64,000 nt of DNA, from NCBI RefSeq assembly GCF_008806975.1, contig NZ_CP031728.1, forward strand, positions 992,001 through 1,056,000, in the 5' to 3' direction. The stretch's first letter is position 1. Every line of letters starts with the position of its first letter. The DNA is from Cellvibrio sp. KY-GH-1 (lineage in GTDB: Bacteria > Pseudomonadota > Gammaproteobacteria > Pseudomonadales > Cellvibrionaceae). Below are positions 1-64,000 of the stretch, piece after piece. The translations under genes and the position numbers were made by a program. A model generated the notes under the pieces. It did no database searches, was not told where the DNA came from, and worked only from the letters and a program-made list of their open reading frames with translations.

Positions 1-85
1 ACCGCTGAAGATGTAAACCTTCATCCTTACGATCCAGTAAATCCCCAGCCCAAATATCTTTTTCAACTTGATCGACTTCATTCAT
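1..85 (-). CDS. hypothetical protein, N-terminal fragment (possible KAP-type NTPase)
   Basis: The minus strand opens at an ATG at 85 and reads MNEVDQVEKDIWAGDLLDRK and on, without a stop, to the window edge, so only about 28 residues are visible. The acidic DLLDRKDEG-type start resembles the N-terminus of KAP-family P-loop ATPases, but no Walker motif is inside the window, so this is a weak guess. It starts 26 bases after the stop of the dUTPase gene and is probably the last visible member of the same minus-strand run. Confidence 0.45.
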   Translation of the reverse strand, partial: MNEVDQVEKDIWAGDLLDRKDEGLHLQR

Positions 86-110
86 GGCCAAACTCCTTGT
101 CACTTATCAC

Positions 111-734
111 TTACATTGAATAACGCTTTACCAACGCCTGATACAACTCATCTTTAAACTCAGCCCTGCTTGCATCCAGCGATTGCACAGCGTCTACCAA
201 ATGCTCGTTGTCTTCGCGGCCATCGTGCCAGTGTTTGCGGTAGGTGCCATCTTTGTAGCCGTGATCCTGGCGGAAGAAGTTAAGTACGTTTTTGCCAACA
301 TAGCCGCGATAGAGTTGTTCAAAACTCATATTTACGCCAGCCATCAAACGCGCAAACAAACCAATATGGAATTGTTTATCGGCGAGGGTTGCGCCGGCGA
401 ATTTTTCCAGGTCGAGGCGAAAATCTTTTTCGTCGGTGGCGATTACCAGCTCTTTTTGCAGCAGAGCAATGATCTCGTCTTGTGAGCTACCGGATTGCAA
501 CAGGATACTTAAACCGAAGTGCCAAATATCAATTAATTCCAATGCAACTTGTTCAGTGTCTGGCGATTGTTTTTTCCACCACTTCCATCCGTAGTGATCC
601 ATCAGCTCAGCGCATTCCACCCAAATAGCGCGATACCATTCATAACCCTGCGCCTGCCAATTGGCCGTCACTTTGGTGTTCATTCCATCTTGCAATTCGA
701 GCATGATTTTGATTTGTTGATGTTGTGCAGACAT
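111..734 (-). CDS. dUTP diphosphatase, all-alpha (dimeric, MazG-related) type
   Basis: A 207-residue protein that should hydrolyse dUTP to dUMP and pyrophosphate, protecting DNA from uracil and feeding thymidylate synthesis. It belongs to the all-alpha NTP pyrophosphatase type rather than the trimeric beta dUTPase: the Mg-binding acidic residues appear as WVECAELMDHYGW (E40, E43) and ELIDIWHF (E66, D69), and the aromatic-rich GWKWWKK stretch is typical of the dUTPase_2 family. It follows the TatD-type gene with a 9-base gap on the same strand, so the two are likely cotranscribed. The pairing with tmk in the same run makes sense, as both act on thymidylate supply. Confidence 0.85.
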   Translation of the reverse strand: MSAQHQQIKIMLELQDGMNTKVTANWQAQGYEWYRAIWVECAELMDHYGWKWWKKQSPDTEQVALELIDIWHFGLSILLQSGSSQDEIIALLQKELVIATDEKDFRLDLEKFAGATLADKQFHIGLFARLMAGVNMSFEQLYRGYVGKNVLNFFRQDHGYKDGTYRKHWHDGREDNEHLVDAVQSLDASRAEFKDELYQALVKRYSM

Positions 735-743
735 ATCTTGGCC

Positions 744-1535
744 TTATTGAGGTAAATATTGTTTCGCTTTATTAAATAAGCGATAAAAGTTTTCAGTCGT
801 TTTTTCCGCTAGTTCTTCCAGCGGAATTCCACGCACGTCCGCCACAAACTGCGCAACTTCACGTACGTATTTGGGCTCATTGGGTTTACCACGGTAGGGA
901 ATGGGTGCAAGGTAAGGAGAATCAGTTTCTACCAGCAGGCGATCAATGGGCATATTGCGCACCACATCGCGAATTTGTTCGGCATTTTTAAAGGTGACTA
1001 TGCCGGAAATGGAAATGTAGTAATTCAAATCCAGTGCGGATTTGGCCATTTCCCAATCTTCCGTAAAACAATGCAATACGCCGCTACTTTCCAGGCTGCC
1101 GTGCTCTTTAATCAAAGCGAGCGTATCCGCTTTGGCTTCGCGTGTATGAACCACAACAGGCAATCCGATTTGCTTTCCAACACGCAAATGCAACGCAAAA
1201 CTTTCGTGTTGCAATTCCTTGCTTTCGGTTTCGTAGTGATAGTCCAGGCCAGTCTCACCCAGGGCAACCACTTTGGGTTGCGCCGCCCAATTGATTAACT
1301 GCGCTTCGCTCGCAGTACCTTCTTTCACATCGCAGGGATGAACGCCAACGGACGCCACTACGCGCGGATGCGTCTGGGCAATATCAATCACGGTTTGGAT
1401 ATTTTCCAGGCTAATACCAATACACAGCATTTGTTGGATACCGCGCTCATGGGCTGCCGCAATGGCCGCACTCAAATCGCCGTTGTAGGGATCCAACTTG
1501 ATGCGATCCAAATGGCAGTGGGAGTCAATCAACAT
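744..1535 (-). CDS. TatD/YcfH-family metal-dependent DNase
   Basis: About 263 residues. I place the start at the ATG at 1535 because MLIDSHCHLD is the canonical first strand of TatD enzymes; the upstream in-frame extension of 16 residues has no family counterpart. Metal ligands are visible: H6 and H8 (SHCH), the Glu of ALGETGLDYHYE, the His residues of VVVHTREA and HCFTED, and the Asp of VETDSPYLAP. TatD proteins are TIM-barrel, metal-dependent 3'-5' exonucleases linked to DNA repair. In gammaproteobacteria the ycfH copy sits directly after holB and a pilZ gene, exactly as here. Confidence 0.9.
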   Translation of the reverse strand: MLIDSHCHLDRIKLDPYNGDLSAAIAAAHERGIQQMLCIGISLENIQTVIDIAQTHPRVVASVGVHPCDVKEGTASEAQLINWAAQPKVVALGETGLDYHYETESKELQHESFALHLRVGKQIGLPVVVHTREAKADTLALIKEHGSLESSGVLHCFTEDWEMAKSALDLNYYISISGIVTFKNAEQIRDVVRNMPIDRLLVETDSPYLAPIPYRGKPNEPKYVREVAQFVADVRGIPLEELAEKTTENFYRLFNKAKQYLPQ

Positions 1536-1667
1536 AAACAGTTCGCTCAAAAAGCTCATTTTAAAAACAACGAAGCCAGGCATAACCTGGCTTCGGGGAA
1601 ACTCGGTGGGAGACAGATTTTACATGCTGCCCGCATTACATGATATGGCCACAGGTGTTACGGGGAA

Positions 1668-2021
1668 CTACATGGTATGGGTAGGCTTATCTGAGTTGAG
1701 CATACCCGCAAGATAGGTTTCAATTTTGTTGATGGCGGTATTGTCCTGATCGCTAAATTGCACCCCGATTCCTGCAGCGCGGTTACCCTGCGCACCTTTC
1801 GGCGTTACCCAGACAACCTTACCCGCTACTGGAATTTTCTCGGGCTCGTCCATCAGGCTCAACAACATAAACACTTCATCGCCCAACTTGTAACTCTTGT
1901 TAGTTGGAATAAACATGCCGCCATTTTTGACAAAAGGCATGTAAGCCGCGTAGAGCACCGCTTTATCTTTAATCGTTAACGAAAGTATGCCGTTACGGGC
2001 ACCACCGCCAATCGGTTGCAT
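1668..2021 (-). CDS. pilZ: PilZ-domain protein (type IV pilus assembly PilZ-like)
   Basis: A 117-residue single PilZ domain. The ATG at 2021 is preceded by AGGATC at good distance. It contains the expected beta-barrel pattern (NGGMFIPT, GDEVFMLLSL, VAGKVVWVTPKG, GIGVQFS). The N-terminus lacks a clear RxxxR c-di-GMP switch, as in the original Pseudomonas PilZ, which works in type IV pilus biogenesis by contacting PilB and FimX instead of binding the nucleotide. The holB-pilZ-tatD order is the conserved gammaproteobacterial arrangement, which supports the name. Confidence 0.88.
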   Translation of the reverse strand: MQPIGGGARNGILSLTIKDKAVLYAAYMPFVKNGGMFIPTNKSYKLGDEVFMLLSLMDEPEKIPVAGKVVWVTPKGAQGNRAAGIGVQFSDQDNTAINKIETYLAGMLNSDKPTHTM

Positions 2022-2113
2022 AACAGATCCTGCTTTTTTGGTTTTATCGGGCCAACTTCATAACCAACCAATAGTTATAGGGGCCAAGGTTGAGACACTA
2101 ATAGATTAGCTCA

Positions 2114-3160
2114 CTAGTGTCCAGACGCCATTGCGCGATTCGTGCTAGCGCGCAATAAAGCGCCCCAATCGAGCAATAATTCCTCTAATAACAATTGCTT
2201 ATTGGGGTTTGCTCCACTTAATAATTGGCGCTTGGATACAAGAATTTTTTCAATATAGCGATGTAACAGGGGCAAATTCAGGTTACTTATTCGCTCGCGC
2301 CACTCAACCGGAGTCAGCGCTATTTGGGGATCATTAGCCCCTGCCCGCCACCGCGCCACGCTATGCAACAAACCAAGTAACCACTCCACCAGAGCAATCA
2401 CTTCACCACCATGCCAATTAGCAGCCACTTCAATCGCAGAAATTTGCCCCAGCGTTAAGCGCACAAATTGCTGCAGGGTTTGCTCACGTTGCTCAAGCGC
2501 ATCGCCCTGCAAGAGGGATAATGCCGTTAGCGGAGCGCCCCGTGCCGCAACCAGCAGCGCATCCGGCGTGATGTTGCTGCCAACCACTAAGGGAGATAAC
2601 CAATGCAACACTTGCTCAGTGCGCGGCATTGGTAATTTGCGCATCTGACAGCGACTGCGGATTGTCGGCAGGACCGCACTGGGTGCATGAGTGACAAGAA
2701 TCAACAAGGTATTGGCAGCAGGTTCTTCCAACGACTTAAGCAAGGCGTTGGCCGCATTACCATTCATGGCTTCGGCCGGCTCGATAATCACTAGCTTGTA
2801 ACCGCCCTGCTGCGCGGTTTTGCCAAGGGATTCAGTGAGGTCACGCACCTGATCGACCTTGATTGCCTTACCCGCCTCCTCCGGCTCAAGCCAAAGCAAG
2901 TCGGGATGGGTTTGGGATTTGTTCAGTTCGCAACCACGACACCTCCCGCAAGGGGTTCCTTCAATGGGCGATACACACAACAGCAGCTGCGCCAGTGCAT
3001 CGGCCAGATGGCGTTTGCCGATCCCTTTAGGGCCGGCAATCATGAGCGCATGAGGAAGCTTTTTTGCTGCAATCTGCTGTACCAGATGCTGCCAATCACT
3101 TAACTGCCACGGATAAGGGTGGACGGGCCAGGCAAGAGAGGAGGTAGATGAATCGCTCAT
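2114..3160 (-). CDS. holB: DNA polymerase III delta' subunit
   Basis: About 348 residues, starting at the ATG at 3160 (MSDSSTSSLAWPVHPYPWQ); an 8-residue upstream extension in frame is possible but less likely. Delta' is the stationary arm of the clamp loader that places the beta clamp on DNA. Visible features: a P-loop-like GPKGIGKRH, a zinc module CGRCRGCELN with an upstream Cys, the QVRDLTESL segment, and the SRC motif (IRSRCQMRKLP) typical of clamp-loader subunits. It is divergent from rluA with about 95 bases between the two starts. The usual upstream partner tmk is present but separated by rluA. Confidence 0.93.
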   Translation of the reverse strand: MSDSSTSSLAWPVHPYPWQLSDWQHLVQQIAAKKLPHALMIAGPKGIGKRHLADALAQLLLCVSPIEGTPCGRCRGCELNKSQTHPDLLWLEPEEAGKAIKVDQVRDLTESLGKTAQQGGYKLVIIEPAEAMNGNAANALLKSLEEPAANTLLILVTHAPSAVLPTIRSRCQMRKLPMPRTEQVLHWLSPLVVGSNITPDALLVAARGAPLTALSLLQGDALEQREQTLQQFVRLTLGQISAIEVAANWHGGEVIALVEWLLGLLHSVARWRAGANDPQIALTPVEWRERISNLNLPLLHRYIEKILVSKRQLLSGANPNKQLLLEELLLDWGALLRASTNRAMASGH

Positions 3161-3255
3161 TGAATAATCAACCAAGGAGAACACTGAACAAAAGTTTGGG
3201 CAAGCTTAGCAAATTTGCGATAATCCGCGCCCGTTTAAATTCCACCTCAGGCTTG

Positions 3256-3897
3256 ATGATGACCGATTTACCACTCGATATTTTGTACCTCGACGAGGAT
3301 CTGCTCATCGCCAACAAACCTGCAGGCCTGCTATGCGTACCCGGTAAAGGCCCGGACAAACAGGATTGCCTGTATAACCGTGCGGTAAAATTTAACCCCA
3401 ATGCACGCGTGGCCCATCGGTTGGATCAGGGAACATCCGGCATTGTGATGTTTCCCCTAAATTACCTGACCTTGAAAAACCTCACCCATAAATTTGAAGC
3501 GCGGGAAATCCACAAGCGGTATGTGGCCGTGGTGGAAGGAATAGTCGAGCACGATGAAGGTGAAGTGAAACTGCCGCTAATTTGTGATTGGCCGAATCGG
3601 CCGTTGCAGAAAGTTTGCTTTGAGCACGGCAAATCTGCTCATACTCGCTATCAGGTGATGGAGCGTAACCTTGAACAGAACACCACCCGGGTATTGCTTG
3701 AGCCCGTCAGCGGTCGCACCCATCAGTTGCGAGTCCACATGCTTAGCCTTGGACACCCGATGCTGGGCGATGGACTCTACGCCCCTGAACCTGTGCTCGC
3801 CAAAGCACCGCGTCTGCTCTTGCATGCCCAGGAGCTTTGGCTAAACCACCCGATTACCGGGACCGAAATCCGCATTGAAGCCAAGGCAGATTTTTAA
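3256..3897 (+). CDS. rluA: rRNA/tRNA pseudouridine synthase RluA
   Basis: About 213 residues from the ATG at 3256 (a second ATG follows at 3259); the longer in-frame extension back to 3148 overlaps the holB start and lacks family similarity. RluA makes pseudouridine at 23S rRNA position 746 and tRNA position 32. The catalytic motif reads VAHRLDQGTSG, with the nucleophilic Asp in HRLD; LPLICDWPNRPLQKVC, GRTHQLRVHML and the C-terminal PRLLLHA and KADF match RluA itself rather than RluC/D, and there is no S4 domain. It sits in reverse orientation inside the tmk-holB cluster and converges on tmk with a 20-base gap. Confidence 0.92.
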   Translation: MMTDLPLDILYLDEDLLIANKPAGLLCVPGKGPDKQDCLYNRAVKFNPNARVAHRLDQGTSGIVMFPLNYLTLKNLTHKFEAREIHKRYVAVVEGIVEHDEGEVKLPLICDWPNRPLQKVCFEHGKSAHTRYQVMERNLEQNTTRVLLEPVSGRTHQLRVHMLSLGHPMLGDGLYAPEPVLAKAPRLLLHAQELWLNHPITGTEIRIEAKADF

Positions 3898-3917
3898 GCG
3901 GAATTTTTTGCCAACTC

Positions 3918-4604
<687 letters not shown>

Positions 4605-4669
4605 TCATACCGGCTTTTTGACCGCACACTCGCATTATTCACCCGTGTTACCCCTTAGGGAGACTTATC

Positions 4670-5161
4670 ATGATCACATTACACACCAACTACGGCGATA
4701 TAGTTATCGAACTGGATTTCGAAAAAGCGCCCAAAACTGCCGCCAACTTCAAACAATACGTTGAAGAAGGTTTCTATAACGGCACCATTTTCCATCGCGT
4801 TATCGACGGCTTTATGATTCAGGGCGGCGGTTTTACCGAAGACTTTGAGCAGAAAAAGACCCGCGACACCATTGAAAACGAAGCGGACAACGGTTTGCAA
4901 AACCTGACCGGAACCCTGGCGATGGCACGTACCAACGATCCACACAGCGCGACCGCACAATTTTTTATTAACGTAAAAGATAACTCTTTCCTGAACCACA
5001 CCAGCAAAAATTCTTCTGGCTGGGGCTACTGCGTATTCGGCAAAGTTACCGCGGGTATGGATGTAGTCAACAAAATCAAAGGTGTAAAAACCGGCACTAA
5101 AGGTTTCCACCAGGACGTACCAAAAGAAGCAGTGATTATCCAAACTGCAACTATCGCCTAA
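4670..5161 (+). CDS. ppiB: peptidyl-prolyl cis-trans isomerase B (cyclophilin)
   Basis: A 163-residue cytoplasmic cyclophilin, no signal peptide, with GGGAG-like spacing (GGGAGACTTATC) before the ATG. The active-site segments are [37 protein letters not shown] and the Trp-bearing [12 protein letters not shown]. PpiB accelerates proline isomerisation during folding. It is followed 17 bases later by lpxH, a common neighbour in gammaproteobacteria, so the two probably share a promoter in the 4542-4669 region, from which tmk is also transcribed divergently. Confidence 0.95.
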
Positions 5162-5178
5162 GACCTTGCCAGACCAAG

Positions 5179-5904
5179 ATGTCGATTTTATTTATTTCTG
5201 ATTTACATCTTCACGAATCACGCCCGCAAATTACGCGGGCGTTTTTTCATTTCCTGCACACACAAGCGACGCAAGCTGAAGCGCTTTATATCCTGGGCGA
5301 TTTTTTTGATGCCTGGATTGGTGACGATGACGATGCGACATTACCCCAACTAGTTTCCGCTGAACTTCTCGCATTACGCCAGCAAGGGGTTGCTATATAT
5401 TTCCAGCATGGCAACCGCGATTTTTTATTGGGCGAAGGCTACGCCGCTAAAGCTGGTATGAGCCTGATTCCCGAATCAACTGTTATTGATTTATACGGCA
5501 CAGCTACGCTGTTACTCCACGGCGATACGCTCTGCACCGCTGATAAGGATTACCAGCAATTTCGCAGTATGGTGCGTTCCAGTCAGTGGCAACAACAAAT
5601 TCTTGCTCAACCATTAGCGGCGCGTCGCGCATTGGCAAAGCAATTGCGCGATAAAAGCCAGAGCATGAATAGCCTTAAAGCGGAAGATATTATGGATGTA
5701 ACGCCCGATGAAGTCGTTGTGCAAATGACCAATGCTAATGTCACCCGATTGATTCACGGCCACACCCACAGACCAGCGCGCCACACCTTGGCGATAAATG
5801 GAAAAATATCAGAGCGTATTGTACTCGGTGATTGGCACAACCAAGGTTGGTGCATTAAGGCCTCTGCTGATGGATGTGAACTCATTAGCTGGGCAATTGC
5901 ATAA
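5179..5904 (+). CDS. lpxH: UDP-2,3-diacylglucosamine diphosphatase
   Basis: A 241-residue calcineurin-like phosphoesterase that cleaves UDP-2,3-diacylglucosamine to lipid X and UMP in lipid A synthesis, acting at the inner face of the cytoplasmic membrane. The metal-binding blocks appear in order: FISDLHL, LGDFFDAWIGDD, GNRDFLLG, LLHGDTLCT and the C-terminal IHGHTHRPARH. Length matches the E. coli enzyme. Its presence confirms a lipopolysaccharide-bearing Gram-negative host. Confidence 0.94.
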   Translation: MSILFISDLHLHESRPQITRAFFHFLHTQATQAEALYILGDFFDAWIGDDDDATLPQLVSAELLALRQQGVAIYFQHGNRDFLLGEGYAAKAGMSLIPESTVIDLYGTATLLLHGDTLCTADKDYQQFRSMVRSSQWQQQILAQPLAARRALAKQLRDKSQSMNSLKAEDIMDVTPDEVVVQMTNANVTRLIHGHTHRPARHTLAINGKISERIVLGDWHNQGWCIKASADGCELISWAIA

Positions 5905-5979
5905 CGATACAACCATTTATACAAAAAATAACTTAAAAAATACGACCTACAATAATCAACTAACTACAGGCAATTTCCC

Positions 5980-7647
5980 ATGGCAATTGACCTAAATACC
6001 CGCTTTGCACAGCTACAACAGCAGATAGATCAAAGCCCACGCGACATTCCTGCCCTAATGGAAATGATGCAGATTTTTTTGCACATTAACGACGATGGAA
6101 AAGCCATGCAGGTGTTAAGTCACTTGTTGGGTTTTGCACCAGATTATCTGCCTGCGTGCCAAATAATGGCCCAGTTACTGGGGCAATTAAACCCGCACCA
6201 ATATCACCCAGAGTTGGAAAAAGATTTGCTCATTTGCTGGCAGCAGGAAGCATTGGATCACCAGATACTCGCACAAGTTACCGCGCAACACTTGTTGAAT
6301 AAATATCAGGTAGATGGTGCTCTATCAGCGCAACAATTAATTGCGCAAATTAACTTGCTAAAAACCGATACGCTTTTTTTGCGATTTCTCAGTCGTTGCA
6401 TCAATATTAACAGTGCATGCGAGCAGTGGCTTATCCAGATTCGCGCGGGGCTATTAATTGAATTATTTAACGAAGCCAACGTTGATGCCGGTACCGGAAA
6501 TTTACTCGCTGGTTTTGGTTTGCATGCCTTTGCGAATGAATATGTATGGCAAAGTGGCGAACAAGAGAGATTGGTGCTGGAAAAAATCAAATACACCAAG
6601 GGAAGTACACAGCAGCTGCTTGCCAGTATGTATGCGCCCTTGCAGCAAGCAGACAAGCCTGTACAGCTGGCACCGCTAAATGCGCCCTTGGTGGAGGAAC
6701 TAATTCAAACCACCCTGCATAACCCGCGACAAGAACTAAGTTTCGCTGCTCGCATTCCAGCAATCGCAGAGACCGGAAATTGTATTTCGCGTGACGTTAA
6801 ACAACAGTATGAGACAAACCCTTACCCCCGCTGGCGTACCCCTCCTGCTCCATCACGGCAGACCATGGTAAATATTATTCGCGAGCTACCAGGGATCGAC
6901 TCCAGTCAATTCAAATCACCACAACTCAAACTACTGGTTGCTGGATGCGGCACCGGATATGAACCCATTGACCTTGCGCGCATGGATCCCAGTTTGCAGA
7001 TCACCGCGCTGGATTTAAGCCGGACAAGCTTGGCTTACGGTTATCGCATCGCGCAAGAATTAGCACTTGAGAATATCCAATTTTTTCAGGGTGACATTCT
7101 CGGAGTAGAGAAATTGAATCAGCAATTTGACCTGGTGAATTCTACCGGTGTGTTACACCATATGGAAAACCCGGAAGCCGGGTGGCAAGCACTTTGTGCT
7201 GTCACTAAACCCGGCGGGGTCATGCGAATCAGCCTTTATAGCGAACTGGCTCGCGCACGCATTGTGGCTGCACGAACCATGATCCAACAACAAAACCTGG
7301 CATCCAGCAACGAAAACATAAAACAATTTCGCACGCAGATTTTCTCGTTGCCACCGGCGCATCCATTATCACAACTTGCTCAGAGCCACGATTTTTATAG
7401 CACGAGCGGCTGCAGGGATTTACTTTTCCATGTGCAAGAACACAGATTTACACTCCTACAAATTGAATCAATGCTACCGAGTTTGGGTCTAGCCCTAATC
7501 GGGTTTGATGTTCCGCCACAAGCAGCTGCGCAATTTGCACAGCGCTACCCTGACGCATTGCTGGATTTAACCAAATGGCATGAGTATGAATCGCGGAACC
7601 CGGATACTTTTTCTGGCATGTATCAACTGTGGTTACAGAAACGATAA
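5980..7647 (+). CDS. class I SAM-dependent methyltransferase with helical (TPR-like) N-terminus
   Basis: A 555-residue cytoplasmic protein. Residues 1 to about 290 are alpha-helical and TPR-like (the opening QIDQSPRDIPALMEMMQIFL and HLLGFAPDYLPACQIMAQLL repeats). The methyltransferase domain follows: SAM-binding motif I LLVAGCGTGYEP, acidic loop ITALDLSRTSL, and NSTGVLHHMENPEAGW at motif IV. The segment QYETNPYPRW just before the Rossmann core is a recurrent feature of these large TPR-linked enzymes, whose substrates are generally unknown. It ends just before a strong intrinsic terminator. Confidence 0.8.
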   Translation: MAIDLNTRFAQLQQQIDQSPRDIPALMEMMQIFLHINDDGKAMQVLSHLLGFAPDYLPACQIMAQLLGQLNPHQYHPELEKDLLICWQQEALDHQILAQVTAQHLLNKYQVDGALSAQQLIAQINLLKTDTLFLRFLSRCININSACEQWLIQIRAGLLIELFNEANVDAGTGNLLAGFGLHAFANEYVWQSGEQERLVLEKIKYTKGSTQQLLASMYAPLQQADKPVQLAPLNAPLVEELIQTTLHNPRQELSFAARIPAIAETGNCISRDVKQQYETNPYPRWRTPPAPSRQTMVNIIRELPGIDSSQFKSPQLKLLVAGCGTGYEPIDLARMDPSLQITALDLSRTSLAYGYRIAQELALENIQFFQGDILGVEKLNQQFDLVNSTGVLHHMENPEAGWQALCAVTKPGGVMRISLYSELARARIVAARTMIQQQNLASSNENIKQFRTQIFSLPPAHPLSQLAQSHDFYSTSGCRDLLFHVQEHRFTLLQIESMLPSLGLALIGFDVPPQAAAQFAQRYPDALLDLTKWHEYESRNPDTFSGMYQLWLQKR

Positions 7648-7682
7648 ACATAATCACGAAAAAAACTGACAAATAACACCCG

Positions 7683-7711
7683 AAAAAAAAGCCTCCATAC
7701 GGAGGCTTTTT
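7683..7711. terminator. bidirectional intrinsic terminator
   Basis: A run of eight A residues, then the hairpin GCCTCC-ATAC-GGAGGC, then TTTTT. Because both flanks carry A/T runs it can stop the plus-strand methyltransferase transcript and the minus-strand transcript of the LiaF-like gene that converges on it. Confidence 0.88.
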
Positions 7712-7733
7712 GTTGGTGTTGAATTTAATTTTT

Positions 7734-8153
7734 TTACGGATTTCGGCTCGTCATCATGTACAAACCGCCGATAATAATAAACACCGGCCACCAGGTTCCA
7801 AACGATAGATCCAGCAGAAAGATCAATGCAATAAAAATTATCGACCCTGCTGTCACCAGGGCGTTCAAGGTTGCCGAACCGAAACCTTCACGCTGATAGC
7901 AACGGTAGGCCAACTGCAAGGGGCCGATCGCCGCCAGCAAAATAAAAAATGCCCACCAGTTATGAAAATCCAGAAAGAATAAATCGACTCCCAGATTTTT
8001 TGCCAACAGCAATCCGCCAATTACGGCAACTGCCAAGCCCAACGCCCAACTACCTGCACCGCTTTTAGTCGTTGAACGATCGATTGAATTTGGTGAGGAC
8101 GTTGATTGAGAAACAGGGCTATCTTCTTTGGCTTTTTCATCGACAGATGTCAT
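7734..8153 (-). CDS. LiaF/LiaI-like small integral membrane protein
   Basis: About 139 residues. The start at 8153 is supported by AAGGAG seven bases upstream; an in-frame extension to 8282 would overlap the HDOD gene and lacks a ribosome site. The first 35 residues are polar and Ser/Thr-rich (predicted cytoplasmic), followed by four hydrophobic segments, including WALGLAVAVIGGLLLAKNLG, WWAFFILLAAIGPLQLAY, ALVTAGSIIFIALIFLLDL and WWPVFIIIGGLYMM. The paired-helix pattern with tryptophans at the ends resembles the LiaI/LiaF-type transmembrane region (DUF5668-like). Function unknown. Confidence 0.65.
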   Translation of the reverse strand: MTSVDEKAKEDSPVSQSTSSPNSIDRSTTKSGAGSWALGLAVAVIGGLLLAKNLGVDLFFLDFHNWWAFFILLAAIGPLQLAYRCYQREGFGSATLNALVTAGSIIFIALIFLLDLSFGTWWPVFIIIGGLYMMTSRNP

Positions 8154-8244
8154 AACAGGCTCCTTGAATAAATTACGATGGTACTGTTTATGACAACATC
8201 TCAACAGATTTGGATTCATTACACCAGCAACTTTTTTGCGGCAC

Positions 8245-9111
8245 TTACACTTCCACCTTAAACAGAGCGATAGCCAACGCACGAATATCCGCGATGTGCT
8301 GCGTTACCAGACTCAAATAACCCTGTTGATCAAGCAAATTAAAGGGGGCATCAAGCTTTTGATAGGCAGCAAGATCCGTTAACGGCGGCAGGTCGCGCCC
8401 GGCCTTGCGCAACACCAAAGCATGATAAAGACCCAGATTTACGAGATCTGCCAAATCCAGCTCAGCATCAAGGGTTTCATGCCAGTTTCCTATACGGCGA
8501 ATCACTTGGATAAAGGCCTCATTTACCTGCCACTTTTTCATCATGATTACGCCGAGGGACTTGGAGTATTCACGGCAAAGGGATACGTACATGTCCTCCG
8601 GTGGAGGATGTTCTCGATCCTTAAACGCAGACAAAACCCCAAGCGTCCCTATTTCGCTAAGCAAGCTGACCAGCAACACCTGATCTTCCGGCACTAGCGG
8701 AATATGGCGTGCAAGAAAACTACTTACGCTCGCTTTAAGCACCACGCGGTGCCACGCATCCACGAATAGCCGTTTATGATAGGCAGAATGCATGGTGAAC
8801 AAACTGGTGACCGAGTGAACCATGGTAATACGCTCCACCTGATCTAACCCCAGCACCCGAACAACATCGAGCAACGAATGTAACGGAGGATGTGAAAAAT
8901 GGGGGCTCGACGCATACTTAAGCAACATCGCGCTTAATGATGGATCTTTGGCGAGGATTTTACTGAGTGTTATAAACGAAACATCCGGCCTCGCAAGAGT
9001 TCGGCGTATTTCTAAGGTTATGCTTGGTAAACTAGGCAACTGCTCATTGCCCTGCATCAGCTGAGCAATAACTTCACGGTAGACTGCATAATTCGCATGA
9101 GTGAAGCCCAC
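8245..9111 (-). CDS. HDOD-domain signalling protein
   Basis: A 288-residue protein made almost wholly of one HDOD domain (LPSLPSITLEIRRTLARPDVSF, ILAKDPSLSAMLLKYASSPHF, LLDVVRVLGLDQVERITMVHSV). HDOD proteins are catalytically dead relatives of HD phosphohydrolases that act in bacterial signalling, often linked to c-di-GMP, stress or motility. The most likely start is the GTG at 9111. It lies 63 bases downstream of the chemoreceptor on the same strand. No effector domain is attached, so the partner cannot be named. Confidence 0.82.
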   Translation of the reverse strand: MGFTHANYAVYREVIAQLMQGNEQLPSLPSITLEIRRTLARPDVSFITLSKILAKDPSLSAMLLKYASSPHFSHPPLHSLLDVVRVLGLDQVERITMVHSVTSLFTMHSAYHKRLFVDAWHRVVLKASVSSFLARHIPLVPEDQVLLVSLLSEIGTLGVLSAFKDREHPPPEDMYVSLCREYSKSLGVIMMKKWQVNEAFIQVIRRIGNWHETLDAELDLADLVNLGLYHALVLRKAGRDLPPLTDLAAYQKLDAPFNLLDQQGYLSLVTQHIADIRALAIALFKVEV

Positions 9112-9174
9112 ATCAAGAACCCCATATCAGACTTCATAGTGACCAAGATTTAAAGTAGCCACACTGCGAATTTT

Positions 9175-10821
9175 TTACACTTTGAATTTGTGTAACTCGT
9201 CCTGAAGTGTTTTTGCCACCTCAGCAAGCTGCTGCGATGAATGATCTACCTGACCCGTTAATTGGGTAGCATCTTGTGTGTAGCGGGTAATATTGTCAGC
9301 ATTATTGGTAACCTCATCAGAGACCCGGGATTGCTGCTGGGAAGCCTGCGCTATCTGCGTATTCAGGTCTGACATCTCCACCACAGCACTGTCAATTTTC
9401 TCCAGTGCCGCCCCCGCAAGGCCTGCCTGTGCGACCGAATCCTCGGCAATTTTCTGGCTCTTATCCATAGCCGTTACGGCTTGGGTTGCGCTCTGCTGCA
9501 ACGCCGTGATCATGGATTGAATTTCCTTGGTGGACTCCGCCGTTTTAAAAGCCAACTCCCGCACAGAATCCGCCACCACTGCAAACCCTCTGCCCTGCTC
9601 ACCAGCGCGCGCTGCTTCTATCGCCGCGTTGAGAGCTAACAAATTAATTTGCTCGGCAATACCTTTAATGACATTCACTACGCTGGCAATGTTACCGCTG
9701 TTTTGATTCAACTCTACTATCACGCTCGCCGAACGCTTTACTTCTTCGGCCAGGTGATTAATGGAGTCCACTGTTTTGCCAACCACTTGCAACCCGTCAC
9801 TGCTGTACACTCGCACTTGATTGGTTTTTGCCGCTGCACTGTTTGCCAGACCCGCCACCTCTTGAATTGCAATAGACAACTGGTTCATTGCATTCGCGAC
9901 CAAACTGACCTCGCTCCCCTGCTTGTGCGATAGCTCGCTATTGGTATTAGCGAGATTTGTCAGCATCTGTGCCTGCGAATTAAATAGCTGCCCCACGTCG
10001 ATAACCCGCACCAACAACTTGCGCAAACTATCAATAAATAAATTAATAGATTGACTTAACTCGCCCAACTCATCGTGATAGGCAACAGGAATTTTATGGG
10101 TAAGATCACCGCCCTCACCCGCGAGCGACGTCACAAAGGCAATCATTTTACGAATGGGATCAATCATCAAACGCGGGGTAAAAAGCCAGATCGCAAAACT
10201 GATGAACAAGGTAACCACGATAATCGCCACCAACAAACTGCGGCTATTGCGCACTGTCGTGCGCGAATCGACAACTGCTTGCGCTGCTTTTTGTTCAACC
10301 TGAGTTTTTAGTGCGTAAATAATATTGCGCATATCGGCAAAGGCCAGGTTTGCATCTTTGAAACTGACTTCCATTGCCGTGGTACGACCTATACGCGTAT
10401 TTGCTTCGCGCTCACGCGCCACTGTAAGCGTTAACGCTTCCCATTTATCGCGCGCTTTTTCATAATCTTTATAAACCGGGTCAACCGCAGGCCCATTCAC
10501 CAAGCCATAAAAATCGCCCAACTTTTGGCGAGCATTGGTAATGCTTTGTTTGTGCCGCGCGATGGACGCAATAAAATCCGGTGTACCCGCATTCAGGAAC
10601 AACATACTGCGCTCTTCCACCAGCGCTTTATGCAGTTCGGTATCGGCCTCCAGCAAATAACCAACCGCGAGCAAATTGATTTCACCCAACTCGCTAACGT
10701 TTTTATCCACCATACGGAAGCGTTCAATCGCGATTACCCCCATTAACACCACTAGAAAACTAATGAGGCTAATGGGGATAAGCAATTTGGTGCGTATGTT
10801 TAATCCATAAAACCAATTCAC
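9175..10821 (-). CDS. methyl-accepting chemotaxis protein
   Basis: About 548 residues starting from a non-ATG codon (GTG at 10821, or TTG at 10827; no ATG is suitably placed). Layout: transmembrane helix near residues 13-33, a periplasmic helical-bundle segment with acidic and Arg-rich helices ([24 protein letters not shown]), a second transmembrane helix near 200, HAMP, then the cytoplasmic coiled coil with the signalling hairpin [20 protein letters not shown] at about residue 400. The periplasmic part is a four-helix-bundle type, not a PDC/Cache fold. It starts about nine bases after the stop of the PDC protein gene, so the two are almost certainly translated together. Confidence 0.9.
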
Positions 10822-10830
10822 AACCAAGCC

Positions 10831-11400
10831 CTATTGTGCAGTTTCAAGCTCATCCAGATTTACACCAACGGTGAGTGCACCTATGGCCTTTCCGCCATCG
10901 ACAACAGGTACCGAGACTTGAATCAAATAGGCCTTTGCACTGTCATCAAATTCAGGCTCAGCAACAAACACCGCACCCGCGCCATCCTTATAGGCCGATT
11001 TAAATTTATCTTCATCGCCCTGCCAGTAGTCCGAGGTTTTATTGGTCATGGCCACGTTAGCGCCTTGGTTATCCATTAAAAACAACTCGAAATAATAGGG
11101 CTTGGAACTTTCAATTTTTGCCAATTCTTTCGCGGGTTCGTTTTCCATTAGCGCTTTCATGCCATCATCGACTCCAGTTTTCGCCATCCATTCTGCATCC
11201 CGTTTTTTAATGTCGTCCAAACTGGTCCCCTTGGCATTTTGCGCTTTAACGGCGGCCACCAGCACAGGGTTCTCGCCCAGCTTTTGCAAATCAGGCAAAT
11301 GCTTGCTCAACGCAGCCGGAACTTCAGCCAGGGCAATACTCGCAATGAAACTACTCAGAATAACCACACTAGTTTTTAGCAACTTATTAACTATTGTCAT
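10831..11400 (-). CDS. periplasmic PDC/Cache-like sensor protein
   Basis: A 189-residue exported protein with a clear signal peptide (LLKTSVVILSSFIASIALA cleaved before EVPAAL). The mature part carries a single PDC/Cache-type sensor fold: YYFELFLMDNQGANVAMTNKTSDYWQGDEDKFKSA in pieces, then AKAYLIQVSVPVVDGGKAIGALTVGVNLDEL, the usual closing strand-loop-strand. It has no transmembrane helix and no signalling domain of its own. The gene is immediately upstream of, and probably coupled to, a chemoreceptor whose own periplasmic region is not a PDC domain, so this protein may be the ligand-binding subunit of a two-piece receptor (inference). Confidence 0.8.
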   Translation of the reverse strand: MTIVNKLLKTSVVILSSFIASIALAEVPAALSKHLPDLQKLGENPVLVAAVKAQNAKGTSLDDIKKRDAEWMAKTGVDDGMKALMENEPAKELAKIESSKPYYFELFLMDNQGANVAMTNKTSDYWQGDEDKFKSAYKDGAGAVFVAEPEFDDSAKAYLIQVSVPVVDGGKAIGALTVGVNLDELETAQ

Positions 11401-11632
11401 TTGGATGCCTCTGCAGTAATGAATAATGCGTCACTTACCGAAAGTGATGCGGTGAAAAAAATATAGCTGGATAAAAAGTAGCTGGTGAAATTAAGTAAAG
11501 AGGATAAACAGAGGGAGTCAAGCAAGGGGGAGTGTTTTGTTTTATGCGCAACGATGACGAGATAGTTTTTTCTTGCTGTAGGTTTCAAAGTCATATTGGG
11601 TGGAGGCACTAGCGCACCACCACCCGCTAAAT

Positions 11633-14104
11633 TTACTGCAGTAATTCCTGAGCCGCGTTCACCAGCAATATATAACTTGCAGGCAAGTTCACTACATACT
11701 CATTTTGCCCCCAGAAGAACGGCCAGTCTTCATGGTTCTCCGGAAAGTCCGGTTTCAGAATCAAAATACCCGGCACTACTCCACCGGAAATAAATGAGAA
11801 ATCCGCGCGATTCATTCCATAAGCCACTTCTTTCGAACGAGTCCCCACGTTGGAAACCAGCGACAAATTGTGGTCCGGGTGAGTTCCGTACAAAAAGTTC
11901 AAACCCTGTAACACTGACTCGCGGCTCACCAAATCCGGAAACGCTTTGTGCACATAGTAGTTGTTAAGTGCATTGCGAATCACCCAACCACTGCCTGCCC
12001 AACCCGCTTCAGTAATGGGAACACCAAAGGGGTTTTTGCTTTCGATGTCAGCCAATGCTTTTTGATACTCCAGTGCTTTGGCTTTGAGTGAATTTTTAAA
12101 TTCCGCCGGCATAAATGGAATGGCGCGCACATACCAGGAAGCGCCAAAACCAAACTCAACTTGCGCCAATAATTTTTCAATCGCTTGGGCATACTTGGCT
12201 TCGCCAGTGGTAATTAATAACTCAGTCGCCGCCTTAAGCTGCTCATGCTCTAATTTACCGCCAGTGGTATTACCGTACTTAAAGCTATCCGGTTTGGCTT
12301 TTGCCGCCTCATCCGCCCACACTTTTTTTGCCGTGGCCAGGCACTCTTGTGCGAGCGCATCGTTAAATCCTTTTAGTGCACGACTGGCAGCGGCAAGTGC
12401 AGCAGCAGAGCCATAATTTAGCGAAGAAGATTTGCTGGTAAATGCCCAGCGATCATCAAACTTGCCACTTTTAAAGCCATCACTTTCCAACTCGGATTTT
12501 TTGGGATCGTAAATTAAATTATCGGTTTTAGTGATGCCATCCCCCAAGTGGGTATATTGATCAATATGGGCTTCAACAATTCCGGGAATGGCATGGCCCA
12601 CCGCGCGATGCTGTGCAATCAATGCCAGAGTGCCGTGTTCGATTTGTTGCAATACATCCGGCTTGCCATCTGCCGTATGCAAATCCACGTATTTACGTGC
12701 GTAATCCACACTGGTGGTATCGCGCTTAATGCCAAAAGTCTCCCACACAGTAACGAGAGTATTTACAACATCGTATTGGGTTTGAGTGCGAATATCGTAA
12801 TCGCCTGCGTCATACCAACCGCCGATATTTAAACCGGGAATATGTTCACCGGGTTTGTAGGGGGTGTCTGTCGTTGGCCCCTGCGCGTACAAATCAAAAT
12901 GCTCGTGATTCACCGGCGCTTGCAAAGCGTCATCCAAATGGGAGGCGCCGTGCCATACACGATAGCCTTCGTTGATTGTCATGTGATCCATTTGCACCGG
13001 AATATACATATCCAGTGAAGGCTGCCATGCATTGGCATAGACATCGGCGGCGATACGGAAACTGCTGGTTTCTTGATTATCAAAACGAATCGCGTAAAGC
13101 CCTGGCTCTGTCACCTGACTAAAGTCAAACTGGCGATATTCATAACGCAAATACTTGCCCCAGGATTTGGGTTTAGCACTGATGATTTCTTTACGTGAAC
13201 CATCGGCGTTAATTTTAATCAGCGCGGCCTTGGGTGACTTTTTATAGCGCGCATCCAATTCGACCACCGCGACTTTTTTCTGCTGGGGGTGATAGCCCAC
13301 TTGCGAGTAGCTAATCATCGGCTCACGCACCCAATTCTTTTCGGTGCTGGCATCAATTTGCCATTCAATCACCACACCGGTTTTATTGGCTGGAATTTTA
13401 CTGCGCACAATAAACCAACCGTTTTGCGCCTTACCGCGACCGTCATAAAGTTCCAGCGGGCTAGCGGCAGAAGTAATACTGACGCGGCGCAATTGATCCT
13501 CCGGCGCCAGCACCAAATGCTGACCTAACGCCAAGGCTTCAGGTTGCGCTTTATCGTTAATTTCTTTCAAGCCGGTGGGGTACACCGGAAAACTACCCGG
13601 CGTGCTATCCATTAAAAATGCTTTGTGAAAATAGGCTGACGGCAGGAACTCCAGGTTAAACCCTGCTTTCCCTTCCAAGGCTTTGGGCAGAGGCTTGGGC
13701 AAGTTAACCGTTAAGCGCGCGCCTGCGGCGTTTTTGGTAACTTTGATGGAGAATTCAAATTGATGATCCGGATAGTGCAAGAAGGCTTCGATAGACTGCT
13801 CCGCCCGATTCACTTTGCGTTCTTTAAACAACGGCGTCATATCCCACTGCTCGGGCGTGGCATTCAAGCGAACATCGCCATTGGTTGCGGTGCGCTCACC
13901 GTGATGGATCAGCTCAACACCACTGATTTTCGCGTCGCTAAACAGCCCGTCATACCAGTTGCTAAACACCAGCAGATTCAGGCCGGGTTTTTCGAAATAA
14001 TCTTTATCGTTAAGGGTTAAATCGTCTTTTGCCAGAGCCGGAAAAGCGACACAAATAGAAAGCGCAGCGAGCAAACCGCGCCAGCGACCGAGTTGATATG
14101 CCAT
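11633..14104 (-). CDS. secreted glycoside hydrolase family 9 (cellulase-type) enzyme
   Basis: An 823-residue protein with signal peptide (GLLAALSICVAFPALA, cleavage near residue 25). An N-terminal beta-rich segment precedes a CelD-type Ig-like domain (ISYSQVGYHPQQKKVAVVELD, about residues 265-350). The GH9 (alpha/alpha)6 catalytic domain follows, with the nucleophile-activating Asp residues in GGWYDAGDYDIRT near residue 430 and the general-acid Glu in GQNEYVVNLPAS near residue 800. GH9 enzymes cleave beta-1,4-glucans by inversion; some marine relatives act on amino-sugar oligomers, so the exact substrate is not certain. No carbohydrate-binding module or Ser-rich linker is present. It has no sugar-related neighbours and appears monocistronic. 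Confidence 0.88.
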   Translation of the reverse strand: MAYQLGRWRGLLAALSICVAFPALAKDDLTLNDKDYFEKPGLNLLVFSNWYDGLFSDAKISGVELIHHGERTATNGDVRLNATPEQWDMTPLFKERKVNRAEQSIEAFLHYPDHQFEFSIKVTKNAAGARLTVNLPKPLPKALEGKAGFNLEFLPSAYFHKAFLMDSTPGSFPVYPTGLKEINDKAQPEALALGQHLVLAPEDQLRRVSITSAASPLELYDGRGKAQNGWFIVRSKIPANKTGVVIEWQIDASTEKNWVREPMISYSQVGYHPQQKKVAVVELDARYKKSPKAALIKINADGSRKEIISAKPKSWGKYLRYEYRQFDFSQVTEPGLYAIRFDNQETSSFRIAADVYANAWQPSLDMYIPVQMDHMTINEGYRVWHGASHLDDALQAPVNHEHFDLYAQGPTTDTPYKPGEHIPGLNIGGWYDAGDYDIRTQTQYDVVNTLVTVWETFGIKRDTTSVDYARKYVDLHTADGKPDVLQQIEHGTLALIAQHRAVGHAIPGIVEAHIDQYTHLGDGITKTDNLIYDPKKSELESDGFKSGKFDDRWAFTSKSSSLNYGSAAALAAASRALKGFNDALAQECLATAKKVWADEAAKAKPDSFKYGNTTGGKLEHEQLKAATELLITTGEAKYAQAIEKLLAQVEFGFGASWYVRAIPFMPAEFKNSLKAKALEYQKALADIESKNPFGVPITEAGWAGSGWVIRNALNNYYVHKAFPDLVSRESVLQGLNFLYGTHPDHNLSLVSNVGTRSKEVAYGMNRADFSFISGGVVPGILILKPDFPENHEDWPFFWGQNEYVVNLPASYILLVNAAQELLQ

Positions 14105-14359
14105 GTGTATCTCCAGGTTTATTATGTTTAAGCACTACCAAATAGACTTATAGTCTATGTAAACATAACATACTGGTACACAAGGTTTACACTACATAAC
14201 CCGCATTTACTCTGGATGGAAATCGAGTCCGTTACCTAAAGCTCATCGCTGAATGACCTGGGGCGGGACTTAGCTGCATCAAGCCCTAAAAATGCTCATG
14301 AGTTGACCAAACTAGGCAGGTAAAACATAATCTAACTAACAATGAATGAGGTTTGGCTT

Positions 14360-14542
14360 ATGCGCGACAAGATTACCCGAAACAACAAGTATGGCCTTCC
14401 ACAAGCCATCGCAAGACCCCAAATAAAAGCAAGTAAAAGCCTGAACCTTGCAAGTGCAGAAGGTCAGCAGATTATTAAGTCAGAAACAAAGCTTGCACTC
14501 AAAACGCATATGGCAACATTTAAACGACTGGCAGATATGTAA
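14360..14542 (+). CDS. small orphan protein
   Basis: A 60-residue, basic, soluble product (MRDKITRNNKYGLPQAIARP and on, ending RLADM). The ATG at 14360 is chosen because GAGG lies eight bases upstream; an ATG at 14342 is in frame but has no ribosome site. I recognise no domain. It is followed by a hairpin and converges on the 14714 gene. Reality as a gene rests only on the ribosome site and reading frame. Confidence 0.45.
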   Translation: MRDKITRNNKYGLPQAIARPQIKASKSLNLASAEGQQIIKSETKLALKTHMATFKRLADM

Positions 14543-14650
14543 TGCAAATTATCCAATTTCCCCCGTCGCGGGTAATTGAAATTAATGCTTACATTTGGTT
14601 AACTTTAAACAAAACCCCGATTTTATCCATAGCGAATAATTCTCATTAAG

Positions 14651-14675
14651 GGATTTGGCGAGATCCGCCAAATCC
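14651..14675. terminator. perfect 10-bp hairpin between convergent genes
   Basis: GGATTTGGCG, five-base loop AGATC, CGCCAAATCC. There is no adjoining T run, so it is only a possible terminator; it lies between the small ORF and the converging hypothetical gene. Confidence 0.4.
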
Positions 14676-14713
14676 TGCCCCCTTAAATACCTTCAATTGC
14701 AAGTAGGTTCTGT

Positions 14714-15508
14714 CTACAGGGATCGCTTTTCCCTATGTCTTAAATTTTTAACGTGGGCACCATCAACCAGCTCTTCTGCACTCAGCTTTAGGCAAGTATT
14801 AACGATATCAGCCATCGCTGAGTCGCTTACGCTGAAGTCCTGAGAGAAATTTAAGCCGGGCGTGTCCTTGAGCTCATCTATCATCGACAGCACTGCCCTA
14901 ACGAAATCTGCTTTTGATGAACGATTTGAGGATGTAGCCGCCTCTGTTCTTGGGTCTGTTGCGTAGATTTCGGCAGCATCGGCGTCATCGCCTATTTCCT
15001 TGATCACTGCTGGAAGATACGGCCAATATTTAAGATCAAATTGACCGGCCAGCGCCTGGAGCGGCTCAGCTAAAAAACTCCGAAAGTGATAGTTATCACG
15101 AGAAGCTTCTTTGATGACATTTACAATGTGATAATGGGTATTTGAATTAAACGGGTGTTGGTTTTCAATAGCGGATCGCTCTTCTAATAAGTCGGCAAGA
15201 TCTTTCGCTAGAGTGCTGATTTTTTTATTCACATCGATTAGCCGGTCTCGCGCTGCGCGCATCTCAATTGCATTTTCTGGTGACCAGAATGAAAGAGTAC
15301 CTACCAATTGGTCGAGGAATTGTGCTCTTTGTTGGGCTGACAGCGCTGAGAGTTCGTCATAGACGGTCTTCATTGCTGCGCTTTGGGTAAGTAAATAATT
15401 GATAGTAATGACATCGGTTGGCCAGATGCTATTTTCAATATTGTAATTTCGGCTGGCAATAAGAATGGCTTCGCACTCTTCGGTCATATTTTTAGTGGTG
15501 GTTGTCAT
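14714..15508 (-). CDS. hypothetical protein
   Basis: A 264-residue, acidic, soluble protein, mostly alpha-helical, with a likely coiled-coil stretch around residues 85-115 (RAARDRLIDVNKKISTLAKD). No signal peptide, transmembrane helix or recognisable motif. The gene sits in the KfrA-containing accessory block; the space between it and the HAD gene (15509-15626) holds no evident gene. I cannot assign a function. Confidence 0.55.
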   Translation of the reverse strand: MTTTTKNMTEECEAILIASRNYNIENSIWPTDVITINYLLTQSAAMKTVYDELSALSAQQRAQFLDQLVGTLSFWSPENAIEMRAARDRLIDVNKKISTLAKDLADLLEERSAIENQHPFNSNTHYHIVNVIKEASRDNYHFRSFLAEPLQALAGQFDLKYWPYLPAVIKEIGDDADAAEIYATDPRTEAATSSNRSSKADFVRAVLSMIDELKDTPGLNFSQDFSVSDSAMADIVNTCLKLSAEELVDGAHVKNLRHREKRSL

Positions 15509-15626
15509 TGTGGCTCCTGACGTTAATGGGTTCAGGGTTAACGTAAATCAGCCTGTTGAATTTGTCGGTATCTCAAATGCAATTTTTTCGGATGCTTTGA
15601 GATACCGCGTAAAGCCCATGTCATCA

Positions 15627-16259
15627 TTAGGCAGTTTGGTGAGTCAGCAACCGCAAAATTTCTGTTAATGAAGCAATGCTATTGCCCCCTGACCGCTGGC
15701 TTCTGACCAAGTGTTTAGCTTGAAACCCGAATTGGGTAGGTCCTTCATAGTCGGCCAGTAATGTATCGCCAATAAAAAGGATTTGCCTTGGTTCTAAGCC
15801 GGTACTCGCTACAATCGATTCGTAAATTTTTCTGTCCGGCTTTATTGCGCCAATTTCATAGCTGAGGTGTCGGGCGAGGTTGAATTGAGGTAATAGCTGG
15901 TCAATAACTACTCCGTAGGGTTTGGCCAAATTGGAGCAAATGGCCAGTGGAATTCCTTGCTTGGCCAATACATCCAGTGTTGGTAACACATCATCAAAGA
16001 GCGTTAGGCTGGCTAACTCCTCCTGAATTTCCTGATGTAATTGCGCGAGCATATTAGCGGGCGGGAAAATCCCAAGTGTTGCCAGCAGCTCACCGCAATC
16101 CTTGTCTGTTGTCATCAGTTTTCGTGCATCATCTGGTTGTGGGCTGCGCCCCTGTTCCCTGGCCCAAAGTAGAATCTTTCGGAAAGGATGGTGCATGATC
16201 CCAAACTGAATCAGTGTTCCATAGAGATCAAAAACAATTAATGCCGGTCGAGGATTCAT
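15627..16259 (-). CDS. HAD-superfamily hydrolase
   Basis: About 210 residues. The start at 16259 gives MNPRPALIVFDLYGTLI, where D11 is the nucleophile of HAD motif I; Tyr at the +2 position (DLYGT) is as in haloacid-dehalogenase and some phosphatase subgroups. Motif II is in LAICSNLAKPYG and motif IV in ILFIGDTLLADYEGP. The cap is of the small helical type. It begins four bases after the KfrA-like stop, so the two genes are translationally linked. Substrate unknown; the coupling to a plasmid-type DNA-binding gene is unusual. Confidence 0.82.
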   Translation of the reverse strand: MNPRPALIVFDLYGTLIQFGIMHHPFRKILLWAREQGRSPQPDDARKLMTTDKDCGELLATLGIFPPANMLAQLHQEIQEELASLTLFDDVLPTLDVLAKQGIPLAICSNLAKPYGVVIDQLLPQFNLARHLSYEIGAIKPDRKIYESIVASTGLEPRQILFIGDTLLADYEGPTQFGFQAKHLVRSQRSGGNSIASLTEILRLLTHQTA

Positions 16260-16263
16260 TCGA

Positions 16264-17274
16264 TCACCCATGGGCTTTGGTTTGGAGAGAGTGGCCAAGT
16301 GATTCCAGCAACTGGTTTTTCACAGCAAGCTCGGTTTTGACCGACACAAGCTCAAGCTCAATAGCTTTAAAGGATTTTTCCATTAACCCAAGTCGTTCGC
16401 CAAGATCAGATTTTTCGCCAAGCAACTGGTCACGCGCAGTCCGGAGTTCAACAATTTGGAGGGTTCCGGCTTGGAATTGCTCATTAATGGCCGACAATTT
16501 CGACTCTGCTGTCTGTAGCTGCTGTCCTGCATCATTGAAAGCCTTGCGAAGTTGGCGTACTTCGGCGGTTAACTCAGCATTGGCGGTATTGAGGTGGGTC
16601 AAGTCAGTTTGTTTGATCGATAAAGTCTGATTGAGCTGGCGAATTTCCGCCTGTAGTTGTTGTACCTGATGTTCGTGACGCCGCTGATCCTGGTCGCGCT
16701 GGTCTTTGACTGACTGGCGGTAATGATCCAGGGCTTCTCGGGCGTGCTGGTGTTTTTCTTCCAGAGAGCGAATGTGGTTATCCTTCTCCACTATCAATAA
16801 GCCGTTGTCTGCCAGTTGCTGCTCCAGTCGTCCCAGCAAAATTTTTTGAGCCTCTGCCTCAGTCGTCAAAGCATTATGGGTTTGCTCATACTTGGCTAAC
16901 TGGGCTTTAAGCTGTTGGTTTTCATCTGTCGCACTCGCCAGCGCCTTTTGCTGGGATTCCAACTGGCTTTTCAAGCTATCTGTAGTTACTTGCTGACTGG
17001 CTTCCCGCTCGGTAATCAACTCCTGGGCCTCATGGTGTAGCTGGGCAGCAAGTTGCTCCACCAGTGAGCTCAATGCCTCGCTGATAGCAGGCTTTTTGCC
17101 GGAATTCAGTGGGCTTTCATCTGCTAGTTCCTTCAAATATCGGTGGATGGTGGCCTTGGAGCCGGTATTGCCCAGCTCAATCCGAACTGCATCAATGGAA
17201 GGATTCTGCCCCTTGGCAACCAGCGCGTCTCGTGCCTTTTTGACCTGGTGTTTATTGATACCGCTATTTGCCAT
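16264..17274 (-). CDS. KfrA-like DNA-binding protein with long coiled coil
   Basis: A 336-residue protein. Residues 1-60 (MANSGINKHQVKKARDALVA, then SIDAVRIELGNTGSKATIHRYLKEL) form the KfrA_N helix-turn-helix module; from about residue 75 to the end the sequence is an almost unbroken heptad-rich coiled coil with many Gln, Glu and Leu. KfrA proteins of IncP/IncU plasmids bind inverted repeats at their own promoter and assist plasmid partition, and chromosomal relatives are found on integrated elements. An inverted repeat of the right kind lies about 95 bases upstream. It overlaps or abuts the downstream HAD gene. Confidence 0.85.
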   Translation of the reverse strand: MANSGINKHQVKKARDALVAKGQNPSIDAVRIELGNTGSKATIHRYLKELADESPLNSGKKPAISEALSSLVEQLAAQLHHEAQELITEREASQQVTTDSLKSQLESQQKALASATDENQQLKAQLAKYEQTHNALTTEAEAQKILLGRLEQQLADNGLLIVEKDNHIRSLEEKHQHAREALDHYRQSVKDQRDQDQRRHEHQVQQLQAEIRQLNQTLSIKQTDLTHLNTANAELTAEVRQLRKAFNDAGQQLQTAESKLSAINEQFQAGTLQIVELRTARDQLLGEKSDLGERLGLMEKSFKAIELELVSVKTELAVKNQLLESLGHSLQTKAHG

Positions 17275-17367
17275 TGCTCGTCTGTCCTGTTTATTTCGTA
17301 CTGTGGTACATACTATGTAATTATATACTAATTTTAACAGGACTAAAGATCAATAAATGAACGTGTA

Positions 17368-17400
17368 TAACATTAGATAATCATGAATTATCTAATGTTA
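17368..17400. promoter_or_regulatory. perfect 14-bp inverted repeat, candidate KfrA operator
   Basis: TAACATTAGATAAT, five-base spacer CATGA, ATTATCTAATGTTA: all 14 pairs match. It lies about 95 bases before the KfrA-like start. KfrA proteins are known to bind such repeats for autorepression, so an operator is the simplest reading; a terminator is unlikely as no T run follows. Confidence 0.55.
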
Positions 17401-17511
17401 ATACTGGATTTCAAACAAAATCGTCCCGGATTAGTACAGTTTGTGTTAGATGGCAGGAGACATTGAAATGGATTGGGCTTCTTATTTTGCACTTGTTAAT
17501 GATCAGCCATA

Positions 17512-17787
17512 AAACCGAGGCGGTAATCGAGCACTTACTGGGCAAAGAAACAACTCAATTCAGCGAGTTATCAGGTGGTTAGCAGTATTACTCCGGGTGA
17601 TGTAGAGGACAGCATTCTCGATTGCTGCGCCAGTCAGGATATACATTTGCTGGCGATGGGTGCCTACTGCCATTCTCGGATTAGCCAGTTTTTGGTGGGA
17701 AGCACAACACTCATTTTGGGCACGAGCAACGATATCGTTGCTGCTGTTGCGTTAACCTTTCATTCCTGTATCTGGCTTATGGATTGA
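17512..17787 (+). pseudogene. universal stress protein remnant
   Basis: The reading frame ending at 17787 encodes GDVEDSILDCCASQDIHLLA then MGAYCHSRISQFLVGSTT, which is the nucleotide-binding C-terminal motif of UspA-family proteins (MGAYGHSR...LGST). The matching upstream half is out of frame: another frame reads KTEAVIEHLLGKETTQFSEL before stopping at 17578-17580. No intact start with a ribosome site covers the whole, so I read this as a frameshifted, truncated usp gene. It overlaps the 3' end of the convergent LysR gene by 11 bases. Confidence 0.6.
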
Positions 17788-18715
17788 AACTCGATACCAA
17801 AAACTTTTCTGCAAGCTTTTGCTCCCGAAATTTCCCTACTACAAAATCCACAAAAGCACGTGTTTTAGGTGGCAATAATTTTTGGTTCGAAAAATACAGG
17901 GAGATTAGCCCCAAATCGCAATACCAATCGGGAACCAAACGTACCAAGGCACCCGATTGGAAATGTTCGATAGCATGGGGCGTGGCAATAACCGCAACAC
18001 CGTATCCGAGCAATGCGGCGCGGGTCATAGCATCCGGTTCATTGGTTAGCATTTTCGCCTGATTAATTTCCAGTGAAAAATCCTCACCTTTACTGTTGCG
18101 AAAACTGCGCGGACGCACACGGCCAGTTTGTGAGGAGCGCATGGTAATGTGATCCAGCCCGGCTAAATCTCGCGGGTGTTTTGGATTTTTCCTGCCACTC
18201 ATATAGGCAGGCGATGCCACCGCAACTAACTGCGCACGCGCCAACTCGCGTGCAACTAACCCGGGGGTTAATTCAAATCCCCCGCCGATAGCAGCGTCAA
18301 AACCTTCTGCAATTAAATCCACTGCCCGATTTTCAAAATGTAATTCCGGTGTAACCGCTGGATACATCTGTAAAAATTCGCCCATTAAGGGCAACACATA
18401 ATCCATTCCAAAACCTGGACTAAGGCTAATACGCAGAGTTCCCGCCGGTTGCCCGCCGTTGGTGGTGATATCGGCAATCGCTCCCTGAATACCATCCAAC
18501 CCGGCGCGCACATTCTGCAAAAAGCGCTCGCCAGCTTCCGTCAGGATCAAATTTCGCGTCGAGCGCTGAAACAGCCTTACTCCCAGATTGGTTTCCAACT
18601 GCGCCACATTGCGACTCACCGCCGCCGGGGTCATCCCCAAACGTCGCGCCGCCGCTGAAAAACTGCCGGATTCCGCACTGCGCACAAAGGATTCGAGATT
18701 GGACAGGGTTTCCAT
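17777..18715 (-). CDS. LysR-family transcriptional regulator
   Basis: A 312-residue LTTR. The winged helix is residues 1-60 (LESFVRSAESGSFSAAARRL, then AAVSRNVAQLETNLGVRLFQ), followed by the periplasmic-binding-protein-like effector domain (RISLSPGFGMDYVLPLMGEF; C-terminal RTRAFVDFVVGKF). Divergent from the SDR and F420-reductase-like genes with about 180 bases between, the classic arrangement for an LTTR that controls its neighbour. Ligand not known. Confidence 0.9.
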   Translation of the reverse strand: METLSNLESFVRSAESGSFSAAARRLGMTPAAVSRNVAQLETNLGVRLFQRSTRNLILTEAGERFLQNVRAGLDGIQGAIADITTNGGQPAGTLRISLSPGFGMDYVLPLMGEFLQMYPAVTPELHFENRAVDLIAEGFDAAIGGGFELTPGLVARELARAQLVAVASPAYMSGRKNPKHPRDLAGLDHITMRSSQTGRVRPRSFRNSKGEDFSLEINQAKMLTNEPDAMTRAALLGYGVAVIATPHAIEHFQSGALVRLVPDWYCDLGLISLYFSNQKLLPPKTRAFVDFVVGKFREQKLAEKFLVSSFNP

Positions 18716-18897
18716 AGGTCATCCTACTTTCGCTACTAACTTTCAATATTTACTTGAAACTGATTACAACACTCTACCACTACTCGTTGAACTTAAAAAC
18801 GCCAATACTGACCCCGTGTTCAGCAGTAAGCACTTTCAACTAAACCCTGGCTTTCCATTAAACCCACGTTTTCAACTCAATTTTTAAGGTGAATATC

Positions 18898-19677
18898 ATG
18901 ACTAACGCAATCAACGCTCAACAAACCCAAACCATCCAACAAACTTTGGCCAACAAAGTCGCGCTGGTCACTGGCGGATCACGCAGCATAGGTGCCGCAA
19001 TTGCCAAGCGCCTCGCTGCCGATGGTGCAGTCGTTGCGCTGACTTACAGCTCGTCGCCCGAAAAAGCACAGGAAGTGGTTACACAAATCCAGCAAGCAGG
19101 TGGTAAAGCGGTCGCGATTAAAGCCGATGCGGGTAATAGCGCTGAAGTGCAAAACGCCGTTGCACAAACCATCGCTGAATTTGGCCGCTTGGATATTCTG
19201 GTCAATAACGCAGGTACAGCGATTGTAAAAAACCTCGCTGATTTCACCCTCGCCGATTTTGATCGCATTGTGGATGTGAATGTAAAAGGCGTGTTTGTCG
19301 CGATTCAGGAGGCGAGCAAACATTTGCAGCAAGGTGGTCGCATTATCAATATCGGCAGCATCAATAGCGATTATGTTCCCTACGCTGGCGGTGCGCTCTA
19401 TGTACTGACCAAAGCGGCAATCGCCGGATTAACCAAAGCCCTCGCACGCGATTTAGGTCCACGCGGGATTACCATCAACAATGTACAACCCGGCCCAACA
19501 GATACTGATATGAACCCGGCTAATGGCGAGTTCGCCCAATACGCGCGCTCTTACATTGCGCTGGAACGCTACGCCCGCACCGATGAAATTGCCGATACCG
19601 TTGCCTACCTTGCATCACCCGGTGCCAGCTATATCACCGGTGCCAATATTGCGGTAGACGGTGGTTACTCGGCGTAA
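18898..19677 (+). CDS. SDR-family oxidoreductase (FabG-like)
   Basis: About 259 residues, with the ATG at 18898 preceded by AAGGTGA; a GTG at 18889 is in frame but worse placed. Rossmann motif ALVTGGSRSIGAAIAKRL, NNAG at DILVNNAGTAI, catalytic Ser in INIGSINSDYV, and YxxxK as YVLTKAA. The full set of classical SDR residues argues for an active NAD(P)H-dependent ketone/alcohol reductase. Together with the next gene, probably under control of the divergent LysR regulator; substrate unknown. Confidence 0.88.
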   Translation: MTNAINAQQTQTIQQTLANKVALVTGGSRSIGAAIAKRLAADGAVVALTYSSSPEKAQEVVTQIQQAGGKAVAIKADAGNSAEVQNAVAQTIAEFGRLDILVNNAGTAIVKNLADFTLADFDRIVDVNVKGVFVAIQEASKHLQQGGRIINIGSINSDYVPYAGGALYVLTKAAIAGLTKALARDLGPRGITINNVQPGPTDTDMNPANGEFAQYARSYIALERYARTDEIADTVAYLASPGASYITGANIAVDGGYSA

Positions 19678-19748
19678 TCGCGCAATAAATTTCACTCAAC
19701 ATTGCAGAAAACTCAACTTATCAAATTATTTTTCAAGAGGTGTAGATC

Positions 19749-20342
19749 ATGCGTATCGGAATTATTGGAGCAGGAAATATTGGTGCAGCTATCGCTGAGT
19801 TGTTGGCTAACAATAGTATTGAAGCCACTATCGCCAACAGTCGCGGTGTTGAATCGTTGCAACCACTGGTGCAAAAACTTGGCGGAAAAATTACTGCCGG
19901 AACCATTGAACAGGCAGCAGCGGCCGATATTATTTTTCTCGCGGTAAACTGGTCAAAAATTCCAGCTGCCACTGCTGGTTTGGATTTCAACGGAAAAATT
20001 GTGATAGATACCAACAACCCGATTGAATCGCCCGCATTTGTGCCTTTTGATTTAAAAGGCCAAACCTCCAGCGAAGTGGTGGCCGGATTTGTGAAAGGCG
20101 CTGAATTGGTAAAGGCGTTTAACCATTTGCCGCCGCATTTATTAACCAGCAAACCGGATGCAAATGAAGGAAAACGTGTACTGTTTTTTGCGGGCGATAA
20201 TTCAAGTGCAAAATCCGTAGTCAATAAATTAATTGATCGTTTAGGATTTACCGGTATTGATTTAGGTAGTCTTGCAGAAGGTGGTCGTTTAACACAATTT
20301 CCCGGAGGGGCGTTGACTGCACAGCACTTTATAAGGTTATGA
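19749..20342 (+). CDS. NADPH-dependent F420-reductase-like NAD(P)-binding protein
   Basis: A 197-residue protein with the dinucleotide-binding MRIGIIGAGNIGAAIAELL followed by an NSRG NADP-type loop, and LAVNWSKIPAA and IVIDTNNPIE later. This is the single-domain F420-dependent NADP reductase-like fold that, in bacteria lacking F420, occurs next to SDRs and LysR regulators and probably reduces other flavin or quinone substrates. It lies 71 bases after the SDR. An IS5-type element sits 73 bases downstream but does not cut the frame. Confidence 0.8.
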   Translation: MRIGIIGAGNIGAAIAELLANNSIEATIANSRGVESLQPLVQKLGGKITAGTIEQAAAADIIFLAVNWSKIPAATAGLDFNGKIVIDTNNPIESPAFVPFDLKGQTSSEVVAGFVKGAELVKAFNHLPPHLLTSKPDANEGKRVLFFAGDNSSAKSVVNKLIDRLGFTGIDLGSLAEGGRLTQFPGGALTAQHFIRL

Positions 20343-20510
20343 GGATTCATTGCCTTACTGGGTAGGAGCTCCACTTTACAATGCTCAAACATTTTTTGAT
20401 AAGGAAATCAATTAGGGAACCTCTGAAAAATTATCTTTTTTTAAAAAATCCTCACCAACACAAAAGAATCTTCAAAATTTTCGCAAAATTGCCCGTCGTT
20501 TTTCATTTTA

Positions 20511-20547
20511 CCGCCTGTCATTTGCCATTTTTGCAAATGACAGGCGG
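20511..20547. repeat. perfect 15-bp hairpin inside the IS5 element
   Basis: CCGCCTGTCATTTGC, seven-base loop CATTTTT, GCAAATGACAGGCGG. It lies just beyond the stop of the transposase gene. No clean T run follows on the minus strand, so it may block read-through transcription or act as a structural element rather than as a standard terminator. Confidence 0.7.
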
Positions 20548-20554
20548 ACGACGC

Positions 20555-21505
20555 CTAGGGCAGCAAACAAGATTTCATGCGTAACAGGTTGGTTAAACCC
20601 GCCAGCACATACAAACGATTGGTGTTTTTCTCCAGCCCGCGATAGCGGACTTTGCTGTAGTGAAATACGCGCTTGATGTAGAAAAAGGCGTGTTCCACTT
20701 TTGCGCGCACGCTGGCTTTGAGTTTTTCTGCCTGCGCCAGCGGATCTGATTTGGTCAGCTTCGCGCGTTTGCCGGGGCGCATGGCAATAAACCAGTCTAC
20801 TTCCCGAGCCTTGTGCTCTTCGCGCTTATCGACACCTTGGAATCCTGCATCACCCCAAACCCGTTGCTCTTCACCATGCAGCAATTTATCGACCTGAGTA
20901 ATGTCATGTTCATTGGCCGCCGTCGTGGCAATGCTATGGATTAAACCAAGTCCATCATCAACACCAATGTGCATTTTCATTCCATGATGCCATTCATTGC
21001 CCTTTTTAACCTGATGCATGTCCGGATCCCGCTCACCATCGGCATTCTTGGTGGAGGTCGGCGCGGCAATAATCGTGGCATCAACGATGGTGCCTTCACG
21101 CAACTTCAATCCTTTATCGGCAAGGTGCTGGTTAATCGTCTCGAATATCTTTTTGCCAAATTTATGCGCTTCAATGTAATGACGAAAGTTGAGAATGGTT
21201 GTCTCGTCAGGAATGCTTTCGCACAATCTCAAGTGCGCAAAACGGCGCATGGATTCAACTTCATAAAGATAGTCTTCCATTTCTGGATCGCTGAGGTTAT
21301 ACACTAACTGCATAATGTGAATGCGCAGCATGGTTTCAAGTGGATATGGCGGTCTGCCGGGGCCGGTTTTCTGATAGCCTTTGCTCAATTGCTGTTTTAG
21401 TGTCTGCCATGGAATTAGCTCTTCCAGCCGCGCGAGGAATTTTTCCCGGCGGATAGTGCGTTTTTTAATGGCGTATTCTGCTTCGGCAAAGGTTATTTGG
21501 CTCAT
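20555..21505 (-). CDS. IS5-family transposase
   Basis: About 316 residues starting at MSQITFAEAEY, which matches the start of the E. coli IS5 protein; an in-frame ATG three codons earlier is possible. DDE-type catalytic core: the first Asp in GTIVDATIIAAP, the second in WGDAGFQGVDK, and the Glu in RAKVEHAFFYIKR. Blocks YPLETMLRIH, NLSDPEMEDYLYE and TTAANEHD are family hallmarks. No stop or frameshift, so it is probably functional. Confidence 0.95.
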   Translation of the reverse strand: MSQITFAEAEYAIKKRTIRREKFLARLEELIPWQTLKQQLSKGYQKTGPGRPPYPLETMLRIHIMQLVYNLSDPEMEDYLYEVESMRRFAHLRLCESIPDETTILNFRHYIEAHKFGKKIFETINQHLADKGLKLREGTIVDATIIAAPTSTKNADGERDPDMHQVKKGNEWHHGMKMHIGVDDGLGLIHSIATTAANEHDITQVDKLLHGEEQRVWGDAGFQGVDKREEHKAREVDWFIAMRPGKRAKLTKSDPLAQAEKLKASVRAKVEHAFFYIKRVFHYSKVRYRGLEKNTNRLYVLAGLTNLLRMKSCLLP

Positions 21506-21573
21506 GGTATTCACCGGCTGGTTGGGGTTGCGCTATTTTGCCAAATTTTGGGAATTTTTCAGAGGTTCCTTAG

Positions 21574-22187
21574 ATTTGATTTTTCCCTGGACTGGGTCTG
21601 GGACACAGATTGACGCAGAAGTGAAGGATTAACTAAAGGTTGTTACAGGAAAAGACAAAAAAAGAGAATTTAGGCGTCACATATGTGAGGGTTTTAAGCG
21701 GTTTATGTAACATGTGGCGGGATCTTCCCGGCACCCTTAATAGGTGTAAAGCAAGTTGCACTCACCTGGAATATTCGAGTACGACACGTATGATTTGATG
21801 CGGTAAGCGATAACAAACCTCCTCTGGACAATTTTTCTGAGGAAACGGCAAATATCAGACAACTGGTCGAGTCGCCGGTTGAGTCCCATGTTCCACCCAT
21901 TTTTTTCGACAAGTCTTTGTCGGCATCATCGGACTAATGAAAGCACTGCTCGATTGAAAGAAGGTTTGGGCTGAAAAGAATTTAGCTAAAATTTAAACTG
22001 ACAGGTATTTAGAAAAATACGAATCACTGTCAGCTCAGGTCTGAGCTAGTAGAAGGCTTGGCCGAAAGTCAATTTGCTATTGAGGCCTGAGAGGCATTAT
22101 ATCGAAATGGTGAATCGCCATACGGCACCATTAGTTTATGTGTGATATCGTAGGATCTTCCTGCCCCTTGTCAGTAAAATATCTGGC
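21574..22187. other. 614-bp non-coding stretch between IS5 and the signalling operon
   Basis: I find no gene with a credible start. It contains a two-part hairpin at 21998-22033 (outer arms CTGACAG and CTGTCAG, inner arms GTATTT and AAATAC) and, at 22096-22128, a segment resembling one at 30249-30282 on the other side of the signalling operon. It looks like decayed mobile-element debris. Confidence 0.5.
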
Positions 22188-24323
22188 TTAACCTTTGTTT
22201 TTTTTCAACGAGGGGTTCAACAAAATAATGTGCGGATTCTGGTTAAGCAAAATCCCTTGTGCATCTTTTGCCTGCTGTGGTTTACCGTATAAATACCCTT
22301 GCCCAAAATCACAGCCATGATGCAATAGAAATTCATTTTGCTCTTGCGTTTCAACACCTTCTGCAACCACACGAAGATCCAGATTATGCGCCAAATTAAT
22401 AATAGACCTGGTGATAATTTCACTATTGGTATCGCGAAATAAATCTTTTATAAAAGATTGATCAATTTTTAATACATGGATAGGTAAAATTTTAAGATAA
22501 TTTAGTGAAGAGTATCCCGTACCAAAATCATCAACAGAAATGGTTATCCCCATTTGGCTTAATATCCGTAACAACGGCACAATGCTACTTGGATTTGACA
22601 TTAATGTGGTTTCGGTGATTTCCATTTCGAGGTGCATAGGATCAATCCTGGCCTCATTGAAGACTTTTTCCAATTGCGATAAAAACCCAGGGTTATTAAG
22701 TTGTTTTGTTGAAAAGTTGACGGCTAGGCGAAAATCCTTATCGATCATTCCCTGCCGTGACCATTCCTCCAATTGCAAGCTGGCATTTTTAAAAACCCAA
22801 TCACCAATTTCATTTATCCGCCCGCAGTCTTCTGCGATAGGAATGAACACCGCCGGAGATACCACGCCTAAAGAGGGGGAGTTCCAGCGAATAAGGGTCT
22901 CAAAGCCTTTTACCTTTCCTGACTCCATATTAATCTTTGGTTGATACACCAAATGAAATTCTTCTTGTTCCAAGGCTCGCTGGAACCTGGTTTCCACTTG
23001 GGCACGATAGGAAACCTGTTTACTTAATGTTTCATCATAAAACTGAAAATTATTGCGCCCATGGGCTTTGGCGCTATACATGGCTATATCTGCAGCCTTA
23101 ATTAACTCATTGGCATCCATCGCAACTTGTGGGGCAATAGCAATACCAACACTAACCGTGCAATGTATTAGGTTGTTGTTAAGCTCATATGGTTGAGCTA
23201 ATTTTTCAATAATGTTACTCGCCAATTTTTCAATATTTTTTTGTACAAATTCCCCATCAATAATTGCAGTAAATTCATCACCACTAAGGCGAACAACTGT
23301 ATCGCTGTCGCGTACACTGGCCTTTAATCGCGCAGCAACCTGGCTTAAGAGTAAATCACCGATGACGTGCCCCAAGGTATCATTGATGGCTTTGAAATGG
23401 TCGATATCAATAAACAACAACCCCACTTCATGTTCGAGGCGTTTGGCTTTCGCCAATATTTTGGGAAGTAAGCGATAGAAAAGCCGCCGATTGGCAAGCC
23501 CGGTGAGGGGATCATATTCTGCCAACTGTGCTAATTGGTGTTCAGCCCTAAGACGTGCGCTTATATCATTAAATACCAGGACAAATCCTTCCTGTTTTCC
23601 TTTGGCGTCAGTCATCGCTGTCGCGGTAAGTTCAACAGGAAAAGATTCCCCTTGGTGCGAAAGGAAATGATGGTCACAATGAGAGTAGTTGCGCCCGGCA
23701 ACACAGAGGCGATAGATTTCTGTACTCTCCCAAGTCCTATCCTCAAACCCTTTGATAAAACGGCCAATGTTCTGTCCATCAAGGGATTTTCGATCTATTT
23801 GCAACAGCCTTGCAGCAGACGGGTTGCCAAAAATAATCTCACCCATCACATTTAATCCAAGCACGCCTTCGTTGACTGAATCAAGAATCAATTGGTTCTT
23901 TTGTGCTAGCGATGAAGAGTTGTATCGTTGCCGGAAAAGCTCAGCGAAAACACTGACTTTATAACGTAGTATCTGCGGATCGAAAGGTTTGAATAAATAA
24001 TCAACTGCCCCAAGCTCATAGCCTTGCTGCACATATTGTTTTTCTTTATTGATAGCAGTAACAAAAATTATTGGTAATGCCCGGGTTGCTTCATTACCAC
24101 GGATCAACTCTGCAGTTTCAAAACCATTCATGTCTGGCATCTGGACATCCATGAGCACCACTGCAAAATCATAATGCAACAAGAGTCTGAGTGCTTCGTT
24201 GCCACTATCCGCGCAAACTATTTCCCCATCAATTTTGCTGAGAATGTGGCGCATCGCGATAAGGTTTTCAGAGCGATCATCTACCACCAAAATTTTTGGG
24301 ATCATCGTGGCTTCCTGAGACAT
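22188..24323 (-). CDS. response regulator with PAS, GGDEF and EAL domains
   Basis: A 711-residue c-di-GMP signalling protein. Order: REC (residues 1-125, phosphoacceptor Asp in VVLMDVQMPDMNG), PAS (about 150-260), GGDEF (about 280-440) and EAL (about 455-700). The diguanylate cyclase signature reads RLSGDEF, with Ser in place of the first Gly. The phosphodiesterase signature reads GFETLIRW, a Thr variant of EAL that retains the catalytic Glu; the DDFGTGYSSL loop is intact. The phosphodiesterase is therefore more likely to be active than the cyclase. It begins seven bases after the CheR-like stop, so kinase, CheR and this protein form an operon. Confidence 0.9.
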   Translation of the reverse strand: MSQEATMIPKILVVDDRSENLIAMRHILSKIDGEIVCADSGNEALRLLLHYDFAVVLMDVQMPDMNGFETAELIRGNEATRALPIIFVTAINKEKQYVQQGYELGAVDYLFKPFDPQILRYKVSVFAELFRQRYNSSSLAQKNQLILDSVNEGVLGLNVMGEIIFGNPSAARLLQIDRKSLDGQNIGRFIKGFEDRTWESTEIYRLCVAGRNYSHCDHHFLSHQGESFPVELTATAMTDAKGKQEGFVLVFNDISARLRAEHQLAQLAEYDPLTGLANRRLFYRLLPKILAKAKRLEHEVGLLFIDIDHFKAINDTLGHVIGDLLLSQVAARLKASVRDSDTVVRLSGDEFTAIIDGEFVQKNIEKLASNIIEKLAQPYELNNNLIHCTVSVGIAIAPQVAMDANELIKAADIAMYSAKAHGRNNFQFYDETLSKQVSYRAQVETRFQRALEQEEFHLVYQPKINMESGKVKGFETLIRWNSPSLGVVSPAVFIPIAEDCGRINEIGDWVFKNASLQLEEWSRQGMIDKDFRLAVNFSTKQLNNPGFLSQLEKVFNEARIDPMHLEMEITETTLMSNPSSIVPLLRILSQMGITISVDDFGTGYSSLNYLKILPIHVLKIDQSFIKDLFRDTNSEIITRSIINLAHNLDLRVVAEGVETQEQNEFLLHHGCDFGQGYLYGKPQQAKDAQGILLNQNPHIILLNPSLKKNKG

Positions 24324-24330
24324 AATTCAT

Positions 24331-25218
24331 TCACTCCTTCAGCTCAGGCATCTTTTGATAGATGCGATGGCATTTATCTTTGGGTTGAAACACAGAGCTG
24401 AAATTTGTTGTTTCTATTGTTTCGCTGTCGCCAAGGCAAAGAAAACCTTGGCTACAAAGGCTCTTGTGAAATAAATCTACACTGCGCTGCTTGAGGGAGC
24501 TGCCAAAATAAATCATCACATTACGGCAAGACACAACGACCATCTCCCCAAACACGCCATCATGCACCAGGTTATGCCGAGCAAACGTAATGCATTTCTG
24601 TAACCGGTCAGCCATTTTGATAGCGCCATAACTGCGCCGGCAATAATCATCAAAACGCCGCGTCCCTCCCATGAGCTGATAGTTATTACAAGCCTTGAGG
24701 TAGATTTCTTCACTATAAATTCCCGTGCGCCCCTCTTGCAGGACATTACTATTGATATCGGTGGCATAGATCCGTGACCGATCCAATAATCCGGCCTCAT
24801 CAAGCAATATCGCCCAACTGTAAGCCTCTTCTCCACTGGCACAGCCAGCACACCACAGTGAAATAAATGCATAGGTATGTAACAGTGGTACTACTTGCTG
24901 TTTAAAAGTAAGAAAAAATTTGGGGTCTCGAAAAAATTCGGTAACCGTCACCGAGATAATCCGCAATAACTGCCCCATTACTTCTTGGTCATATAGCAGT
25001 CTTGGAATAAGCTCAGAAAGATTTTTTGCTTTGTAATGGTTGCGAAACATGCTGAGGCGACGACACAACATTTTGTTGGAGTACTGGCTGAAATCATAAC
25101 CATAGCGTCTCGCCACAGCGTCTAACAATAAATCCATTTCAATCTGTGCGATCGGATCAAATGTTGGATTCTCATTAAAATCAACATTATCCAATTCAAA
25201 ATTCGGCTTCACTTTCAT
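24331..25218 (-). CDS. CheR-type protein-glutamate methyltransferase
   Basis: About 295 residues from the ATG at 25218, which overlaps the stop of the kinase gene in an ATGA. N-terminal CheR helical domain (SNKMLCRRLSMFRNHYKAKN) and the SAM-binding domain with FISLWCAGCASGEEAYSWAI split over SLWCAGCASGEE, RIYATDINSNVL, and VVSCRNVMIYF. CheR methylates glutamates in chemoreceptor coiled coils; in hybrid-kinase operons of this kind it usually modifies a dedicated signalling protein. No CheB methylesterase is encoded next to it, which is unusual. Confidence 0.9.
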   Translation of the reverse strand: MKVKPNFELDNVDFNENPTFDPIAQIEMDLLLDAVARRYGYDFSQYSNKMLCRRLSMFRNHYKAKNLSELIPRLLYDQEVMGQLLRIISVTVTEFFRDPKFFLTFKQQVVPLLHTYAFISLWCAGCASGEEAYSWAILLDEAGLLDRSRIYATDINSNVLQEGRTGIYSEEIYLKACNNYQLMGGTRRFDDYCRRSYGAIKMADRLQKCITFARHNLVHDGVFGEMVVVSCRNVMIYFGSSLKQRSVDLFHKSLCSQGFLCLGDSETIETTNFSSVFQPKDKCHRIYQKMPELKE

Positions 25219-28200
25219 CAAGCGCTCGCCCACAACCGTAGCGCTGATATCAACCGTTCAGAATCTACCGGTTTGGCTAAATAATCATTTGCCCCCACTT
25301 GCAGGCATTTATCTCTATCTTCAGGCATTGCTTTCGCCGTTAGCGCGATAATTGGTAAGTTTTTGTAGTCGGTTCGCTCACGTATACGGCGAATGGCTTC
25401 ATAGCCGTCCATAACAGGCATCATGATGTCCATGATGGCAATATTTATATCGCCGGATTCATTCAGTTTTTCCAGCGCAAGACTACCGTTGTCTGCCATC
25501 ACGACCTTAACACCATGGCGCCGCAACAAATTGGCAAGGGCAAAGGTATTACGCATATCGTCGTCTACGATCAGGATTTTTTTATCTTTGAGGACATTGT
25601 CATCTTTTGGAACCGGCAACCTGCGGGTTTTAGGGCCTACACTGTGCAGAAAGAGAGTGACATCGTTGAGCAACCGTTCCTGTGCCCAGCTGCCTTTAAT
25701 AATGATGTTATTGGTGTATTGCCGCAGCAGCTTATACTCCTCATGGCTAAGGTCCGCGCCCGTATAGATAATAACTGGCAATGGTTCGAGTACATTTTCT
25801 CCTGCCACTTTTTTTAATATGTCCATGCTGTCCATATCAGGCAGGTGAAGATCCAGGATTAAACAACCCACAGGTTCCTGTTCTAGCAATATCAACCCTT
25901 CATGGCCAGTACCGGCATGGAGTATTTCCACATCCTGTTTCTTAAGCAGGGATTCAATAGCCTTGCGAGTATCTCGATCATCTTCAATAACCAATACACA
26001 ACGCTTTTGATCTGCATGCAGGCGTTGAAGTATGTGATTAAAGGCATTATCAATCGACTCCTTGCTAATGGGTTTGGTTAATATCCCAATAGCATCGCCT
26101 TTCTCCACGTCCTCCTTATCCAGAGAAGAAATAATATGGACAGGAATCTCATTGGTATTGTTGTCGGCTTTTAGTTGCTGCATTATCTGGTCGCCGCTAC
26201 TGTCAGGCAGCATCATATCCAACACGATTGCATCCGGCTTGAAACGCTTCGCCATCTGTATTCCCGATTGTCCATCACCAGCCACCAGGCATTGAAATTG
26301 ACGACCATGAGCAAGTTCCATCATACAACGCGCAAACACTAGGTCATCTTCGATAATTAACAATAAGTCTTTATCGCCTTGTAGTTGATGACGATCATCA
26401 GGAATGAACTCGACGATATCTCCTTCCGTATCAGGTGTTGGAAATTCGTAATTGTCATTCAGTGGAATTGCTTCAGTTAAAACCACATCATTTGAAGAGC
26501 GAGGCATAATTGGTTCATGGACAACCGCCTCCAATGGCAAGCGCAATGTAAACAGCGATCCCTTATTTTCTTCACTTTGAAGCTCTATAACGCCGCCAAG
26601 CAAATGTGCCAACTCGCGGGAAATGGTGAGCCCTAAACCGGTTCCTGAATATTTGCGACGGATGGAGCCATCGCCCTGTTGGAACACTTCAAATATGGCA
26701 TGTTGCAATTTTTTTGGTATACCTATTCCGGTATCCTGCACCTGGAATAAAACGCCTTTCTCCCCATCAGGTATTACCGAAAGGGTAACCTTTCCGGCAT
26801 CAGTGAATTTGATGGCATTGCTCAGCAGGTTGCGCAGGATTTGTTGTAAGCGTTGCTGGTCAGTATGGATTTTTTTCGGTGCTTGAGGATCAATTTTCAC
26901 TGAAAAGTCTAGCTTTTTCTCTAGGGCCAATGGAGTGAATTGTTGATAAATGAGACCAATAATTTCTGGAAGTTCACAAGCTTCACTTTCGATCACCAAT
27001 TTACCCGCTTCAACCTTGGATAGATCAAGAATATCGTTGATCAGGTTAAGAAGATCTCGACCAGAACCATAAATAATTTTAATTGCTTCAAGCTGCCCAT
27101 CAGTAAGGTTCTTTTCATCATTTTCTTTCAATGTCTGCGCCAGCAATAACAAGCTGTTGAGGGGAGAGCGAAGTTCGTGCGACATATTCGCCAAAAATTC
27201 TGATTTGTATTTACTCGCCGTCGTCAACTCCTCTGCCTTGATTTCCAGCGCCTTCCTGGCTTTTTCCAATTCGGTAGAGCGGGCCTGTATATCAGAATTA
27301 CGGTTCGCCAATTCTTCAGAACTTTGGCGCAACTCCTCATTGGTTTCAACAAGCTGTTGTTTTTGGAGTTGTAACTCTTGCTGGGCTTCCTCTAATTGCT
27401 GGGTTTGCTCTTCCAATTCAGAGTTAGCCTGCTCCAGTTCTTCTTGCTGGGCTTGCAGCTCTTCCGCCTGAGCCTGGGTTTCTTCCAATAATTCAGCCAA
27501 TCGTTCGCGGCTGAGCGCAGCATGGAGCGCCGTTGCCAAACTTTCACCGCCCTTGCGCAACAAATCCATTTCCACTTCTTTCAAGGTATGCAAACAACCC
27601 AGCTCCAATACGCCCAATACTTTATTGGCATAAATTAAAGGGATAACTACCAGATTTTGCGGCGCTGTGCTACCAAGCCCGGAGCTGATACTAATATAGT
27701 CGGGAGGAAGCTGGTCTATGACTATCGGCTTACGTTCACGCATCGCCTGCCCGATAAGGGACTCTCCAGGCATAAAACGATTACGCGCGTCCTTCCTGAA
27801 CGTGTAAGCATAACTTGCATAGAGTTCGGCAATTTCATCCTGTACCACCAAATAAACAGCCGCCACCGGTGCCTTAAGGTATTCAGCAAGATAAGTAATT
27901 GCCCTCTGCGCTAAATCTTGCAAACCTTGATCAGCATTCATCTGGATAGCTAAATCACTCTGACCAGTTTTGAGCCAATTTTCTGCCTGCATACGATCCA
28001 CAGATTCACGCAATGTCCTAACCATGTGATTCATTGACAGCGCGAGTCGATCACGCTCACTTTTTATTTCCATCTGCTGGGTAAAATCACCACTGGCCAC
28101 CGCTTCCGCCGCCTGGCTGATTTGTCCCAACTGGCTAATTAAACGGTTAAACGCACTGGCAACTTCACCAAGCTCATCCTCACTGTGAATAGCAACCGTT

Positions 28201-28903
28201 TTGAATTCACCACTCTCCGTAAATTCCACAGCAGAATCGCGCAATTTGACAAAGCCTTCTGCCATTTTTTTTGTGGCAATTAAGGCAACACTAACAATTG
28301 TGCCAATCGTCGCCAATGCGATAGCGATGGTAGTTAACAATGAATTGAACGCTTTTTTCCGACTGCTCTCTGCATACTGGGTTAATTCCTGATTGATACT
28401 TTTTTCCAGTTCTCGCATGCCATCGACACGCTGAGTTACTGCCGTAAACCATTGATCAGCATTTCCTTTAATTTGCGCGTCAGCGTCGCTTTCAAGAATG
28501 GAGCGTAGTGTTTGTGATTCAGCATCGCCTATATTGTCGAATCCCAAGCGTATAAAATCTTCTTGAAATTGAAGGGGCGCCAACTTAAGAAATTTCTGGC
28601 TAAGGAATTCATACTTGGTAGTAAGAACCACTAATTGCCTGATTTGGCTTTCGGAAGCTTTTCCCTGATTGAGAATAGCGAGTACAAGCCCTCGTTGACG
28701 TCCTTGGACTTCTTTGAGTTCAGCCAGGGCGGTAAGGGCATCCGCCAATTTAAATAGCTGACTTCCGGGAGCAAGTTTTAACAGGCGCCCCACACTAGCA
28801 TGAATTTTATCAATGACGTCAGCATAAAATTGTTGGATTTCACGACTTTCAAGTAAAGCATTTTCGTTAATACGCTGGCGAATATTAGCGAGGTGTTTAA
28901 TTT
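25218..28903 (-). CDS. hybrid sensor histidine kinase, 5'-truncated at an IS3 element
   Basis: The frame is open right up to the IS3 end at 28904 with no ATG start; the first start-like codon (GTG, 28793) has no ribosome site. Remaining layout: second half of a NIT-like periplasmic domain (AELKEVQGRQRGLVLAILNQ), one transmembrane helix (LLTTIAIALATIGTIVSVAL), HAMP, GAF (about 300-430), a Gln/Glu-rich coiled coil, HisKA with phosphoacceptor His in ANMSHELRSPLN, HATPase, then three REC domains with Asp in VLDMMLP, ILDLHLP and IMDIMMP. The first transmembrane helix and front half of the sensor domain are gone and are not found across the IS. It is probably non-functional as a membrane sensor unless expressed from the IS. 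Confidence 0.85.
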
Positions 28904-28966
28904 CTGATCCCCTCCGCGAATATCGGACACCTTAGAAACTGAGTAAACTTACTCCAGAGGTGATCC

Positions 28967-29260
28967 ATGAGCAAGAAACCAACCCCAAAAGAGAATAAGA
29001 AGTATACAGCCGAGTTCAAAAGTGAGGCCATTAAACTGGCCGAACGATTGAGCGTAGCGGAAGCCGCCGAAAAACTGGGCATATATGCCAGTCAAATTTA
29101 CAGTTGGCGTAGCGCACTCAACAATAGCCGTACTGATGTTGAAAGAGAATCGCTCCTCGCCGCTGAAAATGCACGCCTCAAGCGTCAGCTCGCCGAGCAA
29201 GCAGAGGAGCTTGAAATCCTAAAAAAGGCGGCTACCTACTTCGCGAAGCATCAAAAATAA
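28967..29260 (+). CDS. IS3 orfA (transposase helix-turn-helix subunit)
   Basis: A 97-residue protein with the helix-turn-helix SEAIKLAERLSVAEAAEKLG and the C-terminal leucine-zipper stretch ENARLKRQLAEQAEELEILK. Near its end CTA AAA AAG contains the slippery heptamer A AAA AAG (29221-29227); a -1 slip would continue into orfB through KGGYLLREASKIKRYEF without meeting a stop, giving the OrfAB fusion transposase. Confidence 0.93.
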   Translation: MSKKPTPKENKKYTAEFKSEAIKLAERLSVAEAAEKLGIYASQIYSWRSALNNSRTDVERESLLAAENARLKRQLAEQAEELEILKKAATYFAKHQK

Positions 29261-29274
29261 AACGCTACGAATTT

Positions 29275-30126
29275 ATGCTGACAAATAGCGCGCTATATTC
29301 AATCGCGATGATGGCGCGCGTTCTGTTGGTTTCGCGAAGTGGGTATTACAGCTGGCTTGATAATCGTGAAATGGTTAGTTGGCGCATGCAGCAAAGAGAA
29401 GCGATTGATGCGTTGGTAAAGGCAGCATTTGAGGCTGGAAAAGGCCGGTATGGCGCGGATCGGATTTTTTATGATTTGGCGGAGCAAGATAATCCGCTCG
29501 ACATAAAAACCATTCGGAAAAGCCTGAAACGGCAGGGGTTAATTGCAAAAGCGGCCAAGCTGTTCAAGGTGACTACGGACAGCAATCATACACTACCTGT
29601 TGCGCCCAACCTGTTGGCTAGAGATTTTTCTGCGCAACAACCTAATGAAAAATGGGTGACCGATATTACTTATATTCAAACTACAGAAGGTTGGTTGTAT
29701 CTGGCCGTGATGATTGATTTATATTCTCGAAAAGTTGTTGGTTGGTCGATGAGCAAACATATTGATGCGCAATTGGTTTGTGATTCATTGATGATGGCGT
29801 TGTGGCGACGAAAATTCCCAAAAAGCGTTATTGTTCACAGTGACCGTGGCAGCCAATATGTATCGCATGCGTTTAGGGATTTACTGGAAAAATATTCGCT
29901 AATACAGAGTATGAGTCGCAAGGGTGATTGCTGGGACAATGCGTGTGCGGAAAGCTTCTTTCATTCACTTAAGGTTGAGCTGGTTCACGGCGAGCCATTG
30001 CTAGATGGAAAGCACACGCGCGAGTCTATTTTTGAATATATCGAAGTGGATTACAATCGCTACCGCCGTCACAGCGCTATTGGCTTTGTTAGCCCCGAGC
30101 GCTTTGAGGCAAAAAATGTATGTTAG
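29275..30126 (+). CDS. IS3 orfB (DDE transposase catalytic part)
   Basis: 283 residues in the -1 frame relative to orfA. HTH_21 region at the start, then the rve integrase core: first Asp in WVTDITYIQT, second in VIHSDRGSQYVS, Glu in NACAESFFHSLK. All catalytic residues are intact. Expressed mainly as the frameshifted OrfAB product. Confidence 0.93.
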   Translation: MLTNSALYSIAMMARVLLVSRSGYYSWLDNREMVSWRMQQREAIDALVKAAFEAGKGRYGADRIFYDLAEQDNPLDIKTIRKSLKRQGLIAKAAKLFKVTTDSNHTLPVAPNLLARDFSAQQPNEKWVTDITYIQTTEGWLYLAVMIDLYSRKVVGWSMSKHIDAQLVCDSLMMALWRRKFPKSVIVHSDRGSQYVSHAFRDLLEKYSLIQSMSRKGDCWDNACAESFFHSLKVELVHGEPLLDGKHTRESIFEYIEVDYNRYRRHSAIGFVSPERFEAKNVC

Positions 30127-30157
30127 TTAACTGTCCGAAGTTGGCGGTAGGGATCAG

Positions 30158-30253
30158 TTTTTGAATGTATTGACGTAGGCTACAATCTGTAACGCCGCCA
30201 CAGCACTATTGGCTTTATCAGCCCTGAGCGCTTTGAGGTAAGAAGTGTATGTT
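30158..30253 (+). pseudogene. 3' scrap of a second IS3-family transposase
   Basis: This stretch repeats, with about 20% divergence, the last 90 bases of the neighbouring orfB: TTTTTGAATGTATTGACGTA here against TTTTTGAATATATCGAAGTG there, then CAGC.CTATTGGCTTT, CCTGAGCGCTTTGAGG and TGTATGTTA. Stops and a lost reading frame show that it is dead. It is an older, different IS3 copy that the intact element has landed in or recombined with. Confidence 0.8.
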
Positions 30254-30268
30254 ATCGAAATGGTGCCA

Positions 30269-30312
30269 CGCCATACCGTACAGTAAATACTTTTTAACGA
30301 TACGGTAAGGCG
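30269..30312. repeat. imperfect inverted repeat downstream of ccoG
   Basis: CGCCATACCGT and ACGGTAAGGCG (one mismatch) separated by 22 bases including TTTTT. It lies between the IS3 scrap and the end of ccoG; it may help end the ccoG transcript or be an IS end. Confidence 0.4.
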
Positions 30313-30329
30313 TATACCGCTTTGCAAAC

Positions 30330-31730
30330 TCAAGGGCCAATAAATGTTGATTCGTGCTTAGCAGTGAGCTGTGTATCATCCTTTGCTTGCACATGGAATG
30401 TGATGGTGTTTCTCTTCGATTTCAACTCGTTTTTGTCGATGCTTACCCGAATAGGCATAGTTAAAATTTCACCCTCGCTAACATCGAACGCTTTGTAACC
30501 CGAAACAATAAAGTGGCCGTTACCTTCTACACGAAGATCATATGCATGGGCTTTACGATCTTTATTGCTGATTTTTACGGTGTAGACATTTTGTATTTGG
30601 TCATCCACTTCACGATACATGCGCACACCGCGATCACGCTGAGCTTCCACTTCCACCGGAATCCGTGTGGCGATTGAGTAAACAAATAGCCCAACCATTA
30701 ACGTCAGCATCACAGCGTAGCCAATTAAACGCGGCCGCAACACCTTGGTTCTGCCATTGTGTATGGCATCTTCAGTGGTAAAACTAATCAGGCCGCGCGC
30801 ATACCCCATTTTATCCATTACTTGATTGCACGCATCAACACATAAACCACAATCGATACACTCAGCCTGCAATCCGTTGCGAATATCAATATTGACCGGG
30901 CATACCTGTACGCACCAAGAACAATCAATACAATCGCCCAAACCATTTGCTTTGTATTCCTCATTCAGCTTGCGCGCACCACGCTTTTCACCTCGAATCG
31001 GATTATATGAAACTGACAATGTGTCTTTGTCATACATCACCGCTTGAAATCTTGCATAGGGGCAAATGTATTTGCAAAACTGTTCGCGCATAAATCCCGC
31101 ATTCAAATACGTCATTCCCGCAAATAATGCGACCCAGAAAAACGGCGTCAACTCCAGGCTCAAAGCAAAGATACCGGTGGTAAGTTCGCGGATCGGCATA
31201 AAGTAACCAACAAACGTCAACGACGTTACCAACGATATGCCAATCCACAACATCTGCTTGGCACTTTTGCGCCAAAGTTTTTCAGCTGACCATGGTTGGG
31301 CATCAAGCTTAATGCGTTTATTTCGATCACCCTCGCATATATGCTCTGCCCAGATAAACATCTGCGTCCAAACAGTCTGCGGACAGGTAAATCCGCACCA
31401 TACTCGTCCGACCAGTACAGTCACCGTGAACAATAAAAATGCCGATATCACTAATAGCCAGGCGAGATACATCGCATCCTGCGGCCAAAAGGTTACCCAC
31501 AGAATGTGAAATTTCCGCGCGCCTAAATCAAATAAAATCGCAGGGCGATCATCAATCACCAGCCAGGGTGTTAATAAAAATGCGAGCATCAATGGAATAC
31601 CGGTATAGCGACGTAACCGCTGATAAAAACCGGTAATGCGACGAGTATAAATTTTTTCTTCAGCCTCGTAGAGATTCACATAACGAATACTTTCCGTTGA
31701 AGGCTGTTCAGGTGAAGATTGATCTTTCAA
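30330..31730 (-). CDS. ccoG: cytochrome c oxidase accessory protein CcoG (RdxA/FixG)
   Basis: A 466-residue membrane iron-sulfur protein needed for copper handling during cbb3 oxidase assembly, where it reduces Cu(II). About five transmembrane helices flank the polyferredoxin region: GRVWCGFTCPQTVW, then two 4Fe-4S motifs in CIDCSWCVQVCPVNID and CIDCGLCVDACNQVMDK. A C-terminal Ig-like periplasmic domain (VYTVKISNKDRKAHAYDLRV) completes the family layout. No cbb3 subunits are in the window. Confidence 0.93.
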   Translation of the reverse strand: MKDQSSPEQPSTESIRYVNLYEAEEKIYTRRITGFYQRLRRYTGIPLMLAFLLTPWLVIDDRPAILFDLGARKFHILWVTFWPQDAMYLAWLLVISAFLLFTVTVLVGRVWCGFTCPQTVWTQMFIWAEHICEGDRNKRIKLDAQPWSAEKLWRKSAKQMLWIGISLVTSLTFVGYFMPIRELTTGIFALSLELTPFFWVALFAGMTYLNAGFMREQFCKYICPYARFQAVMYDKDTLSVSYNPIRGEKRGARKLNEEYKANGLGDCIDCSWCVQVCPVNIDIRNGLQAECIDCGLCVDACNQVMDKMGYARGLISFTTEDAIHNGRTKVLRPRLIGYAVMLTLMVGLFVYSIATRIPVEVEAQRDRGVRMYREVDDQIQNVYTVKISNKDRKAHAYDLRVEGNGHFIVSGYKAFDVSEGEILTMPIRVSIDKNELKSKRNTITFHVQAKDDTQLTAKHESTFIGP

Positions 31731-31794
31731 AGAATTTTCCGCTGTTCGATATATGCATTAAGTTTTGGGGTAGCCATTTGATATGCTGATTGGA

Positions 31795-32139
31795 TTAGGC
31801 TTTTTTCACAAACTCCGATTTCAGCATCATCGGGCCTATGCCCTCGATCCGGCAATCAATGTCATGATCGCCATCAACCAAACGCAATATTTTTACCTTG
31901 GTTCCTACTTTCACCACCGATGAGGAACCTTTAATTTTTAAATCTTTGATGACAGTAACGAAGTCACCATCGGCGAGCAGGTTGCCGTTAGCATCACGAA
32001 CTTGTTTGGCGATTTCGGTGTCGTCGCTGGCTTGCGCTTGTGGTGACCATTCGTGGGCGCACTCGGGGCAAATCAGGAGACTTTGATCCTGATAGGTGTA
32101 TAGCGAGTTGCACTTCGGGCAGGGAGGAAGTTGTGTCAT
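31795..32139 (-). CDS. yjdM: YjdM (PhnA-type) zinc-ribbon protein
   Basis: A 114-residue protein with an N-terminal zinc ribbon ([21 protein letters not shown]) and the conserved C-terminal SH3-like part ([20 protein letters not shown] and [20 protein letters not shown]). Historically called alkylphosphonate utilisation protein PhnA, but that role is not established; the name should not be used to predict phosphonate metabolism for the ABC transporter 8 kb away. Confidence 0.92.
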
Positions 32140-32175
32140 GAATAAATCTCCGGCGAGAACTAAAAATAAAATGTT

Positions 32176-32799
32176 TCATTTTTCAAGTACAAAAGAAGGC
32201 AATGCCCATTGTGCTTTTACGGCCCAGAGCCGCAGTACCAAAACACAGGACATGCTGATGAGTGTGTTTGCAACTATGGCGAATTGCAGCGTGTCGAGGA
32301 TGCAGTAAACAATTCCACCCAGCGCACTGGCGGTTGCATAAATTTCACGCTTCAAAATGAGAGGAATATCATTGCAAATGATGTCGCGTATGGCGCCGCC
32401 CGCCGTACCGGTAACAACTCCCATCATGATCGCAACAGGTGCAGATACCGTTTGGTGCAGGGCGACTTGCACACCAATCACCGTAAACACCGCCAAACCA
32501 AAAGCATCTGAAACCACCATAATGCGCTGGTCAAAACGGTGCGTGATACGTTGCCCCATCAGGGTTAGCACTACCGCAATGGTCACGAGCAATAAATACG
32601 CAGGGTTACCAATCCAGCTCACCGGGTGAATCCCCAGCACCAGATCACGTAAAGTGCCACCACCCAATGCAGTGATAAACGCGATAACCAACACCCCAAA
32701 AATATCCATCGAACGACGCCCGGCAGCAAGCGCACCGCTCACAGCGAATACCAGCACCCCAAAGCAATCACTCATATAGAGCCAATTAATCTCACTCAT
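32176..32799 (-). CDS. TRIC/UPF0126-family membrane channel (YicG-like)
   Basis: A 207-residue protein with seven hydrophobic helices and the duplicated glycine-rich motifs of this family: ALGGGTLRDLVLG in the first half and TGTAGGAIRDIICNDIP in the second. Bacterial TRIC homologues form trimeric cation channels. The ATG overlaps the stop of the ribbon-helix-helix gene (ATGA), so translation is probably coupled. Confidence 0.88.
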   Translation of the reverse strand: MSEINWLYMSDCFGVLVFAVSGALAAGRRSMDIFGVLVIAFITALGGGTLRDLVLGIHPVSWIGNPAYLLLVTIAVVLTLMGQRITHRFDQRIMVVSDAFGLAVFTVIGVQVALHQTVSAPVAIMMGVVTGTAGGAIRDIICNDIPLILKREIYATASALGGIVYCILDTLQFAIVANTLISMSCVLVLRLWAVKAQWALPSFVLEK

Positions 32800-32984
32800 T
32801 CATGGTGGCCGTTGGAGTTTTGCGGTTGATTGGCATAGGTGATCCCGTGCTTGTCGAGGTATTCACGGATCAATTGACGCACTACCTGTGAGGGGGTCAC
32901 ATCTTGAGTAGCACAAAGCTGCTCGAAGGCATCCTTCTTGGTGGGGTCAATCAACACCGTAAGGCGCGCTGTTTTCTGTTCCAT
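32796..32984 (-). CDS. ribbon-helix-helix (CopG/Arc-type) protein
   Basis: A 62-residue protein from the ATG at 32984, which is preceded by AGAGAGG; an upstream in-frame extension is possible but has no ribosome site. The beta strand TARLTVLIDPT is followed by KKDAFEQLCATQDVTPSQVV and RQLIREYLDKHG, the RHH fold. Small RHH proteins usually bind DNA and often regulate the operon they open. The divergent region upstream (33120-33232) carries an ATACTA-T-TAGTAT palindrome at 33166-33178 that could be its site. Confidence 0.75.
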   Translation of the reverse strand: MEQKTARLTVLIDPTKKDAFEQLCATQDVTPSQVVRQLIREYLDKHGITYANQPQNSNGHHE

Positions 32985-33165
32985 ATCCTCTCTCTCATCA
33001 TCGAAGGTTTTAGTAAAGGGTGATTTTCGGGGCAAGTGCTGCTTGCAAAACAAAGACCGACCTCGACTTCTGTGCCGCAATCGCGCAGCCCTGAGTGCCA
33101 TAACTCGCATGTTGTTAACCCCTGCTAAGGATACACCATAGAACTAGAATTATAACCACATTATA

Positions 33166-33178
33166 ATACTATTAGTAT
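33166..33178. promoter_or_regulatory. palindrome overlapping a possible promoter of the SulP operon
   Basis: ATACTA-T-TAGTAT is perfectly symmetrical and overlaps the end of a TATAAT box at 33162-33167. It lies about 55 bases before the SulP start and between divergent genes, so it is a reasonable binding site for the RHH protein. No clear -35 box. Confidence 0.35.
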
Positions 33179-33232
33179 AAAATGATAACAGGAGTTATAC
33201 TGATTCGGTCAGGACAATCGGAGGCTAGGTCT

Positions 33233-34969
33233 ATGTCACACAGAGCCCATTTATTTTCCCTTCGCATAGGGCACGCCCTGCGGGAAAGTTGTTTTGCAGA
33301 GCCTTATACAGGTATACGACTTCGAAAAGATTTGATGGCCGGTTTGACGGTAGGGATTATTGCTATTCCATTGGCGATGGCTCTCGCAATTGCCAGCGGT
33401 GTACCACCGCAATACGGTCTGTATACCGCAGCAATAGCCGGTTTTGTGATTGCACTGACCGGCGGCTCCCGCTTCAGCATCTCTGGCCCAACCGCCGCCT
33501 TTGTTGTCATTCTCTATCCTATTACCCAAAAATACGGCTTAAGTGGCTTACTACTTGCCAGCCTTATGGCTGGCGTGATGCTGGTATTAATGGCCATTTT
33601 TCGCTTGGGGAGGCTGATTGAATACATTCCCGAGCCGGTAACATTGGGGTTTACCGGGGGGATTGGAGTCGTAATTGCCACCCTTCAGATAAAAGACTTC
33701 CTCGGCCTCCCCATTGCTGCTATGCCGGAGCATTACCTTGAAAAAATCAGTCTCCTCGCGCAATCCATCGGGCATACCCATTGGCCAAGCGTGATAGTTG
33801 CCTTGTTTACCTTAATAATTATGTTGCTCTGGCCGCGCCTGAAAACCCCTGTCCCTGCGCACCTACCGGCGGTGATTATCGGAAGCCTGATAGCGCTTGT
33901 ATTGAATGACGCAGGACTGGGCGTGGACACCATTTACTCACGTTTCAGCTACATCGCGGCTGACGGTAGCACCGCGCAGGGCATTCCGCCCATCCTGCCG
34001 AGCTTTGAGTGGCCCTGGCTACAATCCGACGCCAATGGCAACACGCTGGCCATTAGCTGGAGCTTGGTGAGTGACTTGCTGCCTGCTGCCTTTGCGATTG
34101 CCATGTTAGGTGCAATTGAATCGCTCTTGTGTGCGGTGGTGCTGGATGGCATGACTGGTAAACGTCACAGCGCCAACAGCGAATTACTCGGCCAGGGCAT
34201 TGGCAATCTCATCGCCCCATTTTTTGGTGGCATCACCGCGACGGCAGCGATTGCGCGATCAGCTGCCAATTTTAAAGCCGGGGCGCAATCACCTGTTGCA
34301 GGCATGGTTCACGCTCTGGTAGTCATGCTTGGTTTGGTTAGTTTTGCGTCACTGCTAGGTTATCTGCCAATGCCTGCCATGGCAGCACTTTTGATGGTGG
34401 TGGCGTGGAATATGAGCGAAGCCCCCAAAAGCTTGCACCTGCTCAAAACTTCCCAGCTCAGCGATATTCTGGTTTTTCTGTGCTGTTTCTCATTAACCAT
34501 TTTATTCGACATGGTGATCGCCATTACAGCAGGCATTGTGTTGGCTGCCATTTTGTTTATGAAAGAGATGGCCGAGATGACCCGTGTGGTTGAAATTACA
34601 CACAACAAGCAATATGTGCCAACAGATCTACCTGAAAATTGCAGGGTATTTAAGATTACTGGCCCTTTGTTTTTTGCCGCAGCCGATAAAATATTTGGAG
34701 AGCTGACACGCTACTGTGAGCGAGGCAGCAACGTCATTTTATATCTCGATGATGTCACTATGCTGGATGCGGGTGGGCTCTCTGCACTCACCAAACTTAT
34801 TGCGCATTGTGAGAAAGTGGGCGCGCAACTTACATTGACCGACATCCAATTCCAACCTTTGAAGACCCTCACTAAAGCCAACATTAAGCCTGTCGAAGGG
34901 ACCCTTCGTTTGTACCCCCGACTGGACAATGCACTTCACCCAGAACCCCCTGTTACTCGCTTTTTGTAG
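33233..34969 (+). CDS. SulP-family anion transporter with STAS domain
   Basis: About 578 residues from the ATG at 33233, chosen because GGAGG lies eight bases upstream. Twelve or more hydrophobic helices with the SulP signature (LMAGLTVGIIAIPLAMALAI, SGVPPQYGLYTAAIAGF, GSRFSISGPTAAFVVIL), then a cytoplasmic STAS domain (ITGPLFFAAADKIF, VILYLDDVTMLDAGGLSALT). SulP carriers move sulfate, bicarbonate or dicarboxylates; the substrate cannot be read from the sequence. It opens a closely packed operon of five genes and so may import or export the metabolite that they handle. Confidence 0.9.
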   Translation: MSHRAHLFSLRIGHALRESCFAEPYTGIRLRKDLMAGLTVGIIAIPLAMALAIASGVPPQYGLYTAAIAGFVIALTGGSRFSISGPTAAFVVILYPITQKYGLSGLLLASLMAGVMLVLMAIFRLGRLIEYIPEPVTLGFTGGIGVVIATLQIKDFLGLPIAAMPEHYLEKISLLAQSIGHTHWPSVIVALFTLIIMLLWPRLKTPVPAHLPAVIIGSLIALVLNDAGLGVDTIYSRFSYIAADGSTAQGIPPILPSFEWPWLQSDANGNTLAISWSLVSDLLPAAFAIAMLGAIESLLCAVVLDGMTGKRHSANSELLGQGIGNLIAPFFGGITATAAIARSAANFKAGAQSPVAGMVHALVVMLGLVSFASLLGYLPMPAMAALLMVVAWNMSEAPKSLHLLKTSQLSDILVFLCCFSLTILFDMVIAITAGIVLAAILFMKEMAEMTRVVEITHNKQYVPTDLPENCRVFKITGPLFFAAADKIFGELTRYCERGSNVILYLDDVTMLDAGGLSALTKLIAHCEKVGAQLTLTDIQFQPLKTLTKANIKPVEGTLRLYPRLDNALHPEPPVTRFL

Positions 34970-34983
34970 AGCCTTGATTGCCC

Positions 34984-35214
34984 ATGAAAATATCTGAAGT
35001 AAAAGAAAAAATTCTAGCTAACGAAACTATTGGAATCGAAATGATGCGCAACCCCGCCGAATTGTCGGAATGGGTTATTTGGATTCGTGAAAATGACGGA
35101 AAAAGTTTTCTATTAATGAATGAATTTGACGTTGTGATAACGACCACAGATGCCAATCATGCCTTGCTGCTACTGCGCTCTATCGGCATTAAACAGGCCA
35201 ATATCATTCTTTAG
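34984..35214 (+). CDS. small conserved-looking protein in the SulP-PhyH operon
   Basis: A 76-residue soluble, acidic protein (MKISEVKEKILANETIGIEM and on) from the ATG at 34984, 14 bases after the SulP stop and four bases before the next start. The alternating pattern suggests an alpha-beta fold (WVIWIRENDGKSFLLMNEFD, then ALLLLRSIGIKQANIIL). I recognise no family. The tight spacing on both sides supports it as a real gene. Confidence 0.6.
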   Translation: MKISEVKEKILANETIGIEMMRNPAELSEWVIWIRENDGKSFLLMNEFDVVITTTDANHALLLLRSIGIKQANIIL

Positions 35215-35218
35215 CGAT

Positions 35219-36004
35219 ATGGCAAATAAATTTTCCTTTTTATTAACAGGCAGTTCGGCAATGGCAGGCGGAAAAATTATTCATAGCACTAGCGATACCT
35301 ACGGCAATATTCTTGTTGTGGATTACCCCCGTTATCGCGTGCTCAGTTTTGATTCCATTTATGAACAGAGTGGCTTTTATGTGGAGAAACCCTACGCACT
35401 GGTACATGAATACACACGCATCATGATGCTGGTGCTGGGTTTTATGGAGCCCAGCCATACCACACTGCTAGGGTTGGGGGGCGGCAGTTTGTTGCGCAGT
35501 TTGCATCACTATTTGTCGCACTGCGATTTTCATGTGGTGGAGTTACGCTCTAAAGTCTATGAAATTGCCAGAGAGTATTTTGATATTCCCGATGACGAAC
35601 GCGTATGGGTATCGATCGAAGATGCCAAGTTACAAATGAAAGCCAGCAGGGATGCCAGCACCGATATTATTTTCGCCGACATGTATGACGCTTACCACAT
35701 GAGTCCAATTCAAGGACAAAAACAATTTATACAGGAGTGCTATCGAACACTAAGCAAAAATGGCTGGCTAGTAATTAATTACCATCTATTGCCAGACCCG
35801 AATACCCCGTTTTTTGAGTGTCTTATTGATCACTTTAGCACCCTCATGGTGTGCTCAGGCGAATACGGCAACCACATTCTTTTTGCCTGTAAATCCCCAA
35901 GCGTTGATTACGAGCGCGCACCGGTGAAGTTGAAAAATATGGAAGAAATATTAAATGAAACATTTATGCCTTTATTCAATCGACTTGAGCATTTGACTGC
36001 ATAA
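35219..36004 (+). CDS. spermidine-synthase-like protein
   Basis: About 261 residues from the ATG at 35219. The Rossmann core of the spermidine/spermine synthase family is visible: EYTRIMMLVLGFMEP, LLGLGGGSLLRSLHHYLS, DFHVVELRSKVYEIAREYFD, and DIIFADMYDAYHMSP, which replaces the usual D-x-x-D-P catalytic loop. The HEY motif (LVHEYTRIM) is at the expected place, but the aminopropyl-donor residues are not fully conserved, so it may transfer another group or be a plain methyltransferase-fold enzyme. Four-base gap before it, 26-base gap after. Confidence 0.72.
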   Translation: MANKFSFLLTGSSAMAGGKIIHSTSDTYGNILVVDYPRYRVLSFDSIYEQSGFYVEKPYALVHEYTRIMMLVLGFMEPSHTTLLGLGGGSLLRSLHHYLSHCDFHVVELRSKVYEIAREYFDIPDDERVWVSIEDAKLQMKASRDASTDIIFADMYDAYHMSPIQGQKQFIQECYRTLSKNGWLVINYHLLPDPNTPFFECLIDHFSTLMVCSGEYGNHILFACKSPSVDYERAPVKLKNMEEILNETFMPLFNRLEHLTA

Positions 36005-36030
36005 TTAAGCCAATCCAAGAGGTTTTCGCA

Positions 36031-37035
36031 ATGTCTACAATTATTACTGTTATTAAAGGAGATGGCATAGGTCCAAGTATTGTTGATGCCGCCATTCAAA
36101 TACTCAACAGCGCTGGCTGCGATTTTTGCTATGAATACGTCGATGCGGGGATGGTAGCATTAGAGAAATCTGGACAACTGTTACCACACTCAACTACTGA
36201 TGCGATTACACGCAATAAAATTGTGCTGAAAGGCCCGCTCACCACACCGATTGGTGAAGGGTTCTCCTCAGTCAATGTAAGTCTGCGTCAGATTTTTGCG
36301 CTTTACGCCAATGTGCGCCCAGTGGTGTCATTTGTAGGCGCCAAAGCCCGCTATGAGAACATCAACATCATCACCGTACGGGAAAACACGGAAGGACTCT
36401 ATTCAAGCGTGGGTCAATTTGTATCAAAAGACGGCGAAATTGCCGAAGCCACCAGCATCATTACGCGCCGCGCGTCGGAACAAATCGTGACTTTTGCCTT
36501 TGAAATGGCACTGCGAGACAATCGCAAAAAGGTCACCATTGTACACAAAGCGAATATTCTTAAATCCACTTCTGGTTTGTTTCTCAAAATTGCGCGTGAG
36601 ATCGCCAAAAATTATCCCACCATTGAAACCAATGAAATGATTGTTGATAACGCCTGTATGCAACTGGTGATGAATCCTCATCAGTTTGACGTGATTGTTA
36701 CCACCAATTTATTTGGCGACATTATTTCTGATTTGTGCGCAGATCTGGTCGGTGGATTGGGTATGGCACCCGGTGCCAATATTGGTAAAGACTACGCCAT
36801 CTTCGAGGCTGTACATGGCGGCGCGCCGGATATTGCGGGAAAAAACATTGCCAATCCAAGTTCAATGATATTGGCAGCGGTGCAAATGCTGAACCATTTA
36901 CAATTAACTGAACCTGCTGAACGCATAACGCACGCGCTACGCGAAACCATTCGTATTGGAGATCGAACAACACCTGACCTGGGTGGCACAAGTTCTACCA
37001 CAGATTTCACTCACGCTGTAATTAGTCGGTTGTAA
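36031..37035 (+). CDS. NAD-dependent isocitrate/isopropylmalate-type dehydrogenase
   Basis: A 334-residue beta-decarboxylating dehydrogenase. [12 protein letters not shown] at the N-terminus; substrate loop [20 protein letters not shown], close to small NAD-dependent isocitrate dehydrogenases; Tyr/Lys in NTEGLYSS and [12 protein letters not shown]; metal site VDNACMQLV and [19 protein letters not shown]; cofactor loop [20 protein letters not shown]. The sequence favours isocitrate or a homologue and NAD rather than NADP. As a single gene of a small operon and not linked to TCA or leucine genes, it may make 2-oxoglutarate locally for the dioxygenase that follows, or act on a related 2-alkylmalate (inference). 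Confidence 0.82.
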
Positions 37036-37038
37036 TTT

Positions 37039-37791
37039 ATGCTAAGCAATGACCAAATCGCAAATTTTAAAAAATGGGGTTTTCTGGTATTGCCGGGATT
37101 CACCCATACTGGCTTTTGCTCGTCAATGCTCAACCTCGTTGAGGAACACTTAAGCAAAAGCGATTTCCCAATCGAGTATGAGGCAGATGTCGGGTATCCT
37201 GGTGCGCCGGCTTCACGTAGCGCTAAAGGCGGATTAACACCTCGACGTCTATTGGCTGCGACTGAACGAGATCCGCGGTTTTTATCATGGGCGACTCATG
37301 AATCTCTACGTGAGATTATGCATCAGCTGTTAGGGACATCGGTCTATCTTTCACAATCGCACCATAACTGTATTATGACCAAGCACCCAGAGCATTCCAG
37401 TAGAACAGGATGGCATCGAGATAGTCGTTACTGGCATTTCGCTCAACCTGAATTGGTATCTGCGTGGCTTGCGTTAACGCCCGAACATGCGGACAACGGA
37501 TGCCTTTGGGTTTTACCCAATTCCCACCGCTGGGAAATTGAGCCATTTCAGCTTGATGAAAAGCAATTTTTGCGTACTGATTTTGCAAAAAATAAAGACT
37601 TATTGGCACACGCTACGGCGATTGAATTAAATCAGGGCGATCTGCTGTTATTTCACAGTAATCTCTTTCACGCTGCGGGAAAAAACAATACGGATGAAAC
37701 AAAATGTTCTCTAGCATTTACCTATCGCGCTGAAAGTAATGCGCCCATTCCCAGAAGCCAATCAACCAAAAAACCGGACATTTTGATATGA
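37039..37791 (+). CDS. phytanoyl-CoA-dioxygenase-family (PhyH) Fe(II)/2-oxoglutarate oxygenase
   Basis: A 250-residue protein of the PhyH family. The facial triad is visible as GWHRDSRYWHF (H126, D128) and LFHSNLFHAAGKN (H211), with an Arg/Ser-bearing SLAFTYR near residue 230 for 2-oxoglutarate. Such enzymes hydroxylate small molecules such as lipids, ectoine or intermediates of natural products. It starts three bases after the dehydrogenase stop and ends the operon. The pairing with an isocitrate-dehydrogenase-like enzyme is striking because that reaction would supply its co-substrate. Confidence 0.85.
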   Translation: MLSNDQIANFKKWGFLVLPGFTHTGFCSSMLNLVEEHLSKSDFPIEYEADVGYPGAPASRSAKGGLTPRRLLAATERDPRFLSWATHESLREIMHQLLGTSVYLSQSHHNCIMTKHPEHSSRTGWHRDSRYWHFAQPELVSAWLALTPEHADNGCLWVLPNSHRWEIEPFQLDEKQFLRTDFAKNKDLLAHATAIELNQGDLLLFHSNLFHAAGKNNTDETKCSLAFTYRAESNAPIPRSQSTKKPDILI

Positions 37792-37916
37792 CGATTAAGA
37801 ATGGGCTCATTTGTTATTAATTCAAAAAAACCTATATGATTTATCCATTTTTATAAAAAGTTCCGAGCAAAGGTAACCCATCATCTCGAAGGTAAAGTGT
37901 CTATCAAACAATGGAG

Positions 37917-39071
37917 TTAGAGCCTAAACAACCAATATTTTTCAAACAGAATTTTTCCGAGGTGCAGCATCCTTCCCGGCGGCTTTAATTTGATATCAGG
38001 GTTAGGTTCTGCGTAGAAATTACCTTTTCCCATTCCTGCCATGCCATCACCAATTTCAAGGAAACATTCGCCGTAACCTGCAAAGACAGTTCTGTTTCCC
38101 GATCCTTTGATTTCGGAAGCAATGTTATTCGCAACGACTTCCGCTTGACCGTGAGCTAACACACCCGCTTTAGGTAATGGTTTGCCATTGGATAAAGGAA
38201 TACCGGTGATATCGCCAATGGCAAATACATTGGGAAATTTGGTGGCCAATGTTTGACGATCAACCGGAATCCATGGACTCTCACCCAGCAGGCCCGCTTC
38301 ACGAATCACAGTTGGTGCTCGGTGTGGAGGAATATAAACGAGAAGATCAAAAGTAGTCGTCGTTTCGTTGTTGAAAATAATGGCGCGCTCTTCCGGGGCG
38401 ATTTCCTTCACTGCATGTTGAGGGAAATACTTAACACCTTTGCTTTCTACCATTTGACGTACTTGTTGCGATACTTCGGGGCCAGTTACTGGCATAGGGC
38501 CAGGTTCCGGTGAGTAAACTTCAACACTCACTTTTGATGATAATCCACGTTTGCGGAAATCAGATTCGAGCAGCATCGCTGCCTCGTAAGGTGCAGCTGG
38601 ACATTTGAACGGCATGGAGCAAACTAGCACAACCACTTTTCCGCTGGTAAGTTTTAGACCCGCATCCCTTATTGCTTGGGCACCTTCCAATGTGTAGAGG
38701 TTATGTCCTGCTGCTGTTAGACCAGGTACGGTTTCTGGAGCGAGCTCTGCACCGGTGGCAATAATTAAATAATCACCGTGATATTGTTTGCCATCCACGA
38801 GGACCGCTTTTTTCTCTGGATCGATTTTTTCAATATTCCCGTGAATAACCTCGATACCTTTTTTGGCCAGGCTATTAATCGGTTTTGATATTTGTTTGGC
38901 GTTCCTATCGCCAGAAGCGATCCATAGCAGCGATGGCGGAAAAATATGATCGGTCAGCCTATCAATTACCACCACGCGATGTTCTTTGGATAATTTTTTG
39001 CGTAACTCGGTTGCCGTTACAATGCCGCCAATTCCACCACCGAGAATCAGGATCGTTTTTCCAGTAGCCAT
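37917..39071 (-). CDS. SQR-like FAD/NAD(P)-binding oxidoreductase
   Basis: About 384 residues from the ATG at 39071 (AAGGTAAG upstream). Two-dinucleotide-binding-domain flavoprotein: FAD motif ILILGGGIGGIVTATEL, second Rossmann GKVVVLVCSMPFKCPAAPYE, and FAD-binding VFAIGDITGIP. Three cysteines stand out: C151 and C157 in VCSMPFKC, in the place of the first catalytic Cys of sulfide:quinone oxidoreductases, and C336 in GYGECFLE, near the second. The C-terminus GKILFEKYWLFRL is amphipathic, as in SQR membrane anchors. It likely oxidises sulfide or a persulfide and passes electrons to quinone. Last gene of the ABC-transporter operon, 33 bases after the transglutaminase-like gene. Confidence 0.8.
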   Translation of the reverse strand: MATGKTILILGGGIGGIVTATELRKKLSKEHRVVVIDRLTDHIFPPSLLWIASGDRNAKQISKPINSLAKKGIEVIHGNIEKIDPEKKAVLVDGKQYHGDYLIIATGAELAPETVPGLTAAGHNLYTLEGAQAIRDAGLKLTSGKVVVLVCSMPFKCPAAPYEAAMLLESDFRKRGLSSKVSVEVYSPEPGPMPVTGPEVSQQVRQMVESKGVKYFPQHAVKEIAPEERAIIFNNETTTTFDLLVYIPPHRAPTVIREAGLLGESPWIPVDRQTLATKFPNVFAIGDITGIPLSNGKPLPKAGVLAHGQAEVVANNIASEIKGSGNRTVFAGYGECFLEIGDGMAGMGKGNFYAEPNPDIKLKPPGRMLHLGKILFEKYWLFRL

Positions 39072-39104
39072 TTTCTTACCTTTTTCAATGTTAGGGATGG
39101 GCAA

Positions 39105-40025
39105 TTAGATATCGGTAAAGCTCAGTTTCTTTTCGAAATACACCGCTCGACCAGAGTCGGTTTCAATTACTGGGTCTGTGAAAAAGTTGAGCGGATCATC
39201 AATAGTTCTGCCAGGCAATATCAGGTCGCGGCCATAGCTCAACAGGAACCGGTTTTCGTCTATTGAGCCAAAATAATAATCACGAAGATCCGTTTTTTGT
39301 GCCGCTTCAGAACAATCAGCGGGAATCCAGCCTATGCCGTGAACATAAAAACTGGTCCAGCAGTGATAGCCACATTTAAATGCAGTGATGTCGCCCTGGG
39401 TCATCCCTGTGGGAAATGCCATACCGATTTCAAACTGACCGGGTACGCCACAGGCACGAAGGATGGCAAGAAATAATGAGTGGAAATCTGTGCAATTGCC
39501 TTTGCCAATGGAGCAGGCAAATTCAGCATCACCGTTGCCCCAGCCATCACCGGATTTATCGTATTGCATATGTTCCAATACATGGTCATACGCCGCTTTG
39601 GCGATATCGAGGGCATTGGAATGTTGCTCTTTAATGTTGCGGGCAATTCCGAGAATATCGGCAGTAAATTGAATCAGTTTGTTGGGTTGCAATTGTGGCT
39701 GATGATGTAATTGCCAACCGGAATGCGTTATTTCGGTAAATTGATTGAAGTCCGTTGTACGTTCACGGCGAGTTGCTATGGTCGTAACGACCAAATCAAT
39801 ATTATCGATTTTTTCGGTATCGAGGTTTGCGCACAATATGGCATTACCGTAGGTAGCTTCGTATTCAATGCGGTAATCGATATTGGTTTGGACATCAATT
39901 GCATGAATGTCCTGGTCGCTCGTTGCACGGGGAAAAGGAACCCATAAATTAATTGCTTTTGCCGATTTGGGAAAATCGGGCACTTTGACATCATAAGTTG
40001 TTCGGAATCGGCGACTCTTACTCAT
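39105..40025 (-). CDS. transglutaminase-like cysteine protease-fold protein
   Basis: 306 residues, no signal peptide, so cytoplasmic. The N-terminal beta domain (LWVPFPRATSDQDIHAIDVQ) leads into the transglutaminase core with the full catalytic triad: C178 in GKGNCTDFHSLF, H221 in GYHCWTSFY and D237 in WIPADCSEA. Such proteins are amidases, peptidases or cyclisation enzymes as often as cross-linkers. A cytoplasmic copy placed between an ABC importer and an SQR-like enzyme could cleave the imported compound, for example an amide or gamma-glutamyl bond (inference). The start has a strong ribosome site (GGAGAGAG). Confidence 0.82.
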   Translation of the reverse strand: MSKSRRFRTTYDVKVPDFPKSAKAINLWVPFPRATSDQDIHAIDVQTNIDYRIEYEATYGNAILCANLDTEKIDNIDLVVTTIATRRERTTDFNQFTEITHSGWQLHHQPQLQPNKLIQFTADILGIARNIKEQHSNALDIAKAAYDHVLEHMQYDKSGDGWGNGDAEFACSIGKGNCTDFHSLFLAILRACGVPGQFEIGMAFPTGMTQGDITAFKCGYHCWTSFYVHGIGWIPADCSEAAQKTDLRDYYFGSIDENRFLLSYGRDLILPGRTIDDPLNFFTDPVIETDSGRAVYFEKKLSFTDI

Positions 40026-40106
40026 GGATTCTCTCTCCGTCGATAAATTCCGAGGCGAGCGTGTTAGGCATCGCCTCGAATTGTGAGCAGTTAAGCGTTG
40101 TTACGT

Positions 40107-40994
40107 TTACTTCAATAACCCGGTATCACGAGCCACTTTTTCAATCGAATCGAAATCAGCTTGGCTCGCTGCGACAAACACTTTTGCGCCTTGTAAATCC
40201 AGTACCGCTTTTTGTTGTGGGTCTTTCGGATCAAGGTTCAAAAATGCATCTTTGAATTTACTTACCAATTCAGGTGCTAATCCTTTGCGGGCCGCCCACA
40301 CATAATCCACGTACTCGGGGGAAGTCCACACCAATTTGACTTTCTTGGTGTCCACTTTTCCTTCGGCCAGCATGCGATCCCAAACTTCGATATTGAGTGC
40401 GCCACCTTGAACTTTTCCGGATTCAACCAGTTTTACGGTTGCGTCGTGGGCGCCGCTGTACACCGGTAAACCGGCAAAGTCTTTCTCTGGATTAATGGTC
40501 AATTGAGATAATAAAAAGTGACGTGGCATCAAATGGCCAGACGTGGAGCTCTTGGAACCGAAGGCGAATGATTTGCCTTTGAAGTCTTCTGGCTTTTCAA
40601 TGCCTGATGTAGTGCTGGCAATGAAAACACTTTTGAATTTCCTATCAATGTCGCGCATGGCCAGTGGCTCAGCGCCCGCGAGGTGGCGAGCTTGTACAAA
40701 TGTAAAACCACCTAACCAGGCAAAATCAATTTTCCCAGCAGACAGCGCTGATACCGCCGCGCCGTAGTCTGTCACTGGAACATAAGTAACTTTCTTACCC
40801 AGTTTTTTTTCCAAGTATTCAACCATGGGCTGGTTTTTACGAGCCAGCTCAGTGGGGTTTTCATCAGGGATACCAGTCACGCGAATAACATCATCGGCGG
40901 AGTAAGCGATAGATGACGTAAATAAACTGGCACCGACGAGCAATGTAGCGATCATTCGCTGCCAGGGTTTGCACAATAAAACGAAGGGTTTCAT
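40107..40994 (-). CDS. PhnD-like ABC transporter substrate-binding protein
   Basis: About 295 residues from the ATG at 40994, preceded by AAGGAG. Signal peptide MKPFVLLCKPWQRMIATLLV through TSSIAYS, cleaved before ADDV. The mature protein is a type II periplasmic-binding fold of the phosphonate/phosphite group: VTDYGAAVSALSAGKIDFAW, SKSSTSGHLMPRHFLL, YSGAHDATVKLVESGKVQGG, and DPQQKAVLDLQGAK. The SSTSG loop is the anion-binding segment. Family members bind phosphonates, phosphite and other tetrahedral oxyanions; nothing else in this operon is a phosphonate-degrading enzyme, and sulfur genes surround it. Confidence 0.88.
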   Translation of the reverse strand: MKPFVLLCKPWQRMIATLLVGASLFTSSIAYSADDVIRVTGIPDENPTELARKNQPMVEYLEKKLGKKVTYVPVTDYGAAVSALSAGKIDFAWLGGFTFVQARHLAGAEPLAMRDIDRKFKSVFIASTTSGIEKPEDFKGKSFAFGSKSSTSGHLMPRHFLLSQLTINPEKDFAGLPVYSGAHDATVKLVESGKVQGGALNIEVWDRMLAEGKVDTKKVKLVWTSPEYVDYVWAARKGLAPELVSKFKDAFLNLDPKDPQQKAVLDLQGAKVFVAASQADFDSIEKVARDTGLLK

Positions 40995-41041
40995 AAAAGC
41001 TCCTTTTGTAAGGTCAGGTTTGTGAGTTGGGGTTAATCCTT

Positions 41042-43144
41042 TCAAGCAATGGTGGTCTGCAACTGGGTAGGCATTAACGCATCCGCTTGATTATTTTTTT
41101 TCAGGGCACTGCATTCGTTATCCTCGACGAATCGAATGTTTTCGCGTTGTGCGATTTCAATCATTGCGGATAAGAATTCGGGAGTCGGCTCGATAAAGCC
41201 CAGATAATTTTTTTCACAATATGGGGCAGCGTTTTGGGCTTCGTTTGGACATGCGCGCGCGCCGATGACCGTGGACAATTTTCCATCGGGGTACACGACG
41301 ACCAGTTGAACCATCAACCCGGTGGGCAAGGTTTTATCCATGGCAATCGTCAAGCCGTCGGACGATACGGATATGGGTTTAATGACGGTGAATGCCGGTG
41401 CGGCACCGCAGCGACAACACAATTGCGGCTTCTCTACGATAGGAAGCTGGCAAGGAAAAGGTGCGATGGCTGTACTTGATCCTGAAAACAAAAGTGATAA
41501 TCTCTGCAATAAATTTGGCTCGCAGGAAGGACCATTCAAAATGCGTTTACGCAAACGATCACCGACATAATCGACGCCGGTTACCACAGCAACCATAACT
41601 ACAAGCAACACAATCAGATCGCTGATGTGAAATAAACTGATCGAGGTATAAAGCGAATCGCCAATACCGCCCGCACCCACAAAACCCACGGTAGCCGTTG
41701 CTCGCACATTCACTTCAAAACGGTAGAGGGTAAATGCCAGTACGCGAGGGTTCACTTGCGGAAGAACAGCATAAAGCCAGGTTGATAAACCGCTTGCTCC
41801 GCTGGCCTGCATGGCTTTCGCAGGACCCGGTTCTACTTCCTCATACACATCAGTGTAGAGTCGTCCCAGTACGCCGATGTTATGAACGGCGATGGCCAGT
41901 ATCCCTGCGAGTGCACCGGGGCCCACCCAAACCACAAATACCAGCGCAAGTGTAAGCTCAGGCATTGCGCGGGTGACCTGCAAAAAGAATTGCGAACTAC
42001 CTTGCAGCGCGCGTGACATCCATAAAGACACCCCGCGTTTACCATAGGTGTTCTCCAGATAGCTTTTCGTTATCAGGGATTTGGTGGAAAGTGGCGCAAG
42101 GAAAAATGCAAAGACAGCCGCAAGCAAGGTAGCGATCCAGGCCATCAATAATGTTTGCCACACCAGGGATGCAGTCTTTTCTAAAAACTCATCACTTAAA
42201 TCAAATGCGTTTGCACGGGGCAAATTATTCCAGCTTCCACTAAGCAAATCCGCCCAGGGAATATCGAGGTAGGCAACGCTCGCGATTGCACCGGCAACAG
42301 CAAACAGCATCGCCCATTTCACGGGATGGCGACGCAGGAAAGCGCTCACCCATTCCAATGCAATAACAAATACCAAAACAGCGATTAGTGTCGTCGCTAA
42401 TTTATCGAATTCGAGATAGCGAATGCTCAGCGCAATTTCACTGCCCAAACCGCCAGCACCGACTACGCCGAGAATTGTGCCTGTGCGGATGTTGCACTCC
42501 ATTCGGAATAACGCGTAGGCAACCCACTGGCGTTTTACCTGCGGCAAGATGCCGTGCATTAATATGCCCCAGCGTCCGACACCGGCTGAACGTAATCCGC
42601 CTACTATGCGACTATCAACCGCTTCGGCCAATTCCGCGTAGAGTTTGCCGATGGAGCCACCCACGGTTAAGCCAATCGCGAGTACGGCAGCGCCGGGGCC
42701 AAGCCCCAGAATTTGCACAAAGAGATATGCCCAGACAATTTCCGGAATTGAACGAAAAAATCCGAGCGTAAAGCGCGAGAGTGATCGAGCAGTTGCGACC
42801 ACTACCGACTGGCGTTTTCCCTGACGACCAGGTGGGTCAGGTAGTTCCGGGATGCGAATCGCAAAAACGGCGAGGCTAATGCCGATGACGACCGCAAATA
42901 CGGTACCGAGAATCCCGACAAATAAACTTTCAAACGAAAGCAAAAAAATACGTTGGAGAAAATCGGCTGATAAATTCGGATGCAATAAGCCACTGAGTAG
43001 TTCACCGGCGTTATGTATGCCGTCGCGATCAAACAGTGCGCCCGGATTTACCCGTGTGCCTTCCATCGCCAAAATAAATGTGAGAGCAACCGCGCACCAA
43101 ATCAGGTAGCGTTTCAACTCCTGTGTGCGATCAAACCCGTTCAT
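41042..43144 (-). CDS. fused double PhnE-like ABC permease with Cys-rich C-terminal domain
   Basis: About 700 residues from the ATG at 43144, which overlaps the end of the ATPase gene by 14 bases. Two complete PhnE-type permease modules are joined: each has an EAA-like coupling loop (GILMHGILPQVKRQWVAYAL in the first, WLYAVLPQVNPRVLAFTLYR in the second) followed by a GAGGLG or GAGGIG motif. A single polypeptide thus supplies both halves of the channel. After about residue 545 comes a soluble extension of about 155 residues with LCCRCGAA, ARACPNEAQNAAPYC and DNECSALKK, which I do not recognise and which is not part of usual PhnE proteins. Possibly a thiol or metal sensor on the cytoplasmic side. 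Confidence 0.85.
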   Translation of the reverse strand: MNGFDRTQELKRYLIWCAVALTFILAMEGTRVNPGALFDRDGIHNAGELLSGLLHPNLSADFLQRIFLLSFESLFVGILGTVFAVVIGISLAVFAIRIPELPDPPGRQGKRQSVVVATARSLSRFTLGFFRSIPEIVWAYLFVQILGLGPGAAVLAIGLTVGGSIGKLYAELAEAVDSRIVGGLRSAGVGRWGILMHGILPQVKRQWVAYALFRMECNIRTGTILGVVGAGGLGSEIALSIRYLEFDKLATTLIAVLVFVIALEWVSAFLRRHPVKWAMLFAVAGAIASVAYLDIPWADLLSGSWNNLPRANAFDLSDEFLEKTASLVWQTLLMAWIATLLAAVFAFFLAPLSTKSLITKSYLENTYGKRGVSLWMSRALQGSSQFFLQVTRAMPELTLALVFVVWVGPGALAGILAIAVHNIGVLGRLYTDVYEEVEPGPAKAMQASGASGLSTWLYAVLPQVNPRVLAFTLYRFEVNVRATATVGFVGAGGIGDSLYTSISLFHISDLIVLLVVMVAVVTGVDYVGDRLRKRILNGPSCEPNLLQRLSLLFSGSSTAIAPFPCQLPIVEKPQLCCRCGAAPAFTVIKPISVSSDGLTIAMDKTLPTGLMVQLVVVYPDGKLSTVIGARACPNEAQNAAPYCEKNYLGFIEPTPEFLSAMIEIAQRENIRFVEDNECSALKKNNQADALMPTQLQTTIA

Positions 43145-43949
43145 AGTTTGCCTCGCTGCGTTCTTCGCTTCCCTGATACAGCAAATCCAATGCATCCGGC
43201 GTTACTTCTGCGGGCTTGGCATCCAGCACGAGGGTGCCTTCACGCAGGCCAATGATGCGGTCGCAGCGGTGCATGATGGCGTCGAGCCAGTGGGTACAAA
43301 AAACAAGGGTGACACCGCGCTCTTTTGCCTGGTTAAGAATAATTTCAGTCACTGCGCGTGCCGTGGCTGGATCGAGCGATGCAGTGGGTTCGTCAGCCAA
43401 CAAAGTCGTGGGATCTGAAATCAATGCACGCGCAATGGCGACACGCTGCATTTGGCCACCGCTTAAATCGCTGGCGGATCGCCATTGGTGCTCGCCAATG
43501 GAAAGCGATTCCAATAATGAATGGACTGGCTGTTTTTCTACGGGCCATAGTGCAGAGGCCATCACTTTGTGCCATGGCCAGAGTGGCAATTTCCCGGCCA
43601 CCACATTTTGATGGACCGACAGCTGCGGCACGAGTAAATGGGTTTGTTCAATGATGCGTGAATAAGCACGATGAAAACGCAATTCTGCCGCAGACATTTT
43701 TGCGAGGTCTTTGCCATCGGCGAGTACACGCCCGTGCGTCGGTTTAAGCACTCCGGCCAGTAATCGGATCAATGTGGATTTTCCACCACCGCTGGGGCCG
43801 ATAAGAGCGACGGTTTCGCCGGGGCGAATCGTCAGATTGAGATTGTTAATCGCTGCCCGCTTACCCCAATAACGCGAAACGGCCTTGAGTTCGAGGACGG
43901 GAGCTTGATGACTCGCAGAGCGCGGGCCATTTGAAAATTGTGGCTTCAT
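43131..43949 (-). CDS. PhnC-like ABC transporter ATP-binding protein
   Basis: A 272-residue ATPase: Walker A LIGPSGGGKSTLIRLL, Q-loop region, signature DLSGGQMQRVAIARAL, Walker B TTLLADEPTASLD, and H-loop VFCTHWLDAI. Closest in pattern to PhnC-type ATPases of phosphonate/phosphite importers. First gene of a five-gene minus-strand operon (ATPase, double permease, binding protein, transglutaminase-like, SQR-like). A long palindrome about 120 bases before the start is shared with other promoters of the region. Confidence 0.9.
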   Translation of the reverse strand: MKPQFSNGPRSASHQAPVLELKAVSRYWGKRAAINNLNLTIRPGETVALIGPSGGGKSTLIRLLAGVLKPTHGRVLADGKDLAKMSAAELRFHRAYSRIIEQTHLLVPQLSVHQNVVAGKLPLWPWHKVMASALWPVEKQPVHSLLESLSIGEHQWRSASDLSGGQMQRVAIARALISDPTTLLADEPTASLDPATARAVTEIILNQAKERGVTLVFCTHWLDAIMHRCDRIIGLREGTLVLDAKPAEVTPDALDLLYQGSEERSEANYERV

Positions 43950-44069
43950 ACGAAGACTCCTTTCCCCCGTATTGGGGATTTGCTGCTCCTACAGACGGTT
44001 CTCCTTAAACATGCCCACAGCGTATGGCTGCGTATTTGTCCAGGTACGGCGTCCAAGAGAGTGGTTTAT

Positions 44070-44103
44070 TTCAAGCAATCAATTATTTAAGTGATTGCTT
44101 GAA
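44070..44103. promoter_or_regulatory. 34-bp palindrome, candidate ArsR-rhodanese operator of the ABC operon
   Basis: Perfect 12-bp arms TTCAAGCAATCA and TGATTGCTTGAA with a 10-base A/T-rich centre. The inner part (ATCA, TTAAATAATT on the other strand) is shared with the palindrome at 45473-45492 and with the half-site at 45285-45305. Position upstream of the PhnC-like start suggests control of that operon by the regulator at 44600-45274. Confidence 0.7.
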
Positions 44104-44114
44104 TATTTATTATT

Positions 44115-44133
44115 AAAAAACGCCTTATCGGCG
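44115..44133 (-). terminator. intrinsic terminator of the dsrE gene
   Basis: On the minus strand, CGCC, loop GATAA, GGCG is followed by TTTTTT, about 20 bases after the dsrE stop. The stem is short, so efficiency is uncertain. Confidence 0.6.
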
Positions 44134-44152
44134 CATCACTTTCTCAGAAGGT

Positions 44153-44506
44153 TTAAAACACCATGACTTTATCGGCCCAGAGTGTCCAATCAGTCAGTTC
44201 TTCCAGGGTGCCGCGATGCGTACCTTCAGCCAATTCCTCGGCTGTCATACCGCGTGCATCCATACAGGTACCGCACACACCGATTTGACCTTCACGGCGA
44301 ATGATCGGGTTCAGCATCAACTCAACGTTGTAATAACCTTGGGGAACTTTCTGGCCGCCTTTTGCGCAAACAGCCGCGTCACCCATCAAAAATACACGTA
44401 CTTCATCAGTGCCACGTTTGGCAATGGAGCCTGCCAGACGTAAACCGTTGTAGCTGCGCTCGGTGCCGTATGGTCCGTCATTCAATATAAATAGAATATT
44501 GCTCAC
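44153..44506 (-). CDS. DsrE/DsrF-family sulfur-relay protein
   Basis: A 117-residue cytoplasmic protein of the DsrE/F fold, starting from GTG at 44506 with GAGG upstream. Conserved cysteines are C47 in DAAVCAKGGQK and the pair C78/C81 in IGVCGTCMDARG, where sulfane sulfur is carried in this family. DsrE-type proteins accept and pass persulfide sulfur, typically from rhodaneses. Placed downstream of the ArsR-rhodanese gene on the same strand with a 93-base gap, so it is probably part of the same sulfane-sulfur response. Confidence 0.85.
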   Translation of the reverse strand: MSNILFILNDGPYGTERSYNGLRLAGSIAKRGTDEVRVFLMGDAAVCAKGGQKVPQGYYNVELMLNPIIRREGQIGVCGTCMDARGMTAEELAEGTHRGTLEELTDWTLWADKVMVF

Positions 44507-44599
44507 TTCAGTTTCCTCTTGATTTCCTGGTGGTTATTGCAGGTACCGATCAAAAGGAACTTTGCTATCGCTTAGCGCAATCGCTTACCGACTTTCCTT

Positions 44600-45274
44600 T
44601 TAAGCAGCACCTGTTTGTATAGCAAAACCTCTGGCCACCCAATCAGCGACACCTTCTTCCCAGCGTGTAGCCTGATAACCTTTTTGGTTCAGCAAATTCA
44701 CGGCTTCTATCGACATGACACACAGTGGTCCACGACAGTAAGCAACAATTTCACGGCCTGGCGGCAATTCAGTAATTTTCTGCTCCAGCGCTTCCAGTGG
44801 AACCGACAGAGCACCAGGGATATGGCCCGCCATAAATTCTTCAGTTGGACGCACATCCAATACCGTTACTTCGCCGCGCTTTACGCGCTCAAGCAACGTG
44901 TTTTTATCTGTTTTTTCCAGCACACCGCGATCACGCAAAAATGCGTCTGTCACCGCGCGAACTTCCAGCAACCGGGTTTCTCCGACTCGCCGAAGGATGC
45001 CGCAAAGCCCTAGGACTTCCTGATCCGCAAGCCGGTAAATGATATTTACCCCATTGCGTTCCGAATCGATTACGCGCGCCGCGCGCAATACCTGCAAATG
45101 CTGGGACGTATTCGCAATGCTCTGGTTAATTTCTTTGGCGATTGACTCAACGGTTCGCGGCCCCTGGCTTAACACATCCAGCAACTCAAGGCGGATCGGG
45201 CTAGCCAACGCTTTTCCAATACGAGCCAGTTGCTCATACAGCGAATCTTTAAATTGCCGGCAAGAAGAAGTCAT
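44600..45274 (-). CDS. ArsR-family regulator fused to a rhodanese domain
   Basis: 224 residues from the ATG at 45274. Residues 10-105 form the winged helix (LASPIRLELLDVLSQGPRTV, recognition region NTSQHLQVLRAARVI); residues 125-220 form a rhodanese with the active-site loop C180-RGPL-C185 (AYCRGPLC) and the HIPGALSVP motif. C5 and C91 are further possible sensing thiols. Fusion of repressor and rhodanese suggests direct sensing of sulfane sulfur, comparable in idea to the persulfide sensors SqrR and BigR (established for those families, inferred here). It lies between two operons that share its candidate operator. Confidence 0.9.
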   Translation of the reverse strand: MTSSCRQFKDSLYEQLARIGKALASPIRLELLDVLSQGPRTVESIAKEINQSIANTSQHLQVLRAARVIDSERNGVNIIYRLADQEVLGLCGILRRVGETRLLEVRAVTDAFLRDRGVLEKTDKNTLLERVKRGEVTVLDVRPTEEFMAGHIPGALSVPLEALEQKITELPPGREIVAYCRGPLCVMSIEAVNLLNQKGYQATRWEEGVADWVARGFAIQTGAA

Positions 45275-45284
45275 AGATTTTCCA

Positions 45285-45305
45285 TTTATCAATTGATCGC
45301 TTGAA
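45285..45305. promoter_or_regulatory. half-operator upstream of the ArsR-rhodanese gene
   Basis: On the minus strand the sequence reads TTCAAGCGATCAATTGATA, matching one arm and centre of the 44070 palindrome (TTCAAGCAATCAATT) with one change. It ends about ten bases before the regulator's start codon, the right place for autorepression. Confidence 0.6.
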
Positions 45306-45472
45306 TTATAGGTTCCAGGCGACAATCCTCAAATAGCTATCTACCGCTCAAGCACAAATTCACCCAAAAATAGCGTTGTTACCCATAAAAAAGCGCCTAA
45401 AGCCATCACTAACTTTATGACGCCGAAGCCCGTTCCTTGACAATCTATGTGAGATGGATATTCTAGTCAAGC

Positions 45473-45492
45473 ATTCAATTAAATAATTGAAT
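45473..45492. promoter_or_regulatory. candidate operator of the RND-desulfurase operon
   Basis: Perfect 9-bp arms ATTCAATTA and TAATTGAAT with a 2-base centre, preceded by TCAAGC. The core TTAAATAATTGA is the same as in the 44070 palindrome read on the other strand. It sits 70 to 90 bases before the RND gene and divergently from the regulator. Confidence 0.65.
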
Positions 45493-45561
45493 ATCAAATA
45501 ATGACGCTACTCTTGCCAAATATTGAATAAGCAGGCGTGGCTTAAAGGACTCCTTGTCGAT

Positions 45562-47922
45562 ATGCGTAAACACACCCTAGTGGAATTCGCGACCCACCAT
45601 CCCCGGTGGATTTTTGTCGCTACCTTACTGATTACTGCGCTCTTCTGTACCCAGTTTCCCAGGATCACACTGGATACCAACCCGAAAAACATGTTGCCCC
45701 ATGACTCCCCCGTGCGGGTCTGGAATGACGGGATTGAACAGACATTCCGGTTGTATGAAGACACAATCGTGGTGGCGATTCATAACGAAAAAGGGGTAAT
45801 CAATACCAACACCCTCAAGAAAATCCATGTTGTTACCGAACAAATCCTTTCGATTGACGGAGTCGCCGCGCGTGATTTGGTGAGCTTTAACACCATCGAC
45901 CATATCAGTGCGGACGGTGAAGGCTTGGATATCGCCCCGCTAATGGCCGAGGCCCCCAACACCCCTGAAGAGTTGTCTGCGTTCCGGGCCAAACTGATTG
46001 GTAACCCGTTATTTGCGGACCGGATAATTTCCAGTGACGAGACCATGGCCGCGCTCTATATACCGCTGGAGGATGGCGCTAATGGCAAACAAGTTGCGGA
46101 CAAGATTCGCGACATCATTACAAGCCAGGGCGAAGGCGATGATTTTTACGTGGCTGGAGACCCGGTAGTCAGGGATACCTTCGGTGCAGACATGTTCACC
46201 ATGATGGGATTATTTGCGCCCATCGCGGGCATGATCATGTTTATTGCCATTCTGTGGATGTTTGGCAGTTTGTCCCTTGCAATGTCGATGATGGCGGTGG
46301 CCATGGCCAGTATCATTTGCAGTATGGGATTACTGATCGGGTTGGGATTTCCGGTGCACATTATGAGTTCCATGGCACCGGTATTTTTAATGGCCATTGC
46401 AACGGACAGCATCCATATTTTTAACGAGTTTTATCACCGCTTCCGTCAGGGTGGCAATAAACAACAAGCAATCCACGAGACCATGGACGCGGTCAGTCGC
46501 CCGGTGCGTTATACCGCACTGGCAACCGCCGCCGGATTTGCCGTATTGCTTTTCATGGAAATTATTCCCGTTAAAGTATTTGGCGGCGTCATTGTATTTG
46601 GCACCTTGCTGCTGCGTCTCCTCAGCTTCACGCTCATCCCTGCCTTACTGATATCGATTAACGAGAAAAAAATCCTTTCCGCCGTCGCACGCGAAACGCA
46701 CAAACAGCAATCCAAAAAAAGCTGGTTACAGAATCTGGCGGATGTGGCGGTCACCCATCCGAAAAAAAATGTCATGCTGGGTTTGTTGCTGACTGTTGTT
46801 TCCGCAGTCGGTATTACACAGATAACGATCAATAACAATTTGGTGAAATGGTTTACCCACAACAGTGAAGTACGCATCGCCGATGAGAAGATCAATGAAT
46901 CACTCGGTGGTACCGCATCCGGATACATCGTTGCCATTTCACCCAATGCGGATGGCATCAAAACACCGGAAAGCCTGCAATACATTGATGGTTTGCAAAG
47001 GCATCTCGAATCCATGCCAGAGGTTGGAAAAACGTTTTCGATTGTCGATTACGTAAAACGTATTAACCGTGTACTCCATGAGGACGCTCAGGATTATGAA
47101 GTAATTCCGACTGACGCTGACACCATTGCCCAATACCTGTTTTTGTTCGGCATGTCCGCGAAACAATCGGATCTGGACAACGTGGTGGACTATCCCTTCC
47201 AGCAGGCCAACATCTGGCTGCAATTAAAAACCTGGGATGCGGGGGCAATGCGCAATGTCATCCATGCCGTAGAAGAATACCAACACGAAAATCCGATAAA
47301 CCTCGAATTCAAACCCGCAGGAACTGCCTACTTCAATGTGGTGTGGAATGATGAGGTGCTCTGGGACATGCTGAAGGGATTTGTCCTGGCATTGCTGGTA
47401 GTATTTATTCTGCTGGCTATCAATTTCCGCTCAATCAAGTGGGCGATTGTCGGGTATATCCCGCTACTGTTTACCATCATGTTGATTTACGCCGTGATTG
47501 GCTTCTCGGGCAAAGATTTTGATATGCCGATTTCGGTCTTGTCATGTTTGTCGCTGGGCATGGCGGTGGATTTCTCGATCCATTTCATCAGCCGTTTGCG
47601 TCAGCGTATAACGGAAACCGCCGCGACCGGTGAATCACTGGCGGACAATTTGCGCTGGACTGCTGCACGGCCCGGCAAAGGCATTATGCGTAACGCTATT
47701 CTTTTTGCCGCCGCCTTTTCGGTAATGATGTTTGCCCCACTTACGCCTTACATCACTGTGGGCGCATTCATCGTGAGTATGATGCTCGTCAGCGCACTAG
47801 TCACTTTATTGTATTTGCCCGCATTGATTTTGTTATTGCAAGGCTGGCTGTTCACCACGTCCACATCTGACCATTCACCTTCAACTCTTTCTGCAACACC
47901 CTCTGTCGGAGAGCGCGCATGA
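45562..47922 (+). CDS. RND/MMPL-superfamily exporter (HpnN-like)
   Basis: About 786 residues from the ATG at 45562; a TTG at 45523 is in frame. Two repeats, each with one leading helix (RWIFVATLLITALFC; NVMLGLLLTVVSAVGI), a periplasmic domain and a five- to six-helix bundle (MGLFAPIAGMIMFIAILWMF; MLKGFVLALLVVFILLAINF). It resembles the MMPL/HpnN type of RND proteins that move lipids or hydrophobic compounds to the outer membrane, rather than the drug-efflux type, and has no fusion-protein partner. Overlaps the next gene by ATGA. Opens a four-gene operon with a cysteine desulfurase. Confidence 0.85.
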   Translation: MRKHTLVEFATHHPRWIFVATLLITALFCTQFPRITLDTNPKNMLPHDSPVRVWNDGIEQTFRLYEDTIVVAIHNEKGVINTNTLKKIHVVTEQILSIDGVAARDLVSFNTIDHISADGEGLDIAPLMAEAPNTPEELSAFRAKLIGNPLFADRIISSDETMAALYIPLEDGANGKQVADKIRDIITSQGEGDDFYVAGDPVVRDTFGADMFTMMGLFAPIAGMIMFIAILWMFGSLSLAMSMMAVAMASIICSMGLLIGLGFPVHIMSSMAPVFLMAIATDSIHIFNEFYHRFRQGGNKQQAIHETMDAVSRPVRYTALATAAGFAVLLFMEIIPVKVFGGVIVFGTLLLRLLSFTLIPALLISINEKKILSAVARETHKQQSKKSWLQNLADVAVTHPKKNVMLGLLLTVVSAVGITQITINNNLVKWFTHNSEVRIADEKINESLGGTASGYIVAISPNADGIKTPESLQYIDGLQRHLESMPEVGKTFSIVDYVKRINRVLHEDAQDYEVIPTDADTIAQYLFLFGMSAKQSDLDNVVDYPFQQANIWLQLKTWDAGAMRNVIHAVEEYQHENPINLEFKPAGTAYFNVVWNDEVLWDMLKGFVLALLVVFILLAINFRSIKWAIVGYIPLLFTIMLIYAVIGFSGKDFDMPISVLSCLSLGMAVDFSIHFISRLRQRITETAATGESLADNLRWTAARPGKGIMRNAILFAAAFSVMMFAPLTPYITVGAFIVSMMLVSALVTLLYLPALILLLQGWLFTTSTSDHSPSTLSATPSVGERA

Positions 47923-48722
47923 TTTCCCTGGTAAAAACACTGACCCAACGCAGCTTATTTGTTCTCAGTGCCGTATTGACGCCATCGATATGCATGGCAA
48001 TAGAGCCTACGCAAATTGTGCAACAGTCACTGGATGCGACCTACTACGCGGGCAATGACATGCGTACAAAAGTCAGCATGAAATTGATCAATCCCAAAGG
48101 CGATGTTCGTGAGCGTGAAATGACGATGCTGCGAATCAATCTTGCGGGTGGTGAGCAACGTTATTACACCTATTTTCATCGCCCGACTGATGTGAAAGGA
48201 ACGGCTTTCCTTGTGCAAAAATTTCCAGGCAAAGAAGATGATCGCTGGATTTTTGTACCTGCCATTAAATTGGTGAAACGCATTGCTTCTGATGACAAGC
48301 GCTCATCGTTTGTTGGTTCCGATTTCACTTACGAAGACGTATCCGGTAGAGAAGTTGCCGATGAAAGCCATACATTGGTGGGCGAAGAAGTGTTTGAAGG
48401 ACGTCCGGTTTACCGCATTGAAAGTAAGCCGGTAAAAGCCATCGACTACAGTCGTCGCGTGTCGTTAATTGATAGAGAACGCTTGCTGCCCTTGAGTGAA
48501 GAATATTTTGATTTGCGCAATCGGCCATCACGCGTATTCAGTGCAGTGAAAGTGGAACAAGTCTCCGACGTCTGGACCATTACGGCGCGCACTATGAAAA
48601 ATCTGGAAACGGGTTATCGCACTGAAGTGGTATATGACGAAATCGCTTACAACATTGGATTAGAGGCTGATATTTTTACGGAACGGTATCTGCGTAATCC
48701 ACCACAACAGTGGGTGAAGTAA
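47919..48722 (+). CDS. LolA-like outer-membrane lipoprotein-sorting protein
   Basis: 267 residues with a signal peptide (SLFVLSAVLTPSICMA, cleaved before IEPT). The mature part is the LolA/LolB-type beta-sheet fold common beside MMPL/RND pumps (MTMLRINLAGGEQRYYTYFH, RWIFVPAIKLVKRIASDDKR, FVGSDFTYEDVSGREVAD). Presumed to carry a hydrophobic cargo through the periplasm from the pump. Start overlaps the pump stop; four bases to the next start. Confidence 0.82.
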   Translation: MISLVKTLTQRSLFVLSAVLTPSICMAIEPTQIVQQSLDATYYAGNDMRTKVSMKLINPKGDVREREMTMLRINLAGGEQRYYTYFHRPTDVKGTAFLVQKFPGKEDDRWIFVPAIKLVKRIASDDKRSSFVGSDFTYEDVSGREVADESHTLVGEEVFEGRPVYRIESKPVKAIDYSRRVSLIDRERLLPLSEEYFDLRNRPSRVFSAVKVEQVSDVWTITARTMKNLETGYRTEVVYDEIAYNIGLEADIFTERYLRNPPQQWVK

Positions 48723-48726
48723 ACCC

Positions 48727-49959
48727 ATGCTGTTTAGAAAAACCGGAACGTTTTTGTCGGGTTGTTTGCTCTTGCTAGGCAGTATGCAATTACATGCCGA
48801 CATTAACGGCATGGTGCAATACCACTCAGCGGTGCGCACTGACACAGATTCATGCTCCACCACAGATTGCGAAATACCATTTTCGGAATTACGTGGCCAG
48901 GTAAAAGCTGAAAAATCATGGCGAGATAGTCAGCATTCGTTCACTGCCAACATCGAATTAATTCACGATTTCGTGTTTGATGAAACTGACTTGAACGCCC
49001 GAGAAATTTATTGGGATTGGGCTGGTGATGCAACCCAACTGCGCACCGGACGTCAGATGATTACCTGGGGCACCGGCGATATGTTGTTTATCAACGACAT
49101 ATTCGCCAAAGACTGGAATGCCTATTTTGGTGGCATGCCGATGGATTTCCTTAAGCTCCCAACGGATGCCATTAAATTTGATTGGTATCCGGGAGCAACC
49201 ACGATTGAAACGGTGATCGCCCGATTTGACGCAGACCATGCGCCTGAGGCACAGCGATTCGACGTACAAATGCCGCAAATGCCGTCTCCAATTTTTTTTC
49301 AAACACCGGATGATCAACCGGACGAACTGGAATACGCCGCAAAAGTATCGCGCAATTTTTCAGGGTGGGATGTCAGTGGTTATGCCTCCCGAAGTTATTG
49401 GCGTAGCCCTGCCTATCACCCCAATGATTCAGGCACATTGGTGTCCTATCCGCGACTCAATACTGTCGGCGCGAGCGCCACGGGGCAGATACAAAATGGC
49501 GTATTCAATCTTGAGGCGGGTTATTACCATTCACCGGAAGACTCGGCAGGCTCCAATCCATTTATTCAAAATAGCCAAAGCCGTCTCTTAACCGGATATT
49601 CCCGTCAAGTCTGGACTGACGCTACTCTGGGCGTGCAGTTTTATGTTGAACGCATGGAAAATTATTCAATTTATCTCGCTACGGTGCCAACAGCTGCCGC
49701 CGCAAAAGAAGAATGGAACAGGGTTGCCACAGTGCGCTTCACCCAATTTTTTTTACACCAGACATTAACGTTTAATCTGTTCAGTTATTGGGGATTAAGC
49801 GATAGCGACCGATTTTTACAATCCACAGTCCGATACGCCTTTAACGATCATCTCTGGGGCGAAATCGGGACCAATATTTTTTCCGGAAATCAGCAGGGAA
49901 TGTTCGGTGCGTTTGATCGCAACGATAATATCTACCTGACTCTGCGTTTCGCTTATTAA
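48727..49959 (+). CDS. outer-membrane beta-barrel protein (DUF1302-like)
   Basis: A 410-residue exported protein (signal peptide FLSGCLLLLGSMQLHA, then DINGMVQ). The mature part has the alternating pattern and terminal aromatic residue (YLTLRFAY) of outer-membrane barrels, with repeated segments such as LRTGRQMITWGTGDMLFIND, a motif shared by DUF1302-type porin-like proteins. It completes a pump / periplasmic carrier / outer-membrane set. Cargo unknown. Confidence 0.72.
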   Translation: MLFRKTGTFLSGCLLLLGSMQLHADINGMVQYHSAVRTDTDSCSTTDCEIPFSELRGQVKAEKSWRDSQHSFTANIELIHDFVFDETDLNAREIYWDWAGDATQLRTGRQMITWGTGDMLFINDIFAKDWNAYFGGMPMDFLKLPTDAIKFDWYPGATTIETVIARFDADHAPEAQRFDVQMPQMPSPIFFQTPDDQPDELEYAAKVSRNFSGWDVSGYASRSYWRSPAYHPNDSGTLVSYPRLNTVGASATGQIQNGVFNLEAGYYHSPEDSAGSNPFIQNSQSRLLTGYSRQVWTDATLGVQFYVERMENYSIYLATVPTAAAAKEEWNRVATVRFTQFFLHQTLTFNLFSYWGLSDSDRFLQSTVRYAFNDHLWGEIGTNIFSGNQQGMFGAFDRNDNIYLTLRFAY

Positions 49960-49968
49960 AGGTTTCTT

Positions 49969-51102
49969 ATGACTACGCCAATCTATCTTGATTACAACGC
50001 AACAACACCTATCGCACCGGAAGTGATTAACGTCATTACACAGTGTCTGACAGAATTTGGTAATCCATCATCCAGCCACGACTATGGTCGTCGCGCCAAT
50101 GAAATAGTTCAGCAAGCACGTGCACATGTTTCCCACTTAATTTCTGCTAACCCATCCGAAATCATTTTCACAGGCTGTGCTACGGAATCCAATAACCTCG
50201 CCATCCTCGGTATGGCACGTGCCTGTAATAATAAAAAGCACATTATTACCAGTGCTATTGAACATCCCGCTGTTATGCAACCGTGTTTACAATTGCAACG
50301 AGAAGGTTGGGAGCTAACGATACTGCCTGTGGATGCCAGTGGATTAGTTGATCTGAAAGTATTGGCAGAAAAAATTCGTCCCGATACTGCCCTGATTAGC
50401 ATCATGCATTCCAATAATGAGATTGGAACCATTCAACCGATTGCAGATATTTCACAGATCGCGCGTAAGCACGGTGTGCTGTTGCATGTGGATGCAGCGC
50501 AGTCGATCGGAAAAGTGCCAGTTGATGTGAACGAACTTGGTGTGGATGCACTGACAATTGCAGGCCACAAGTTTTATGCCCCGAAAGGTGTAGGCGCCTT
50601 GTATGTGCGTGAAGGTACCCCGATAAATTCCATCATGTACGGCGCCGGTCATGAACGAAATCTGCGCCCTGGAACGGAGAACGTAATTGCCGTGGCGGCA
50701 CTGGGCGAAGCAGCGCGCTTGGCAGCGAATCGATTGCCAGAAGCCGAACAATTTTTAAGAGAAATACGTGATGAATTACATTCACGCCTGAGTACTGAAA
50801 TTCCTGGTCTCGCATTGAATGGTCATCCTGAATTCAGACTGCCTAACACGCTTAATATTTCGTTCCCCGGCGTCAGTGGTCGCGCGCTTCTTGATAATGC
50901 AGGAGGTGTAGCCGCTTCGGTGGGATCAGCCTGTCATTCTCATGGGGATGCAGTGAGTGGGGTATTGGCAGCAATAGGTGTATCGGCTGACCGCGCGCGC
51001 GGTTCAGTAAGATTGTCGGTCGGCGTATCAACAACTGAAGACGAAATTAAACAAGCCAGTCAAATTTTAACGAGCAGCTGGAGGGCGATTAGTACTCAGT
51101 AA
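49969..51102 (+). CDS. class V aminotransferase, cysteine desulfurase (NifS/IscS-like)
   Basis: A 377-residue PLP enzyme with AAGG before the ATG. LDYNATTPIAPEV start, SSHDYGRRANE, HVDAAQSIGKVPVD (PLP Asp) and ALTIAGHKFYAPKGVGALYV with the Schiff-base Lys. The sulfur-accepting Cys is in VGSACHSHGDAVSGVLAAIG, in the loop of group I desulfurases. It is not linked to iscU or other Fe-S scaffold genes but follows the outer-membrane gene by nine bases in the operon controlled, I infer, by the ArsR-rhodanese protein. It may release sulfur from an imported or exported thiol compound. Confidence 0.9.
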   Translation: MTTPIYLDYNATTPIAPEVINVITQCLTEFGNPSSSHDYGRRANEIVQQARAHVSHLISANPSEIIFTGCATESNNLAILGMARACNNKKHIITSAIEHPAVMQPCLQLQREGWELTILPVDASGLVDLKVLAEKIRPDTALISIMHSNNEIGTIQPIADISQIARKHGVLLHVDAAQSIGKVPVDVNELGVDALTIAGHKFYAPKGVGALYVREGTPINSIMYGAGHERNLRPGTENVIAVAALGEAARLAANRLPEAEQFLREIRDELHSRLSTEIPGLALNGHPEFRLPNTLNISFPGVSGRALLDNAGGVAASVGSACHSHGDAVSGVLAAIGVSADRARGSVRLSVGVSTTEDEIKQASQILTSSWRAISTQ

Positions 51103-51268
51103 TACAAAATTTTTTTGGGCGTTGCCTTGTTCACATCGCTAATACACTACATAAAAAGTACGCTAAGATGCTAGTCACTTTTCATTGACGAGAAGTCAAT
51201 CATCATATGACATTAAGGTAAGCCAGACATTAAACTCAATATCCGGCTTAAGGCTTAACTGTTGCACC

Positions 51269-53587
51269 CTATTTACCGCCACAACTACCGCAGCACACAG
51301 TGTCTTTATTTTCAGGCGTCTTAGCTGGATCGATTGTTAACACACTGCCTTTTGATGAGGACAATAAACCCAGCACAACCTGCCAACTCACGGCTAAAGC
51401 ACCCACGATAAATACGACATCACCGAACGTGCGGACCCAGCGCAAGGTCACGAGTAAATCTGACTGCATAAATGATTCACTGCGTGCGTACCACAACCCC
51501 TCGGAAGCACTTGCAACAAACTGGATAATCCCCACTGGCAGTAAGCTGGTGAACAGCATTAGTGCCAAACCTATGTTCATCCACCAAAACGCCACTTTCA
51601 TTAATCTATCGCTAAACACTAATTGCGGGCGAATATAGCGAAGGATTAACAGCGAGAAACCCAGCGCCAGGAATCCATACACGCCAAACAAAGCTGCATG
51701 GGCATGAGTGGGTGTAGTATTTAAACCTTGCACATAGTAAAGCGCGATCGGCGGGTTGATCATAAATCCAAGCACACCCGCACCGAGCATGTTCCAAAAT
51801 GCAACCGCGACAAAAAAGGTCAAGGGCCATTTTATTTGTTGCATCCAGAGTGCGCGATTTTTCAAGCGCCAGTTTTCCCAAGCTTCATAACCTAGCACTA
51901 CAAGCGGTACGACTTCGAGTGCACTAAAGGTTGCCCCCACGGCCATTACCGGCGTAGTGGTGCCAGAAAAGTACAGATGATGAAAAGTGCCCGGCACGCC
52001 GCCCAACATAAATAACGATGCCGATGCCAGCGTGGCCGCCGTTGCCATGGGCCGCGATACCAACCCCATACTGCAGAAGATAAACGCGAGTGCAGCGGTT
52101 GCAAACACTTCAAAAAAACCTTCAACCCAAAGATGCACAACCCACCAACGCCAATACTCCATTACAGAGAGATGTGTGCGTTCACCGTAGAACAAACCGG
52201 CGCCGTAAAATAATCCAATGGCGACAACAGATGCGGTTAACAAAGCTAATAAATTTTTATCGCCAGGTTGTCTTAACGCCGAGGTAATACCGCGCATCAT
52301 TAAAAATAACCAGAGTAAAATTCCAATAAACTTTCCTATTTGCCACACTCTGCCCAAATCAACGTACTCATAACCTTGGTGACCAAACCAGAAACTTAGA
52401 TTGGTCGGTATGCTATGTGCGATGGCAAGGATATTACCGATAAACGAACCCACCACCACTGCAATCAACGCCCAGAAGAGAATATCCACCCCTAGCTTTT
52501 GATACTTAGGATCTTTACCGCCGTTAATAATTGGCGCAAGGAATAATCCAGCCGCGAGAAAACCAGTAGCAATCCAAAACATGGCTGCCTGAATGTGCCA
52601 AGTACGTACCAGCGAATAAGGGAACCACTCAGACACATTAATGCCGTAAAACGTTTGCCCTTCCACAGTGTAATGCGCGGTGAACCCGCCCAGAAAAACC
52701 TGGAAAGTAAAGAGAGCGACTACAACAAATAGATATTTTCCCAATGCGCGCTGCGAAGGCGTGACGGCAAAGGTTGTAATAGGATCGACATCTGGTGCAA
52801 CGGTCTCCTCCTCATTTTCTTTGCGCAAAAACGCCCATGCCCATACCAGAGCGCCTACACCTAAAACTAACAAGACAACGCTGGCAATTGACCACACAAT
52901 ATTTTCCGCTGTGGGCCTGTTGTCGATCAGCGGTTCATGGGGCCAGTTATTAGTGTAAGTCGCCTCACCCGGTGTGCGCTCGGTAGCTGCTGCCCATGCG
53001 GTCCAAAAGAAAAACTCTGCCATGCGTTCGCGTCGCTCAGGGTCAGGCAGAGTGTTTTCTTTCATCCCATAATTTTCACGCGTTTTTTGTAGCTCTGGGG
53101 CATCACTGAATAACCGCTGATAGTAGTCTGCGGTTTGCGCAATTGCCTGCGCGCGCCGGGCTGAGATGAATACGCTGTCTGTATCTGCACTATAGGTATT
53201 CGTGCGATAAGCAATTTTTAAATCGTATTGCAGCGCGTTTTGTTGCGCGCCATCCAAGTCAGCATAGGCTTTACCAAAAGCATCTTGTGCGGCTAACTCC
53301 AGCCAGTTCAGTAATTCGCGATGCAACCAATCCGCAGTCCAATCCGGTGCCTGATAAGCGCCATGCCCCCAGATCGAACCCAGTTGCATGCCGCCAACAG
53401 ATTGCCACGCCGTTTGCCCATCCAGAATAGAATCGTGAGTCATCAATACTTCACCACTTTCACTGACAACCTGTGCTGGGATTGGTGGTGCATTGCGATA
53501 AACCTCGGTGCCAAAATAACCGAGCAGTGAAAAGGTAACGGCGAGCACACCAATTAAGATAAACCACAGCTTGCGATACTCACCCAT
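51269..53587 (-). CDS. norB: quinol-dependent nitric oxide reductase (qNor)
   Basis: A 772-residue single-subunit NO reductase. The extra N-terminal segment (about 1-220, with GGMQLGSIWGHGAYQAPDWT) that corresponds to a NorC-like domain without heme marks it as qNor, taking electrons from quinol; helices of the heme-copper core follow, with metal-binding His in RTWHIQAAMFWIA, VVHLWVEGFFEVFA, GTFHHLYFSG and THAHAALFGVYGF. It reduces 2 NO to N2O in the inner membrane. The C-terminal CCGSCGGK is Cys-rich. It overlaps the end of the ytfE-type gene by eight bases, so both are in one NO-responsive transcript. Confidence 0.94.
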   Translation of the reverse strand: MGEYRKLWFILIGVLAVTFSLLGYFGTEVYRNAPPIPAQVVSESGEVLMTHDSILDGQTAWQSVGGMQLGSIWGHGAYQAPDWTADWLHRELLNWLELAAQDAFGKAYADLDGAQQNALQYDLKIAYRTNTYSADTDSVFISARRAQAIAQTADYYQRLFSDAPELQKTRENYGMKENTLPDPERRERMAEFFFWTAWAAATERTPGEATYTNNWPHEPLIDNRPTAENIVWSIASVVLLVLGVGALVWAWAFLRKENEEETVAPDVDPITTFAVTPSQRALGKYLFVVVALFTFQVFLGGFTAHYTVEGQTFYGINVSEWFPYSLVRTWHIQAAMFWIATGFLAAGLFLAPIINGGKDPKYQKLGVDILFWALIAVVVGSFIGNILAIAHSIPTNLSFWFGHQGYEYVDLGRVWQIGKFIGILLWLFLMMRGITSALRQPGDKNLLALLTASVVAIGLFYGAGLFYGERTHLSVMEYWRWWVVHLWVEGFFEVFATAALAFIFCSMGLVSRPMATAATLASASLFMLGGVPGTFHHLYFSGTTTPVMAVGATFSALEVVPLVVLGYEAWENWRLKNRALWMQQIKWPLTFFVAVAFWNMLGAGVLGFMINPPIALYYVQGLNTTPTHAHAALFGVYGFLALGFSLLILRYIRPQLVFSDRLMKVAFWWMNIGLALMLFTSLLPVGIIQFVASASEGLWYARSESFMQSDLLVTLRWVRTFGDVVFIVGALAVSWQVVLGLLSSSKGSVLTIDPAKTPENKDTVCCGSCGGK

Positions 53588-54260
53588 GATTCACCTCCAG
53601 AGCACCATCAATTCGATCAAATAAAATATTGTTTTCAAGATGAATATGATCCATCAGATCCGCCTTTAAGGTTTCTAATCCCAGATAGAGTGCGCGCCAG
53701 GTATTACATGCGCCCTTGGGTATAACAATACCGCTTGTGATGTGATCAATATCCGCGAGTGCAGCCCCGTGATCGTCGTGTTCGCGGCGCATCATCGCAA
53801 TGGGTTGGACAGCCATGCCAGTAATGCCACGGCTAATCATCGGAAACAGAATTTGCTCCTCCTTCTGCATGTGGTTTTCCAGCTCTTGCAGCATGGTTTC
53901 CAAAAGTTGCGTCAAACCTGCAGGGCACTCGGCATGCCCGCCATGAACCAACTCCACTCGCTGGGCAAGGCGAATCAGTTCCGGAAGTTGTTGACGATGC
54001 ACATCGTGATAACGAGTGAGAATGTGTTCGATCAACTCAATATCCGGCACATTTGCCCACTCTTGTTCCGCTGGCTGCAGTGATTGCAGCACCTCTAACT
54101 CGGCAGTGAGCGCTTCTAAATTTAAGTCGCGGTCACTTGCAGCATCACGCAAGCTCTTCTTTCCACCGCAACAAAAGTCCAACTGGTATTTATGAAAAAT
54201 CGCGGTGGCCCCCGGAATACTCCGTGCAAGTTGGCCAAGGCTTTGGTCGGTAATAGTCAT
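53580..54260 (-). CDS. ytfE: di-iron iron-sulfur cluster repair protein YtfE/ScdA
   Basis: About 226 residues from the ATG at 54260 (GGAG upstream), matching the E. coli start (SLGQLARSIPGATAIFHKYQ, then LDFCCGGKKSL with C30/C31). The C-terminal hemerythrin-like domain supplies the di-iron ligands, seen as HDVHRQQLPEL, HGGHAE, HMQKEEQILFP and REHDDHGAALADID. Such proteins repair iron-sulfur clusters damaged by NO. It overlaps norB, and two NsrR-like sites precede it. Confidence 0.9.
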   Translation of the reverse strand: MTITDQSLGQLARSIPGATAIFHKYQLDFCCGGKKSLRDAASDRDLNLEALTAELEVLQSLQPAEQEWANVPDIELIEHILTRYHDVHRQQLPELIRLAQRVELVHGGHAECPAGLTQLLETMLQELENHMQKEEQILFPMISRGITGMAVQPIAMMRREHDDHGAALADIDHITSGIVIPKGACNTWRALYLGLETLKADLMDHIHLENNILFDRIDGALEVNHG

Positions 54261-54333
54261 GATGTCACTCTCCGGCTGCAATAAAACGACGGTCATTAAG
54301 GGGAACCCGGCAACTCTGCCAAACAACCCAGTT

Positions 54334-54356
54334 AAGATGTATTGTAAATGCATCTT
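54334..54356. promoter_or_regulatory. NsrR-like binding site 1
   Basis: The 23-base stretch consists of AAGATGTAT, centre TGTAA and ATGCATCTT. It closely fits the published NsrR palindrome (AANATGCATTT and complement). Lies between the divergent ytfE-norB and DUF454-nnrS-nsrR operons. Confidence 0.88.
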
Positions 54357-54359
54357 ATA

Positions 54360-54382
54360 AAGATGTAAAATGAATACATGTT
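54360..54382. promoter_or_regulatory. NsrR-like binding site 2
   Basis: AAGATGTA, centre AAATGA, ATACATGTT: a weaker second copy three bases after site 1, closer to the plus-strand operon. The two sites could let NsrR control both divergent operons separately. Confidence 0.7.
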
Positions 54383-54422
54383 TAAAGGTAAAGATTTTAA
54401 TACCGTCCACTTCGCGCTATAG

Positions 54423-54926
54423 ATGAAAGAGAAACTGAGAATGCCTGCCTACTCCACACTGCCGCAGCCTGTAAAAGCCGGTTACCTTGTGCTTGCATGC
54501 TTATCATTGCTGATCGGTATGGTTGGTATAGTGACTCCACTACTGCCTACTACACCGTTTCTATTATTGTCAGCATGGTCTGCCGCAAAGGGCTCACCGC
54601 GCTTACACCACTGGTTAACCACTCACCCAAAGTTAAGTAAGCCCCTGCGCGCATGGCAACAAGATCGGGCAATTCCCTCCTCCGCTAAAGGATTGGCAAT
54701 AGTGATGCTTGCTTCCAGTTGGCTGTTATTAATATTTTGGGGAGTTCACTGGGCGACTATCAGTGTCACCTTGTGTTTATTTGGCGCGATCGGAATTTTT
54801 ATTTTTACGCGTCCCTCGCCACAAGATGAAGATTGCATGACTCCCGACAACATTATCCTGTACAAAGGATGCAAGGTTTACAGCGATATTCGCGCCTATG
54901 CCGATCCAGAGGTTTTTCATGAGTAA
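54423..54926 (+). CDS. DUF454 (YbaN-type) inner-membrane protein
   Basis: 167 residues (or 161 from the ATG at 54441). Three hydrophobic helices with the DUF454 signature: LSLLIGMVGIVTPLLPTTPF, LLLSAWSAAKGSPRLHHWLT and a long segment PLRAWQQDRAIPSSAKGLAI. DUF454 genes recur next to denitrification and NO-response genes; the role is unknown. Its stop overlaps the nnrS start. Confidence 0.85.
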   Translation: MKEKLRMPAYSTLPQPVKAGYLVLACLSLLIGMVGIVTPLLPTTPFLLLSAWSAAKGSPRLHHWLTTHPKLSKPLRAWQQDRAIPSSAKGLAIVMLASSWLLLIFWGVHWATISVTLCLFGAIGIFIFTRPSPQDEDCMTPDNIILYKGCKVYSDIRAYADPEVFHE

Positions 54927-56103
54927 TTTTTTTCAATCACAATCGATTCTTGCACATCCCTTCCGCCCATTCTTTTTACTCACGGGTATTTATGGAGTTA
55001 TTACTGTTATTGTCTGGATGAGCTTTTTGTATGGTGGACTTTCGCTGCCATTGGGATGGTCGCCAGTACACTGGCACAGCCATGAAATGTTATTTGGTTT
55101 GATTCCAATGGCTATCGCCGGTTTTTTGTTGACGGCCGTATGCAACTGGACTGGCGCAACCCCCTTACAGGGCATAGCATTACTCGCACTGATAATAATC
55201 TGGTTCGCAGGCCGCGTTGCCATGTGGACAGCAAGCTGGTGGCCAGTGGGTATAGCAGCGGCGGTTGATTTATTATTTATGCCCATGATGGCTATCTATA
55301 TGACCCGCGTATTATTGCGGCATGGAAATAAACGCAATTTACCCATTGCGGCAATTTTGTTATTGCTGAGCCTCGCTAATGTAATGATGCATATCGGATT
55401 TATCACCAGTGACCCACTATGGTTACGGCGTGGTGAATTAATGTCACTGGGTTTAATTACCCTGATGATGATTGTGATTGGTGGCCGAATTATTCCTCTC
55501 TTTACGATTAACTGGCTGCGCAATCAAGGCATTCAAAGTGAGTGCGTAAAATCATTCGCTGTTCTGGATCGCGCCGCACTCATCGCTACACTGTTGTTAG
55601 TTCCCGCCGACTTTTTCACCGGCACTTCTTGGTTAACCGGCGTTATGGCCTTAATTGCAGGTGCACTCAATGCCTTACGTTTGATCGGCTGGTCAGGCTG
55701 GCGTACTGCGGGAGAACCGCTGTTGTGGATTCTCCACCTCGGCTATGGCTGGATTGTTGTCGCACTCTTGCTCAAGAGCGCCGCAGCCTTTAATCTCGCC
55801 GCCCCTACCGCTTGGCAACATGCACTGGGAGTCGGCGCCATGGGAGCCCTGATTCTGGGAGTAATGACCCGTGTAGCCCTCGGGCACACCGGCCGCACAC
55901 TCACCCTACCCCGGTTTGCAATAGCGATTTACGTGGCTATTACACTAGCGGCATTGGCTCGTGTATTAGCCGCATTACAACTACTGGATTACCGCATAGG
56001 ATTGTTAGTGGCCGCTACAGGCTGGTCGCTCGCCTTTGCCACATTTACCTTGATTTATTGGCCAATACTCACCCGCCCACGCGCAGATGGCCGCCCCGGA
56101 TAA
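54919..56103 (+). CDS. nnrS: NnrS family heme/copper membrane protein
   Basis: About 394 residues from the ATG at 54919, preceded by GAGG and overlapping the DUF454 stop. Twelve hydrophobic helices, with the family features HPFRPFFLLTGIYG, HWHSHEMLFGLIPMAIAGF, the QGIALLA region and GVMTRVALGHTGR; the His residues are thought to hold heme and copper. NnrS protects cells from NO stress by reducing NO-linked iron damage. Typical member of NsrR regulons. Confidence 0.92.
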   Translation: MSNFFQSQSILAHPFRPFFLLTGIYGVITVIVWMSFLYGGLSLPLGWSPVHWHSHEMLFGLIPMAIAGFLLTAVCNWTGATPLQGIALLALIIIWFAGRVAMWTASWWPVGIAAAVDLLFMPMMAIYMTRVLLRHGNKRNLPIAAILLLLSLANVMMHIGFITSDPLWLRRGELMSLGLITLMMIVIGGRIIPLFTINWLRNQGIQSECVKSFAVLDRAALIATLLLVPADFFTGTSWLTGVMALIAGALNALRLIGWSGWRTAGEPLLWILHLGYGWIVVALLLKSAAAFNLAAPTAWQHALGVGAMGALILGVMTRVALGHTGRTLTLPRFAIAIYVAITLAALARVLAALQLLDYRIGLLVAATGWSLAFATFTLIYWPILTRPRADGRPG

Positions 56104-56115
56104 GAAGAGAAATCT

Positions 56116-56553
56116 ATGCACATAACCCGTTATACCGATTATTCACTGCGCGTACTTATGTACGTAGCACTCAAGGGTGAAGAAATTTCTACTATTGGCG
56201 AAATTGCAGAGAGCTACGACATTTCCAAAAACCATTTGATGAAAGTGGTTCAAGAACTCAACGCCAAAGGTTATTTGATCGCAGTGCGGGGGAAGAATGG
56301 CGGGCTGCGGTTAAATGGTCGCGCTGAAGATATTAATATCGGTGGCCTGGTGCGTGACACAGAACAAGATCTAGCAATAGTAGAGTGTTTCACTGGAGCC
56401 CAGGGCTGCACCATCACACCCGCATGCCATCTTAAAAGTGTATTTGCAGCAGCATTGGAAGCTTTTTTTGCAGTGCTCGATCAGTACACTCTGGCTGATC
56501 TACTGCCAAAACAAAAACAACCAGCATTGATTAAATTGTTGCGGATCAGCTAA
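56116..56553 (+). CDS. nsrR: Rrf2-family NO-sensing regulator NsrR
   Basis: A 145-residue Rrf2 protein. Winged helix MHITRYTDYSLRVLMYVALK, recognition helix region DISKNHLMKVVQEL, and the wing RGKNGGLRLNG. The iron-sulfur ligands are C91, C98 and C104 in ECFTGAQGCTITPACHLKSV, spacing C-x6-C-x5-C. Release of the cluster by NO abolishes DNA binding, derepressing its targets. Last gene of an operon preceded by two NsrR-like sites, so it is autoregulated. Confidence 0.92.
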   Translation: MHITRYTDYSLRVLMYVALKGEEISTIGEIAESYDISKNHLMKVVQELNAKGYLIAVRGKNGGLRLNGRAEDINIGGLVRDTEQDLAIVECFTGAQGCTITPACHLKSVFAAALEAFFAVLDQYTLADLLPKQKQPALIKLLRIS

Positions 56554-56560
56554 TCAATGC

Positions 56561-58432
56561 TTACGGCAAGCCATTCAATACATCGGAAGTAATAATTCCA
56601 CTTTTTTGTCGAATTTTTATAAAGTCGGGTACAAAATCAAAACTGACCAATACGCCTCCGCTCGCACGGTTAGATAGCATTAACTCGCCACCCAAGTGTT
56701 TGGCACGCTCTTTCATAATGGCCAGACCATAATGATTGATTTTTTCCGGTGCGACAGAAAGGCCTACACCGTCATCCGCGATGGCTAAACTAATCGCCTG
56801 ATCCGCATTTTGCCATAAACGAATGTCCACATTTTTTCCACCGCTATGATGGATGGCATTTTGACTGGCCTCACGAATAATTTGCAGTAAATGAATTTCT
56901 TCATTGGGTGTGAGTGGAATATTACTTAAAGCAAAATCGAAGTGAATATTTATCGAGTTCTGCGCACGCAGCTGCTCAATACTGGACTCAAGAGCAGCCT
57001 TTAAACCGCTGCCGTCAATTTTCAAACGGAAGGTAGTTAATAATTCACGCAATTGGCGATAAGCATTATTTAACCCTTCATGCAGCTCACCAGCCACATC
57101 TTCCATAGTGATTTTATCTTCCCTATCAATCGCTTTATTGAGGCGAGTTACCTGAATTTTTAAGTAAGAGAGAGCCTGTGCAAGGGAATCATGTAACTCG
57201 CGTGCAATAGCATTGCGCTCTTGCAACACCGCCAAACGACGCGATTGATCTTCATCGGTTTTTAAACTCATCCCAATTGCTAATTGATCGGTAGTGGATT
57301 GGATTAGTTGCTCTTGCCATGGCGACAATAATTTTCGTTCCTTTACCCGACACACTATCAACCCATAATGTCGCTCATTGCGATTCAGCTGAAAACGATA
57401 AATCGCCGCTCCATCCGTTTTTTCTACTACGCCCCGGCTGGACAAACATTTCGAACAGTTTTGTTTTTTGCACAACTCTGCGTTAATTTCACTCGCCGGT
57501 TTTATTTGCAGGTACGGGCTATTACCCTCAGTGGTCATTAAACATAATTCAAGGTCGGACACGTTGATAGTTTTCCCTAAACGGGAAATTATTTCATCGT
57601 AATTAATACCCTGAGGATTGTGCTCAATAATGAACTTGGCGGTTTCATATAAAAACTGCAGCGCGTTATTGGACTGTTGCAACTCTTGGGTTTTTTCATC
57701 CACTTGTTGCTCAAGATGATCATAACTATTGGCGATTGAGCGGCTCATAAGATTAAAGGTACTGGCAAGAACACCCAATTCATCTTGGCTAACTACCGGT
57801 ATTTGATGGCTGAAATCACCTTGGGCAATTCGTTTGGCCATCGCCGTCAATTGATTGAGTGGCTGCTCTACTTTGACTCTCAGCGAATACATCACTAATG
57901 CCGATACCAACAAGGTTGCAAACAGAGCGATGATTTGTACCAAGCGAAAACTGCGCACCTTCTGTTCTGCATCCTGCTGAATAGTTTGCACCAGCGCGTC
58001 CAATAACTGGATATGCTCATCCAACAGGATTTGTAACTGTTGATCGGTCAAAGAGCTTTGTTTTTGCTTAACCCGGTCAAACTCCGGCAATAACTGTTCG
58101 CGCCAATTGTCAGCTGCACGGGTATATAACTCACTGATCTTTGGCTTATCGTGCAAAAAAGGAATAAATACCGGATTGCGCCAGGTTTCATCAATTTTCT
58201 GTTGTGCACTTAGCCATTGCACCGCATCAGGCGTGTCATCCAATGCCAGCAAGCCCAAACGATAACTTTGCATACGCAAGGAGCCAGCAACATTAATCGC
58301 CAGGGAATCATTTTCAGCACGCTCTGACAACCAATAGGAAATCAGCATAGTGCTCATGCCTAAGACAACAATCCCAGCAAGCGCCACGCTGACACGAACA
58401 ATAATGGAAGATTTAGGTGTAGATGAAATCAT
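56561..58432 (-). CDS. narX: nitrate/nitrite sensor histidine kinase NarX
   Basis: A 623-residue membrane kinase. Two transmembrane helices flank a periplasmic four-helix domain that contains the nitrate-binding P-box NVAGSLRMQSYRLGLLAL; HAMP, a Cys-bearing central module (LCKKQNCSKCLSS), HisKA_3 with phosphoacceptor His in ARELHDSLAQALSYLK (about residue 410) and a HATPase domain (NAIHHSGGKNVDIRLW, DDGVGLSVAPEK) follow. NarL, its response regulator, is not in the window. Converges on nsrR with an eight-base gap. Confidence 0.9.
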   Translation of the reverse strand: MISSTPKSSIIVRVSVALAGIVVLGMSTMLISYWLSERAENDSLAINVAGSLRMQSYRLGLLALDDTPDAVQWLSAQQKIDETWRNPVFIPFLHDKPKISELYTRAADNWREQLLPEFDRVKQKQSSLTDQQLQILLDEHIQLLDALVQTIQQDAEQKVRSFRLVQIIALFATLLVSALVMYSLRVKVEQPLNQLTAMAKRIAQGDFSHQIPVVSQDELGVLASTFNLMSRSIANSYDHLEQQVDEKTQELQQSNNALQFLYETAKFIIEHNPQGINYDEIISRLGKTINVSDLELCLMTTEGNSPYLQIKPASEINAELCKKQNCSKCLSSRGVVEKTDGAAIYRFQLNRNERHYGLIVCRVKERKLLSPWQEQLIQSTTDQLAIGMSLKTDEDQSRRLAVLQERNAIARELHDSLAQALSYLKIQVTRLNKAIDREDKITMEDVAGELHEGLNNAYRQLRELLTTFRLKIDGSGLKAALESSIEQLRAQNSINIHFDFALSNIPLTPNEEIHLLQIIREASQNAIHHSGGKNVDIRLWQNADQAISLAIADDGVGLSVAPEKINHYGLAIMKERAKHLGGELMLSNRASGGVLVSFDFVPDFIKIRQKSGIITSDVLNGLP

Positions 58433-58463
58433 AGGGCAGCTTCAATAAATAAGAGCTATTTAG

Positions 58464-59204
58464 CTAGGTGCGCAGCACTCCAACTTTCAACTCTGAAAAC
58501 CAATTAATGAATCTTTCCACATCCTTACCTTGAAAGATAGCGCCATGTTGTGGGCACATCATATCAATATGCAGCTTGCTAACGCGCTCACACCATGCCA
58601 ACTTTGCATCATTAGATCCCATCCAGCGCCGATGAAAACCTTCAGCAGCCTTAACAACTTTATCAAAGTCACGCACATATACATCAGTTTCGTCATGTGG
58701 CAACAATGCCGCACCAATATCACCAGAAAACAATATTTTAGCTATGGGGTCATACAAATTGAAATTCCCAGATGAATGCAAATAATGGGCAGGAATAGCT
58801 TGCAAGGTCAAATCATTTAAAGGGATGGCTATACCCTGATCAGGAATAGCAACAAAAGTATCTTCATTTCCGCCAAAATGCGGGATAAATTCCATCCATA
58901 GCCACGAAAGATAACAAGGCAAGGCAGGATTAAATTCCAGCCAAAGCGATAGCGAAGATATGATGTCAGGATCTTGATGCGATGCAAAAATCGCCACAAT
59001 TTCCTCCGGGTTTTTGGCAGAACAAATTGCCGCAAAAACCGAAGGGAAAATTTCCAAGCCGCCAGGATCGGTAAGAATCGACTGATTGTTATAGCTAATT
59101 AGGTATTCATTAGTGTCTATTAAATAATTAGGCTTTTGTGGATCGCGTGCGATCACATGCCAAGTGTGATTTCCCTCTTGAAAAATAAGCTTTGCTCGTT
59201 TCAT
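58464..59204 (-). CDS. stand-alone flavodiiron-type metallo-beta-lactamase-fold protein (ODP-like)
   Basis: 246 residues, cytoplasmic. The di-iron ligand set of flavodiiron proteins is recognisable: H76, D78 and D80 in SHQDPD, H143 in YLHSSGNFN, D162 in SGDIGAAL and H220 in PQHGAIF. The flavodoxin half that would make it an NO or oxygen reductase is missing. Relatives without flavodoxin (ODP of Treponema) bind oxygen and feed chemotaxis signalling. The start overlaps the stop of the chemoreceptor-like gene, so the two proteins are made together. Confidence 0.8.
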   Translation of the reverse strand: MKRAKLIFQEGNHTWHVIARDPQKPNYLIDTNEYLISYNNQSILTDPGGLEIFPSVFAAICSAKNPEEIVAIFASHQDPDIISSLSLWLEFNPALPCYLSWLWMEFIPHFGGNEDTFVAIPDQGIAIPLNDLTLQAIPAHYLHSSGNFNLYDPIAKILFSGDIGAALLPHDETDVYVRDFDKVVKAAEGFHRRWMGSNDAKLAWCERVSKLHIDMMCPQHGAIFQGKDVERFINWFSELKVGVLRT

Positions 59205-59797
59205 TATTTCTCTCTAAAGTAAAATTTTAATTCATTGATGAGCGGATGAATTGCATCTATATAATCAGAAAACTCATCTGCAATTTGTGATAACAAAATA
59301 GAAAATTGGCCACCATAAGTAGCTTCAATTTTCAATGAACGTGAAATAACACTTCCAAAACGACTACTATCATCGGCATCATTTATTAATTTACTCAGTA
59401 ATTGATAGCCTTGACGTAAATTATTTTTCAACACCAATGCATGTTTATTACTGTTGAATAACTGCGCCTCAATGAACTGAGCGTCGCTATTATCTCGCGC
59501 CAATGTCAGAAGGTGGTTGATACGAAGATAACGTTGATGCTGGCTTACAACCTGCACTGACTCATAGGACAGCACAGTCAAATTGTTCATAATATCCGTA
59601 AGTTCTTTACTGAATTTACGTAATTCATCAGATATAACACCAAAACCAAGAGCGACATCCCCAGCGCGACGCGACACCAGAATCGCATTAAGCGCTAGGA
59701 TATTAATTTTACTAGCCAATCGAACGATTTTTTTAATATCTTCATTAACTCGTACAATTAAGGCTAAATCGTTATTGTTCATAGAAGCATAAACCAT
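59204..59797 (-). CDS. reduced methyl-accepting-chemotaxis-type signalling protein
   Basis: About 197 residues (start uncertain: ATG 59797, ATG 59782 or GTG 59833). Residues 20-75 carry a degenerate chemoreceptor signalling hairpin, KINILALNAILVSRRAGDVA then GFGVISDELRKFSKEL, corresponding to [14 protein letters not shown]...GFAVVADEVR in classical receptors. There is no transmembrane helix or HAMP; the rest is helical. It may dock to CheA/CheW arrays. Its coupling to the ODP-like gene suggests that it signals for that di-iron sensor. Confidence 0.72.
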   Translation of the reverse strand: MVYASMNNNDLALIVRVNEDIKKIVRLASKINILALNAILVSRRAGDVALGFGVISDELRKFSKELTDIMNNLTVLSYESVQVVSQHQRYLRINHLLTLARDNSDAQFIEAQLFNSNKHALVLKNNLRQGYQLLSKLINDADDSSRFGSVISRSLKIEATYGGQFSILLSQIADEFSDYIDAIHPLINELKFYFREK

Positions 59798-59902
59798 AAT
59801 ATAAACTTGTAGAGATTGATTAGCAGCAATCACAGTATAACGACTGAGTCGAACGTTGCTTAAATTAGTGGCGATGGGGACTTAATTCAATCGAGCCATA
59901 GA

Positions 59903-59918
59903 TACCTATTGAGAGGTA
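59903..59918. promoter_or_regulatory. NarL 7-2-7 site upstream of the CBS gene
   Basis: TACCTAT, spacer TG, AGAGGTA: two inverted heptamers that fit the NarL/NarP consensus TACYYMT with the spacing of two. A further single heptamer TACCTAG is at 59986-59992. Lies between the divergent chemoreceptor-like and CBS genes. Confidence 0.75.
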
Positions 59919-60020
59919 TTTTATTGCTCCCCTCTAGCCATTCAGGGAAATTGCCAAAAACATTATTTTAGCCGATAAGCTCTATTACCTAGTGCCAATC
60001 AAACAACAAGAGGCTTCAAT

Positions 60021-60509
60021 ATGAATACTACCAACACTAGCATCTCTTGCGCCAAGGATATTATGAGCAACACCTTATTAACTGCTTACGAGGGCTGGAC
60101 TATTAGCCGTTTGGCGGACTTTTTTATTAACCGTAAGATTTCTGCCGCTCCCGTCATAGCCTCAGATCACGAATTAGTTGGTGTGGTCAGCGTAAGCGAT
60201 GTTTTTAAATTCAATAATCTCAACGAGCGCGACAAAGGTAATGCCTTGCGCAACCACTATCGGGATAGTTGCGGTCAGGAAATAAATGAGGAAGTGCTGC
60301 GATCATGGGTAAAGGATGCCGATAAAAATTGTACCGTTCATCAAATTATGAATCATGAGGTCATTGCGATTGACCAGGGCGAATCAATAAAGTCAGTGGC
60401 GAAGATACTTCTTGACCAGCACATACACCGCGTTTTTGTAACCGACAACAATAAAGTGGTCGGTGTTATCACGGCTATGGATGTACTCGCCGCCCTCAAC
60501 CAGAGTTAA
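60021..60509 (+). CDS. tandem CBS-domain protein
   Basis: A 162-residue cytoplasmic protein of two CBS domains, about residues 12-70 (AKDIMSNTLLTAYEGWTISR) and 105-160 (VHQIMNHEVIAIDQGESIKS, HRVFVTDNNKVVGVI). CBS pairs bind adenosine nucleotides. Similar genes lie near denitrification clusters; role unknown. Candidate NarL control from the site at 59903. Confidence 0.88.
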   Translation: MNTTNTSISCAKDIMSNTLLTAYEGWTISRLADFFINRKISAAPVIASDHELVGVVSVSDVFKFNNLNERDKGNALRNHYRDSCGQEINEEVLRSWVKDADKNCTVHQIMNHEVIAIDQGESIKSVAKILLDQHIHRVFVTDNNKVVGVITAMDVLAALNQS

Positions 60510-60539
60510 TTATTGGCGTTTTCTACACCGATTTATCCG

Positions 60540-60571
60540 GGCCGCTACCAGCATTATGGAGCGGCCTTTTT
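60540..60571 (+). terminator. intrinsic terminator of the CBS gene
   Basis: GGCCGCT, 13-base loop, AGCGGCC, then TTTTT. Stem of seven perfect pairs, about 30 bases after the stop. A second weaker hairpin GAGGCT/AGCCTC lies at 60594-60613. Confidence 0.85.
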
Positions 60572-60676
60572 ATTGGAGTACCCCTTCTGTACTGAGGCTT
60601 ATTTTTTAGCCTCACACGCCTTACCCACAATAACTAAACATTCAATAAATTCAATGAGTTAGACAACAAATACAAA

Positions 60677-60692
60677 TACTCATTTAGTGGTA
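60677..60692. promoter_or_regulatory. NarL 7-2-7 site upstream of narG
   Basis: TACTCAT, spacer TT, AGTGGTA, two inverted heptamers (the second reads TACCACT, fitting the looser TACYNMT form). It is 154 bases before the narG start, a position fitting nitrate activation of narGHJI by NarXL. Confidence 0.7.
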
Positions 60693-60846
60693 GATGAACG
60701 GCTTTCCAGCACTTTTCACTCTCTGGCAGGGAGCGCATGAATGGCGCAGTATTCCTGTGTCAACCGTGAACCGAATGCGCACCATTAACATAACGCCGTT
60801 GTGTCAGTAATGGAGTAACGCGCACACTTTTAGGAGCTGCCATAGA

Positions 60847-63800
60847 ATGAGTCATCTATTCGACAAATTACGTTTTTTTAAAAAACGTCAAGAACCCTTC
60901 GCTGATGGGCATGGCGTTACCACTGATGAGGATCGCTCTTGGGAACAAGGTTATCGTCAGCGTTGGCAGCACGATAAAATTGTGCGTTCAACACACGGCG
61001 TAAATTGCACCGGTTCTTGTAGCTGGAAAATTTATGTGAAAGACGGGCTGATCACTTGGGAAACCCAGCAGACAGATTATCCACGCACCCGCCCCGACTT
61101 ACCTAATCATGAACCGCGCGGCTGCCCGCGGGGCGCAAGTTACTCCTGGTATATTTACAGCGCTAACCGTTTGAAATATCCCAAAGTGCGTCAGGCATTA
61201 ATTGAGTTGTGGCGCGAAGCCCGGCAAGAATATTGCGACCCTGTACAAGCTTGGGCTTCCATTGTTGAAGATGAAACGCGTGCAAAAAAATATAAATCCC
61301 GACGCGGCTTGGGTGGATTTGTACGCGCGCACTGGGGCGAAGTGAATGAAATTATTGCCGCCTCTAATGTTTACACCGCTAAAACCTATGGCCCTGATCG
61401 CATCAACGGCTTCTCACCCATCCCCGCCATGTCGATGGTGTCTTACGCCGCCGGTTCACGTTATTTATCCTTGATTGGTGGCAACTGTTTAAGTTTTTAC
61501 GATTGGTATTGCGACTTACCTCCATCATCGCCACAAGTGTGGGGCGAGCAAACAGACGTGCCGGAATCTGCCGACTGGTACAACTCCAATTACATTATTG
61601 CCTGGGGTTCCAACGTCCCCCAAACACGAACACCTGATGCACACTTTTTTTCTGAGGTGCGCTACAAGGGCACCAAAACCTGTGTCATTACTTCCGACTA
61701 TTCCGAAGCATCCAAATTTGGCGACACCTGGCTCGCGCCCAAACAAGGCACCGACGCTGCACTCGGCATGGCGTTTGGTCATGTCATTCTTAAAGAATTT
61801 CATATCGAAAAACCCAGCAGCTATTTCACTAACTACGTCAAACAATATACCGACATGCCGATGCTAGTCATGTTGGAACAGCAAGGCGACAAATTAACTC
61901 AGGGGCGTTTTTTACGCGCAGCCGATTTGGTTGATAACCTTGGGCAAGAAAATAATCCCGATTGGAAAACCATTGCAATCAATGCACAAACACAGGAATT
62001 GATCAGCCCTAACGGATCAATCGGTTATCGCTGGGGCCAACAGGGGAAATGGAACCTTGAACAGCGCGATGGAAAAAGTGGTGCAGAAGTAGATGTGCAT
62101 TTATCACTAAAAAATCACTGCGATGAAATTCTGGATGTCGCCTTCCCCTACTTTGGCGGCAATGAACATGAGTACAATTATTTTAAACACACTGATCACA
62201 GTGATATTCAATTACGCAAAGTGCCCGCGCGCAAAGTGTTGCTCGCAAACGGCGAATCTGCATGGGTAGCCAGTGTCTTTGACTTAATGGTTGCTCACTA
62301 CGGTGTCGATAATGGTTTGGGCGATAACAATGTCGCAAAAAGTTTTGATGACGACGCGCCCTACACTCCCGCATGGCAAGAAAAAATTACCGGTGTAGCA
62401 CGCGCCGATGTCATTCGTGTTGCGCGCGAGTTTGCGCGTACCGCCGACAAAACTCACGGGCGCTCTATGGTGATTGTGGGCGCCGCCCTCAACCACTGGT
62501 ACAACATGGATATGAATTACCGCGGCTTGATCAATATGCTCATGATGTGTGGCTGTGTGGGTCAAAGCGGCGGTGGTTGGGCGCACTATGTAGGGCAAGA
62601 AAAATTGCGCCCACAGAATGGCTGGCTCCCTCTTGCATTCGGTTTGGATTGGCAGCGTCCGCCGCGCCAAATGAACGGCACATCCTTTTTTTATAATCAC
62701 GCCAGCCAATGGCGCTATGAAAAGTTGGACATGAGCGAAGTGGTTTCGCCGCTGGCAAATAAAGAAAAATGGAGCGGCAGCATTATCGATTTTAATGCGC
62801 GCGCCGAGCGCATGGGCTGGCTGCCATCTGCACCACAACTGGCCACCAACCCACTGCGTATTGTGGCTGCCGCACAAGCTGCCGGTAAATCGCCTAAAGA
62901 CTATGTGGTGGAGCAATTAACATCCGGCAAATTGGAATTCGCCTGCCAGGACCCTGACTCGCCACAAAACTTCCCGCGCAATATGTTTATCTGGCGTTCT
63001 AATTTATTAGGCTCCAGCGGTAAGGGGCACGAATATATGCTGCACCATTTACTCGGCACCAAACACGGTTTGCTCGGTAAAGATTTGGGCGCAGACGGTA
63101 AAAAACCGGAAGATGTGAAATGGCACCATGAAGGTGCAGAAGGCAAAGTCGATTTGCTGGTGACATTGGATTTTAGAATGTCCACCACCTGTTTGTATTC
63201 CGATATCGTTTTACCTACCGCCACCTGGTATGAAAAAGACGACATGAATACTTCGGATATGCATCCGTTTATTCATCCGCTCACCAAAGCAATTGATCCG
63301 GTGTGGGAATCGCGCAGCGACTGGGATATTTTCAAAGGCATTGCCAAAAAATTCTCGGAATTATGCGAAGGTCATTTGGGCGTAGAACAAGATTTTGTTA
63401 CCCAACCCATGATGCACGACACACCCGAAGAACTCGCCCAACCCTACGGCGTTAAAGCCTGGTGGAAAGGTGAATGTGAAGCCATTCCAGGTCTGACCAT
63501 GCCCAATATGGTGGTGGTAGAACGCGATTACCCCAACACCTATAAACGTTTCACTTCACTAGGGCCATTACTTGAATCACTCGGCAACGGTGGCAAAGGC
63601 ATTAAATGGGATACCAAAGAGGAAGTCGCATTTCTCGGCAAATTAAATCGCACTCATACTGAAGAAGGTGCGCATCAAGGGCGGCCAAAAATTGAAACGG
63701 CGATTGATGCCTGCGAAGTAATTTTATCGCTCGCACCGGAAACCAACGGCCACGTTGCGGTAAAAGCCTGGGATGCCCTTTCAAAAATTACCGGGCGCGA

Positions 63801-64000
63801 TCACACCCATTTAGCCAAACCGAAAGAAGACGAAAAAATTCGCTTCCACGATATTGTTGCCCAACCGCGCAAAATTATTTCTGCACCTACCTGGTCGGGC
63901 CTTGAAGACGAACACGTCTCCTACAACGCGGGCTACACCAACGTGCATGAATTAATTCCATGGCGCACCGTCACCGGCCGCCAGCAGTTTTATCAGGATC
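60847..64000 (+). CDS. narG: respiratory nitrate reductase alpha subunit (N-terminal 1051 residues)
   Basis: The gene starts at the ATG at 60847 (AGGAG seven bases upstream) and stays open to the window end, about 1051 residues of the usual 1250. Iron-sulfur FS0 site in STHGVNCTGSCSWKIYVKDG (His plus three Cys with CPRGAS), and the molybdenum-binding Asp in FYDWYCDLPPSSPQ; molybdopterin segments such as YIIAWGSNVPQTRTPD and VTLDFRMSTTCLYSDIVLPT follow. NarG reduces nitrate to nitrite on the cytoplasmic side with quinol electrons through NarH and NarI, which must lie beyond the edge. Confidence 0.96.
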   Translation, partial: MSHLFDKLRFFKKRQEPFADGHGVTTDEDRSWEQGYRQRWQHDKIVRSTHGVNCTGSCSWKIYVKDGLITWETQQTDYPRTRPDLPNHEPRGCPRGASYSWYIYSANRLKYPKVRQALIELWREARQEYCDPVQAWASIVEDETRAKKYKSRRGLGGFVRAHWGEVNEIIAASNVYTAKTYGPDRINGFSPIPAMSMVSYAAGSRYLSLIGGNCLSFYDWYCDLPPSSPQVWGEQTDVPESADWYNSNYIIAWGSNVPQTRTPDAHFFSEVRYKGTKTCVITSDYSEASKFGDTWLAPKQGTDAALGMAFGHVILKEFHIEKPSSYFTNYVKQYTDMPMLVMLEQQGDKLTQGRFLRAADLVDNLGQENNPDWKTIAINAQTQELISPNGSIGYRWGQQGKWNLEQRDGKSGAEVDVHLSLKNHCDEILDVAFPYFGGNEHEYNYFKHTDHSDIQLRKVPARKVLLANGESAWVASVFDLMVAHYGVDNGLGDNNVAKSFDDDAPYTPAWQEKITGVARADVIRVAREFARTADKTHGRSMVIVGAALNHWYNMDMNYRGLINMLMMCGCVGQSGGGWAHYVGQEKLRPQNGWLPLAFGLDWQRPPRQMNGTSFFYNHASQWRYEKLDMSEVVSPLANKEKWSGSIIDFNARAERMGWLPSAPQLATNPLRIVAAAQAAGKSPKDYVVEQLTSGKLEFACQDPDSPQNFPRNMFIWRSNLLGSSGKGHEYMLHHLLGTKHGLLGKDLGADGKKPEDVKWHHEGAEGKVDLLVTLDFRMSTTCLYSDIVLPTATWYEKDDMNTSDMHPFIHPLTKAIDPVWESRSDWDIFKGIAKKFSELCEGHLGVEQDFVTQPMMHDTPEELAQPYGVKAWWKGECEAIPGLTMPNMVVVERDYPNTYKRFTSLGPLLESLGNGGKGIKWDTKEEVAFLGKLNRTHTEEGAHQGRPKIETAIDACEVILSLAPETNGHVAVKAWDALSKITGRDHTHLAKPKEDEKIRFHDIVAQPRKIISAPTWSGLEDEHVSYNAGYTNVHELIPWRTVTGRQQFYQD

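Follow-up and report, generated by a model that had tools for sequence, protein, structure and literature searches.

Gene content of the cluster

The analysed window was a 64,000 nt stretch of Cellvibrio sp. KY-GH-1 (NZ_CP031728.1, GCF_008806975.1; positions 992,001 to 1,056,000 of the forward strand), and all coordinates given here are positions in this stretch. The cluster covered 37917..51102 and consisted of two divergent operons flanking an ArsR-rhodanese regulator, with one operator at three promoters. All the genes named in an earlier note on this DNA were found in place, but their number was 11 and not ten as counted there.

The left operon, on the minus strand, encoded a PhnC-like ATPase (43131..43949), a double PhnE permease fusion (41042..43195) whose C-terminal tail, at about residues 555-717, bears cysteines, a PhnD-like periplasmic binding protein (40107..41045) belonging to TIGR04553, the "putative selenate" family, a transglutaminase-like cysteine enzyme (39105..40025) and, as the last gene, an SQR-like sulfide:quinone oxidoreductase (37917..39104). 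A DsrE-type sulfur-transfer protein (44153..44506; C47, C78 and C81) and the ArsR-rhodanese regulator (44600..45325), which carries a CRGPLC motif in its rhodanese domain, were also on the minus strand. The right operon, on the plus strand, encoded an MMPL/HAE3-like RND transporter (45523..47922), a LolA-like protein (PF17131; 47919..48722), a probable outer-membrane protein without any family match and judged by eye and position (48727..49959) and, as the last gene, a NifS/IscS-like cysteine desulfurase (49969..51102). This content (an SQR-like protein with two aligned cysteines, ArsR-rhodanese, DsrE and cysteine desulfurase) supported the sulfane-sulfur-type regulon that the earlier note had proposed.

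Sulfur-handling proteins and transglutaminase-like enzyme

The SQR, DsrE, desulfurase and ArsR-rhodanese proteins are ordinary sulfane-sulfur parts. The SQR-like protein aligned with the solved SQR 3szf over residues 17-393 (E 1.5e-33), and its C168 and C347 lined up with cysteines of the 3szf chain, as expected of a predicted SQR. Its best NCBIfam match was NF049943 (type III SQR, selenoprotein subtype), a model of a narrow subtype for which it scored 255 bits, below the cut-off of 525. The SQR family is too large, with at least 6492 matches, and therefore could not be used as co-occurrence evidence.

An ArsR HTH domain was detected in the regulator. Among five sequences compared, the C197/C202 pair of the rhodanese domain was common to all, C108 was common only to the Cellvibrio members and C22 was not common even to these. 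The cluster resembles the SqrR, BigR, YgaV, SoxR and sHdrR regulons as described in PMC12423496 in having an ArsR-fold regulator adjoining SQR, sulfur-transfer and transport genes. However, the Cellvibrio regulator differs from these in that a rhodanese domain, which has CRGPLC cysteines of its own, is fused to it, and it is predicted to govern an oxyanion importer and an MMPL/LolA/outer-membrane protein set.

The transglutaminase-like enzyme matched PF01841 with 75.5 bits and its Cys-His-Asp triad (C178, H221 and D237) was invariant in 30 aligned sequences. No signal peptide was seen by eye. Identity to the transglutaminase-like putative cysteine protease 3ISR was 16%, while closer orthologues, one of them named Ramlibacter, were 42-58% identical. 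The gene context of distant relatives was taken from 78 of 80 loci (33-38% identical) plus L064-L066, among the matches listed; the commonest neighbour was an ABC ATPase (19 loci), and no sulfur- or selenium-type partner occurred among the 18 commonest neighbour groups. For three transglutaminase/SQR pairs in the database the partners were on equal-sized contigs (18607, 34597 and 30418), which is suggestive only.

Shared operator

The operator-like sequence mentioned in the earlier note was recovered as repeats at three places: a near-perfect inverted repeat in the phnC upstream region (44070..44105, no strand assigned), one half of it upstream of the arsR-rhodanese ATG (45281..45306, minus strand) and a site upstream of the MMPL pump gene (45464..45492, plus strand). 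The phnC and pump sites were identical at 22/24 bases, a value equalled by none of 1000 dinucleotide shuffles, and the phnC and arsR sites at 17/20 bases, equalled by 2 of 1000. The arsR site falls within the longest arsR-rhodanese ORF, which begins with TTG at 45325; the site precedes its gene only if the ATG at 45274, the likely start, is used. This ATG was common to the three genomes compared. Between the window and two other Cellvibrio genomes (G514 and G519), the three sites were better kept than most of the surrounding spacer, which amounts to about one comparison because G514 and G519 are close to each other.

Exact matches to TCAAGCNWTCAATTR numbered 4 in the complete genome of the window (G000), 3 in G514 and 4 in G519, and the cluster itself held 3 of them in each genome. 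The sole exact match beyond the cluster in G000 (L216) was within an ORF. A wider regulon was considered from the 22 sites of G000 with at most one mismatch and was rejected. Four of these were the three operators of the cluster, the two halves of the phnC site both being counted, and the other 18 comprised 16 within ORFs of at least 150 codons and two (L220 and L231) outside such ORFs. None of the 18 was as palindromic as the phnC site, which scored 0.87, and one of them, inside an ORF (L233), scored 0.75, the same as the pump-promoter site.

Importer family and binding pocket

The binding protein scored 322 bits for TIGR04553 (cut-off 250) and 179 bits for PhnD (TIGR03431), below the 261.1 cut-off. 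The PhnC-like ATPase scored 206.8 bits for TIGR02315, below 266.1, and among the phosphonate-importer models only PhnE passed (385.9 bits vs 216.7). A PhnCDE phosphonate importer was rejected, since PhnD and PhnC were below their cut-offs and no phosphonate gene was found among the 19 proteins scanned. The latter agreed with the earlier note, which had reported no known phosphonate-degrading gene; the only lead was a PhyH-type oxygenase (37039..37791) with 37 bits vs 500 for methylphosphonate hydroxylase.

The nearest named relative found of the binding protein was from Sphaerotilus sulfidivorans (plasmid NZ_CP035710.1; 71% identical), which grouped with the Cellvibrio proteins in the tree with support of 100/99. 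The gene order there is mnmH-phnC-phnE(double)-phnD-selD, so the two operons share the double permease fusion and the order C-E-D. In contrast, the Cellvibrio operon has no selD or mnmH, which were not found in the genome either; transglutaminase and SQR genes replace them, an ArsR-rhodanese-type operator precedes the operon, and the permease carries the Cys-bearing tail that is absent from that of Sphaerotilus. No Pfam family matched this tail, and its two homologues, 128 and 140 aa long, came from short contigs. In the order sample, 19 of the 28 other TIGR04553 members had selD or mnmH nearby and neither was present in the stretch fetched for the other 9; the same was true of 12 of 18 further loci of the class sample.

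The 11 ligand and closure residues named for the solved picocyanobacterial PhnD1 (PDB 7S6G), which holds a three-oxygen oxyanion (PMC10284923), were the same in the binding proteins of the window and of Sphaerotilus. PhnD1 of Synechococcus MITS9220 scored 338 bits for TIGR04553, so the characterised protein and that of Cellvibrio belong to one family. PhnD1 binds phosphite and phosphate and is proposed as a constitutive phosphate transporter (PMC10284923), whereas the Cellvibrio importer is predicted to be under sulfur control. The main text of PMC10284923 does not mention selenium. In the preferred reading the ligand would most likely be a pyramidal XO3 oxyanion with selenite as the first candidate, and sulfite, thiosulfate and phosphite are possible substrates. 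For the thiophosphate or amidated thiol compound guessed in the earlier note no evidence was found: relatives of this TIGR04553 protein are often found with selD and mnmH, and a pocket matching a three-oxygen oxyanion site would argue against a bulky ligand. Overall, the earlier reading found support in the gene content for the sulfane-sulfur regulon but none for its guessed importer substrate, and it had overlooked the selenium link and the missing SelD and MnmH.

SelD and MnmH

In the order sample the SelD cut-off was passed in 28 of 28 other genomes with TIGR04553, an observed companion and not a curated requirement, and in 33 of 86 genomes without it (Fisher p = 1e-8 when the window is taken as the exception). 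None of 21 Cellvibrio genomes, five of which were <90% complete or >5% contaminated, had a SelD over the cut-off. An orphan SelD elsewhere in the complete genome of the window was rejected, the best SelD-like match (77.6 bits vs 125) being ThiL (268 bits vs 184), and no match to MnmH was found in this genome. SelD domains that are joined to an oxidoreductase likewise pass the SelD cut-off; in one such fusion that was scanned, the SelD model passed (293 vs 125) and the "not SelD" fusion model failed (508 vs 700). Thus, with no SelD over cut-off in the 21 Cellvibrio genomes and no MnmH in G000, none of the known selenium-use traits (selenocysteine, selenouridine, selenium cofactor) applied and there is no known use for imported selenium. 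Selenite import without a use would be costly.

Distribution

The whole cluster was also found in G514 and G519 with flanks unlike those in the window. So far it has been seen in only two lineages, represented by the window and by three close relatives, which have retained the 11-gene set at 67-89% identity together with the three operator sites. Co-conservation of both operons, set beforehand in the earlier note as a test that could refute it, was thus positive within Cellvibrio. Since the cluster and its operator recur with different flanks, the gene island is apparently mobile. Neither this gene set nor a link between ArsR-rhodanese and TIGR04553 was found in the parts of the open-licence literature consulted.

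Proposed function

The preferred reading, put forward tentatively and at somewhat less than an even chance, is that of a mobile island responding to reactive sulfur, in which a captured XO3 importer, for selenite in the first place, would be used without selenophosphate. It is backed by the TIGR04553 score, the Sphaerotilus relative, the frequent selD or mnmH neighbours and the SelD-bearing genomes of the family, the binding residues shared with PhnD1, and the conserved operator and cluster. Mobility, ligand, sensing chemistry, the order of reactions and the roles of pump and transglutaminase are inferred. The ArsR-rhodanese repressor would sit on one palindromic operator at the three promoters and leave it when its rhodanese domain is charged with sulfane sulfur (or selenium), which would turn on both operons. 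The ABC importer of the left operon may be a capture from one of the selenium (selD/mnmH) operons in which TIGR04553 proteins occur, and would still take up a pyramidal XO3 oxyanion, most likely selenite first. Inside the cell selenite would be reduced by thiols, per-sulfide or per-selenide would be carried by DsrE, rhodanese and desulfurase, and SQR would oxidise sulfide or selenide; none of these steps would need selenophosphate. The pump with its LolA-like and outer-membrane partners may export a product or repair the envelope. Against this explanation stand the lack of SelD and MnmH matches and hence of a known use for selenium, the family members with neither selD nor mnmH nearby, the phosphite and phosphate binding of the characterised members and the occurrence in only two lineages; moreover, the evidence demands no place for the transglutaminase or the pump.

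The captured importer could instead have been re-used for a sulfur oxyanion, with sulfite or thiosulfate as sulfane-sulfur acceptor or donor, SQR moving sulfur from sulfide to sulfite and rhodanese and DsrE as shuttle. This would fit the shape of sulfite, which is about that of selenite, the sulfane-sulfur nature of the assigned cytoplasmic partners, the lack of a SelD over the cut-off in Cellvibrio, the lack of a persulfide dioxygenase among the ten cluster proteins scanned, and the response of related ArsR-type repressors to thiosulfate-derived sulfane sulfur (PMC12423496). It is nevertheless rather unlikely, as the binding residues do not differ from those of the relative linked to selD/mnmH, and PhnD1 is reported to have selected phosphorus compounds when screened against a set with sulfur sources, perhaps with sulfite among them (PMC10284923). 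Conservation of the 11 genes and three operators in two lineages with differing flanks makes it unlikely that the genes have only their regulator in common, that is, that unrelated envelope and transport genes were inserted into an ArsR-rhodanese/DsrE/desulfurase module without any joint pathway. Such a history would explain why ArsR-rhodanese with DsrE, once with desulfurase, recurs elsewhere without the remaining genes, and why 32 importer loci in other genomes had no transglutaminase, DsrE, ArsR-rhodanese, desulfurase or such a pump, but a few weak (21-28%) matches of the SQR type, a very large family.

Import of phosphite or phosphate, placed in a sulfur regulon through phosphate demand under sulfur stress or by chance, is quite improbable. 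Membership of PhnD1 in TIGR04553, the tighter binding of phosphite than phosphate by Synechococcus PhnD1 proteins (PMC10284923) and the identical binding residues favour it, but many TIGR04553 members cluster with selD and mnmH, the conserved operator ties the importer operon to a sulfur-type regulator, and no phosphite-oxidising gene turned up in the 19 proteins scanned from the cluster and its surroundings. Highly doubtful is a use of selenium that would need neither SelD nor selenophosphate. Here a chalcogen-sensing repressor would control an importer dedicated to selenite, sulfur-transfer proteins would carry the selenium as per-selenide, and the transglutaminase-like enzyme and SQR would serve to fix or use it.

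An importer whose relatives often neighbour selenium genes is placed under a likely sulfur-sensing switch, in a few Cellvibrio that seem to lack the enzyme needed for selenium use as currently known. As a natural case of a candidate family without SelD and beside a likely sulfur sensor, the cluster allows the substrate to be tested away from a selenoprotein background. It also bears on marine picocyanobacterial PhnD1, of the same family by score, whose phosphite affinity was considered fortuitous by its authors (PMC10284923).

Gene Content and Shared Operator of the Island

All of the genes listed in the earlier note were found in the window, and their arrangement (37917-51102) is that of two divergent operons. 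The left operon, on one strand, encodes ArsR-rhodanese and DsrE, then PhnC, a double PhnE, PhnD (40107-41045), a transglutaminase-like protein and SQR, and the right operon encodes an MMPL pump, a LolA-like protein, an outer-membrane-type protein and a cysteine desulfurase. The parts are of known kinds, except for the role of the transglutaminase and the permease tail. This C-terminal tail of the PhnE fusion (41042-41539) bears a CCRCG motif and matches no known family; each of the three compared Cellvibrio genomes has it, as do two short database proteins. The island's right-hand neighbour is a nitric-oxide defence block (51269-56553) with NorB-like, YtfE and NnrS proteins and an NsrR-like regulator.

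The operator-like sequence said to be shared by these genes was confirmed at 44070-44105 (phnC), 45281-45306 (arsR) and 45464-45492 (pump). Sites as good were obtained in 0/1000 and 2/1000 shuffles, and in two other Cellvibrio genomes (G514 and G519) the sites were conserved, being better kept than most of the spacer around them. Exact genome-wide matches to the 15-base pattern numbered four in KY-GH-1 (single contig of 5,762,391 bases, 100% complete), three in G514 and four in G519, with three in each being the cluster's own, and the reversed pattern used as control had none in G514 or G519. With one mismatch allowed, KY-GH-1 showed 22 sites, mostly within genes, against 3 for the control. 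Since the exact matches are nearly all the cluster's own and the one-mismatch sites mostly intragenic, ArsR-rhodanese appears to be a regulator private to this one island. For the arsR operator to count as a promoter site, the gene must start at the ATG at 45274.

Importer Family and Candidate Ligand

The binding protein passed the "putative selenate" family TIGR04553 (322 bits, cut-off 250) and failed the PhnD model. In the order sample (115 genomes), TIGR04553 was passed by 29 genomes and the selenophosphate marker SelD by 61; SelD was passed by 28/28 of the other TIGR04553 genomes versus 33/86 of those lacking TIGR04553. Among 14 control genomes, none passed TIGR04553 and two passed SelD. 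Stretches of 7.5 to 19.8 kb were fetched around 28 importers; selD or the selenouridine marker mnmH lay with the importer in 19 of them and neither in nine, and mnmH was found at one of four loci below the TIGR04553 cut-off. At 18 further class-sample loci, which carry no TIGR04553 score, selD was nearby in six and not in 12. The nearest relative found, from Sphaerotilus sulfidivorans, is encoded between mnmH and selD with a double permease as in the window, and groups with the Cellvibrio binding proteins in the tree (support 100/99). KY-GH-1 itself had no SelD over the cut-off (best match ThiL) and no match for MnmH, and SelD was over the cut-off in 0/21 Cellvibrio genomes. A literature search of open-licence papers found neither this gene combination nor a genome that lacks SelD but has a TIGR04553 importer. 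Seven PhnD-like binding proteins (L245-L248, L250, L252 and L254), near which neither PhnC nor PhnE was matched, formed one clade in the tree and are perhaps sensors rather than importers.

A trigonal three-oxygen shape is common to selenite, phosphite and sulfite. Because of the genomic company of TIGR04553, selenite would be the first-candidate ligand. The rival substrates are sulfite or thiosulfate, and phosphite or phosphate. Synechococcus PhnD1, whose structure is solved (7S6G, chain 7s6g_A), also passes TIGR04553 (338 bits). Its paper names ligand and closure residues, reports that phosphite is bound more tightly than phosphate, infers a requirement for three oxygens in trigonal arrangement, presents PhnD1 as the binding protein of a phosphate transporter whose affinity for phosphite is fortuitous, and leaves selenium unmentioned in the main text (PMC10284923). 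At the 11 named positions, the binding proteins of the window and of Sphaerotilus have the same residues as PhnD1.

Around the computed parts, operator, conservation, family, binding residues and lack of SelD or MnmH over cut-off, we infer the working steps. Sulfane sulfur or selenium on the rhodanese cysteines would lift the ArsR-rhodanese repressor, and the importer would bring in an XO3 oxyanion. The chalcogen would be carried via thiol reduction and DsrE, rhodanese and desulfurase, SQR may act on sulfide or selenide, and the pump set may export or repair. Alternatively, the island genes, with their common operator, would have no joint pathway.

Distribution and Probable Mobility

The binding protein was found in 4/21 Cellvibrio genomes and the transglutaminase in 4/144 family genomes, which are the same four. 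KY-GH-1, G514 and G519 hold the full gene set, and in G524 a 9-kb contig carries the binding protein together with SQR and a partial transglutaminase frame. Among the matches listed from named genomes, the close loci all came from two Cellvibrio assemblies. With end branches of about 0.01, G514, G519 and G524 are near relatives of one another, so the holders are two lineages, not four.

The island looks mobile. In the flanks compared in G514 and G519 (about 11 kb past the desulfurase end and 16.5 kb past the SQR end), only two window genes other than those of the cluster were matched: in G519 a HAD-type hydrolase (window 15627-16298, 55%) and in G514 an ABC ATPase (31%), a PhnC cross-match. 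A Tn7-like set, assigned by Pfam (TnsA, a TnsB-like transposase and TnsD) and with a further gene among its members, lies about 7 kb from the G519 island; beyond it is a glmS-like gene, identified by eye (locus L267, 9989-18095 for the whole group). In G514 (locus L266, 2489-2854) and G519 (L267, 2476-2841), SQR is directly followed by a gene for a 121-residue rhodanese, which the window lacks. The G+C over the permease and ATPase genes (42001-44000) is 0.525 versus 0.44-0.46 in the 34-40 kb stretch, which would fit a foreign origin.
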